NCBI GenBank assembly: GCA_019358985.1
Contig: JAHHIJ010000047.1
Span: 1-42,471, forward strand
Length of the DNA stretch: 42,471 nucleotides
Direction: 5' to 3'
Source of the DNA: Tolypothrix brevis GSE-NOS-MK-07-07A
GTDB lineage: Bacteria > Cyanobacteriota > Cyanobacteriia > Cyanobacteriales > Nostocaceae
Part shown: positions 1-42,471 of the stretch, one piece after another
Layout of the letters: each line of letters opens with the position of its first letter
Numbering within the stretch: the stretch's first letter is position 1
The notes under the pieces: generated by a model
Seen by the model: only the letters and a program-made list of their open reading frames with translations
The model's database searches: none
Told to the model about the DNA's origin: nothing
Translations under genes and position numbers: made by a program

Positions 1-15
1 CGACTTTGGACACCA

Positions 16-294
16 TCAAAATGTATATTCAAAACCAAAAAGAAACTTGACGGCGAATAAATTCGCCAACGGCTTACCCCCACGGATAAATCCGGGGGCT
101 AGCTCGCCGTTGATATTTTGGTCTATTAGCCAATCGACTAAAGTTGTTTTCCCCTCACCCGTGCCTGCCACAACCCGAATGTGGGGAAACTTATTAGGTT
201 CAGTTCGGAATCGTTGCCAGTCAAAAAAGTTTAGTTCCGGTTGTTCACCTCCTGAGTCTTGCGATCTGGTGAGTATTTTGGGGATGAGGATTCC
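16..294 (-). pseudogene. P-loop ATPase fragment, cut by palindromic element
   Basis: The minus-strand frame encodes FPHIRVVAGTGEGKTTLVDW, a clear Walker A P-loop (GTGEGKTT) at about 190-130. After about position 115 the frame runs through the palindromic block and stops at 16-18, so the rest of the ATPase is missing. No ATG, GTG or TTG start exists in this frame below the stop at 295-297. The frame instead overlaps the 3' end of the preceding small membrane gene in the -1 frame. One missing base, or a -1 frameshift at 276-282, would fuse the two, giving a membrane-anchored ATPase. Plasmid-encoded conjugation or HerA/FtsK-type ATPases have this kind of N terminus, but the fragment is too short to assign a family. 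Confidence 0.5.
51..114. mobile_element. Palindromic, IS200/IS605-like end (putative)
   Basis: Two hairpins lie side by side. Positions 52-67 pair GGCGAAT with ATTCGCC, and 77-98 form a G/C-rich stem (CCCCC-A-CGGAT paired with ATCCGGGGG) with one bulged A. An outer pair CGGCGA (51-56) / TCGCCG (104-109) encloses both, and TTGAT follows at 110-114. Subterminal bulged hairpins next to a short TTGAT-like target are typical of IS200/IS605-group ends. The reading frame of the neighbouring ATPase loses its protein-like character exactly at this block, as expected if it was inserted there. No transposase is visible because the window begins here. It could also be a small palindromic repeat rather than an IS end. 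Confidence 0.4.
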
Positions 295-458
295 TCAATT
301 TCTGGTTGAATATAAGTTAAAGGAAATCGTGGTTCACCTCCAGACTCTAAACGTTTTCTTTCTTCCGAGTAAGTAGTAAAAAGAATTTTCCCAATGGGGA
401 CGCTGACACCACCAACGATGGAAATTGCAACAGCACAAATTAAAAAGATTTCAACCAT
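231..458 (-). CDS. Small membrane protein, possible N-terminal part of the ATPase
   Basis: A 75-residue product. Residues 1-28 (MVEIFLICAVAISIVGG...) form one membrane segment, followed by a charged tail. The ATG at 456-458 is preferred over the upstream in-frame ATG (522-524) because AGGTG precedes it by about 8 bases and it overlaps the stop of the previous gene (451-453), which suggests translational coupling. The 3' end overlaps the P-loop frame in -1. Its codon 'CCA AAA' lies in the context C CCA AAA, a classical slippery heptamer. No family recognised. Confidence 0.6.
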   Translation of the reverse strand: MVEIFLICAVAISIVGGVSVPIGKILFTTYSEERKRLESGGEPRFPLTYIQPEIEESSSPKYSPDRKTQEVNNRN

Positions 459-648
459 TGCGTTGCACCTCACACGCGGCTGGTGGATACAAAATTGACA
501 AAGTGCCTTTAAGTAAGACGGCACTAACCGGCAGGGCGTAAATTATAATTAGTAAGGCGATGACAGATTCCAATACCCCGCTAGGGTGAATTTTGGAGTA
601 AGAAACGTGGGTTTCTTTATCACTCGTTTCAATTTCGGTGTGTTTCAT
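451..648 (-). CDS. Small membrane protein
   Basis: A 65-residue product with a polar N terminus and one or two hydrophobic segments (VIALLIIIYALPVSAVLL, about residues 29-52). Its ATG overlaps the stop of the upstream gene as ATGA, and its stop overlaps the start of the downstream 75-residue membrane gene. The three genes therefore form one tightly coupled operon ending in the P-loop ATPase. The arrangement resembles membrane components of a plasmid-transfer or partition apparatus, but nothing in the sequence proves that. Confidence 0.6.
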   Translation of the reverse strand: MKHTEIETSDKETHVSYSKIHPSGVLESVIALLIIIYALPVSAVLLKGTLSILYPPAACEVQRNG

Positions 649-938
649 GACGATATCACCTGGTAAACTAGGGCTTCAATTAACCGCAGTTGGTCACCAA
701 TCGATAATTCGTCTGAGCAAATTCGCTCTACGGCTTTTTCAATACCGTCACGCAACGAGTTATCGTCTTCTGTTTCGTCAAAGTCAGCACAAAGATTTTC
801 ACCAATCTTCATAATCATCCAAGTGCGCTCGACATTGGTTAGTTCTTCAAATTGTGACCCCCAAGCTTCTTGCATCTCGGCAAGTAATCCTTCGTCACCT
901 GGGGTGTAACTTGTGTAATAGCCTAATGGTTTCGTCAT
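645..938 (-). CDS. Hypothetical acidic protein
   Basis: A 97-residue acidic protein (MTKPLGYYTSYTPGDEGLLA...). The ORF extends to 1022, but the internal ATG at 936-938 gives a more protein-like N terminus and is preferred; the upstream extension is Lys/His-rich and crosses a HIP1-rich stretch. Helical content seems high (LLAEMQEAWGSQFEELTNVE, then RDGIEKAVERIC). The stop overlaps the next start in ATGA, so it is the first gene of the coupled three-gene unit. Family not recognised. Confidence 0.55.
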   Translation of the reverse strand: MTKPLGYYTSYTPGDEGLLAEMQEAWGSQFEELTNVERTWMIMKIGENLCADFDETEDDNSLRDGIEKAVERICSDELSIGDQLRLIEALVYQVISS

Positions 939-1044
939 TTTTGGTAGAATTGTAAGTTGATATTGTTTAATGTCGGTGTTTTTTCTATGCACCTGATGCG
1001 GGGCGATCGCTCTTTCTTCCACTGGGAATGGCGATCGCCTCTTC

Positions 1045-1344
1045 TCAAAAGTCCTCGATGAGTCGCGCCATCCTTTGTATGACTGGATCTTGAGACTGGG
1101 GAAGTTGTTTCATTGGCTCGGTCTGGGATAACTCGTGGGGGAAAGCTTGCATTGACGCGGTTTCTTGCATTGATGCAGCTGTGGTTGACGAGACGGCAAT
1201 CACCCAGGAGTTTTTGAGATGATTGCCATAGCGAGTTAGTAGCAAACAAAACAGGTTAGAGAGATTGGTAACGCCTGTTAGCTGCAACAGTTCTTCCGCT
1301 AGTGGAACTACTTGCGGATTTAAGGTTATTCGGGTTTGACTCAT
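1045..1344 (-). CDS. Small RHH-like plasmid protein
   Basis: A 99-residue product. The first 45 residues (RITLNPQVVPLAEELLQLTG, then a hydrophobic helix) look like a beta strand followed by two helices, as in MetJ/Arc-type ribbon-helix-helix proteins. The C-terminal half is Ser/Thr/Gln-rich and probably disordered, ending in a short helix (VIQRMARLIEDF). This suggests DNA binding, perhaps copy control or local regulation, but the fold call rests on pattern only. It lies in the same minus-strand run, about 100 bases upstream of the acidic-protein gene. Confidence 0.45.
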   Translation of the reverse strand: MSQTRITLNPQVVPLAEELLQLTGVTNLSNLFCLLLTRYGNHLKNSWVIAVSSTTAASMQETASMQAFPHELSQTEPMKQLPQSQDPVIQRMARLIEDF

Positions 1345-1448
1345 GGCATAATTAAATTAATTGCGTTGTCTAACAATGCAGAGAACCGAGAGGCGATTCC
1401 TGCAAGGGCGATCGCCTTTTGTCTTATCCAGGTTTTTCATGGCTGTTA

Positions 1449-1700
1449 TTAATTAAAGGGAATTCCTAAATCATCAACCCCTAGTTCTCCCCCGGCTTGC
1501 AGGTGGAAGACACAATAGTTTTGTTCGTAGGCATCGACCACTTCAGATACTGCATGAATTGCATCAATGATGGTCAGGTCTGGATCGTAACTGTAATAGT
1601 CACTTTGTACTAGTTGACGCAATTCTGGGGAAGAGGCGATCGCTCTCAATTCCCCTTGTACATGTTGCAAGCGTTCAAGAAAGGTTTTGGTTAGTTCCAT
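1449..1700 (-). CDS. Hypothetical protein
   Basis: An 83-residue acidic product of unknown function. The N-terminal part is helical (FLERLQHVQGELRAIAS) and the C terminus is acidic and Gly-rich (GGELGVDDLGIPFN). There is no membrane segment or recognised motif. It is the second gene of the minus-strand small-gene run, 49 bases downstream of the 77-residue gene. No strong ribosome-binding site precedes the ATG. Confidence 0.45.
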   Translation of the reverse strand: MELTKTFLERLQHVQGELRAIASSPELRQLVQSDYYSYDPDLTIIDAIHAVSEVVDAYEQNYCVFHLQAGGELGVDDLGIPFN

Positions 1701-1749
1701 TTTTCGTTGCCATAATGGTGTTTCGGACAGTTAACGCTCTTGGGGACGA

Positions 1750-1983
1750 CTAATCGTTCCCTTCTTTTTCGTCCTCCTGGGGTTGTTGGTAGAGATGCAA
1801 TGACTGTTTTGATAAGAGGTCCCAAAAGATATCCGCGTTTTCTCCTTGAAGTGTCACAACGTAGCGTCCGAGGTGGATGTTTAATGTGTTGTTGCAAGCA
1901 ACCTTAAAAATGTGAGTTATTACCTCCAAGTTGATAATTACTGGATCTCCGGCGTGGTCAGATGTCTGGATAAATTTACTCAA
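1750..1983 (-). CDS. Hypothetical protein
   Basis: A 77-residue product beginning at a TTG codon (TTG AGT AAA TTT), with AAGGAG about 13 bases upstream. The pattern of alternating hydrophobics (VIINLEVITHIFKV, LNIHLGRYVVTLQGE) suggests a small beta-rich domain, followed by an acidic Gln/Glu tail. No family recognised. It is the promoter-proximal gene of the minus-strand run that ends in the ATPase fragment. Confidence 0.45.
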   Translation of the reverse strand: MSKFIQTSDHAGDPVIINLEVITHIFKVACNNTLNIHLGRYVVTLQGENADIFWDLLSKQSLHLYQQPQEDEKEGND

Positions 1984-2157
1984 TAGCGATCTCGCGCTCC
2001 TTTGTTATTGGGTATTGGGCGTCTCTACACCGATAACCGCTAGCAGGTCTTTGGATTACGACTCAGGGTCTGGCAGGCTGCTATCTCTGTCGGGTTGCGA
2101 TCAGGCGAAGGTTGCAAAAATAATTGTTCCAATGTACAACTAAATAAAGTCTAATAC

Positions 2158-2191
2158 TACCTATGAGAAATAGCAAGATAGTTCATAGGTA
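2158..2191. promoter_or_regulatory. Inverted repeat, probable RHH operator
   Basis: A perfect 9-bp inverted repeat, TACCTATGA (2158-2166) and TCATAGGTA (2183-2191), with a 16-base spacer. It sits 32 bases upstream of the RHH gene start. A -10-like TAAAAT (2190-2195) overlaps the right arm and AGAGGGG (2196-2202) could serve translation. Autoregulation by RHH proteins through such repeats is common, so this is the likely operator and promoter. Confidence 0.5.
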
Positions 2192-2222
2192 AAATAGAGG
2201 GGATTCTACATGGGTATTACGA

Positions 2223-2599
2223 ATGAGGAAGCCAATGCATGGCGTAAGGAAGAAAAATATTATGTTTGCGCTGACACCGGAGGGGAGGGAAATGCTAGAA
2301 GCCAAGGCGAAAATGCTAGGCATCAGCAAGAGCGAATTGATAGAGCGTATAGCGCGAGATCAAGTATCGTCTTCCCCGGAATCTCAATTGCTGGGGGAAT
2401 GCTTCGCCAACTGATTAGCGATTATCGCGATCAGATGGCAACAAAGATAAATGAGATCCACCGCATTGATGAAGAGAAACAGCGTCTTGACACCGAGAAG
2501 CAACGTCTTAACGAGGACAAAGAAAAGCTTGAATTTCGGATTAAGGAATTTGAAGCACTTCAAAACCAGTTAGAGCTAGAATCCGAACAGCTTGAATAA
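2223..2599 (+). CDS. RHH DNA-binding protein with frameshifted coiled-coil tail
   Basis: Frame 1 (2223-2414) encodes a 63-residue protein. Its core (NIMFALTPEGREMLEAKA, then MLGISKSELIERIARDQ) is a convincing ribbon-helix-helix domain. It ends by stop at 2412-2414, shortly after SSSPESQLLGE. The -1 frame then continues in register with a strong heptad coiled coil (LISDYRDQMATKINEIHRID to LESEQLE) to 2599. RHH plus coiled coil is a plausible single protein, so the two parts probably belong together and are separated by one missing G in GGGGG (2393-2397), or joined by slippage. The ATG at 2210 has a better ribosome-binding site but lies in the frame that does not encode the RHH fold. Confidence 0.6.
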
Positions 2600-2600
2600 A

Positions 2601-2633
2601 GCCATCCTGCCTCATGAGGCAGGATGGCTTTTT
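2601..2633. terminator. Bidirectional intrinsic terminator
   Basis: A perfect 28-base palindrome GCCATCCTGCCTCA/TGAGGCAGGATGGC (2601-2628) is followed by TTTTT on the plus strand, and TTTATT follows on the minus strand. It separates the convergent RHH/coiled-coil gene (stop at 2597-2599) and the KGK gene (end 2682), so it can end transcription from both sides. Confidence 0.85.
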
Positions 2634-2642
2634 AATGGAGTA

Positions 2643-2660
2643 CTACCTGCTGTGAGGTAG
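2643..2660. repeat. Small inverted repeat CTACCT/AGGTAG
   Basis: CTACCT (2643-2648) and AGGTAG (2655-2660) flank a 6-base loop just beyond the terminator. The half-site resembles the arms of the repeat upstream of the RHH gene (TACCTATGA), so it may be a second binding site or just a 3'-end hairpin of the KGK transcript. Confidence 0.35.
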
Positions 2661-2681
2661 CAAAGTTAAGAGAGAAGGTGT

Positions 2682-3029
2682 TTATTCAATATTCGTTTGC
2701 CGAAACTCATCTAATGGTGACAGTTGCTTTAGCGCCACATTTTCTTCCGGTTCAATTTCCTCAACGAGTTCAGCGTCTTGCTCGACTTCTTCCTCATCGG
2801 GAATAAACTCCAAAGAAATCCTGACTCTTCCTTCTTTCCAACCTCCGCTACCAGCTTGTAGCACACGACATCTTACCCCGTCACCCATCCAAACTTTAGC
2901 CGCAATATTGGCTTTGTATTGTACAAACTCGGCTAATTTGCCCCCCGCCTCTTCAACAGTAAAAGTTGAAGCACCAACAAAACTAAGGTCTTTCTGAACA
3001 GTTACCACATCGTCTTTATTTAAGCTCAC
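2682..3029 (-). CDS. KGK domain protein
   Basis: A 115-residue protein. The central part (VWMGDGVRCRVLQAGSGGWK, then EGRVRISLEFIPDEEE) matches the KGK family, small cyanobacterial proteins of unknown function recognised by the W-K-x-G-x-V-R-I-S-L-E-F core. The C-terminal 35 residues are strongly acidic. Length is normal for the family. It is a single gene, convergent with the RHH gene across the shared terminator. KGK genes often sit on accessory replicons, which fits here. Confidence 0.8.
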   Translation of the reverse strand: MSLNKDDVVTVQKDLSFVGASTFTVEEAGGKLAEFVQYKANIAAKVWMGDGVRCRVLQAGSGGWKEGRVRISLEFIPDEEEVEQDAELVEEIEPEENVALKQLSPLDEFRQTNIE

Positions 3030-3119
3030 AATTCAATCCTCAGTTAACGCCATTCCCAGGTAGCAGCCTGGTACTAATAGCATTCCCCCGAAAATTCAAA
3101 AGCGATCTACCAACAACCA

Positions 3120-3302
3120 ATGAAAATCAAACTTTTAACTCAATTTGGTGAATTTGTCCGAGATGCCGAAATCTTGCCTTTTAACGAATATCCAGCAGTG
3201 ATGATTTGGGGCGATCGCGTCTTTCAGCACTCCAACATCCAGGGAGAATATCGCGAGTGCTTCTTTTATATAGTCAGCGATCGCAAACCGGGACAACAAT
3301 AA
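3120..3302 (+). CDS. Small hypothetical protein
   Basis: A 60-residue protein (MKIKLLTQFGEFVRDAEILP...) with alternating hydrophobic residues suggesting a small beta domain; no family recognised. It is followed seven bases later by the 97-residue gene on the same strand, so the two are probably cotranscribed. No clear ribosome-binding site precedes the ATG. Confidence 0.5.
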   Translation: MKIKLLTQFGEFVRDAEILPFNEYPAVMIWGDRVFQHSNIQGEYRECFFYIVSDRKPGQQ

Positions 3303-3309
3303 CCACCCA

Positions 3310-3603
3310 ATGAAACTTATCGAAAAAATTAAGCGATCGCGCCTCCTATTAAGAATTTGGTTTTGGGCTGCGGTTCATTCTCCACGCTTCCATCGTTGCC
3401 AACTGCGGCTTCGACTTCCACTTGTAGAAGTGGAGTTATCCAAAAATACCTGTCGCTACGGGTCTTTACGGTTTATAGTCACCATCAATGATCCCGCGCT
3501 AACTTTAGACATTCCTTGGATCGTTTGTGAGTCTTTCGCCTTTGCCAGAAAGCAGGCAGGTGAAATTATTGACCTAGCAGCTATCGACAACATCCCTTTT
3601 TAA
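3310..3603 (+). CDS. Small hypothetical protein
   Basis: A 97-residue basic protein. The N terminus is Lys/Arg-rich with an aromatic, weakly hydrophobic stretch (LLLRIWFWAAVHSP) that could be membrane-associated. No known motif. It is the second gene of a two-gene unit upstream of the primase, separated from it by a minus-direction terminator and about 150 bases. Confidence 0.45.
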   Translation: MKLIEKIKRSRLLLRIWFWAAVHSPRFHRCQLRLRLPLVEVELSKNTCRYGSLRFIVTINDPALTLDIPWIVCESFAFARKQAGEIIDLAAIDNIPF

Positions 3604-3643
3604 TCATGAAGAACCAACAGATATCAAGTTGTTCGTCACACCT

Positions 3644-3668
3644 AAAAAAAAAGTAGCGAGGGCTACTT
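3644..3668 (-). terminator. Terminator acting on the minus strand
   Basis: AAGTAGC (3651-3657), a 4-base loop, and GCTACTT (3662-3668) form a 7-bp stem. Nine A residues (3644-3652) lie on its left, which become a T-run after the stem when read on the minus strand. It would stop transcripts running antisense to the primase gene, for example from the small HTH genes at 6.5-6.9 kb. It has no T-run in the plus direction. Confidence 0.6.
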
Positions 3669-3751
3669 CTGTGGTTTTCATAATTAAAAAGACATGCATA
3701 ACCCAATGCCATTAGAAAAACCCAACTTTAACATAAATAAGGAATAAGCCA

Positions 3752-6550
3752 ATGACATTAGATAGTACAAATCCTACAAAAAATATGTCCTCTTATTTTA
3801 CCATAAATGCGCCCTCGCATGTTGACGATCGCCACTTTCAAGAATGGCTAAACAGCGGTGTTAGCGAACTGATTATCTCTCTCACTATCACGTCAGTACA
3901 CGATAGTCAAGAGTTGGATAAAATTCTCAATCGTAACAACAGACGCAGACAAAAACATTCAGATAACTTGATTCCCGCTTGGTGTGTTAGTGGCATCAAT
4001 CCGCAAGGATGGGAACGCACATTAGAAGGAGTTCAAGTTAAGTCAGACAACCCACAAATCATAAATGGCAAGCCTCAGAAATATTTAAGTGCCAGCGGAT
4101 ACGGAGTATCGCCTCTCTTTTTAGATGTGGGAATCCCAGACTATTGGTTAAAAATAATCGAAGACAAATCAATCCCTATAACTATTGTTGAGGGTGCAAA
4201 AAAAGCCGGTGCAGTACTTACTTTGGGGAAAGCCGCTATATCTATTCCTGGGGTTTCCACTTGCAGAAAGAAAGGACGACTACATAAGTTACTACAGCTA
4301 TTTTGTGGTTATGGTCGCACCTTCTACCTTGGTTTCGATAATGACCTAATGACCAAAAAACCAGTGCAGAATGCACTGTTAAATTTATCGCGTGACTTAT
4401 CTGCTACCGGATCAAAAGTGATGGTACTGGAATTCCCCCCCGGAGACGCTAAAGGAGCGGATGATTTCATCGTCACCAACGGTAAAGAAGCATTTGAAAA
4501 TTTGTACCCCTCGGCTAAAACTATCGAGGAATGGCAAGACCAAGTAAAGCAGTTTTGGTTGCTTGAGCAAGAGAAAATCAAAGAAACCAAAAAATCCAAG
4601 CTCGCTAGATTCCTGCACATTATAAAACTGGGGTGGGGTGACGGGCTAAGATTTAACAGCTTAAAAAACCGGGTGGAAATGGGTGGGGAGCCATTCGACC
4701 TAGAGCAAGTGCGATTGAGGATCGCCCTTGAATTTGATATGGACGTTCCCAGTTATGATGCCATCTCGATTGTTGATGTTTTGGCAAAACAGCAGTCTTA
4801 TCATCCAGTGCAGGAATATCTAGAAGATGTTGCCGAACAGTACCCAAATCCGGATTTATCCATTTTGGATAACTTGGCGTCACGCTACCTTGGTTCCCAA
4901 GAAATACTCCACGACATATATATGAGAAAAACTTTGATAGCGGCTGTTGCCAGAATTTACGAGCCAGGGTGCCAGCATGACGCGGCAACTATCTTTACTG
5001 GAAAGCAATACGCGGGCAAAAGTAGTTTTTGGAGAAAGTTGTTTGGTGAAGAGTTTTTCTCAGATCAACTAGGAGAAGCCACAAAATCTGAAGATGAGCT
5101 GGCTAAAGTACACCAATTTTGGGGACTTGAATGGGCTGAGTTTGAAACAGTGTACCGCAAAAAGGATGTCGCTAGCCTCAAAAAGTTTATGTCAGCTAGA
5201 GTAGATGCTTTTCGACTGCCTTACGCCCGAACCACCAAAGAGTACCCTCGGCAATCAATTCTCGTGGGAACTTCAAATGAGGAAGAAATTTTAAACGACC
5301 CGACAGGAAGTCGAAGATTTTGGATAATTCCGGTTAGCGTCCAATCCATACCACTAGATTTGCTTGAAAAGGAACGCGATCTTCTTTGGGCTGCGGCTTA
5401 TCACGCTTATCAAAACGGGGAGAAGTGGGAACTAGACCTAGATGACCGGATACGACAAGCCGAACTAAACAAGGACTTCCAAACGCAAGACCCTTGGTTT
5501 GAAACAATTCAAACTTATATTCGCGGCAAAATCCAGGTCAATATCACCGACTTGTTCTACCACCTTTCTATAGAACCATCGCGGCAAGACATCTCACTAA
5601 CAAAGCGAGTCGCCGCGATTTTAAGGCAACTTAATTGGGCTAGCGTCCGAAAATATGTCAATGGTGCCTGGAGTCGTTTTTGGGAAGAGGTAAAAACGAA
5701 AGTTACTTTTTCCAATGGATCTAGCGGATCGAGTCAAAACAGTGTATCTTTCGATACCCTAAAAAATGACCACTTTTCAAAAGTCGAAAATGTTATAAAT
5801 TCCAATGGATCTAGCGGATCGAGTCAAAACAGTGTATCTTTCGATACCCTAAAAAATGACCACTTTTCAAAAGTCGAAAATGTTATAAATTCCAATGGAT
5901 CTAGCGGATCGAGTCAAAATGACGTAGCGCATTATACTGTATCAAATAATTTTGAATTTGTAAGGGATCGAGTTGATAACGACTCAGGGCAAGGGTTTCA
6001 AAAAAATAATTCTCAACTCGATCCGCTAGATCCATTAAAAAACCAAACTTTCATCGATAAGCAAAATAGTGAAAAAATCGCGTATCAAGTTCCCTCAGTA
6101 CAGTCAGAAGTGACCTGTCCCCGCACTGGCTTACCACTTCCCCAACCATTTGAAGTGAAAATTGATTGCCCGCTGGGGACATCGACTTGCCTGGTAACTC
6201 CCTTGAAAATTCGTAAAAAGGACAATCGGATTGAGTGCCGATTTGAGTTTGAATTTGCAAACGGCACCACTAGCCGTAAATTCGGACCGATTATCAAGAA
6301 AGATGATGCTGAAAAACTTGCAACCAAAGAAATTAGCGATCGCACCAAAGAAGCCATCAAACATCCATCGCGTCGCTACAGCGTTTTTCAAATAGTGGGG
6401 GAAATGCTAAATCCCGAAGTTATCTGGGTTGAGGGGTGCGTCTGTACCGAAGTGCCGGAACATCCGATAAATAGTTGGTGGGTTTTTAGAACTCCGGTGG
6501 GCGATCGCATTCAAGTCGCTGGAGATAATGAGTTTAAACTGGAGCGTTAA
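3752..6550 (+). CDS. DUF3854/VapE-type primase-helicase
   Basis: A 932-residue replication protein. The N-terminal part (about residues 95-250) is a DUF3854 toprim-like domain: TIVEGAKKAGAVLTLG, then FYLGFDND. Residues about 380-610 form a VapE-type P-loop helicase domain with Walker A GKQYAGKS (417-424), an acidic Walker B-like GLEWAEFE about 40 residues later, and the conserved GTSNEEEILNDPTGSRRFW. A Ser/Asn/Gly-rich linker (about 650-770) carries a 30-residue tandem repeat; the last 150 residues are unassigned. Proteins of this type start replication of plasmids and phage satellites. AAGGA precedes the ATG by about 10 bases. It faces two small HTH genes and overlaps the stop of one of them. 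Confidence 0.85.
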   Translation: MTLDSTNPTKNMSSYFTINAPSHVDDRHFQEWLNSGVSELIISLTITSVHDSQELDKILNRNNRRRQKHSDNLIPAWCVSGINPQGWERTLEGVQVKSDNPQIINGKPQKYLSASGYGVSPLFLDVGIPDYWLKIIEDKSIPITIVEGAKKAGAVLTLGKAAISIPGVSTCRKKGRLHKLLQLFCGYGRTFYLGFDNDLMTKKPVQNALLNLSRDLSATGSKVMVLEFPPGDAKGADDFIVTNGKEAFENLYPSAKTIEEWQDQVKQFWLLEQEKIKETKKSKLARFLHIIKLGWGDGLRFNSLKNRVEMGGEPFDLEQVRLRIALEFDMDVPSYDAISIVDVLAKQQSYHPVQEYLEDVAEQYPNPDLSILDNLASRYLGSQEILHDIYMRKTLIAAVARIYEPGCQHDAATIFTGKQYAGKSSFWRKLFGEEFFSDQLGEATKSEDELAKVHQFWGLEWAEFETVYRKKDVASLKKFMSARVDAFRLPYARTTKEYPRQSILVGTSNEEEILNDPTGSRRFWIIPVSVQSIPLDLLEKERDLLWAAAYHAYQNGEKWELDLDDRIRQAELNKDFQTQDPWFETIQTYIRGKIQVNITDLFYHLSIEPSRQDISLTKRVAAILRQLNWASVRKYVNGAWSRFWEEVKTKVTFSNGSSGSSQNSVSFDTLKNDHFSKVENVINSNGSSGSSQNSVSFDTLKNDHFSKVENVINSNGSSGSSQNDVAHYTVSNNFEFVRDRVDNDSGQGFQKNNSQLDPLDPLKNQTFIDKQNSEKIAYQVPSVQSEVTCPRTGLPLPQPFEVKIDCPLGTSTCLVTPLKIRKKDNRIECRFEFEFANGTTSRKFGPIIKKDDAEKLATKEISDRTKEAIKHPSRRYSVFQIVGEMLNPEVIWVEGCVCTEVPEHPINSWWVFRTPVGDRIQVAGDNEFKLER
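5711..5919 (+). repeat. 90-bp direct repeats inside primase gene
   Basis: Two identical 90-bp units (5711-5800, 5801-5890) are followed by the first 29 bases of a third (5891-5919). Each begins with the 21-base core AATGGATCTAGCGGATCGAGT minus its final base context: cores lie at 5714-5734, 5804-5824 and 5894-5914. The unit is in frame (30 residues, NGSSGSSQNSVSFDTLKNDH...). Exact DNA identity points to recent duplication or maintained DNA-level function. Confidence 0.9.
6016..6036 (-). repeat. Inverted copy of the 21-base repeat core
   Basis: This 21-base stretch is the exact reverse complement of the cores at 5714, 5804 and 5894. It is also in frame in the primase, reading as LDPLDPL. Three direct and one inverted copy resemble an iteron set or could fold as a large hairpin in DNA or mRNA. 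Confidence 0.85.
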
Positions 6551-6720
6551 AATCCCGGAGATCCGCCACATCTTGAAGTTGCGGTCTTCATCCCCTTTTT
6601 TACCAAGTTGACATAAGCGCGGGTTGTATCCAACTTCCGCGCTATAGCCGAGTAGCTGAGTTTCTGCTCTTCTTGGGCAAGAAAATTTATAATTTCCTCA
6701 CGCTTGGTCTGTTTGACCAT
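6547..6720 (-). CDS. Small HTH protein
   Basis: A 57-residue ORF (MVKQTKREEIINFLAQEEQK...) carrying a clear helix-turn-helix, SYSAIARKLDTTRAYVNLVK (residues 22-41). The ATG is at 6718-6720 and the stop at 6547-6549, which overlaps the stop of the convergent primase gene. It is probably a small regulator of the replication gene or of the operon to the right. A weak spot is the low-complexity C terminus (TSRCGGSPGF). Confidence 0.6.
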   Translation of the reverse strand: MVKQTKREEIINFLAQEEQKLSYSAIARKLDTTRAYVNLVKKGMKTATSRCGGSPGF

Positions 6721-6753
6721 AAAATTCTCTTTCTCGTTGAAATAACGGGAGAT

Positions 6754-6915
6754 TTATAAAACGCGAGAATCGCAATTAGTCTTCCCTAGTATGTGGGAAA
6801 CGTGGGCTTCCACAGTCCGACGACTGATGACTAGTGACTTCGCTATGTCTTCATTTCGTCTGCCTGCCACAACACACATTAGTATTTCAAATTCTTTCGG
6901 GGTAAGTTCGTACAT
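6754..6915 (-). CDS. Stand-alone LuxR/GerE-type HTH protein
   Basis: A 53-residue ORF that is almost only a LuxR/GerE DNA-binding domain: LTPKEFEILMCVVAGRRNED, then IAKSLVISRRTVEAHVSHIL. The pattern L-T-x-x-E, then I-A-x-x-L-x-I-S-x-x-T-V-x-x-H matches the family closely. No receiver or ligand domain precedes it, so it is either a single-domain regulator (as in GerE) or a fragment. It is 33 bases upstream of the other HTH gene on the same strand and divergent from the 7.0-11.6 kb operon, whose promoter it may control. Confidence 0.7.
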   Translation of the reverse strand: MYELTPKEFEILMCVVAGRRNEDIAKSLVISRRTVEAHVSHILGKTNCDSRVL

Positions 6916-6916
6916 A

Positions 6917-6926
6917 AACAATTGTT
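6917..6926. promoter_or_regulatory. Palindrome AACAATTGTT upstream of LuxR-type gene
   Basis: A perfect 10-base palindrome starts two bases before the ATG of the LuxR-type ORF, in the gap between divergent genes (6916-7001). A site like this could be an operator, but it is short and AT-rich, so chance is possible. Confidence 0.3.
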
Positions 6927-7001
6927 ACTAAAACTTGTTTTTCGCTTCGCCACCCTTATTTTTAGATAGAAAAGAACTTATTGCCCATGAAGTTTGACTA
7001 A

Positions 7002-7796
7002 GTGATTTCAACCTTTAACAAAGCTAAGACTATTGTCAAATCTTTGGATTCAACCACAGGACAACTTATTATCCCAGTCTTCGCTAATACCCTTACAGGG
7101 AACTATCCTGGTCAACTTATCAGTGTTAACGCTTTTGTTAAAAACCTCAAAGCACACGCTAAAATCTCAAGCCTTGCACCCGTAAAACTGCCAAATTTTA
7201 CCCTGGAAGATTCCGAAACCGACAAGCTATATAAAACCCTAGATATAGAGTGGGGTAGCGCGAGAAAACAGTTAAATTTATATATATCTGACAACGATAC
7301 AGACTGGTATCAAGTGGGGGCGATTAGCCTACTAAATCCCTCTGGCTACCCCTATCGGATTTACAACTTAATGGATTTAATCACCGACAATTTAGCCATT
7401 GAATTAGGAGAAAACGGGCGGATCGGTGTCCAGGTTCAAGATGTTGGGTATGGCGCATTGCAAACCGGCGATAACATCACAATCCACGGTTCTTATGTGC
7501 AAGAAATTGCGGTTGATAGTGGCAGTGCTGTTCTTCAAAATACTAATGATTTTGAAGAATTAGTTGATATCGTAAATACAATTATTCTCGCGACTAATCC
7601 AATGAGAAAATATGTTGCTTTTACCAATAACGGCGACAACCCTATTTACTTGAATTTAGGAGATACGGCAACACTAGGGCAAGGCATTTACCTTACTCCT
7701 GCCGGAAGTTTTGATTTTGATAAGCCTTATTTTGGCGCTATCTCTGCAATAGCGGCTAATGACATTTCATCAGTTTCAGGAGTAGAATGTACTTAA
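7002..7796 (+). CDS. Unknown, possibly structural protein of a phage-like operon
   Basis: A 264-residue product starting at GTG, with no clear ribosome-binding site. The sequence is rich in beta-forming stretches and Asn/Gly turns, without a signal peptide or membrane segment. Its last 80 residues (YVAFTNNGDNPIYLNLGDTA, then GIYLTPAGSFDF) share a pattern with the next gene (GLTIHNDHPNTVFFDT, then FSLTGGAFYEM). Such short beta-sandwich domains are common in phage and appendage proteins. It is first in a five- or six-gene plus-strand run. Confidence 0.6.
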   Translation: MISTFNKAKTIVKSLDSTTGQLIIPVFANTLTGNYPGQLISVNAFVKNLKAHAKISSLAPVKLPNFTLEDSETDKLYKTLDIEWGSARKQLNLYISDNDTDWYQVGAISLLNPSGYPYRIYNLMDLITDNLAIELGENGRIGVQVQDVGYGALQTGDNITIHGSYVQEIAVDSGSAVLQNTNDFEELVDIVNTIILATNPMRKYVAFTNNGDNPIYLNLGDTATLGQGIYLTPAGSFDFDKPYFGAISAIAANDISSVSGVECT

Positions 7797-7820
7797 TTTA
7801 AACGTAATAAAAAAAAGAAA

Positions 7821-8162
7821 ATGCCAATTTCTAACCCAGTAGTACAAACTATTGTCAATTTCCCTACCCCGGACATCCTACAATCTATAAACAAAGATGC
7901 AACAGTTAATAGTACTACCGGAACAAAAATACTAGACAATAATACTGGTAGACGCGGCTTAACAATTCACAATGATCACCCGAATACAGTTTTTTTTGAT
8001 ACGGTATCTCACAACAATACATCAACCTTCATGTTTTCACTCACAGGAGGGGCTTTTTATGAAATGGCATATCCCGGTTTCAGTGATGCTTTATATGCAA
8101 TTAGTAGTGGCGGAACTGGAACAATTTTAGTAAGAGAAGTCGTGATTGCGTTAGTCAATTAA
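7821..8162 (+). CDS. Small beta-rich protein, paralogous to end of previous gene
   Basis: A 113-residue product. The pattern NNTGRRGLTIHNDHPNTVFF, followed by a Gly-rich strand region and a hydrophobic C terminus (ILVREVVIALVN), resembles the C-terminal domain of the preceding protein. Both look like a small beta-sandwich unit. It begins 25 bases after the upstream stop and its N terminus (MPIS...) is shared with the tail-fibre-like gene that follows. Function unknown; a phage-like structural role is inferred from context. Confidence 0.55.
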   Translation: MPISNPVVQTIVNFPTPDILQSINKDATVNSTTGTKILDNNTGRRGLTIHNDHPNTVFFDTVSHNNTSTFMFSLTGGAFYEMAYPGFSDALYAISSGGTGTILVREVVIALVN

Positions 8163-8179
8163 CTTTCTAAGTTCTTTCT

Positions 8180-8211
8180 AATTCACTTTAAATAATCACT
8201 TAAAGTGAATT
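8180..8211 (+). promoter_or_regulatory. Strong intergenic hairpin
   Basis: A perfect 12-bp stem, AATTCACTTTAA (8180-8191) and TTAAAGTGAATT (8200-8211), with an 8-base loop. It lies between two operon genes, 14 bases before the tail-fibre-like gene. No T-run follows, so it is more likely an mRNA-stability or processing element than a terminator; a binding site is also possible. Confidence 0.5.
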
Positions 8212-8225
8212 ATTCATAGATAAAA

Positions 8226-8702
8226 ATGCCAATTTCAAAATCTGAGACAATCAAAACAATTGCTGATATTACTGGATTACAAGGGGCGTTGGATGTTAAA
8301 TCTCCCACTAGCCACACTCATGCGATCGCACTAATTGAAGGATTACAAGCGGCGCTAGATGCGAAAGCGTTGGCATCACATACTCACGACCCTGAGTCAT
8401 GGCAGGATTTAAGCATAAGTGCCGGTTGGAGTATTTACGCTACGGGCTACGCTACCGTCCAATGCCGGAAGCACGTAGGCGGATTAATTGAAGTTAAAGG
8501 CGTCATCAAAAAATCTAGCGCTCTTACCACGAACGAGCTTATATGTACCTTGCCAGTAGGCTATCGACCGAGCAAAATTATGATGCTGTTGACTTGGGCA
8601 AATAATGGAAGTTCTCGATTAATAGTTGAAACCGGCGGTGCTGTTAGATTAAGTTCTGGTAGTGCCGGCGGGCTTGGATTAAATTTCTTTTTTAGTAATT
8701 AA
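8226..8702 (+). CDS. Phage tail-fibre-like protein
   Basis: A 158-residue product. Residues about 10-55 contain two copies of the tail-fibre repeat ITGLQGALDVKSPTSHTHAI and LIEGLQAALDAKALASHTHD. The ASHTH/TSHTH signature is typical of phage tail-fibre and receptor-binding proteins. The C-terminal half (GYRPSKIMMLLTWANNG, ending in Gly-rich strands) resembles fibre tips. It is much shorter than most tail fibres, so it may be a small appendage or adhesin. It stands between unknown beta-rich proteins and a 672-residue protein. Confidence 0.75.
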   Translation: MPISKSETIKTIADITGLQGALDVKSPTSHTHAIALIEGLQAALDAKALASHTHDPESWQDLSISAGWSIYATGYATVQCRKHVGGLIEVKGVIKKSSALTTNELICTLPVGYRPSKIMMLLTWANNGSSRLIVETGGAVRLSSGSAGGLGLNFFFSN

Positions 8703-8703
8703 A

Positions 8704-8874
8704 ATGTTAAAAAATCCCTTTGTCAGATATTTTGAAATCATCAACGACCCCGATGATTTTAAAATGCCATATCAGATTTATGGGAAAATTGATTTAGAAC
8801 TGTTAACAGATAAATATAATAGACTCACAAATCAAAGTAAACATCCACTAGTCCGACGATACAGACAAAACTAA
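8704..8874 (+). CDS. Small hypothetical protein coupled to the 672-residue gene
   Basis: A 56-residue ORF (MLKNPFVRYFEIINDPDDFK...). Its ATG follows the upstream stop by one base and its stop overlaps the next start as TAATG. The packed arrangement supports a real, cotranslated gene. Mixed hydrophobic and charged content, no known motif. It could be a chaperone or assembly partner of the large downstream protein, by position only. Confidence 0.55.
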   Translation: MLKNPFVRYFEIINDPDDFKMPYQIYGKIDLELLTDKYNRLTNQSKHPLVRRYRQN

Positions 8875-10892
8875 TGGTGAGACAAAGATTTAAGCCTTTT
8901 CAAAAAGCCAAAGACGCTAAAGAATTTTGGGACAACGCAGAAGACCCTCAAGAAGGTTTAGTCCCGCTATTTAATAGCCCTTTTTACGCAACACCTGATG
9001 AGCCGGCAGACCCAAGAGATTGTAATCGGTATCCTGATAGCCCCTACTGTGGAGGATTTCCTTTTACAAAAGAGCCTATTAGTATTGATATTTCTTTAGT
9101 GCGAGACGAGTGTAATTTAGGAATTCAGCTTGGGGGTTCTTTGGGCTTTATTAAAATTGCTCCACTCCAGATTGTTTATAGGAATCCAGATTGTATCTTG
9201 CCGCCAGCCGAGCCGGAACTGCCACCACCAAATACAACCGAAGAAAAACCTTCTGCATTTCCCCCAAAGGAATGTGCAGGAAAATCCTTTTGTATAGCGT
9301 ATCGAGAAATCAATAATGCATATGTAGAAGGGTACGGAGATTACGGCGCGGGGGTAGAAGTTAGTAAGCGAAAAATAAAACTTGTTGAGGCACAGTATCC
9401 TTACACTGGAGATTATAAAAACAGTTACTATGGCAAGCCACAAGCTTATGCATTGTTTGAGGCAAATGGCAGCTATAAGGCAAATGGGTACGCCATCGGC
9501 GGTGCAAACGAAAATTTTATAAATTCATGGAAAGAAGAGGGGGGGACAATTACAGGAGACCCCTATAGCAACGAGTCTCAATGGGAAACCACAGAGAACC
9601 AGAAAATTTTTTACTACAGATTTGCAACTTTTCATATAATAGAGTTTGAAAAAAGAGATTTTTTATATCCTGGTATTGGTTCTTCTTTCCAGTTTCATGA
9701 TGATTTTATTGAATCAGTTAAAAATAGTAAAGATGTTTCTGAGGTTGGGAGAAGTGAAAAAGTACAAGCGTATACACGCAGTAAGGACGACTTTCCTATT
9801 TTTATCCCTAGTAACTTTAACCCTAGAACGGTAGATATCCTTGGAGAAGCCTTTGATTTCTACGGGGTAAATTACTTTTATGAAAAATATCAGCTTTTTG
9901 CCTCAGAAACCGCAATGAAGTATGCAGTAATTTGCGGAAATTTTCGTCTTCCTACCCCACAAGTACCACCACCTATGAGTTGTTGTCCCAAGGTTGAACA
10001 AAACGATCAATTATTAAAGTTAATTCTTAAAAAAATTGGGTCTACCAATTTACCTGCATCCGTTCCTAAGGTCTTAACAGACCGCAAAAAAGGAACAATA
10101 AAAATAGAAAGTCTCGCAGAATTTACTGCTTACACAGTCAGGCAACTTGACGCAGTGTGTGGTCGCTACCCGATTGATATCGACATAGAAGATGCGGACT
10201 TGACTAAAGAGGGGAATCAAACCAAGAAAATTAAACTTCCAAATATTGCCGAAACCTTAGCAGAGATGATGGGGATGTTATTAGTGTTGCGTTCGGAAAG
10301 CGACGCTACATTAAACGCAACTATTCGGGCTTTAACTGAAGCTGGTAGCGCTAAACAAATGGCTTTTATGGCTTACGAATATGCCAAAGCTAATGCTGAA
10401 TTCCTGGGTTATAAAGGTGAGCAGAAAGAGCGAAAAATTGCTTTCGCTTTCAAGCCAGGAGAGGCACGTCTAGATAAAATGCTGCAAGAGGGAGAAATCT
10501 CGGTTAAGGGATGGGAGAACGAGGATAAAGACGATTTCAACGACCTTATAGCACCACTCTTAGAATTAGCTGCAATGTGGAAAGTCGCTAATTATCGTAA
10601 AACGGGAGCCGGAGATCCAAAGGAGAAACTCAAGCAATTTCTCAAAAATGCTGGTAAACTTTCGGATGATATTGATGCAGGGATGCACCTAGAAAAAGTC
10701 AAGGCTTACAATGCTAAAGAGAAGAAGGATAAAAACCCAAAAGATTTAGAAGATGACTGGGATAAATTTACAGAGGAAACGGAGATGGGGTTTATCTCCC
10801 AACCAGGAATTTTGGATAAAACAAATCCTTACGGACGACCATTAGAAGAACGTCCAAAAATTAGAGATATCAGTTCAGACACTTCTGAGTAG
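8874..10892 (+). CDS. Large unknown protein of the phage-like operon
   Basis: A 672-residue protein with no recognised domain. The N-terminal half has paired Cys residues (RDCNRYPDSPYCGG) and a Pro-rich linker (PPAEPELPPPNTTEEKP), followed by an aromatic beta-rich region. Around residue 365 there is a PMSCCPK motif, and the C-terminal third is helical and highly charged (KAYNAKEKKDKNPKDLEDDW). No signal peptide or transmembrane segment is visible. It is coupled to the 56-residue gene and is the largest product of the run, so a scaffold or structural role is plausible but unproven. Confidence 0.6.
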   Translation: MVRQRFKPFQKAKDAKEFWDNAEDPQEGLVPLFNSPFYATPDEPADPRDCNRYPDSPYCGGFPFTKEPISIDISLVRDECNLGIQLGGSLGFIKIAPLQIVYRNPDCILPPAEPELPPPNTTEEKPSAFPPKECAGKSFCIAYREINNAYVEGYGDYGAGVEVSKRKIKLVEAQYPYTGDYKNSYYGKPQAYALFEANGSYKANGYAIGGANENFINSWKEEGGTITGDPYSNESQWETTENQKIFYYRFATFHIIEFEKRDFLYPGIGSSFQFHDDFIESVKNSKDVSEVGRSEKVQAYTRSKDDFPIFIPSNFNPRTVDILGEAFDFYGVNYFYEKYQLFASETAMKYAVICGNFRLPTPQVPPPMSCCPKVEQNDQLLKLILKKIGSTNLPASVPKVLTDRKKGTIKIESLAEFTAYTVRQLDAVCGRYPIDIDIEDADLTKEGNQTKKIKLPNIAETLAEMMGMLLVLRSESDATLNATIRALTEAGSAKQMAFMAYEYAKANAEFLGYKGEQKERKIAFAFKPGEARLDKMLQEGEISVKGWENEDKDDFNDLIAPLLELAAMWKVANYRKTGAGDPKEKLKQFLKNAGKLSDDIDAGMHLEKVKAYNAKEKKDKNPKDLEDDWDKFTEETEMGFISQPGILDKTNPYGRPLEERPKIRDISSDTSE

Positions 10893-10945
10893 AAACTTTA
10901 ATATTTTTAAGTTAAAAAGAACTGATAATCTTTATCTTAAAACCT

Positions 10946-11599
10946 GTGGGATTAGCAGATATTGCTTTTGAAGCCTTAGAATCAGAAACTGTTCGGAACG
11001 GTTTAGCCAAACAGGGAAAGAGAGTTTTTAAGAGTTCTTTTGAAGAAGAGCAGAAGGATGATAAAGGCGGTTTTTTAGGCTGGCTGTGGAATGGAGCGAA
11101 ACGTTTAGCCGGTTTTATTTTTGACAATATCGGCAAACTTTTATCTTTTTCTTTAACGACCCTTTGGGGATGGTTTACTAGTACGCTTCAGTATATTTGG
11201 AATTTTAATTGGAATATTACCGATAAAGAAATTGATACTCAGATACAAGCGAAGTGGGACGCTTTAGGTAGTATGCTCGGCGGTACCGTCGGTAACTTTA
11301 TCGGTTACTTGGGGTGCGGGGTATTACCTGCTGCAACTATATTTGCTTTTAACGAGCCTCTAGGGGCTTATATTATGGCGAATGTGACTGAAGAATTGGC
11401 AGAAGAATTATTAGGGAATCTGTCATCTCTTGTTCGTTACACCTTTATTAGTACGACCGAAACTTTAATATTATCTTCCTTTAAAAATGCTCGTAAATTT
11501 ATTAAATCAAATCCAAAACTGGTTGAAAGCATTTTAGGGGCTAAGGTCGGCTTTGCGGAAGATTACCTCACCTGTGGGTTTGATTACCCAGATATATAG
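10946..11599 (+). pseudogene. Membrane-associated protein, 3' end lost at a junction
   Basis: A 217-residue ORF starting at GTG. The N-terminal part is amphipathic; it then has hydrophobic stretches (LAGFIFDNIGKLLSFSLTTL, and FIGYLGCGVLPAATIFAF) that could insert in membranes. The last 20 or so codons (from about 11534) read through the opposite-strand TPR-CHAT coding sequence, so the native C terminus is missing and the current tail is artificial. Holin- or tape-measure-like features could be imagined, but no family is recognised. It is the last gene of the operon. Confidence 0.5.
11534..11550. other. Recombination junction joining two truncated genes
   Basis: To the left, the plus-strand membrane gene loses its native end. 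To the right, the minus-strand TPR-CHAT gene stops right after the linker VIKPTGEVIFRKADL, where the paralogue at 13377-14726 continues with the whole CHAT domain. Both breaks fall in the same few bases, so an element boundary, deletion or inversion end lies here. No IS or direct repeat was seen at the junction. Confidence 0.6.
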
Positions 11600-12278
11600 C
11601 TCTGATTCTTTGGTTTCTTGTCTACCTGCTATTTTGAAGTCATCAGTAATAATTGAATATTGGACTAAGGTGGCATTTTGCGATTTGGCAGTTTGTTTAA
11701 TTTGGTCAATATTTGGTGGGTTGGATAATTGTTCTTGAGGGTTAGAAGATACTTGAGAAGCGAGTAACTCTACAAAGGCACGTCCTCTTCCTCGCTCGGA
11801 TATTTCTAGCGCTCTATCTGTTTTATTTTGAGCAATCAGGACGGATTGTAAAATGCGGTAAGTATTAGTTTGCTCCTCAAAAAATGAAACTTTAAAAGCA
11901 TCATTACTACCTAATCTCTGACGTTGAGATTCCCAAACCTCTATTCCCAATTGTAGGATTTTTTCTGCTTCTGGGAGTTTGCCTGATTTTTCCAGAGCAG
12001 CGCCTAAGTTGTTCAGCGCATTACCCTCGCTTTGACTGTCTTTTATTTGACGTGCAATTGTCAAATGCTGTTGATAGTACTTAATTGCCTTAGCATAATC
12101 CCTCAGATTAGCATAAGCATTTCCCAAATTACCTAGTGCTTTTCCCTCGCTTTGACTGTCTTTTATTTGACGTGCAATTGTCAAATTTTGTTGATGATAC
12201 TCAGTAGCTTTGGTATAGTTCCCCAGGTTAGCGTAGGCATTTCCCAGATTGCCCAGCACTTTTCCCTCACCTTGGCGG

Positions 12279-12421
12279 TTTTTGATTTGGCGTGCGATTG
12301 TTAACACCTGTTGATAGTAATCAATTGCCTTAGCATAGTTGCCTAATGAATTGTAAGCAATTCCCAGATTACTTAGCGCTGCAATCTTGCTTTCAGAATC
12401 TTTGATTTGGCGTGCAATTGT
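12279..12421 (-). repeat. 143-bp exact duplication within TPR repeats (copy 1)
   Basis: The block at 12279-12421 is identical to 12639-12781, 360 bp away, which equals three 120-bp (40-residue) TPR units. Other units of the array differ at many positions, so this pair reflects recent unequal crossing over or gene conversion. Confidence 0.85.
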
Positions 12422-12638
12422 TAATGCCTGTTGATTGTACTCAATCGCTTTGGCGTAGTCCCCCAGGTAATGGTATACATTTCCTAAATTAACCAGCGAC
12501 TGACTCTCCCTTTGAGGGACTTTAATTTGGCGTGCAATTGTCAAAGCCTTTTGGTTGTACTCAATCGCTTTGGCATAGTCTCCTAAGTTTCGGTACACAT
12601 TTCCTATACCACCTAGTGTGTTACCCTCAAGATGAGGG

Positions 12639-12781
12639 TTTTTGATTTGGCGTGCGATTGTTAACACCTGTTGATAGTAATCAATTGCCTTAGCATAGTT
12701 GCCTAATGAATTGTAAGCAATTCCCAGATTACTTAGCGCTGCAATCTTGCTTTCAGAATCTTTGATTTGGCGTGCAATTGT
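12639..12781 (-). repeat. 143-bp exact duplication within TPR repeats (copy 2)
   Basis: Second copy of the block described at 12279-12421. The shared protein stretch includes SNLGIAYNSLGNYAKAIDYY. Confidence 0.85.
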
Positions 12782-13376
12782 CAACGCCTGTTGACTGTAC
12801 TTAATAGCTTTGGCATAGTCTCCCAAAGAAAGGTAAGCAGCTCCCAGATTACCCAGCGCTTGACCTTCGCTTTGAGGGTCTTTGATTCGGCGTGCGATTG
12901 TCAAATCTTGTTGATGGTACTCAATTGCTTGGGCATGGTTTCCCAGGTTACGGTAGGCAACTCCCAGATTACCTAATGCCTTACCCTCGCCTTGACGATC
13001 ATTGATTTGACGTGCGATTACCAATGACTGTTGATAGTACTCAATCGCCTTGGTATAATCTCCCAGGTTACGGTAAGCAACTCCCAGATTATTCAGCACC
13101 TTACCTTCGCCTTGACGGTCTTTGATTTCACGGTAGATAATCAATGCCTGTTGCCAAGACTGCAATGCTGCCTCAGATTGATTTTAAATTGTTCGCGACC
13201 TTGTTGCAATAATTTATCAGCTTCAGCTTTCCGTGCATCCAACGCCTGCGCCAAAACCCGCGATTCAACCGACACCATCGGCAACCGAGAACCCAACGAA
13301 GTCGAAAAAACAGCCAACAGACAAACAAACACACTTAACCCAATTTTACAGGAACGCATAGCCATACCCCTCACCA

Positions 13377-14726
13377 CTACAACAAACCAATCAACGTAAA
13401 ACCAGCCCAATCGCGAGGATTTGGATACTTTTTCATCGTTTCCAGCATCGCTTGACGTAACGCACCCGCTTTATCCGTATTTCTGCTTAAATTACCATAA
13501 AATTCAGTAATTAGAAATGCCGTCGCCATATCATCCACTTCCCATAGTGAACCAATGACGCTATCTGCACCGGCGCCTAAAAAAGCACGGGAAAGCCCAA
13601 TTACCCCATCACCTGTGATGCGTCCCAAAGCTGTATCGCAACCAGTCAAGACAACTAAATCGGCTTTGAGGTTCATATTCTGGATTTCTTCAGTCCTCAA
13701 CCAACCATCATCTCGATCCGAAGTAGCAAGCGCGATCGCATCAGGAGAGTTTCCTTCCTGACAATCATTAGAAAAAGCATTGGCTGCTAAGTGAATTATT
13801 TTGGCTTGGGGCATTTTTTCCACAATTACAGTTTCTGTGGCAGCATCACCGATGAGTGCTTGGGCTTTAAATATTTGTGCGATCGCATTTGCTTCTTTCT
13901 CTGTACCCGGTAATGGTTGTGATTTACAGATTTCCCCTCCTGGTTTTAGAGGTGTTTTTGGTGCGGTAGGATTACCTACTATTAATAATTCATCAGCCGT
14001 GATATTTTTGGCGACGAAAGGTTGTTCACCTTTACGTTTAATTTTTCGTTGGTAAAGTAAATCTAATGCCTGAATTGATGGTGCAGTGGAAATTGTGTAT
14101 TTTTCAATCAAATATTTGCCATTTGCATCTTTTAATGCAGCAAAGGGAACGGTGAACAATTCACCTTGAGGAATAAAAATAACTTTTTCATCGGGTTTTT
14201 GTGGTAGTAAATTAGCGATGGGTTCTATTAAGACTTGATGCAATTTTTGTAAATCTGGTAATGAGTTATTTTTCTTAGGTTTAGATTCGATTTGAATTCC
14301 TTTTGTACCCGCACTTCTGGCACTAAATATGCGTCGTTCTCTTCTAAATAAGTTGAGAAATGAATTCTTTTCTATTTTTTCCCAAGCTTTTAAGTCAACT
14401 TTGCGAAATTCTACTTCACCAGTGGGTTTAACGACCCAAATATATAGTTCTGATTCTTGAGTTTGGGGTTTGCCATCAACAATGGATTCATTCGAGATGA
14501 TTGAATATTGTACAAGTGTGGCGTTTAGTTGTTTTGCTGTTTTGACAAGTGATGATTTATTCGGTTGTTGAATTGGAGAATTATCTTTGTTACCTGCTGT
14601 TGTCTCTAACTGGTTTGCTGATTTGTCCGATGCGATCGCATGATTAATTGGGGTTGATGTTATCGCAATAATACTGATAGTTATTGTCGAGATAACTATC
14701 TTTAAGAGATATTTTGGATTTGGCAT
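13377..14726 (-). CDS. Exported CHAT protein with His replaced by Asn
   Basis: A 449-residue product with an N-terminal hydrophobic segment (LKIVISTITISIIAITSTPI), so it is probably exported or anchored. There are no TPRs; the linker SELYIWVVKPTGEVEFRKVD leads directly to a CHAT (caspase-HetF-associated) domain. The nucleophile region VVLTGCDTALG keeps Cys363. The His block, usually HLATHG, reads HLAANA, so the expected catalytic His is Asn316. The protein is thus probably an inactive pseudo-protease or a decaying copy. The neighbouring downstream gene is the reverse case: TPRs without CHAT. It starts 92 bases after the end of the small TPR gene. Confidence 0.85.
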   Translation of the reverse strand: MPNPKYLLKIVISTITISIIAITSTPINHAIASDKSANQLETTAGNKDNSPIQQPNKSSLVKTAKQLNATLVQYSIISNESIVDGKPQTQESELYIWVVKPTGEVEFRKVDLKAWEKIEKNSFLNLFRRERRIFSARSAGTKGIQIESKPKKNNSLPDLQKLHQVLIEPIANLLPQKPDEKVIFIPQGELFTVPFAALKDANGKYLIEKYTISTAPSIQALDLLYQRKIKRKGEQPFVAKNITADELLIVGNPTAPKTPLKPGGEICKSQPLPGTEKEANAIAQIFKAQALIGDAATETVIVEKMPQAKIIHLAANAFSNDCQEGNSPDAIALATSDRDDGWLRTEEIQNMNLKADLVVLTGCDTALGRITGDGVIGLSRAFLGAGADSVIGSLWEVDDMATAFLITEFYGNLSRNTDKAGALRQAMLETMKKYPNPRDWAGFTLIGLL

Positions 14727-14818
14727 AACTGTTGGTTAAGGAGATTTAGAAGATATTTCGTCATGCTACAGATTCCCAACTTTTTCAAAAAATCGGGAAT
14801 CTTAGCTTAGTATTTGCA

Positions 14819-15445
14819 CTAACTAATTTGTTTCAAAATATCTAGTGCTCTTTTCGCATTGTCAGTTTTACCTTCTTTCTTATACAGTTCCGCAGCTTGT
14901 CTTAAGTCTGCAACTGCTCCCTGTTTATTACCTAAATAACCTTGAGTAATACCGCGCCAAAAATAAGCATGGGCAAAGTCTGATTCTAGTTTGATTGTTT
15001 GATCAAAGTCTGCTAGTGACTGTTCGTATTGTTTTAAGTGAAACTGAGCGAAACCTCTCCCAAAGTATGAGTAATGGGATTTTGGCTCAATGCGAATTGC
15101 TTGGTTAAAGTCATCAACTGCTGGCTGGTACTTATCTAGCTGGGTGTATGCTAAACCTCGCATTATATAGGCTCCATAATTATTCTTATCTTGTTCTAAA
15201 ACCTTGTTACAATTCTTAATTGCTTTGTCATAATTACCCTTTTCTAGGTACTCTCCTGCCTGATTTACTAATGTCTCGATATTATTGCTATTTTCCGGGT
15301 TGGAGTTAGGTGTTGATTGTGGTTGTAGTTTTGCTTGGGCAATAAGGATTGATTCGGGTTGATTGAGGTTTTCTGCGAATACTTTGGGACTGGAAACAAT
15401 TGCGCCTAATACAGCCATGCTGAGTGCTAATGTGAATTTTTTCAT
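14819..15445 (-). CDS. Exported TPR protein
   Basis: A 208-residue product with a signal peptide (MKKFTLALSMAVLGAIVSS... FAEN) and four to five classical 34-residue TPRs from about residue 55 (YDKAIKNCNKVLEQDKNNYG, then YSYFGRGFAQFHLKQYEQSL). This TPR type differs from the 40-residue repeats in the neighbouring CHAT genes. It is likely a periplasmic adaptor and lies between two CHAT genes on the same strand, so it may scaffold them; that role is inferred from position. Confidence 0.85.
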   Translation of the reverse strand: MKKFTLALSMAVLGAIVSSPKVFAENLNQPESILIAQAKLQPQSTPNSNPENSNNIETLVNQAGEYLEKGNYDKAIKNCNKVLEQDKNNYGAYIMRGLAYTQLDKYQPAVDDFNQAIRIEPKSHYSYFGRGFAQFHLKQYEQSLADFDQTIKLESDFAHAYFWRGITQGYLGNKQGAVADLRQAAELYKKEGKTDNAKRALDILKQIS

Positions 15446-15641
15446 TTTTCTGATTCCTGAATGATTGATGATTGTTGAGTGGTGTTTGGGAAAGAGAAAT
15501 AGATACGTTCGGCAGAGTGAATTACAATTGTTTTTTCCGTTCTGGAAGTATCTTTTGCTTTCTTGGTTTTATGTATTTCTGGGAGCAAGGAGGATATGCC
15601 AAAATTTTGCGGCTTGGTGAAATTTTTTTGAAAATTCCTGT

Positions 15642-18176
15642 TTATTCTGCGTTGCCAATTAGGGTGAAAGCTGCCCAGTGTATGGGATGGGGATGTTTTT
15701 TCATTGTGCTTAACATTGCTTGACGTAGGGCTTTGGCTTTGTCAGGATTTTGCTGTAATTGGCGGTAAAATTCTACCATTAAATCTGAAGTGGAACTATC
15801 ATCAACTGCCCACAGGGAAACGATTACACTCTCTGCTCCCGCAGTCAGCAAGGAACGGGATAATCCCACGACTCCATCACCTGTGATTTCTCCTCCACCA
15901 GTATCGCAAGCACTTAAAACCACTAAGTCTGCTTTCAAATTTAAGTTAATTATTTCGGTTGTTTTGAGCAATCCTTCGTTGACACCAGGAGTATCGGGAG
16001 CAAGTGCGATCGCACCTGGTATTCTTTCCCCAAAGCCATAGAGTAACCCATGTGTGGCTAAATGAATTATTTTGGCGGTTGATATTTTTTGCAGTACGGC
16101 AGATTTTGTTGCTTGTTTACCGATTAAAGGTTGAGTGTTGAGGATGGGGGCTATTTTGTTCGCTTCTTTTTCTGTACCGGGTAAAGGACGTTGTTGTACG
16201 GGGGGAATCCCTGTAATTGGCATAATTGGGTTCCCTACTAGTAATGTATCTCCCGGTTGCAGAGATGCAATATTCAATGTTTCTGTGTTTTTACGGGTGT
16301 AGTCTAATACCTGAATTGCTGGAGCAGTAAGGATGGTATGCTTTTCAATCAGGTATTTGTTGTTTGCATCTTTGAGCGCTGGGAAGGGAACGAGAAATAG
16401 GGATTCATGGGGGATAAAAATTACGCGATCGCTCGGATTTTTGGGAAGATGGTTGGCGATGGGTGTAATTAGGAGTTCGTGGAGTTGTTGTAAGCCTTTC
16501 TTTTGATTTTCTGGACTTGGTTGAGGTGGGTTTATAGTTTCAGCACCACGTTCTTTCATAACAGCACCTGTAACACCAAGAGAACGGCGACTGGTTTCTA
16601 CTAATTTTTTCAGAGGTGTTTTAAGAGATTTTAAATCTACTTGTTTAAATACAATTTCTCCAGTGGGTTTTACAACCCAAATATAAAGTTTTTCATCCTT
16701 GGCTAAGAAATATTCAACAAGTGTAGCTTTTTGCTGTTGAGCAATTTTTTTTATTTGAGCAATGGATGGAATTATGTTTAAAGATTTATTACTTCTGGTT
16801 GATTTTGAGGTGATTAAGTCGATAATTGCTCTGGCTCTACCACGTTCGGATATTTCTAATGCTTGTTCTATTTTATTTTGGGCGATTAAAGCTTTTTGTA
16901 ACCAGCGATAGGTAGTGGCTTGTTGTTGAAATATTGATATTTTTTGCTCATCATTTAATGTCGCCCGTAGTAACTCCCAAATTTTAATAGCAGCATAGAG
17001 AGGTTTTTCCGCTTCGGAGTAATTACCTTGATCTATATAATTTGCACCAATATTATTGAGAGTTCCACCTTCGCCAGAATCATCACGAGTTTGTTTACGA
17101 ATAGGTAATGCTTGTTGATAATAATCTAATGCTTTTTGGTACTGTTTTAAATTGTTGTGAACTACTCCAATATTGTTTAAATAAGTACCTTCACCAGCTT
17201 TATCACCAATTTGTCGAGCAATAGCTAATGCTTGTTTACAATAATCTAATGCCTTTTTATACTCTCCGCGACTGCGATAAACTAAACCAATATTACCAAG
17301 AGTAGTTTCTTCACCAGCTTTATCACCAATTTGTTGGGCAATAGTTAATGCTTGTTGATAATTATCTAATGCTTTTTGGTATTCTCCCTGATTGTCGTAG
17401 GATACCCCAATATTGCTGAGAATTATACCCTCAAGTGCTTTATCACGGATTTGTCGAGCAATAGTTAAAGCTTGTTGATAATTATCTAATGCTCTTTGAT
17501 ATTGTCCCAAGCTATTATAAACTAAACCAATATTGTTAATCGTTGTACTTTCAAGTTCTTTATCTCCAACTTGTCGAGCAATAGTTAAAGCTTGTTGATA
17601 ATTATCTAATGCTTTTTGATACTGCCCCAGACTGCGATAAACTTTGCCGATATTATTAATAGTTGTACCTGCACCAGCTTTATCATCAATTTGTCGAGCA
17701 ATGATTAAGGCTTGCTGATAATAATCTAATGCCTTTTGATACTCTCCCAGATTGTCATAAATTTTCCCAATATTGTGGAGAGTTGTACCTTCGCCGGATT
17801 CATCATTAATTTGTCGGGCAATGGTTAAGGCTTGTTGATAATAATCTAATGCTTTTTGGTACTCTCCCCGATAATCGTAAACTTTTCCTATGTTGTCTAA
17901 AATTCTACCTTCGCCTAATTTATCATTGATTTGTCGAGCGATAGTTAAAGCTTGTTGATTATAATCTAGTGCTTGTTGGTACTCTCCCAGATTCTCGTAG
18001 ACTGAACCAATGTTGCTTAAAATTCTACTTTCACTTCCCTTATCACTAATTTCTCTGCTAATTACTAGCGCTTTCCCAAATAACTCTAGGGCTTCTTTAT
18101 ATTTACCTTGGCGAAATAATTTAAGTCCCTGTTTATTTAGTTCCCTTGATTCTTCTAATCATTGTGATGCAAGCAT
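15642..18176 (-). pseudogene. TPR-CHAT protease with in-frame stop at codon 6
   Basis: An open frame of 838 codons runs from 18158 to 15642. It has about thirteen 40-residue TPRs (YQKALDYYQQALTIARQI...), a linker, and a CHAT domain with His (HLATHG) and Cys (LSACDTGGG), at 487 and 535 counted from the TTG at 17510. Between 18158 and that TTG there is no ATG, GTG or TTG in frame. The only sensible start is ATG 18174-18176, giving MLASQ followed by TGA (18159-18161). CGA to TGA would explain the stop. Translation from TTG 17510 would remove five or so TPRs. Unlike its neighbours it shows no signal peptide, so it may be cytoplasmic or have lost its true 5' end. The start codon lies inside a hairpin. 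Confidence 0.75.
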
Positions 18177-18203
18177 CTTTTTCTTTATTCAAAAACGCTT
18201 GCA
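18168..18203 (-). promoter_or_regulatory. Hairpin enclosing the TPR-CHAT start
   Basis: TGCAAGC (18168-18174) pairs with GCTTGCA (18197-18203), and TTTTT (18178-18182) with AAAAA (18191-18195), leaving a small bulge and an 8-base loop. On the minus strand it lies between the end of the 223-residue gene and codon 1 of the TPR-CHAT gene, covering the ATG. It could hide the start codon or act as an intergenic terminator-like stem. Confidence 0.5.
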
Positions 18204-18229
18204 CTACAGATTTTTACTGTCCAGATGCA

Positions 18230-18901
18230 TCAAGAATCACACAAATCCTTAACAATCTTTTCCCGCATCTTGACTAAATCCGGTGAAGGCTTCTCCACCG
18301 AGTAAGCTTGCTGCAAAGCATCTGACCATAATGGAGTTTCTTGTTCTAAAAAATACTTCGCTTTTGCAAACGCGATACCCTCAGCACTTGTTCCCTTAGC
18401 TTTTTCTTGCTGCTCCAATTGCTGTAAATAATTGGTAATGCGCTGTCTTTGCTGGGGTTCCATGATTTTAAAGGCAATATTTCCTGTCCAAGAGTTCTCA
18501 ATTGCTACTGACCAATTGTATTGTTGACCGGGAAACAATGGTTTACCCGTATAATTCGCATAAAGCTGTCCTGTTTGGATATTGTCAGTTGCAGTCGCAT
18601 TGGGAATACCCTGGGAAAGTCCGACTTTTCTAAGATTCCCTTGCCAAATTATAAACGGGCGATCGCTCCAAACTATCTCATCACGAACTGGTGCAGCAAT
18701 ACAAACACCATTTATGGTTGGACGTGGTGCTCCTTTACCGCTTCCCACTGGACGCTTTCTCCGAAAAAGATTCCACCAAGAAAAAGACTCCTGTGCTGGA
18801 CGCTTTTCTGCATAGGATACTTGATTTGGTAAAACGGGAAGAAATGTAGCAGTCATCGCAGATATCAATAAGCTAGATAAAATCAAGTTGTAATTATTCA
18901 T
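18230..18901 (-). CDS. Exported protein of unknown function, coupled to CHAT-CHASE2
   Basis: A 223-residue product with a signal peptide (LILSSLLISAMTATFLPVLP) and a basic patch (LFRRKRP). The mature part has one beta-rich segment (DEIVWSDRPFIIWQGNLRKV... PGQQYNWSVAIEN) that could be a fibronectin-like or cell-surface domain, and a helical C terminus (RITNYLQQLEQQEKAKG... LWSDALQQAYSVE). Its ATG overlaps the stop of the CHAT-CHASE2 gene by 8 bases, so the pair is translationally coupled. It is likely the periplasmic partner or substrate of the CHASE2 sensor, by position only. Similar proteins next to CHASE2 genes seem familiar from cyanobacteria. Confidence 0.75.
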   Translation of the reverse strand: MNNYNLILSSLLISAMTATFLPVLPNQVSYAEKRPAQESFSWWNLFRRKRPVGSGKGAPRPTINGVCIAAPVRDEIVWSDRPFIIWQGNLRKVGLSQGIPNATATDNIQTGQLYANYTGKPLFPGQQYNWSVAIENSWTGNIAFKIMEPQQRQRITNYLQQLEQQEKAKGTSAEGIAFAKAKYFLEQETPLWSDALQQAYSVEKPSPDLVKMREKIVKDLCDS

Positions 18902-21428
18902 GGATTTTTCTCCGTAAAAAAGCTGATGTGAAATACGTCCAAACAGTAGCAGATGGTAAAAAGCAAGGGAAAAGAATTGCTAGGGATGATATGTATATTT
19001 CCAAACTAATAATTCCATAAACGATAGTCAGTAAAGAAAGTAACATGAACCATTGCCAACGATACCGGGGATGTTTGCGTAATAAAAAGTAGAGATATTT
19101 CCCCATCAAAATAGCAATCCCTAATATCCAGATATCGGGAATAGGTATAACCAATCTCTGGGTGAGGAAATGATGCACCATATAGGCATGAACTTCTCCA
19201 CCTGGTATAATTTTGCTATTGTTTCCCTGTTGCAATCGCCAAAAATCTAGTGCTGGTGGTACATCAAAGTTATCTTCTTTATCCATAGACATTCCTGCTT
19301 CATCATATCCCCCTGCTGCGATAATAACTACTTGTTTTTGTAGGTTAGCTAAGGGTAGATTTTTACTATCTTGTTCTAATAATTTCCACGCAGGGACGGA
19401 TTCATATATTTGATTAGGAGGGATGGAAAAATCAATAATCGGATGCAACCACATTTGGGAAATGATAGTACTGTAATCTGTGATTGGTTGCAACCGAGAA
19501 CGAGGTGAATTTAAAATCGTATTGTCTCGCGTATTCTGTTTATTCCGGTTAATATAACTATTTAACTGCTGCCAAAAATTGCTTTGACTATCTAGTTTTG
19601 GTTGGGGAATCTTGGAATTATTGTTACTATCTTGACTGGAATTATCGAAAGAAGATTTTAATTGATGTGATAAAGCTAATAAACCTGCAAAAGTAAAAGA
19701 GGCTGAATTATTATTTGACGGTGGTAACAATGTAATATAACAAGGTATACGCTGTATTTTATCACAAAATAAGATTTCAATTTCCCCATCTAAACTCCAA
19801 TTAGAACTAGCAATTTCTGGGATTACAGTTTGCCAAACTCCAGCATCAGATTCAGTTCCCGCGAAGATAAACCAAGTTGGGTTAGGGGATTTATTAATCC
19901 CGTTTTTAATTGCTTGAGCTAAAAATTTATCGTTGTCGGGTTGATGTCTATCTAATACAAAGTCAATCCCGATTATTTTCGCATTTCTATCTGTTAGCTG
20001 ATTGACTAAACTCGCAATATATTCACGATTCATCGGTCTAGGATTGCTGATTTTACCTTTAGATTTTTTAATTGATTCGTCGTCTATTTTTACGATTAAT
20101 ATGGGAGGAACCTCTTGCTGGTTAACCTTTCCTGTTAATTGACGATAGAGAGACTGTACCCATAATCTGTGTCCTAATAAGTGATTTTGGATAGGAATTT
20201 GTAAGCTAATTAATAATAAAGCTGTAAGTGCGATCGCTTCTTTGCGAGCAGGAATAATTTTTTGGAGTCTTTGTTTAATTCCAAATGGTTCAACCTTAAA
20301 TAAAGGTGCTTCGGGATGACGAAATAAAGAAGGGATTAAATAAGCACTGGGATATGTCAGATTTTTCTCTGTTTTTAGATATTGTGAGGATAACAATAAA
20401 GCTTCGTGAACATCTTTAAATTCCGCTAAAGCTTGTAAAAAGTGTAGTAAAAATTCCCCTGCTACCGCATTATGAACAGGTTCGCGCATCACAGCAACTT
20501 GACTTAAACCCAAGTCAATAAGAGAGTTAGCAATATTCAAACCATTGCAGGAGTTGAAAATTGCAAATTGTAAACCACGTTTTATTGCAATACTTAATAA
20601 TGGTGCAACTTCGCTAATGGATAAAGTGGCGTTTTTAGCAATACTAATTTCTCCCCCAGTGATATTATTTTCATTACTATGTCCAGCAAAAAATAAGATA
20701 TCCCAACCTGATTCTGAGGTAAGAGCGTCTTTAATTTTAGTTTTTAAATCTGGAATACTTACTTCTGGCTGCAATCCGACAAATTTTACATCAATTATAT
20801 TTTTCAATTGATGCATGGCTTTCTTCTCAGCTTTGAAATCTAAGCCAGTTTCATCACCTAAAATTGCTAATACTCTCACTTTACGAGTAAGCCGATGATT
20901 TTTCTGTGTAAATCCTTGATGAATATTTATTGGTGTACGAACAATGCGAACTTTGCCAGAAGAAAGTGCAAATTCTGTACCAATTTCCCACGATTCCCAA
21001 GGAAAGCGTTCTAAATCTATGGTGTTACAAGTAATAAAAAGATTTGTAATTTCTGGCGATTGAGAAGGGGTTTCTATCTTTTCTTTTTCTCCTACTACAT
21101 TAGCTAAAGCCATACGAATTTCATATAATTCTCCACAACGCAACCACTTATGAAATTCCAACAAAAATTTAGCTTCCGCTTGCACTAATTTTGCCTGCCA
21201 ATCAGTTGGAGGAGTAGCAAGAACACCGCTATCTGCAACCCTACCACGTACTGATTGTGTTTTGTAATTTTTGTAATAATTTAGATAGGAACGTTGCCAA
21301 TTTTGATAGAGTATGGTGATATTTTGAGGATAGGGAATTGTCACATTTAGCTGCTGTCCTTTTCCCCAAGTGAGTTGAAATAAACAAAGATTTTCGATGT
21401 GTTGAACTTTGAGATAAAAGTTGCTCAT
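18894..21428 (-). CDS. CHAT-CHASE2 membrane sensor protease
   Basis: An 844-residue protein. Residues about 1-390 hold a cytoplasmic CHAT domain with the dyad His250 (ILFFAGHSNEN) and Cys294 (FNSCNGL). A transmembrane segment (IALTALLLISLQIPI) follows, then a CHASE2 extracellular sensor (VPPILIVKIDDESIKKSKGK... IIGIDFVLDRHQ), and the C terminus has three membrane segments (IWILGIAILMGKYLYFLL, LLSLLTIVYGIISLEIYI, LAILFPCFLPSATVW). CHASE2 domains sense unknown periplasmic signals, so the protein probably links an outside signal to proteolysis inside the cell. It is 72 bases downstream of the giant TPR-CHAT gene and overlaps the exported 223-residue gene. Confidence 0.9.
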   Translation of the reverse strand: MSNFYLKVQHIENLCLFQLTWGKGQQLNVTIPYPQNITILYQNWQRSYLNYYKNYKTQSVRGRVADSGVLATPPTDWQAKLVQAEAKFLLEFHKWLRCGELYEIRMALANVVGEKEKIETPSQSPEITNLFITCNTIDLERFPWESWEIGTEFALSSGKVRIVRTPINIHQGFTQKNHRLTRKVRVLAILGDETGLDFKAEKKAMHQLKNIIDVKFVGLQPEVSIPDLKTKIKDALTSESGWDILFFAGHSNENNITGGEISIAKNATLSISEVAPLLSIAIKRGLQFAIFNSCNGLNIANSLIDLGLSQVAVMREPVHNAVAGEFLLHFLQALAEFKDVHEALLLSSQYLKTEKNLTYPSAYLIPSLFRHPEAPLFKVEPFGIKQRLQKIIPARKEAIALTALLLISLQIPIQNHLLGHRLWVQSLYRQLTGKVNQQEVPPILIVKIDDESIKKSKGKISNPRPMNREYIASLVNQLTDRNAKIIGIDFVLDRHQPDNDKFLAQAIKNGINKSPNPTWFIFAGTESDAGVWQTVIPEIASSNWSLDGEIEILFCDKIQRIPCYITLLPPSNNNSASFTFAGLLALSHQLKSSFDNSSQDSNNNSKIPQPKLDSQSNFWQQLNSYINRNKQNTRDNTILNSPRSRLQPITDYSTIISQMWLHPIIDFSIPPNQIYESVPAWKLLEQDSKNLPLANLQKQVVIIAAGGYDEAGMSMDKEDNFDVPPALDFWRLQQGNNSKIIPGGEVHAYMVHHFLTQRLVIPIPDIWILGIAILMGKYLYFLLRKHPRYRWQWFMLLSLLTIVYGIISLEIYISSLAILFPCFLPSATVWTYFTSAFLRRKIHE

Positions 21429-21500
21429 GTATACTTGCTGATTGGTAGTGCGTTATTTATTAGTAAGGAGAGATGCAATTAATTACATCTCTGATGTTGT

Positions 21501-24500
21501 TTATAAACCGTTACCAATTAAAATAAATGGTGCCCAGTAGTAAGGGTGAGAATAACTACTTTTTCGTTGTTCGTTTCTGGGTAATGCTTCTTGTTCTCTC
21601 TCTACATAAGCACCACGTTTATCACCATTCTCTACGGTATAATTATCACCTTTGAGCATACTTAATTGTGCTTGACGTAGTGCTTGAGATTTCGTCATTT
21701 TGCCAGTGGCTAAGTTTTTGTAAAAATCTTGCATCAGTTTAGCCGTACTAGGATCATCCACCTTCCACAGAGAAGCCATTACTGATTTCGCACCTCTTTT
21801 CAAAAAATAATTAGCAAAAGCATTAATCTCTATACCTTCTTGATTAGGACTAGAAAGTGCGGTTTGACAAGCAGAAAGTACAACAAGATGGATATATTTT
21901 AAATCAACCAAAGTTTGAATCAGAGTTGGATTCAATAAAGTTTTATCTCCTAAAAGTATGTAAGATTGTTGTGAGCTATTAGGGTCAAATACACCATGAG
22001 TTGCCAAATGCAAAACATTATTACCTTTCAGATTATTTTCTATTGTAGAGAAGTTAAACTGAGAGTTTAAGAAAGTTTTTCCATTATAAATGCCTTGTTT
22101 ATCGCTAGAATCAGTTTGCTCTTTGACAATAAAATCTAATTCTTTGGGTACACTCTTTAAACCCTTAAAAGCAGGTATTATGCCATTTTGAGGTACAGAA
22201 TCAGAGAGTCCCATTCCTAATATGTTGGTATTTCCAGTGCTTAGGGATGGTGACGGTTTAGTCGTATTTGTTAAATCTGCCGAAGGTGCAACATAAATAG
22301 AATATTTTTCGATCAGGTATTGATTTCCATCAAATAATGCACTTGTGGGAATATAACGTGTCACCCTATCCAGAGCAAAAACCAAATTTTCTACAGGATT
22401 AGCGTTTAATTCTTTTTCTATTGGTTTAATAAGCCAGCCATAAAGCTTTTTACTTGCTGCTTTTACTTTAGTAATATCTTCACCACCGCAGTAAGCTAAT
22501 TTTTCACATTTTTCCATCAAACTGCGAAATTCTTTTACTGCATTTCCTAATTCTACACGCCCAACCGGAACAGTAACTGTTTTTACGACACCTTTTTTGC
22601 CATACAACTGTATATATAATTCTCGTTCTCCCACTAATGGATAAATCATTACAGTGTTGGGACTAGCTTCAACGATTTCTCCAATTTTTCCTAAGATTGT
22701 AGGGTCAAAGAAAATATCATCTTTATGACGGTTATCACTTATTAACTTATTAAGCCCTTCCAACTGCTGTATATATTGTGTAATTACCTCACTTCGCTTC
22801 TGTGTTAATTGGCTACATTTTTGACTATTTGTTGGTTTACATTCAGTAATTTGATATCCTAAAGCAATAATAGACTCGTTTAAAGCTGGGACTTTCTGCT
22901 CTATTTCTGTGAGAGGAATTTGTGGTTTTTCAGTAGAATCACTTCGAGTATTTGTAGACTCACTAATTTCCTGTCTTCTTAATAAATCTTGCACGTATAA
23001 CGCTTCTTTATCTTTTCCCTGCTTAATTAACAACTCTGCAAGTTGACGATAAATATCTGAAACTTTGACTTTATCGAAATCAAATGTTGAATTTAAGAAT
23101 GAGTTTTGTAATTCTTTGGGTAAACCTTCGATACCGCTACGAATTTCTTCAAGTCTATTAACAGATTTTTTATAGAATGTAATAGCAACATTAGGTTGAT
23201 TCAGATTCTGATAAACCTGTGCTAATCCAGCATAAATACCTGCATCTGCACCTTTGACTTGATTCTCTGTTTTAATTGCTAAAGCTTGTTGATAGGCAAC
23301 TATTGCTTGTTCTGTTCTGCCAAACTTGCGATGTAAACTACCAATATTACTCAGTGCGAGCTTTTCCCAAACACTATTTTTGTTTTTTCTCGCAAAATCC
23401 AAAAATGCTTGAGCAGATTCCATTGCTTTTGCATCATCTTTTGATTCACCATAGCCAGCACTCAAAATTAATTTGGATAAAGCTTCTAAGCGTGGTTCTT
23501 TAATGTCTGTAAAAATCGCCAATGCTTTTGTTACTGAATCTATCGTTTTATTCGTTTCTCCTTGATAAAAGTAATTACTAGCTAGAGCTAATAAAAGTGT
23601 ACCTTCACCTTTACGATTATTGAACTGTTTGACTATTGTCAATGCTTGTTCGTAATATTTGGCACTATTTTTGTAGTCTCCTAGCTTGCTATAAATATCT
23701 CCCAAAAAATATAAGGTATCAACTTGAATGATAGGACTTTTGAGTTGCTCTGCTATTTTTAAACTTTGCCGTGTCAAATCTAAAGCTTGTCCATAATCAT
23801 TCAGGGAACTGTAAATGCTACCTAATGCTGTCAAGGCATAGACTTCCAATAGTGGATTTTTTAATTCACGGGCTGTTGTCAAACCTTGTTCAACTAGTTG
23901 TTTCCCTTTAGTATATTGCCCAGTTAATCCATATGCTTTACCTACAACAATTAAAACTTCTGCTTTTCTGACTGGATTATTTAACTTTTGAATTTTACCA
24001 AGAAGGGGTTCACCAAGATCCGTAATTTTCTGATATTGTCCTGTGGCTTCATAAATGTTAGCCAAGGCAGCAATAGACTCTATTTCATAAATGAAACTAT
24101 TTGTCCGATATGAAATATTTAATGCTTGTTCTGCTGTTTTAATACCTTTGTCATATTCTCCTAGAAACTTATATACTTTGCTGAGGTAGATTAAACAACC
24201 TACTTCAAAGATAGAGTTTGATTGTTGTTTGGCTATAGATAAAGCTTTTTGTGCCGTTTCAGATGCTGTACTGATATCTCCTACATAAATGTAATTATCA
24301 ACGAGATTTAACAAAACAAGAACTTCATACCCAGGTATTTTACTTTGTACCATTTTCAAATTTTGCTGTGTTATCTCTAAAGATTTTGAGTAGTTACCCT
24401 GATTAAAGTAAATGTCACGTAGATTATTTAAAGCATCTTTTTCTAAAGAAGGACTTTCTACTCGCTTGGCTATATTCAACAATTGCTCTGCTGACTCTAA

Positions 24501-27059
24501 TGCAGAAGCATAATTACCTTGTTTCATATAGGTATCGCTCAATTGTTGTAATACCTTAGCTTCAATTTTAGGTTCTTTGATTTGTTGAGCTATGATTAAA
24601 GCTTCCTTACTTGTATTAATTGCTTTAGGAAAATCTTTAAAATCATTAGTATATAGTGCAGCCAAGCTAATGAGAGCGTCTGCATGATACTCTGGGATAG
24701 CTGATGTTTGAGCATTTTTTACTGCTTGTTGAGCATAATATAATGCTTTGTTTGATTGTCCAAGCCAGCTGTAACTATGCTTTAAACCAGTTAAAGCTGA
24801 ATTTTCCACTAGTACGAGATGCTTTTTGGAACTTGGAGCTAATATTTTAATATCAATTTTCCGGGCTAAATCTAATGCTTGCGAATGTATTTCAACAGCT
24901 TTTTCATGCTGTCCGAAAAAATTATAAGTCCCAGCAATAGCATTTAAAGTACTTACCTGTCCTAGAGCATATTTATTTTTCTTGTGAACTTCTAAGAGAC
25001 GTTTATCTATTTCTAGCTTTTTTGTGTATTCTCCCTGTTGATTGTAAATATTTCCTAAAATAGATAAAGCCGTTGCTTCTGTGCTTAACGCTTTTGATTT
25101 TTTAGCAATATTTGCTGATTGTAATGCAGTTTCAATAGCTTTGTCATTCTCGCCAAAAAAAGCATAAGCAGAGGCTAAATTACCTAATGAAGATGCTTCT
25201 ATCTCTGACCTATTAAGTTTTCTGGCAAAAATTATAATTTTTTGTGATATCTCTATTAAATGAGAATATTCGACTTTGGCTTGAGCATATAATTCTCTGA
25301 CGAATAAGTCTGTTGCTTTAGAGCTATAAGCTAGACTCATTTTATGCAGTGAGGTCAATTCACCTTCTTTATCGTTAAGTGTTTGATAAATGCTTAATGC
25401 TTGTTTAAAAAGTGCGATTGCTTCGTCATCTTTATCTTGAGCCAAATGGCTTTCCCCAATTACCAGATAAAAGTTTGCTTGGTATGGTTTGTCTTTAAGC
25501 TCTAGTATAAGTGGTAGTGCTTGTTGATAAATTGCAACTGCACGGTCATATTTTTGTTGTTGTTTGTAAGTATCTCCAATTTCTCCAAGAATATTAGCTT
25601 CCCGCGATTTATCTTTTGCCTCCCTAGCTACGGGTAATGCTTGTTCGTATATTTTAATTGCTTGATTATACTGTTTTTGAGTAAAATAAATGTTACCCAT
25701 CATATGAAGAATAGCTGCTTCTAATGATTTCTCTTTTACCTCTGTGGCAACACTTAAAGCTTGTTGATAAGATTTCAACGCAGGTTCGTATTTCTCCTGC
25801 AACTTATAAGCATCACCCATCACTGTCAGAATATTAGCTTCCCGTGATTTATCTTTTGCATCTCTAGCGACTGGTAATGCTTGTTGGTAAAAGCTCAACG
25901 ACTGCTTATATTGTTTTAGCTTAAAATAAGCATCCCCTAATAAATTTAGAAGGGCTGCTGTTTGTGATTTATTATTGGGTATTTCTCGCGCAATCGATAA
26001 CGCTTGTTGATAATTATCAATTGCCTTTTCATATTGATTGAGCGTAAAATAGGTATTTGCTAATTTTACAAGTAGGCTACCTTCTTGTGGTTTATTTTTT
26101 GATTCTTGCGCTATAGTTAGTGCCTGTCGATAAAATTTTATTGCCTCATCATATTGTTTGAGATTGTTAAAAGCATCTCCTATTGACGCTATAATACTTT
26201 CCTGTGCTAGGCTAATTCCTGCTTCTCGAATTAAAGGTAAAGCTTGTTGATAAAACTTAATTGCTTGGTCATATTCCTGTTGATTAAAATGCATCAATCC
26301 TATCTGCTGCAAACTTCTACCCTCAAAAGCACGGTTTCCTACCTCTCGATTTGTTATCAGTGACTTCTTGTACCATTCCAAAGCACGAGGATAGTCATCT
26401 GCATTCCAATAAACGTTCCCTATTCTAAATAAGGTAAAACCTTCTTGAAACTTGTCTTTTAGTTCTTGATGTAACGCTAATGCTTCCTGTAAAAGCTTCA
26501 AGCCCTGTTCTTGCTTTTTCAAGAAAACGTAAGTAAATCCTATCTTACTAAGAGTCGCTGCTTCCCCATTTCTATCTTTGACCTCACGGCGAATTGCTAA
26601 GGCTTGTTGTAAAGTTTCGAGCGATTTTTCGTCTTGTTGCAAACTGAGGTAAACTGCACCCAGAATATCTAAAGTTTCTCCCTCTCCAGCACGGTCTTTA
26701 ATTTCCCTGCGAATTGTCAATGCTTGTTGTAAAACTTCTAATGCTTTGTCGTTTTGCTGTAAACCATTATAAACCTGTCCTATATTATTGAGGGTTTGCC
26801 CAATACCCGCTTTATCCCCCAGTTTTCGCCGAATCTCCAACACCCGTTGATAAGTCTGCAACGCTTTGGGATATTCCCCACGTCGAAACAACTGCACCCC
26901 ATCCTGAAACAACTTATCTGCTTCCGCTTTCCCATCAGAACTTGTCGCAGTTTGTGCCAAAGTATGCTTGATTACTACGTCATTCGCTGCTAAACCAACA
27001 CCACAAGTCAGTGAAAACACTAAACTAGCTAAAGCAAAACTCTTCAAACGGTTAGACAT
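21501..27059 (-). CDS. Giant exported TPR-CHAT protease
   Basis: An 1852-residue protein, unusually long for the family. It starts with a signal peptide (LKSFALASLVFSLTCGVGLA) and carries more than thirty 40-residue TPRs up to about residue 1430 (YDQAIKFYQQALPLIREAG...), a linker helix region, and a CHAT domain at the C terminus. The dyad is His1688 (VLHLATHGVFDP) and Cys1731 (VVLSACQTALSS); the conserved SLWKVDDPST follows. Everything looks intact. TPR-CHAT proteins are controlled by partners bound to the TPR superhelix. It is the promoter-proximal gene of the CHAT run, preceded by 280 bases without another gene. It is likely periplasmic. Confidence 0.9.
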   Translation of the reverse strand: MSNRLKSFALASLVFSLTCGVGLAANDVVIKHTLAQTATSSDGKAEADKLFQDGVQLFRRGEYPKALQTYQRVLEIRRKLGDKAGIGQTLNNIGQVYNGLQQNDKALEVLQQALTIRREIKDRAGEGETLDILGAVYLSLQQDEKSLETLQQALAIRREVKDRNGEAATLSKIGFTYVFLKKQEQGLKLLQEALALHQELKDKFQEGFTLFRIGNVYWNADDYPRALEWYKKSLITNREVGNRAFEGRSLQQIGLMHFNQQEYDQAIKFYQQALPLIREAGISLAQESIIASIGDAFNNLKQYDEAIKFYRQALTIAQESKNKPQEGSLLVKLANTYFTLNQYEKAIDNYQQALSIAREIPNNKSQTAALLNLLGDAYFKLKQYKQSLSFYQQALPVARDAKDKSREANILTVMGDAYKLQEKYEPALKSYQQALSVATEVKEKSLEAAILHMMGNIYFTQKQYNQAIKIYEQALPVAREAKDKSREANILGEIGDTYKQQQKYDRAVAIYQQALPLILELKDKPYQANFYLVIGESHLAQDKDDEAIALFKQALSIYQTLNDKEGELTSLHKMSLAYSSKATDLFVRELYAQAKVEYSHLIEISQKIIIFARKLNRSEIEASSLGNLASAYAFFGENDKAIETALQSANIAKKSKALSTEATALSILGNIYNQQGEYTKKLEIDKRLLEVHKKNKYALGQVSTLNAIAGTYNFFGQHEKAVEIHSQALDLARKIDIKILAPSSKKHLVLVENSALTGLKHSYSWLGQSNKALYYAQQAVKNAQTSAIPEYHADALISLAALYTNDFKDFPKAINTSKEALIIAQQIKEPKIEAKVLQQLSDTYMKQGNYASALESAEQLLNIAKRVESPSLEKDALNNLRDIYFNQGNYSKSLEITQQNLKMVQSKIPGYEVLVLLNLVDNYIYVGDISTASETAQKALSIAKQQSNSIFEVGCLIYLSKVYKFLGEYDKGIKTAEQALNISYRTNSFIYEIESIAALANIYEATGQYQKITDLGEPLLGKIQKLNNPVRKAEVLIVVGKAYGLTGQYTKGKQLVEQGLTTARELKNPLLEVYALTALGSIYSSLNDYGQALDLTRQSLKIAEQLKSPIIQVDTLYFLGDIYSKLGDYKNSAKYYEQALTIVKQFNNRKGEGTLLLALASNYFYQGETNKTIDSVTKALAIFTDIKEPRLEALSKLILSAGYGESKDDAKAMESAQAFLDFARKNKNSVWEKLALSNIGSLHRKFGRTEQAIVAYQQALAIKTENQVKGADAGIYAGLAQVYQNLNQPNVAITFYKKSVNRLEEIRSGIEGLPKELQNSFLNSTFDFDKVKVSDIYRQLAELLIKQGKDKEALYVQDLLRRQEISESTNTRSDSTEKPQIPLTEIEQKVPALNESIIALGYQITECKPTNSQKCSQLTQKRSEVITQYIQQLEGLNKLISDNRHKDDIFFDPTILGKIGEIVEASPNTVMIYPLVGERELYIQLYGKKGVVKTVTVPVGRVELGNAVKEFRSLMEKCEKLAYCGGEDITKVKAASKKLYGWLIKPIEKELNANPVENLVFALDRVTRYIPTSALFDGNQYLIEKYSIYVAPSADLTNTTKPSPSLSTGNTNILGMGLSDSVPQNGIIPAFKGLKSVPKELDFIVKEQTDSSDKQGIYNGKTFLNSQFNFSTIENNLKGNNVLHLATHGVFDPNSSQQSYILLGDKTLLNPTLIQTLVDLKYIHLVVLSACQTALSSPNQEGIEINAFANYFLKRGAKSVMASLWKVDDPSTAKLMQDFYKNLATGKMTKSQALRQAQLSMLKGDNYTVENGDKRGAYVEREQEALPRNEQRKSSYSHPYYWAPFILIGNGL

Positions 27060-27340
27060 TGGTTACTCCTCTTTTATTGCTACATGCTGCTTGTTCAATC
27101 TCTTGTATTTCTGAGGGCAAACCAGGTTATGCCAAAATTTACGCAAAACTTAAAAATAAACCTCAGCATAGTTACGATACCTTGAGGTGACATACCGTAC
27201 AAACACTGATGACTATGGGCAATGTAAAGATATTGTGAAGAAAAGTCAAAAAAGTTTCTAGTATTCCCTGCATTACAACATAAATACCTTTTGCTATCCT
27301 ATAGATGTAAACCACTTTTGTGATTTTATGGTTGACACTT

Positions 27341-27547
27341 ATGGCAGGAAGAAAGAAACTCGATCGCACCAATCTCCATGCACGAGTAGCCCAAGGGACA
27401 GGAGACAAGTTAAAGGAAATAGCCCAAAATCTAGGCTATATCTACGATGATGAAGGCTCCACCGGACAATTGTTGGATGCGATCGCTAACGGAGAAATTA
27501 TCTTAATCCTCAGTAATAAATCATCTGTAACCTCTAAAAATAGTTAA
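27341..27547 (+). CDS. Small cyanobacterial protein, possible DNA-binding
   Basis: A 68-residue product (MAGRKKLDRTNLHARVAQGT...). The ORF could start at GTG 27320, but the ATG at 27341 gives the typical basic N terminus. Helical pattern GDKLKEIAQNLGYIY, then GSTGQLLDAIANGEIILI. The short basic-then-helical layout resembles small plasmid-type DNA-binding proteins, but no exact family is recognised. It lies divergently from the giant CHAT gene, across 280 bases of spacer in which I see no other gene. Confidence 0.5.
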   Translation: MAGRKKLDRTNLHARVAQGTGDKLKEIAQNLGYIYDDEGSTGQLLDAIANGEIILILSNKSSVTSKNS

Positions 27548-27635
27548 ATTTATTCATTAAAACTGGTGTAAAAGTCATTTAAAATAAATTTGGGGACAAT
27601 TGTGTCCCCATTTACCGAATTAAGGAGGTGATTTA

Positions 27636-27827
27636 TTGAATCAAAATGGTAACGGTCATCGAGGTTTCTGGAATCCCGTAAAGATATTTATCCGTCTTTT
27701 CCAAGGAGTTTGGAGAAAGCGAGACGAACTATCGGGGGAAACCTACCTCGTTGACTCAGAAACAGTTGAGCAAGACCTGGAAGACATTGCTGATGAGCCA
27801 GGTGAGCAAAACAACGTTAACAACTAA
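27636..27827 (+). CDS. Small hypothetical protein with TTG start
   Basis: A 63-residue protein. The start is TTG at 27636, decided by a near-perfect ribosome-binding site AAGGAGGTGA five bases upstream. The N-terminal half is basic and aromatic (WNPVKIFIRLFQGVWRKRDE), the rest acidic (ETVEQDLEDIADEPGEQNN). No family recognised. A terminator follows directly. Confidence 0.6.
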   Translation: MNQNGNGHRGFWNPVKIFIRLFQGVWRKRDELSGETYLVDSETVEQDLEDIADEPGEQNNVNN

Positions 27828-27839
27828 CATATAGTTAGT

Positions 27840-27866
27840 AGCCCCTAGTAGCCTGCTAGGGGCTTT
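27840..27866 (+). terminator. Intrinsic terminator
   Basis: AGCCCCTAG (27840-27848) and CTAGGGGCT (27856-27864) form a perfect 9-bp stem with a 7-base loop, followed by TTATTC. It ends the two-gene unit at 27341-27827. Confidence 0.8.
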
Positions 27867-27891
27867 ATTCAAAATTAAAACTGATTTAATT

Positions 27892-28212
27892 ATGGCAGAT
27901 TCTAGCACCACAGTAGTTTGTCCTGTGTATTATCAAATTATTCAGCGCAGAGGTAATGGTTGGGCTTTTAAACATGGTGAACCATTTTTAAACTTATTTA
28001 ATGCTCCAAATTTATCTCCCGAAGACGAATTTGCAGCATTTGACACTTCAATGAAAAAAGTTGCGATCGCACTTTTCCGCATCAATGGTGGAAAGCAGGG
28101 TTACTACATTGCCAATATCTTAGATAAACAATATTACTATTGCGGTACTCAGTGGGAAGATGTGAAAATCAAACTGAAGGAATTGGGGATTGGTAGAGAT
28201 GACCCAATTTAG
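27892..28212 (+). CDS. Hypothetical cyanobacterial protein
   Basis: A 106-residue soluble protein (YYQIIQRRGNGWAFKHGEPF... GGKQGYYIANILDKQYYYCG). Aromatic and beta-rich, without known motif, signal peptide or membrane segment. It lies behind a terminator and ahead of the convergent nuclease gene. Function unknown. Confidence 0.55.
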   Translation: MADSSTTVVCPVYYQIIQRRGNGWAFKHGEPFLNLFNAPNLSPEDEFAAFDTSMKKVAIALFRINGGKQGYYIANILDKQYYYCGTQWEDVKIKLKELGIGRDDPI

Positions 28213-28296
28213 GATAGAGGTTAGAGAATGAAGGTAGATTCTCTAATTAAAGCTTTATCGAAGGGAATCTCAATTTGAGCATAATTCCACTCTCAA

Positions 28297-29208
28297 CTAA
28301 CCAAGACTCTCAAACCAAGCTTCTAAATCCGCAACATCAGAGAAATCTAACAGCGCTTCACCCAAATTTTCTAACTCAGGGGTTGACAAATTCTCAATTC
28401 TACCCTTTAAATCTGGGCTAATTTCGCCAAAACGACGGTTAATTTGTCGCATTAGCAATTTTAACTCTCCCTGCTTTTCTCCTTGTTCGAGTCCTTGTCG
28501 CATCCAACTAGTAACAATTTGCATAACTTCCTCCTGCTCTCTTGCTTCAATGTTAGCAAGTTGTTCCTGAAACACAACTTCTTCTTGGGAGTTCAATTCG
28601 AGATAGGTATCAATAAAACCAGAAATTAACTGTACTTGTGCAGGGTTGAGTTGAAGAGTTGTTAACAATTGTAATGATGTCAGTTTAACTTTGGGACGTT
28701 CGCTTGTACTCATCCGCATTTTTGCCATTAAAGCGCTAGCGACAGGATTTCGCTGATTCACAAAATCTTGCCAATGCAGTTGATTTAGCTGGATAACATC
28801 ATAATTAAACTCTAATATTACTTTCTTTGCTAACTGAATACGGTAGGAATTTGGTTCGGGTGTTTTGGGGCTATCGTGGGAATAAATAACAATCGGGTAA
28901 ATGGGAAGCGCGTATTTTTCGTGCAAACGAGCAAAATAGGTAAACATCCGTTGATTAAACCCAGTTTGGGAATAGGACTGATGTTCAGTATGAATGATAA
29001 ATAAAGCATCCTGACTTTTAAATGACACTTGTACGAGAACATCAAGAATTTTCCTTTCCCCCTCAGTCACATCGGTAATTACTTCCAAAGGTAAAAACCG
29101 TACTGAGTCACGCTCCCACTCAGCACTAATATCAGGGAAAAATAACTCGATAAACTCCGGGAAAAAGTTAGATAGGAGTTCTTTAAACAGGCGATCGTGG
29201 TCTATCAT
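28297..29208 (-). CDS. Rpn/PD-(D/E)XK-type nuclease with DUF4351
   Basis: A 303-residue protein. The N-terminal two thirds match Rpn/YhgA-like PD-(D/E)XK proteins of cyanobacteria: FLPLEVITDVTEGERKILDV, then LFIIHTEHQSYSQTGFNQRM, with catalytic-type Asp, Glu and Gln (LDVLVQV ... HTEHQ). The C-terminal 55 residues (LLMRQINRRFGEISPDLKGR...) are a DUF4351 domain. A Gln/Glu-rich helix links them. These proteins resemble recombination-promoting nucleases and occur in many copies per genome. The gene appears complete and is the last gene before the sigma/DUF1822 operon. Confidence 0.85.
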   Translation of the reverse strand: MIDHDRLFKELLSNFFPEFIELFFPDISAEWERDSVRFLPLEVITDVTEGERKILDVLVQVSFKSQDALFIIHTEHQSYSQTGFNQRMFTYFARLHEKYALPIYPIVIYSHDSPKTPEPNSYRIQLAKKVILEFNYDVIQLNQLHWQDFVNQRNPVASALMAKMRMSTSERPKVKLTSLQLLTTLQLNPAQVQLISGFIDTYLELNSQEEVVFQEQLANIEAREQEEVMQIVTSWMRQGLEQGEKQGELKLLMRQINRRFGEISPDLKGRIENLSTPELENLGEALLDFSDVADLEAWFESLG

Positions 29209-29251
29209 TTCAGCATCTTATCGAATTTACCCAGCCAATGTATAGATGTTG

Positions 29252-30598
29252 TCACCTCCCTAAATCAAAAGCAAACGGTGGTAAAGTCACCTCAACCCCA
29301 TCCATCAAACTCACACTTACCAAAAACTTCTCATCCCAATTACCCACTACACGGGTAAATATATAAGCATCTTCGCTTTCTGCATTTAATCCCAACTCAT
29401 CTAAAATACCAGTTTGGTCGCTAACTCTAAGTTTAATATCAGCAGGTAAACTACTCAAAGCAGGAGCGCCTAAAATTAACAATAAACTCCATTCCCGTTG
29501 CTCAGATTCTCCCACCAAATGCCAAGTTACCGCATACATCCGCAAAGGAATCCCAGCTAACAATATATCCTGATACGCACCCCTTGCTTGGACAGGAATT
29601 TCCAAACCCCTCTGTCGCAATTGGGTAGCAATTACCTCAAATTCTTCCTCTGGACTACGCATTGGACGCATTCCTGAAGCTGGCACAAAACTTGGTAAAA
29701 GCACCCAAGAAAGTCCCTGTGCTAACTCATCTAACTCATTCCCTAACCAACGTCCAGCGTTCACTGCTGGTTGAGTAATTAATTTGATTAAATCTCGTAA
29801 AAAGGTATTTGCAGGAGGATAATTTTGTTGCTGTAAGGTATAAACCCAATTCAGTAATTCTGGATTCGTAAATACAGCAGTTGCTTGTTCCCAGGTTAAA
29901 ATATCAGACAATTCCCGTTCAGGAGATTGCAATTCAGGTAATAATTCAAGTAATTGATTTTGTACCCTTGCTAAAATCTCTGCACGGTTTGTAGGAATTG
30001 CGGGTAAGGAGATTGCTGATACTTCCAAACAACGTAAATATAACAATAAACGGTCTGGATTATTATCAAAAGATGATATTGGTAGTTGATAATTCCCATC
30101 TGATTGTAGAGACGTTAAATTTTGCCTCTCTAGCAATTCTTGATAGGATAAGAAAGCGTAAATATTCGCACTTTGTCGTTCTTCTAGCACCTCAACTAAA
30201 ACATAAAAATGTGGGATAAACTCAGGTAAATCAACAACTACTCTTGGGAAACTCACCATTTCATCACTGAGGCTACCAGTAGCAATCAAACAAACCTTAA
30301 ATTCACCAACTTTTAAATTAGCAACACCATTAATAAAATTTGCTAAAGCAGTTTGTAAAATCGTACATTTATCTGAATTAATAGTTAGCGATTCTGCCCT
30401 TTCATCTACCCAGGTTTCAAAAGCAGATAAAGCCAAACAATTGAGATACACTTGCCATTGCTTCAACCGATTGGGAATGCGATCGCTAATTTCTGCGGCT
30501 CGGTTAATATCATCATCTGATAAAATAATTGCTGAGGTTGGTAAATCGTCGAAGTCAAGGTAAGACATGGGTAAAATATTACTTGTAAGGTTATTCAT
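29252..30598 (-). CDS. DUF1822 family protein
   Basis: A 448-residue protein matching DUF1822, a cyanobacterial family of unknown function: helical N terminus (RIPNRLKQWQVYLNCLALSA) and FETWVDE, a middle helical region, and a beta-rich C terminus (VVGNWDEKFLVSVSLMDGVE). Length is typical. It follows the sigma-factor-like gene with a 2-base gap, so the two form an operon. DUF1822 genes are known to accompany sigma-like and CHAT/TPR genes, which fits the neighbourhood. Its own molecular role is unknown. Confidence 0.85.
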   Translation of the reverse strand: MNNLTSNILPMSYLDFDDLPTSAIILSDDDINRAAEISDRIPNRLKQWQVYLNCLALSAFETWVDERAESLTINSDKCTILQTALANFINGVANLKVGEFKVCLIATGSLSDEMVSFPRVVVDLPEFIPHFYVLVEVLEERQSANIYAFLSYQELLERQNLTSLQSDGNYQLPISSFDNNPDRLLLYLRCLEVSAISLPAIPTNRAEILARVQNQLLELLPELQSPERELSDILTWEQATAVFTNPELLNWVYTLQQQNYPPANTFLRDLIKLITQPAVNAGRWLGNELDELAQGLSWVLLPSFVPASGMRPMRSPEEEFEVIATQLRQRGLEIPVQARGAYQDILLAGIPLRMYAVTWHLVGESEQREWSLLLILGAPALSSLPADIKLRVSDQTGILDELGLNAESEDAYIFTRVVGNWDEKFLVSVSLMDGVEVTLPPFAFDLGR

Positions 30599-30600
30599 AA

Positions 30601-32001
30601 TTAATTATTCGCTTGTTTCCTAATATCCAAGTATTCGCATAAACGTTCTGTAAAAATCTCAGTTGTTAAATAATTCTTCGCCGTTCGAGACTGGGATTCC
30701 GCATTTTCAATAATTTTGCTTATTTCTGATAACAGAAAAATTGTTAGCTGTTCATCTAGCTTATTCAATGCTTCCACATCAGCATACTTTTTTGCTTGCT
30801 CCTTTACCGAATCTTTTAAAATTATCAACATTTCTTGTTGTACATCCGTTCGTAATTCCTTTAATTTCAATAATTTTGTCACCGTATATTGCGCTCTCAT
30901 TCCTAATTTATCAGCAATTTCATTCATTGCTAACTTCTGACATTGGGATAACTCCAGAGCAGTTAAAAACATTCTGGCTTTATCACCCTTTTTTTGTAAT
31001 TTCCTCACCCTTGCTTCTGTCACTTGAGCTAAAGCTTGCTTTAAAGAAATTTGTAATTGATGACGATAAAATTGAATAAATTCGGCTTTTTCATCGCTGG
31101 TTTCATCCTCTTCTATTGGGGTAGGAGGAACTTTCTCTAATAAAGAATTAGAATTTCCCTCAAAAGCCACATCTAGAGAGTCTATTGGTAGATAACCACC
31201 CCTAACATAAATTCGATATTCACGTAATTGAAAAGCTAACTTTTGTAATTTGAGTCTCACTGTTTCCGCATCAAATAATCTGCCTGTTTGATTTTTTAGA
31301 TACTGAGCAATATCTTCCAATTGCTGGTAAGTTGGTTCAATACATTTACTCCTAATCTTATTTCTAATATTTTGTAATCTTTGAACTCGGTAAATAGTAT
31401 GATAGCCTTGTAAAAGATATTGTGCTGACTGAATTTCTAATTCTCCAAGAGTATGAAAATCCTTGAGAATACGCTGCAATTGTTGAGGTTGAGTATCATT
31501 GAGAATTGCCCAATTGCTAATTAGATAAACACCACGTTCCAAAAGAAATTTATTCAAATCTGGATGCTGTTTTACCCTGATCATAGTCCAAGCAGTCAAG
31601 CTACCTTGGGTTGCATCAAAACTTTGAAGAATTTGTCGAGAAAAACATTGATAGTTAATTGCTGGTAATAACTTCCCATCATCCTCTAGGACAAAAACTA
31701 ACAACTCACTGCAATGAAAATTATACTTCTCACCAAATCTCCTTGTTAATTTCAAACATCCCTGTTCCAAAATTTCAGAGATAAAGCAAAGTAAACAACG
31801 TTCTGCAAGCAAACTGCTTTCACCAGAACTACTTCGATACAAATCCATCAATTGACGCTGAATGTCTCCATCCGGTGCATCATTAGTTAATTCACCAAAC
31901 AATTGCGTGAAAAATGACCTAGCAGCAGGGATTTCCAGAATTTTCCGGTTCCCTCCCCCATCAATCCTCACCAATTTCCAATACCTTGAAGCATCACCCA
32001 T
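30601..32001 (-). CDS. Sigma-factor-like protein
   Basis: A 466-residue protein. The middle part (QSFDATQGSLTAWTMIRVKQ, then LLERGVYLISNWAILNDTQP) resembles region 2 of a divergent sigma-70 type seen upstream of DUF1822 genes, and the C-terminal part holds a helix-turn-helix (LAMNEIADKLGMRAQYTVTK) resembling sigma region 4. Charged linker between them. It is the first gene of the operon with DUF1822 and divergent from the subtilase across 228 bases. Its role as a sigma factor is inferred from patterns; no promoter target is identified. Confidence 0.65.
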   Translation of the reverse strand: MGDASRYWKLVRIDGGGNRKILEIPAARSFFTQLFGELTNDAPDGDIQRQLMDLYRSSSGESSLLAERCLLCFISEILEQGCLKLTRRFGEKYNFHCSELLVFVLEDDGKLLPAINYQCFSRQILQSFDATQGSLTAWTMIRVKQHPDLNKFLLERGVYLISNWAILNDTQPQQLQRILKDFHTLGELEIQSAQYLLQGYHTIYRVQRLQNIRNKIRSKCIEPTYQQLEDIAQYLKNQTGRLFDAETVRLKLQKLAFQLREYRIYVRGGYLPIDSLDVAFEGNSNSLLEKVPPTPIEEDETSDEKAEFIQFYRHQLQISLKQALAQVTEARVRKLQKKGDKARMFLTALELSQCQKLAMNEIADKLGMRAQYTVTKLLKLKELRTDVQQEMLIILKDSVKEQAKKYADVEALNKLDEQLTIFLLSEISKIIENAESQSRTAKNYLTTEIFTERLCEYLDIRKQANN

Positions 32002-32229
32002 AAGTATTTTTATTTAAGTATTATTGTTGATTGTCACATAGTGAATGCTCCCATACGCAACAAGTTCTATCTTGATACATTTAATACTGAGTACCTGATT
32101 TAACAACTATTTTCCATCCTCATCTTTTTATAATTCTGGAGAAATTGACCTTATGCAATTTCTGAAAATGGCATATCCTCCCCAACCTGAGAAATACACC
32201 TAACCAGCAAAATTATCCCCATCGCAATT

Positions 32230-34401
32230 ATGAAACGTTTCCTCTCAAGTCTGGTTTTAGCTGGTTGTTTCCTTACCTCTACAACTCTCCCCCTCATCCC
32301 TCATCAATATCGGGAACTCGCACAAGCACAAACTACAGACGAACTATTTTATACATTTTACGGTCAAAAAATCCCTCTGAATCTCAAACGCGATCGCGTT
32401 GCTGTCAGCTTTAAACCAACGACTAATAGCCGGTCCTCTCGCTCTACTCAACCTCTATACTTGCAGTTACAGCAGGATTTAAGACGTGGTGGTGGTAATT
32501 CTCGCAGTGTTAGCAGTGGAAATAGTGGTTTTGATATTGATGTCAAACCTTTAGGGGATAATATTGCCCTTGTGAATATACCTACTGGTTCTCGTAGTTC
32601 CCTAAATTCCATTCAACAAAGGATTCAAAACCAGTCTTACGTTAAAGAAACCCTACCAATTTTAACCCGCAAATCGGGGGAAGCATCCAAGGAAAAAGAG
32701 TCAGAGCAAGTTATTGTCCTACCTAATGAGATTGCGATCGCATTTGACCGAGATATGTCTGAAAGTCAAAGGCAAATGGTATTATTACGCCATAATTTGG
32801 AAGTTGTTCGCCCATTAAGATTTAGTAAAAACCGCTACCTAGTGCGTTCCAAATCTGTATCCGGGACAGAGATTTTAAACCTAGCGAATCAATTAACGCA
32901 GGTGACAGGTGTACAATCTGCTACACCCAATTTCATCTAAGCCACATCCTACCAACAATCGCAACTATTGGCGAATTTAGCTAATTTACCAGAAACTCCC
33001 AATGCTGCTCAACGTTTGGAAAAACAATTAGCACAGTTGCCTCAACCGAAAGATACTCCTGTATCCGCGAAATTACTACCCTTACAGTGGCACTTAAATA
33101 GCACACCCAAACGCGGTCAACTTTTAGCCCGTACCGATGTTCGTGCGACGGAAGCATGGAAACATAGCAATGGTGGACGGGGAACTGTGGTAGCGGTGAT
33201 TGATAGCTTGATTCAATGGGACCATCCCGATTTGGTGAAGAATATCTATAAATCTGGAAATCATCCCGATAAGTTGCCTGGTGAAGAATATGGTTGGGAC
33301 TTTTCTAGTAGTGGACAAGGTGATGCAGACACACGGTTAAGTTCTCAGGAATTATCACAGATACAAGCAGAATGGCAAAATACTTTTAAATTACCTAGCG
33401 ACCAATTATTAAAGAAATATCAACAGTTTGCCGATATATTCAAAAAACGTAATCCCAAAGCTTCCCCTGGGGAAATTGCTCACCAAATTCGGAATCTGAT
33501 TCGCAATGAAATTAGTAGCGAGTTTCATGGTACTTGGTCTGCGGGGGTGATTGCTGCCAATTCTCCAGATAAAGCTGGTGTTCTGGGGGTTGCACCCAAT
33601 ACCCAAATTTTACCAGTACGGGTATTTGCCTTGGGTGGTGCGATTAATTCCGCTTCTTTAGGGGAAGCAATTGGTTACGCTGCGAGTCGAAATGTTGATG
33701 TGATTAATATGAGTTTGGGTGGTTTGCTTCCCGATGAGGGATTAACTGAGCAAATTTTCGATGTGTTGGATAGTAACCCCAATTTAGTAATTATCGCTTC
33801 TGCGGGGAATGAAAACTTAGATGGTGTTGCTTTCCCTGCTGGGATTCCTGGGGTTCTATCGGTTGGTGCCACAAATATGACTGGTAATCGCACCTTTTAC
33901 AGTAGTTACGGTGGGGGATTGGATGTAGTTGCACCAGGGGGAGAAATCCAAAATGGCATGAGTGGAGGGATTTTAACTACAGGTGGCACTTGGTTGGATG
34001 GTTTTTGGCAAGGTATGTCTGTACCCGATAATTCTTGGGGTGTGGCTTTAGACCCTGTTGGTAAGTATGTTCAAGTACAGGGTACTTCCTTCTCGGCTCC
34101 CATTGTATCGGGAGTGGTGGCATTAATGAAGGGGGAAGACCCAAAACGGCGTTTGAGTCGGGAGGAGATGGTGTCGATTTTGAAGAAGACTGCTACCTAT
34201 GATGGGTTAAATCTTTCTTCTTCTGATGTGAATCGGTATCGATTGCAGAAGGAAGTGGGTTTTGGCACTGTTATAGATGCTCCAATTTCTCGCCCTTCAG
34301 GGATTTTTGCGAAGGCAAAGCCAGTGTCAGCACAGGAGTATTTCTTCGGGAAGGGTTTGGTTAATGCTGATGCTGCGGTGGAGAGTGTCAGGAAGAGATA
34401 G
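32230..34401 (+). pseudogene. Exported subtilase (S8), split by an in-frame stop
   Basis: One frame encodes a signal peptide (MKRFLSSLVLAGCFLTSTTL), a prodomain-like region (YLVRSKSVSGTEILNLANQL...), and an S8 protease domain, interrupted by TAA at 32938-32940 (PNFI-stop-ATSYQQ). CAA to TAA would explain it. After the stop the triad is intact: Asp79 (AVIDSLIQWDHPDL), His187 (FHGTW) and Ser374 (GTSFSAP), numbered from TTG 32968, plus ASAGNENLDG for the oxyanion Asn. That TTG has no ribosome-binding site. Either the protease is a recent pseudogene or readthrough and separate translation make prodomain and enzyme as two chains. It is divergent from the sigma-like gene. Confidence 0.85.
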
Positions 34402-34453
34402 GGAGTACCTGCGGCGATCGCTTTTATTTTTCATACTCCAATTTATATTTACT

Positions 34454-34485
34454 AAAAAGGGATTTCTTGCGAGAAACCCCTTTTT
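34454..34485 (+). terminator. Intrinsic terminator after the subtilase
   Basis: AAAAAGGGATTTCT (34454-34467) pairs with AGAAACCCCTTTTT (34472-34485) with one mismatch and a 4-base loop. The T-run ends the subtilase transcript and the A-run on the other side would serve the convergent RHH gene. Confidence 0.8.
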
Positions 34486-34525
34486 AAATAGCTGATGCGA
34501 CCTATTTTCATTGTCTTTGAGTTTA

Positions 34526-34738
34526 CTAAGGTTCTTTCTCGATCCACTGACTAACTTCTTGATTAACCAGCTTATTGATGGGTGGTTGTTGCCGTTTTCC
34601 TACATACCACTCAATAAAGTGAATCAAGGCATCCTTCATATTTGTCCCGTTCATAGCAGTCATTCCCTTGAACTGCGTTCTTAGCTCATCCGGCAATTCC
34701 AGGCGATAGGCTACTAAATCATCTTCATTCCCTGACAC
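34526..34738 (-). CDS. RHH plasmid-type regulator
   Basis: A 70-residue protein with an RHH-like pattern: strand YRLELPDELRTQFKGMTAMN, then helix KDALIHFIEWYVGKRQ. Related small proteins act in partition or copy control on plasmids. Convergent with the subtilase, divergent from the coiled-coil gene, whose promoter region contains an inverted repeat that could be its operator. Homology not verified. Confidence 0.6.
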   Translation of the reverse strand: MSGNEDDLVAYRLELPDELRTQFKGMTAMNGTNMKDALIHFIEWYVGKRQQPPINKLVNQEVSQWIEKEP

Positions 34739-34820
34739 AAATAAATATCTTTCCCCAAAAATTTCAACACCATCATTATCACATTTGAAATTTAAATTAT
34801 CTAGATTACCTTCATCCCTT

Positions 34821-34850
34821 TTGTATTTAATGTATGGTACATGATATAAT
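34821..34850 (+). promoter_or_regulatory. Promoter with inverted repeat
   Basis: TTGTAT (34821-34826) and TATAAT (34845-34850), 18 bases apart, make a good sigma-70-type promoter. ATGTA-tgg-TACAT (34830-34842), an inverted repeat, lies between them, so a repressor bound there would block it. It can drive the coiled-coil gene 160 bases downstream. The 270-base gap (34739-35009) holds no other gene I can see. Confidence 0.55.
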
Positions 34851-35009
34851 TCAACTGTAAGCTACAAATAATTTTTCCTACATCTGTCAGGTACAGGAAT
34901 AAGAAAGATTATCGGGATATTTTTAAATTAATAGCCAAAACCCCCCGCTCTGACTCGCAATCTAGCTCGGAGGGTTTGGTTGCCCAAGTATAAAAGGGAC
35001 ATCTTTATT

Positions 35010-36371
35010 ATGAACGCAACTGCTCCTTTTTCACTAGCATATACTTTCGATTACGATCGCTTTACCAAACCAGACTTGCAAGCCAAGGCTAAATCCACTC
35101 TCGGCAACTTCTTTGGTTTTGTTCGCCAGACTTTTGATGGTCTTCTAGAGATTGGGCGATCGCTCCAAGATTTCTACTTCGACTGCCTTGCTTTTTGCCC
35201 CAACGGAAAAAAAGTATTCTCCGAATGGCTTGCTTCTCCTGATTTTGGTGCGTCCCGCTATATTGCCTCCTCAGCAATGGAAATCAGCGCTTGGTTCGAG
35301 AAATTGCCAGAAAAAATACAACGTCTAATCCGTCAAAACGTGCAGAATTGGAGCGTTTCTGCACTTCGACAGCTAACAAAAGTCAGCCATGATTTGGTCA
35401 AAGAACTCGTGCTTGAGGGTAAAAAGACCGCAGCACAAGTTAAGCAGGAGCAAGGAAACGAAAGAGTATCAAGTGAGGAAGTAAACCAAACCCCTGCTTT
35501 ACCAGTTCTGGAATTAGCCCCAGGAATGCGAATTATTGTTAAGGAAGAAGATACGGGATGGAATGGACATAGTGGAATCATTATGTCCCAGCGAGAAGGG
35601 GAGTTTTGGGTATTGCTTGACCACACAGTCTCCCAAGGGATGGAAGTCAAACACTTGCTCAAACCCCACCAAATTCAACCAGAAGCTCAACAATCAATGA
35701 GAAAGGCTAATTCACAGGAATCTTTTACAGCAGCCGAAGTTGAGCAGAAAATTGCAGATGCGATCGCTCAATATAACCGCGAAAAAGCTGAGTCAGAACA
35801 GGGAAGATTTCTCGAAATTCGAGATGCAGCACTACAAGCAGCCAAGCGAGAAATCCAAGCAGCGCAAGAATATTCACGAGCGATCGCACTAAAAAACCAG
35901 GATTTACTCGCACAAATGGCTGCGAAAGAAGATCAACTAAAGTCAATACGGGCATTGCAAACCAGAAACCAACAATTAGAACAGCGAGTGGCAGAGTTAG
36001 AAAAAGCCCTCGAAAACTCCAGTGCGAACAATTGGGGCAATACCTTTAACAATCAAGCTGCAAAAGTGCTTAACTCGGAGTTGGAGAAAACTATTGAACC
36101 GTTGATGTCCGAAGTCGATCGCCTAAACAGTATTTTGTCCCAAAAAGAGCAGGAATTGGTTCGGTTACAAATGAGCAATTCCCAAGAATCAGATGCTGTT
36201 GTGGCTGAATTTGGCGAGATTGGGGAAAGATTTGGCTGGCAAGGTTGGAGCAGTCGAGGATATCGTGCTGCAAGTGGGATGCTTTGTACTGGGGTGAATG
36301 CGATCGCCGCTTTTATTTCAGATTTAAAGTCATCTTCCCCAAGTTACCAACAGCAGGAAATCACATTTTAG
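35010..36371 (+). CDS. Coiled-coil plasmid-type protein
   Basis: A 453-residue protein. The frame opens at TTG 34980 but ATG 35010 is preferred, with AAGGGA upstream. Residues about 15-155 form a helical domain (TLGNFFGFVRQTFDGLLEIG, then FSEWLASPDFGASRYIA) with a short SALRQLTKV region; residues about 180-235 resemble an SH3-like strand domain (LAPGMRIIVKEEDTGWNGHS...); a long coiled coil (about 270-400) follows with ALQAAKREIQAAQEYSRAIA. The layout suggests a KfrA-like or partition-type DNA-binding protein of a cyanobacterial plasmid. Assignment is by layout; no exact family known to me. Confidence 0.6.
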   Translation: MNATAPFSLAYTFDYDRFTKPDLQAKAKSTLGNFFGFVRQTFDGLLEIGRSLQDFYFDCLAFCPNGKKVFSEWLASPDFGASRYIASSAMEISAWFEKLPEKIQRLIRQNVQNWSVSALRQLTKVSHDLVKELVLEGKKTAAQVKQEQGNERVSSEEVNQTPALPVLELAPGMRIIVKEEDTGWNGHSGIIMSQREGEFWVLLDHTVSQGMEVKHLLKPHQIQPEAQQSMRKANSQESFTAAEVEQKIADAIAQYNREKAESEQGRFLEIRDAALQAAKREIQAAQEYSRAIALKNQDLLAQMAAKEDQLKSIRALQTRNQQLEQRVAELEKALENSSANNWGNTFNNQAAKVLNSELEKTIEPLMSEVDRLNSILSQKEQELVRLQMSNSQESDAVVAEFGEIGERFGWQGWSSRGYRAASGMLCTGVNAIAAFISDLKSSSPSYQQQEITF

Positions 36372-36461
36372 ATTTACATCAAATTAGATTTGTGTCGAAT
36401 TTTGCTGTTGACTCAAAATGGCGATCAGTTTGACATGGCGAAAACAAGCTAACCAAAGAAA

Positions 36462-36854
36462 TTGAAAATGCAATGTCGAGAAAAAGAGATTCATATCAAG
36501 AAAATCCCTCGCTGGTTTGCAAAGTTTATACTGCGGTCACAGTATAACCCCAATAATCAACAGATATTTTTCACACTGCTCGAACCCATGACACCACAAG
36601 AATGGTGTTTAATTTGGATACCAGTTATCCATCCTGGAATCGAATTGCCTTGCGATGGAGAACGAAATCATACAGGATATATGAAAGCTTGTCTCACTAC
36701 CTTATCAACATTAACAGGGTATCACGAGCGAACAGTGGAAGGATGGTTTTATGGGAAACCCTACCATTATTCTGTGGAAATTTTGCTGCGATGCTTTCAT
36801 TTAGTTTTTACATGGTTGCCAATTTTGCCAGCACCAACTGACTTGTTGATTTAG
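36462..36854 (+). CDS. Hypothetical protein
   Basis: A 130-residue protein that is basic at the N terminus, with an HTH-like stretch TGYHERTVEGWFYGKPYHYS and a hydrophobic end (LVFTWLPILPAP). It follows the coiled-coil gene by about 90 bases on the same strand. Function unknown. The start at 36462 or 36468 cannot be decided. Confidence 0.4.
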   Translation: MKMQCREKEIHIKKIPRWFAKFILRSQYNPNNQQIFFTLLEPMTPQEWCLIWIPVIHPGIELPCDGERNHTGYMKACLTTLSTLTGYHERTVEGWFYGKPYHYSVEILLRCFHLVFTWLPILPAPTDLLI

Positions 36855-36970
36855 AGTCAGGGGGTTTTCATGAAAATCTTTTTGGATGTCTGTAATTTAT
36901 TCAGTAGTGAGAGTTATTTTTAGGGTTGCCGCGATCGCATTACGTCGTCCAAGCTTCCCACTCCAACTCA

Positions 36971-37508
36971 AAGCACCAAAAACCGTCATTCTCAGTAACA
37001 AGCGATCGCATTCCAACCCAAAGCACCAAAAACCGTCATTCTCAGTAATAAGCGATCGCATTCCAACTCAACGCACCAAAAACCGTCATTCTCAGGAACA
37101 AGCGATCGCATTCCAACCCAAAGCACCAAAAACCGTCATTCTCAGGAACAAGCGATCGCATTCCAACTCAAAGCACCAAAAACCGTCATTCTCAGCAACA
37201 AGCGATCGCATTCCAACTCAAAGCACCAAAAACCGTCATTCTCAGTAATAAGCGATCGCATTCCAACTCAACGCACCAAAAACCGTCATTCTCAGTAATA
37301 AGCGATCGCATTCCAACTCAAAGCACCAAAAACCGTCATTCTCAGTAATAAGCGATCGCATTCCAACCCAAAGCACCAAAAACCGTCATTCTCAGCAATA
37401 AGCGATCGCATTCCAACCCAAAGCACCAAAAACCGTCATTCTCAGGAACAAGCGATCGCATTCCAACCCAAAGCACCAAAAACCGTCATTCTCAGCAATA
37501 AGCGATCG
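36971..37508 (+). repeat. 50-bp tandem repeat array with HIP1 in each unit
   Basis: Units start every 50 bases at 36971, 37021, 37071, and so on to 37471: ten complete copies and a partial eleventh. Each has AAGCACCAAAAACCGTCATT, then CTCAG and AACA/AATA, the HIP1 octamer gcgatcgc, then ATTCCAACYC. Only a few positions vary (C/T, A/C, G/T), with no unique spacers, so this is not CRISPR. Edge sequences at about 36946-36970 and 37516-37543 are longer relatives (CCAAGCTTC-CACTCCAAC). A 120-residue ORF across it is just repeat translation. The gap 36855-37661 holds no gene besides. Confidence 0.9.
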
Positions 37509-37558
37509 ACTTTCGTCACGCAAGCTTCGCACTCCAACCCAAACCACAAAACCCTAAC

Positions 37559-37650
37559 TGTCATTGCGAGGAACGAAGCAATCACAATATCTTCAACACC
37601 AACGAGTTAATGGGATTGCTTCATTTCGCTTCGCTACACTCGCAATGACG
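37559..37650. repeat. Dispersed palindromic repeat
   Basis: Perfect 11-base arms GTCATTGCGAG (37560-37570) and CTCGCAATGAC (37639-37649), with an inner pair GAAGCAATC (37575-37583) and GATTGCTTC (37614-37622). The GTCATTGCGAGGAACGAAGC motif is a known type of interspersed repeat found in many bacteria. It lies between the tandem array and the TPR gene's 3' end. Confidence 0.8.
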
Positions 37651-37661
37651 GAAGTTAAAAA

Positions 37662-39572
37662 TTATTCCCCACTTTCTTGCTGTTGTGCGCGTAAATATTC
37701 CAGGTTCCCCCGAAAAGTCACCGTATTCGGATGATTTACACCCAAAACCCGCTCTGCAATCTCCAATGCTTGGATGTAAAGTGGTTCCGCTGCTTCGTAC
37801 TTTCCTTGAGAACGGTAGAGTTCTGCTAAATTATTCAGGTTGGTAGTAACATGGGGATGGTTTTCTCCCAGCTGTTGTTTGTGCGACTCCAATGCTTGAA
37901 GGTAAAGAGGTTCTGCTTTTTCGTACTTTTCTTGGGAATGGTAAAGCGTAGCTAAATTATTCAAGCTGAGTGCATAATCGGGATGGTTTTCTCCGAGATG
38001 TTGTTTGTATAACTCCAAAGCTTGGAGGTAAAGAGGTTCTGTTTCTTCGTACCTTCCTTGAGAACAGTAGATTGCTGCTAAATTGTTTAAACTTTGTGCA
38101 ACGTGGGGATGGTTTTCTCCTAGTAGCCGTTTTCTTAATTCCAATGCTTGGAGGTAAAGAGATTCCGCTGCTTCGTACTTTCCGTGAGAACGGTAGAGTT
38201 CTGCTAAATTATTCAAGCTCATTGCAACGTGGGGATGATTTTCTCCCAGTAGCTGTTTATATAACTCCAAAGCTTGGATGTAAAGAGGTTCTGCTGCTTC
38301 GTACCTTCCCTGGGAATAGTACAGTAGTGCTAAATTGTTCAAACTCATTGCAAAGTCGGGATGGTTTTCTCCCAGCTGTTGTTTATGTAACTCCAATACT
38401 TGGAGGTAAAGGGATTCTGCGACTTCGTACTTTCCTTGAGAACGGTAGAGTTCTGCTAAATTATTCAAGCTCATTGCAACGTGGAGATGATTTTCTCCTA
38501 GCTGTTGTTTTGCTAATTCTAATGCTTGGATGTAAAGGGGTTCTGCTTCTTCGTACCTTCCTTGAGAACAGTAGATTGCTGCTAAATTGTTGAAGCTTCC
38601 TGCAACGTGAGGATGATTTTCTCCCAAGCGGGATTTTACTGCTGATACGCATCCTTCATAGAAAGGTGCTGCTAATCCATATAAACCCTGTCCATTGTAA
38701 AAACATGCTAAACCAATAAAAGCCCAATGTAAATTTTCATCGCTGACTGCATCGGTTAAATTTTCGGCGATTTCTGTTAAGTGGGGAATAGCTATTTTAA
38801 CTGAGTTGATAAATTCTAAAGTTGGTGATTGAGGAATTATTCGAGCAATCTCGATAAAAGTGTTGGTAAATGCTTGTTTAAATTCGTTAACTTCTTCTAA
38901 TTATCCTAACTTATCTCGTAAAAACTCACGAATTAATGGATGAATTTTATAATTAGCTTCCCCTTCTTCTAACCTTTCAATTAAATGGCGTTTATAAAGT
39001 TGCTTTTTCGCCTCATTTACTTCTTTCTTTTCCCAACTCAGCGATTTGCTCACAGATTCTACATATTCCCAAGCGATTTCATCGGGAGAAAATAAACTTA
39101 ACAATTCTCCAACTCTCTTAGTCTTTGGGTCAAGTTTTTCCCAGGTTAAGTTAAATGCATCCCTCACTCCTAATTTTGCAGTTATCTCTGTGTTTTCTAA
39201 GTCTTCAAAAGAAGGACTTATCGCTTCATTTTTGAGCCGTTCCTCTCTCAAAGCTTGCAACATCTCAGCAATCGACAAATCTGGGTCTTCTACCAAATAG
39301 CGTCCAATTAATTCTAAGCCTAGAGGTAAGTAACCCAGCCATTTACACAAACTATTCGCTGTTTCAATTTCCCTATCTAACCGTCTATCATTTTCGCCTA
39401 AAATACCTCTCAACAATGACAATGCTTCATCTGGTGATAATACATCCAGTGATATTTCAGCATAGTTGATATCTAATCGACGTTGACGGGTTGTGATTAA
39501 TATACGCTCAATAATAGCTAATAAATCGTCAGAGGCAGGCATCACTAAGACTACTCCTAAGTAATTTAACTA
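37662..39572 (-). pseudogene. NB-ARC/TPR gene remnant
   Basis: The frame encodes the C-terminal part of an NB-ARC ATPase (ERILITTRQRRLDINYAEIS, LGYLPLGLELIGRYL, KIHPLIREFLRDKLG), then a TAA at 38901-38903, then in the same frame LEEVNEFKQAFTNTFIEIAR and about seven 42-residue kinesin-light-chain TPRs (LGENHPHVAMSLNNLAELYR). The P-loop half is missing: the frame is closed by TAG at 39573 before any P-loop. A CAA to TAA change explains the middle stop. Such proteins are STAND-class signal switches in defence or cell-death contexts. With the 5' end lost it is probably inactive. Confidence 0.85.
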
Positions 39573-39702
39573 TAACTTAAGGTACTTCAATCAAATGATT
39601 ATCGATTCCGGAGAAACTATAACTTTAGTAATATTAGGCGCTGTTTCAATAAATTCTCTATAATTTTTGTATATTTTAATGCTATGGGAATGCGTTCAAG
39701 GA

Positions 39703-40956
39703 ATGGCTGACTCGTGGGAATTACAGACAATATGCGATCGCATCCTCAACGGCACTGCAAACGAGAATGACATTGCCCAATTGCGTCAATTTATCACGGC
39801 AAATAGCGATAAAAATGTTGTGCAGTTGGGGAAATACAACGTCAATATTGCCGATGGTAAGGATATTCATATTGGCGATAAGATTTACCAAGGTACTGAG
39901 GCAGAGACTATTCGCGCTATTTTGCGGGAGGTACTTTCCCAAAATACCCAACACATAGAAATTGACTGGCACGATATTAGCCAAACCATGCTGTCTGAGC
40001 AGCAGCGACTCACCACAAACCCCCTAACATCCGGTGAGGGAATTAGCCATCGTACTACACAAGTATACGTACCCCTGGGATTGGTGGAGCGGAAAAAGCA
40101 AACCCGACGAAAGGAGGATGTTTCACCAGAGCAGGGTTCAGAACTTTACCGGGAAGCCGAAATTACCCAAACCTTCGAGTATCAGCAATTTTTACAGCAG
40201 GTACTCAAAAACAGGCAAAGTCCCAAAAGCCAGGGAAAACGCATTGCAATTATCGGGGAACCGGGAGCAGGGAAAACTACCCTGTTGCAACAAATCGCTG
40301 ATTGGGTATCCGGGGAAATACCCGATGCAGTGGTGATTTGGATATCTCTGGCAGATTTGCAGGGACGGGAGTTGGAAGCATATTTATTCGAGGTATGGTT
40401 GCAAGCGGTAGCCAGGAAAATTGGACAAGCGGAAGCATCTACCCAAATTCAAGATGATTTTGTCGCTCAGTTTCCCCTGGGGTTGGTGTGGCTGTTGCTC
40501 GATGGGGTGGATGAGATGCAAGCAACCGTTGGTAATGCTTTGGGAGAGTGCGATCGCCAATTTCGCACGGGAACTTTACTCCAACAAGCGCGGATTGTGC
40601 TTTCCTGTCGGTTAAATCTTTGGGATGGTGGTAGCAATGCCCTCGATTTGTTTGATAATTATCGCACCCTGGAGTTTTCCTATCCCCAGCAGGTGGAGCA
40701 GTTTATTGGCAATTGGTTTGGTTCGCTCCCATCAGCAGAAACCCAGACAGGACGACGGTTATGTGCGGCATTAGCAGAATCAGGGAAAGAACGAATTCGG
40801 GATTTGGCGAAAAATCCGTTACGGTTGACACTGCTGTGTTTCAATTGGTATTTGGGTCAGGGGAAATTACCAGAAACAAAAGCGGGATTGTACGAGCAGT
40901 TTGTCGCAGAGTCCCAAACCAATGCTCTGCAAACGCTCTCACCTGCTCCTCGTTAA
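39703..40956 (+). pseudogene. NACHT ATPase, 3' part lost
   Basis: The frame opens at 39667; the start is probably ATG 39703 (MADSWELQTICDRILNG), with AAGGA very close upstream. An N-terminal effector-associated-type region (VQLGKYNVNIADGKDIHIGD) resembles adaptor domains of cyanobacterial conflict-type STAND proteins. The NACHT domain follows with Walker A GEPGAGKTT and Walker B LVWLLLDGVDEMQ, then LSCRLNLWD, and LAKNPLRLTLLC. Coding stays natural to GLYEQFV and then runs over the opposite NACHT gene to stop at 40956, so the sensor part is missing. Confidence 0.8.
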
Positions 40957-41805
40957 AATCAGCCACCTCCACATAATCGAACCTTTCAAACCGCGATTCC
41001 TGGCTTTGCGTCCGACAAGTCACCACCACTAATACTTGGGGATAAACACGAGCAAACCGTTTGATTTCCCTAGTAATTTGCTTTCCCGCTTCCCCCGTCA
41101 CCTCATCCAACCCATCCAACAACACCAAAGCTTTACCCTGGTTTAGCACCAATTCCATATCTGCGTTGTTCAACTACCAAAGTTGTCCCAAAAACTGCTC
41201 CAAGTTATAGCCATATCTGCGTCCATCGTCCACAAACTCCCGCAACTTTATCAACACGGGAATTCGCTGTGCTTGCAATTTACCGTTATTGCATTTGGTG
41301 ACAATCCTTTGCAGATAGGTGGTTTTTCCCGAACCCGGTCTACCCACCACCATCAAGTTAGTATTCCGCTTCAGCACAGTCAACCCCGACACGCGCTGCT
41401 GTTCCTTACCCGAACCAATCCGATCCAAACTGCGGTAATTGGAATTACTCTTTGTAAAATCCTGCCACAAATCGCCCAATTCCGACCTGCGGTTACTGCT
41501 GAGGGACTCCAAAATATTGACATCGACAAACAAATCCCCCAAAGGAACCCAATTATCGATTCCCCACAATGGCATTGTTCCGTGTAGAGTTTGGATGTTT
41601 TCGTGAATGCGCGATCGCACTTGTTGCACTAATTCATCAACTCGATTTATTGCCGTTACTAGGGCTTTTTTTTTAGATTTTTGAAGACAGGGGTATTTTC
41701 TTCCGAGATTCCTTGGAGAGCGTTCACGGAGTGACTCTGAAAGAGTATCGCATCACAACCACCATTGTCGGTTAACCCATAATATTGCCGTAAAAACGTG
41801 CTCAT
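40841..41805 (-). pseudogene. NACHT ATPase with frameshift, stop and lost 3' end
   Basis: ATG 41803-41805 begins MSTFLRQYYGLTDNGGCDAI and reaches VFKNLKKKP-stop. Coding then continues in the -1 frame as ALVTAINRVDELVQQVRSRI; the break falls in nine A residues (complement of 41666-41674), context A AAA AAG. Next come Walker A VVGRPGSGKTTYLQ, a TAG at 41174-41176 (GQLW-stop-LNNADMEL), and in the same frame Walker B ALVLLDGLDEV and VVVTCRTQ. The sequence then ends at the junction near 40.91 kb. CAG to TAG explains the stop. Three lesions indicate a pseudogene, although the first is a textbook -1 frameshift site. Confidence 0.8.
40895..40920. other. Tail-to-tail junction of two NACHT genes
   Basis: The plus-strand NACHT coding sequence ends naturally at GLYEQFV and the minus-strand NACHT sequence ends naturally at FAEHWFG, both within these bases. 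Each is then followed by sequence antisense to the other gene. This points to a deletion or inversion breakpoint, or an assembly join. Confidence 0.6.
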
Positions 41806-41882
41806 GCTTCCAATTAACTTCGGCAAAGTTATGCTTCCACACAGTGTAAGTAGTTTTAGCTCAATACAGCATACAATAGCGT

Positions 41883-42471
41883 TTATTCATAGCCGAGAGA
41901 ACATTGGATATCACGTAGAGTTTTCTTAGCATACCAACTTAGCATGACAGATGGTTTGGCGAGAAGCTTAGTAACCCTGGCTTGAGTAGGCTTTTGTCCT
42001 GTTTTATGAAGCAATTGAGCAGTATCAATAATCTCTTGACATATGCACTCCCTTTTCTCTTGCCCACTTGCTTTTTGGTAATCTTTATAACGCTTTGATA
42101 TTTTGCGAGAAGGTTCAGAAAAATATCTGTATAAATAGCTGTTATTTTTGTAGCCAAGTCGTCGATTAATTTCTAGAAGTGAAGGAGGAGGAAATTCTTT
42201 GAGTGCCGCTTCAAGAATCGGTTGTATTTTTTGTTGTTTACTTTCCTTTCTGTACTCGGCATGTCTGACTTTGATTTCTTCACATAAAGAAGGAAAATGA
42301 TATTGCAGAACTAAGGGGCGATATCTTAAACGAAGTGCTACATTTAGGACTTACGCATTGACAGAAAAGTCAATATGTGTGTTTGAATCTAGCTTTTGTT
42401 GTAAATGTTTCAAAATAAAGTCACGAGCTATCTGAAGAGATAAATTCCTTTGAAGTTCATACCAATTTTCA
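41883..42471 (-). pseudogene. TnsD/TniQ-like C-terminal fragment (runs off the window)
   Basis: The minus frame from 42471 to the stop at 41883-41885 has repeated HTH-like units: VALRLRYRPLVLQYHFPSLC, then EINRRLGYKNNSYLYRYFSE, then a helical end with QARVTKLLAKPSVMLSW. This order (x-A-x-R-L-x-Y, H/Y-F-P) resembles the C-terminal region of cyanobacterial TnsD/TniQ-type target-selection proteins of Tn7-like elements. An in-frame TAA (42351-42353) falls inside a 15-base insertion. The N-terminal part lies outside the window. The identification is by pattern; other HTH-repeat proteins are possible. Confidence 0.55.
42342..42356 (-). other. 15-base insertion, possible transposon footprint
   Basis: The insert reads ATTTAGGACTTACGC on the plus strand and is followed by a second ATT (42357-42359), so it is flanked by a 3-base direct repeat. 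AGGACTTACGCA-like sequence is familiar from ends of cyanobacterial IS/MITE elements. It brings in an in-frame TAA. Without it the protein would read directly from SVN to VALRLRY, matching the repeat pattern. Confidence 0.35.

Follow-up and report, generated by a model that had tools for sequence, protein, structure and literature searches.

The closest described relatives of the locus studied here are the EACC2-caspase systems. In the sections of Kaur 2021 (PMC8195603) that deal with them, a constant N-terminal caspase module carries a variable C-terminus (CHASE2, STAND and others), and genes for an ECF sigma factor and a DUF1822 protein lie beside it. The core of our locus fits these systems: it has a constant N-terminal module with a caspase-type CHAT, a CHASE2 C-terminus, a DUF1822 gene and a sigma-like gene. 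However, the sigma slot is here taken by a far diverged protein that escapes single-protein searches, and the DUF928-like partner, the exported TPR-CHATs, the pseudo-CHAT, the subtilase and the promoter-like motif go beyond the descriptions in those sections. The initial annotation of this DNA knew of no described system with this composition. Since the combination of CHASE2, caspase, ECF sigma and DUF1822 is already on record, this can apply only to the promoter motif and to the exported CHAT/TPR/DUF928-like genes.

A second precedent is the Craspase of type III-E CRISPR systems where, by the description in PMC10028731, the TPR-CHAT protein Csx29 cuts Csx30, which restrains a sigma factor (CASP-sigma). 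In both cases a CHAT protease and a (here putative) sigma factor share one locus, and in Craspase the protease is described as relieving sigma inhibition, while here the sensor is CHASE2 and the inhibitor candidate is DUF1822. The cleavage of the sigma-restraining Csx30 by Csx29 is a precedent for the protease-gated release proposed below. Membership in Craspase itself was rejected, with the Csx29 model scoring 25.6 and 28.1 bits on the free CHAT and the TPR-CHAT against a cut-off of 300.

HetF of Anabaena, given as a CHAT-TM-TPR protein and part of the divisome (PMC8406250), resembles the CHASE2-CHAT protein in being a cyanobacterial membrane protein with a CHAT; the NCBIfam HetF model scores 14.2 bits on the latter against a cut-off of 1200, and this assignment was also rejected. 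Cyanobacterial pseudo-orthocaspases are presented in PMC6426788 as p20 orthocaspases in which Tyr and Ser replace His and Cys. The pseudo-CHATs are likewise conserved caspase-fold proteins without the His-Cys dyad, but they are predicted to be exported, have varied replacements and were found here in one locus type. Finally, a CHASE2-DUF928-WD40 cluster from one of seven surveyed cyanobacteria (PMC5587647) also places a CHASE2 gene beside a DUF928-type gene, although the passage on this cluster mentions no CHAT, sigma or promoter motif.

The window, i.e. the whole analysed stretch of 42,471 nucleotides from Tolypothrix brevis GSE-NOS-MK-07-07A, contains the run of five CHAT loci at 11534-27059 that the initial annotation had described. 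The run is real and on the minus strand (giant, CHAT-CHASE2, TPR-CHAT frame, free CHAT and TPR-only frame), but two of the five, the TPR-CHAT and the TPR-only copy, are damaged. It is also not a natural unit, as the control part, consisting of the sigma-like and DUF1822 genes, lies upstream; these genes and a divergent subtilase, at 27.1-34.4 kb, belong to the unit and extend it past 27059. The features are listed below, with a Pfam CHAT (PF12770) cut-off of 24 bits; "exported" is a prediction from hydrophobic N-termini (hydropathy).

11534-13365, minus: TPR-CHAT remnant, formerly exported; signal peptide and TPR in different frames
13377-14726, minus: exported free CHAT, 449 aa, placed in the pseudo-CHAT clade by dyad table and tree; PF12770 242.0 bits
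14819-15445, minus: small exported TPR protein, 208 aa; hydrophobic N-terminus
15573-15600, minus: promoter-like motif, exact match, ~125 nt before the 208-aa TPR gene
15642-17510, minus: TPR-CHAT, dyad intact, start and signal peptide lost, frame open to ~18158; PF12770 232.6 bits
18230-18901, minus: exported DUF928-like protein, 223 aa; from 65/76 loci, an alignment of 49 and a model
18894-21428, minus: CHASE2-CHAT membrane sensor-protease (predicted), 844 aa; PF12770 30.8 bits, PF05226 80.1 bits
21501-27059, minus: giant exported TPR-CHAT, 1852 aa; PF12770 213.5 bits, TPR matches, hydrophobic N-terminus
27105-27133, minus: promoter-like motif, exact match, ~44 nt before the giant TPR-CHAT
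29252-30598, minus: DUF1822 protein, 448 aa, candidate inhibitor/adaptor; PF08852 183.5 bits
30601-32001, minus: sigma-like gene, 466 aa, candidate motif reader; profile comparison with the DUF1822-linked sigma family
32170-32197, plus: promoter-like motif, exact match, ~31 nt before the subtilase gene
32230-34401, plus: exported S8 subtilase, oriented divergently to the sigma-like gene; PF00082 161 bits on 32968-34401

The CHAT run makes up the distal half of a locus that many cyanobacteria share. The conserved gene set comprises the sigma-like, DUF1822, giant TPR-CHAT, CHASE2-CHAT, DUF928-like, small TPR, free CHAT and TPR-CHAT genes, accompanied by subtilase or caspase genes. Gene order is conserved over the best 80 of the 261 loci found, which form our locus sample, and the wider order recurs in other genera. 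A second copy of the locus (C2) is present in the same genome.

We suggest, with somewhat better than even confidence, that the locus encodes a transcription switch that is governed by a sensor and whose outputs are exported and mostly protease-like. The CHASE2 domain would sense a signal outside the cell, perhaps relayed by the DUF928-like partner, and this signal would activate the cytoplasmic CHAT of the 844-aa protein. The activated CHAT would cut a cytoplasmic target, most plausibly the DUF1822 protein, whose cleavage would free the adjacent sigma-like protein. The latter would then start transcription at GGCATAWCCT-N10/11-AGAAATAC promoters. In the window, this sequence lies ~30-125 nt ahead of three genes, those for the giant TPR-CHAT, the subtilase and the small TPR, the last being followed by the pseudo-CHAT gene; in relatives, CHAT and caspase genes are preceded by it as well. 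The motif-driven proteins would fill the periplasm or the outside, and the pseudo-CHAT among them would either serve the active CHATs as a decoy or regulate them.

The 466-aa protein is likely a divergent relative of the DUF1822-linked ECF sigma-70 factors. In the profile comparison its family matches the DUF1822-linked sigma-70 family with 98.8% probability over 346 columns, compared with at most 0.3% for four control families; the sigma alignment contains 17 sequences, three earlier ones and 14 from the 29 fetched loci, of which the others failed the length/frame filter. A sister locus of the same genome (L035) has a sigma-70 protein (TIGR02937, 107.8 bits) in the corresponding position ahead of DUF1822. 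The 466-aa protein itself gives no sigma match in Pfam or NCBIfam, and TIGR02937 matches two of nine aligned relatives (best E 0.014). Its structural model (pLDDT 85.7, pTM 0.59) has no Foldseek match in the PDB (best E 0.42), but with a pTM of only 0.59 a sigma fold could be missed. Profile searches of the PDB with the family return weak matches (best E 0.024), including a DeoR-type helix-turn-helix (E 0.043). The DUF1822 gene starts 2 nt after the sigma-like gene, and the two adjoin in 41 of 44 cases within the best 80 of 261 loci. Similarity to anti-sigma factors was not observed.

The exact motif occurs three times in the 6.5-Mb genome, always in the window and before the three genes named above; the mean in 100 shuffles is 0 and the reversed pattern gives 0. 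In relatives it is found at matching sites and also before CHAT and caspase genes. A matrix scan of the window and the best 80 of 261 loci (1.40 Mb) yields 62 sites of at least 20 bits, compared with none in 4.19 Mb of shuffled sequence. All 62 avoid frames of 150 aa or more, and of the 55 with a gene within 260 nt, 32 lie 25-53 nt ahead of it. A search with the motif alone led to four places outside the fetched loci: one of them is another complete copy of the system, and the other three lie ahead of genes for a TPR protein, a CHAT protein and a caspase. Judged from these sequences, the motif is nearly restricted to CHAT/caspase-type loci.

The first matrix re-found its own training sites, and 26 further loci were found only with the second matrix, some through single weak sites. 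Even with the threshold lowered to 14 bits, no motif precedes a gene in 29 of the best 80 of 261 loci, nor in nine of the 44 carrying a sigma-like gene. In the same sample, 5/79 CHASE2-CHAT genes have a motif at 20 bits, and the sigma-like gene of the window has a weak site (14.2 bits). C2 carries a variant of the motif at four places, all within C2; since the variant pattern was written from these sites, its absence elsewhere is the only test. The second motif block follows the tree of the sigma-like genes with two changes (shuffled mean 6.1, 0/500 as low), where every locus with at least one AGAAATAC site was counted in the AGAAATAC group and C2 was assigned by hand to the other group; this agreement is partly expected, because both are inherited together.

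Alternatively, the motif could be an operator, read by the 466-aa protein as a helix-turn-helix regulator or by some other local factor, with a housekeeping sigma performing transcription and the rest of the scheme kept. The weak PDB matches including the DeoR-type domain, the single proteins that mostly miss sigma models and the fold without a sigma match are all consistent with this, and so are the tandem motifs in some loci (three copies in L056), as operators often show. However, we regard it as rather unlikely, given that the 466-aa family matches the linked sigma family over 346 columns, that GGCATA and AATACA are 17-18 nt apart if taken as two promoter elements, and that the sites cluster at 25-53 nt before the start codon, as for promoters.

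The presumed outputs of the switch include CHATs with and without an intact catalytic dyad. The giant TPR-CHAT, whose length is as initially annotated, has both the catalytic His and Cys. The 208-aa TPR protein, whose hydrophobic N-terminus agrees with its initial annotation as exported, is 84% identical to its copy in L050. In the free CHAT the replacement of the catalytic His, noticed earlier, is by Asn, and the His-Cys dyad is incomplete. One or both catalytic residues are missing in 14/14 rows of the free-CHAT clade, compared with 0/74 among the other CHATs. Dyads were read in 88 of 104 domain hits, the other 16, with less than 200 residues from the domain start, being dropped; the 88 rows comprise 84 distinct sequences, with one identical pair among the 14 pseudo-CHAT rows. 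The free exported pseudo-CHAT is nevertheless maintained by selection.

Three genes in the window are damaged. What had been annotated as an 838-codon TPR-CHAT has no ATG, GTG or TTG before 17510, which leaves 622 aa. The TPR-CHAT of the Tolypothrix relative L049 aligns to it at 91% from L049 residue 69 on, and DNA similarity is broken from 18239 to 18160 in the window and from 13208 to 14130 in L049; from these unequal intervals, ~0.84 kb including the start and signal peptide is missing in the window. The TPR-only copy does have its frame (11534-13165), but is really a frameshifted TPR-CHAT: its signal peptide (13365 to ~13175) is in a separate frame, and it stops where the CHAT would start, while the L049 and L050 copies have both ends. 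Because of the deletion and of the frameshift and cut, neither gene is counted as a working part here. For displaced pieces of the cut TPR-CHAT, the best relative of its caspase neighbour in the genome is 48% identical, and that of its CHAT half 59% among five compared stretches of the genome. The subtilase has an in-frame stop near 32940, across which the L050 frame aligns at 86%; in L039 it is one frame of 704 aa.

Such damage, together with 53 CHAT matches in the 6.52-Mb genome and a block at 3752-11599 that resembles a phage or plasmid and includes a gene for a VapE-type helicase, could indicate that there is no system, merely CHAT genes multiplied and tandem-duplicated in a degenerate island beside a mobile element. 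We find this very improbable. The giant, the TPR-CHAT and the free CHAT are on separate tree lineages, each with relatives in like loci of other genera, the motif is shared and nearly locus-bound, and the conserved gene order contradicts it. Per 15.5 kb, 0.13 CHAT would be expected versus four seen, although copies may not be independent.

Returning to the proposed switch, its sensor would be the CHASE2-CHAT protein, for which the earlier reading, a CHAT-CHASE2 gene overlapping that of an exported partner by 8 nt, is correct. The protein consists of an N-terminal constant domain, the CHAT, a hydrophobic stretch, CHASE2 and three C-terminal hydrophobic stretches, and its dyad (His250 and Cys294) is invariant in 11/11 aligned proteins, window protein included. 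By hydropathy, from which the topology is inferred, the three C-terminal stretches exceed the threshold, while the one separating CHAT from CHASE2 falls just short of it in the window protein (1.54 versus 1.6), where it is a borderline membrane helix, and reaches or exceeds it in 9/11. None of the 11 has an N-terminal hydrophobic stretch and the CHAT precedes CHASE2, so the predicted location of the CHAT is cytoplasmic rather than periplasmic. Profile positions from ~17-31 to 366-370 of the constant module align in seven proteins of other genomes, at least six of which have other C-termini; the six relatives scanned carry nSTAND1-WD40, WD40 and Peripla_BP_6, two each. The correspondence to the EACC2 domain is one of architecture.

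The DUF928-like gene is downstream of CHASE2-CHAT in 65 of the 76 loci with room for it (best 80 of 261), and 36 of these 65 share the 8-base overlap; the search for the same gene order in other cyanobacteria, proposed earlier, finds a conserved neighbourhood, clearly contrary to the refuting condition that the initial annotation had set. Cys 67 and 221 are invariant among 49 aligned sequences. The model is a beta-sandwich with four helices, and Foldseek gives only weak fibronectin-III/Ig matches (best E 5.8e-3). PF06051 (DUF928) does not match the 223-aa protein of the window; two family members score 27.1 and 24.1 bits at a cut-off of 26, and the profile comparison of the family with three DUF928-type proteins gives 90%. 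The best E in a PDB profile search is 0.037.

From the periplasm-facing network of the initial annotation, outside sensing by CHASE2 and a predicted exported, protease-like output are retained, but the CHAT of the CHASE2 protein is placed in the cytoplasm and the control part upstream. A proteolytic network confined to the periplasm, in which the CHASE2 protein would work as a protease alongside the exported CHATs, would account for the four intact proteins with export-like N-termini and the coupled exported DUF928-like partner, but is very improbable given this topology and the conserved upstream partners, one of them sigma-like, that have no hydrophobic stretch.

More tentatively, and with less than even confidence, the switch could be a membrane-anchored, CRISPR-free counterpart of Craspase. 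Here, a cytoplasmic CHAT, turned on by a signal from outside, would destroy an anti-sigma-like DUF1822 and free a hidden sigma class with its own promoter code. Paralogous copies would be insulated by different codes, and the active CHATs exported by the regulon would be accompanied by a dedicated inactive one, as a bacterial counterpart to regulatory pseudo-caspases.

What is new here is the promoter-like motif near CHAT loci and the conserved pseudo-CHAT clade. To our knowledge, triggers or outputs have been described for few of the CHAT and caspase-like genes in multicellular cyanobacteria. A promoter-like code found almost only beside such genes makes their regulation directly testable, and it points to a likely class of sigma factors that would probably escape surveys based on known sigma domains. 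The conserved, exported and apparently dead CHAT is a candidate regulator. Our results suggest that protease-gated sigma release, known from a CRISPR system, may be a design used more broadly among bacteria.

The genes listed in the initial annotation are all present on the minus strand: the giant TPR-CHAT, CHASE2-CHAT, the 223-aa gene, a TPR-CHAT frame, the 208-aa TPR gene (TPR208), the 449-aa CHAT and a TPR-only frame. The 8-nt overlap of CHASE2-CHAT with the exported 223-aa (DUF928-like) gene is also confirmed. The claimed run of five CHAT loci exists, but two of the five, the TPR-CHAT and TPR-only frames, are damaged. The earliest start codon of the TPR-CHAT frame is at 17510, and residues 1-68 of a 91%-identical relative have no counterpart in it, because a stretch of about 0.84 kb is missing. 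The TPR-only frame is a TPR-CHAT with its signal peptide in a different frame; it stops at 11534, adjoining a gene block with a VapE-type helicase, and its counterparts in L049 (a Tolypothrix relative) and L050 retain both ends. Intact frames remain for the sigma-like, DUF1822, giant, CHASE2-CHAT, DUF928-like, TPR208 and free CHAT genes. Some outputs have decayed in this genome, while the core is intact. Other features of the window are:

3752-11599, plus strand: gene block with a VapE-like/DUF3854 helicase-primase gene and one frame with weak phage tail matches
28297-29208: DUF4351/transposase-31-like gene, flanked by DUF1822 and the giant TPR-CHAT
32230-34401: subtilase gene, interrupted by an in-frame stop

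The last TPR-CHAT is overlapped at its cut end by the adjoining first block, which may therefore be part of a mobile element that truncated the gene. The DUF4351 slot holds a 303-aa gene of the same kind in L059 and L060; in L065 it holds a short piece on the reverse strand.

A contig search with a profile of 11 aligned CHASE2-CHAT sequences gave 261 relatives; the best 80 loci were retained, and all have cyanobacterial titles. Within these best 80 of 261, the DUF928-like gene lies 3' of CHASE2-CHAT in 65 of the 76 loci that extend 900 nt or more downstream, with the exact 8-nt overlap in 36 of those loci, and is absent from 11, of which seven carry Okeania or Hydrocoleum in their titles. Where at least 3.5 kb upstream is available, DUF1822 is found within 9 kb in 42/64 loci and the 466-aa gene in 37/64; DUF1822 directly follows the 466-aa gene in 41/44 cases. 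A nearby same-strand CHAT gene is present in only 38/67 loci. The gene order, which the initial annotation suggested looking for, recurs in other cyanobacteria: sigma-like, DUF1822, giant, CHASE2-CHAT, DUF928-like, then TPR208-type and/or CHAT (e.g., L049, L050, L054, L056, L062, L072, L117).

The Tolypothrix genome contains a second locus copy on a separate contig (C2). Two further loci, L037 and L038 (contigs C41 and C26), seemingly match each other gene for gene for about 10 kb, an 805-aa CHASE2-CHAT among them; this is either a recent duplication or an assembly artefact. The whole genome has 53 CHAT matches, 18 of them above 200 bits; among 14 control genomes, only Methanosarcina acetivorans has any. 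In L048 (6357-14552), a 2731-aa frame adjoining a CHASE2-CHAT core combines, as judged by eye, a long repetitive adhesin-like part with a C-terminal CHAT whose dyad is intact.

CHASE2-CHAT profile positions 1 to ~370 recur in seven proteins from other genomes, and the six scanned have nSTAND1-WD40, WD40 or periplasmic-binding domains at their C-termini. The available text of Kaur et al. (2021; PMC8195603) describes EACC2-caspase systems with a constant caspase module, CHASE2 among the C-termini and adjoining ECF sigma and DUF1822 genes. The window locus is alike in constant module, CHASE2 C-terminus and DUF1822 neighbour. By architecture and neighbours it classifies as an EACC2-caspase system, and therefore varies an already known one. 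The earlier statement that no such system is described could thus hold only for the exported CHAT, TPR and DUF928-like part and the promoter-like motif, not for architecture and neighbours. In L159 (2-6850), sigma-like and DUF1822 genes stand beside an EACC2-CHAT protein with an nSTAND1-WD40 end replacing CHASE2; the switch would therefore not be tied to CHASE2.

No hydrophobic stretch is seen at the N-terminus of any of the 11 aligned CHASE2-CHAT proteins. In the segment linking CHAT to CHASE2, hydropathy reaches at least 1.6 in 9/11 (best 19-residue value in the window protein, 1.54), and three more hydrophobic stretches lie C-terminal to CHASE2. Because of this pattern, CHAT is predicted inside and CHASE2 outside. 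The proposed periplasm-facing network, with CHASE2 reading an outside signal, agrees on hydropathy with the predicted position of CHASE2, but not with that of its CHAT. In the DUF928-like protein (18230-18901), Cys 67 and Cys 221 are invariant across 49 aligned proteins, which suggests a disulfide in this exported partner.

The slot before DUF1822 holds the 466-aa protein in the window. In L035, a sister locus in the same genome, a clear sigma-70 gene lies upstream of DUF1822 (TIGR02937, 107.8 bits, cut-off 42.9); the slot protein of another, L036, has no sigma match in Pfam and resembles the L035 protein at 32%. Profile comparison of the 466-aa family with 17 DUF1822-linked sigma-kind proteins gives 98.8% over 346 columns, versus at most 0.3% for the control families DUF1822, CHASE2-CHAT, DUF928-like and CHAT. 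An HMM from the 17 also matches the C2 relative (21.7 bits). An AlphaFold model (pLDDT 85.7) has no match in PDB. We name the protein sigma-like. A cyanobacterial sigma survey, by its available text, demanded at least one known sigma domain (PMC11119718) and therefore probably would have missed this family.

Comparison of upstream regions reveals one two-block promoter-like motif, GGCATAWCCT-N10/11-second block, ahead of three exported genes. In the whole 6.52-Mb genome the exact motif occurs three times, always within the window, with none in shuffles or with the reversed pattern. A first matrix, built from sites of this kind, finds 71 sites at 18 bits or more in 27/81 sequences (1.40 Mb) versus 3 in 4.19 Mb shuffled, and 62 versus 0 at 20 bits or more. 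All 62 fall outside frames of at least 150 aa; 55 have a gene within 260 nt, 32 of these sitting 25-53 nt ahead of it, and 43/55 of the genes have a hydrophobic N-terminus versus 333/891 of all frames. A second matrix, at 14 bits or more, matches 107/846 upstream regions versus 1/4230 shuffled.

Genes preceded by the motif, second matrix
TPR208-type: 34/56
S8 (subtilase): 6/12
C14 (caspase): 4/12
CHAT: 23/82
Sigma-like: 12/44
DUF1822: 5/47
CHASE2-CHAT: 6/79
DUF928-like: 0/66
Other genes: 17/443

The second matrix adds 26 loci, for a total of 51 among the best 80 of 261; the remaining 29/80 have no motif even at 14 bits. Three tandem copies with 81-nt spacing precede a TPR208-type gene in L056 (13479-13668), and the motif is doubled in L060, L062 and L067.

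Across the 17 genomes containing 18 of 20 chosen loci, 40 sites occur in 10 genomes and none in seven (reversed control, 0); in Calothrix NIES-4101, 3/3 lie inside its own locus. By coordinates, 28 of the 40 are in loci fetched beforehand and 12 outside. Six of the 12, at four places, were examined; the other six lie in G103, G104 and G107. The four places are an entire further locus copy in the same order (G115:C3), an exported TPR-type protein (G108:C116), a CHAT gene (G108:C537) and a caspase gene (G102:C67). A variant, TACATAA ... GAGATAT, occurs at four places, every one within C2; a looser pattern gives a fifth, window-type match about 46 nt ahead of an exported CHAT on contig C50. On an 18-protein sigma-like tree, loci with AGAAATAC require 2 changes versus a shuffled mean of 6.1, an agreement partly due to shared descent.

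His and Cys are both kept in 74/88 CHAT domains. The remaining 14 form one clade (99/90), spanning several cyanobacterial families, in which no row retains both. Since the 13 rows examined have no internal stops and most have, by eye, signal-like N-termini, and dN/dS is 0.18-0.40 (six pairs), these pseudo-CHATs look like maintained genes. The clade is not universal: the gene is lost in L049 and only a fragment is left in L050.

No publication joining 'CHAT domain' with CHASE2 was found in the literature search, which gave two that name DUF1822 and one that names DUF928, and the available texts gave no mention of the motif, the sigma-like family or the pseudo-CHAT clade. We infer a chain from signal to export. 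An outside signal would reach CHASE2, assisted by the DUF928-like protein, and CHASE2 would act on the cytoplasmic CHAT, which would cut or release DUF1822. This early part draws on topology, gene pairing and the precedent of Craspase (type III-E CRISPR Csx29/Csx30/CASP-sigma; available text of PMC10028731). Removal of DUF1822 would activate the sigma-like protein. In the last part of the chain, which is the best supported, the active protein would turn to the motif promoters, and these would drive exported TPR-CHAT, pseudo-CHAT, subtilase and caspase.
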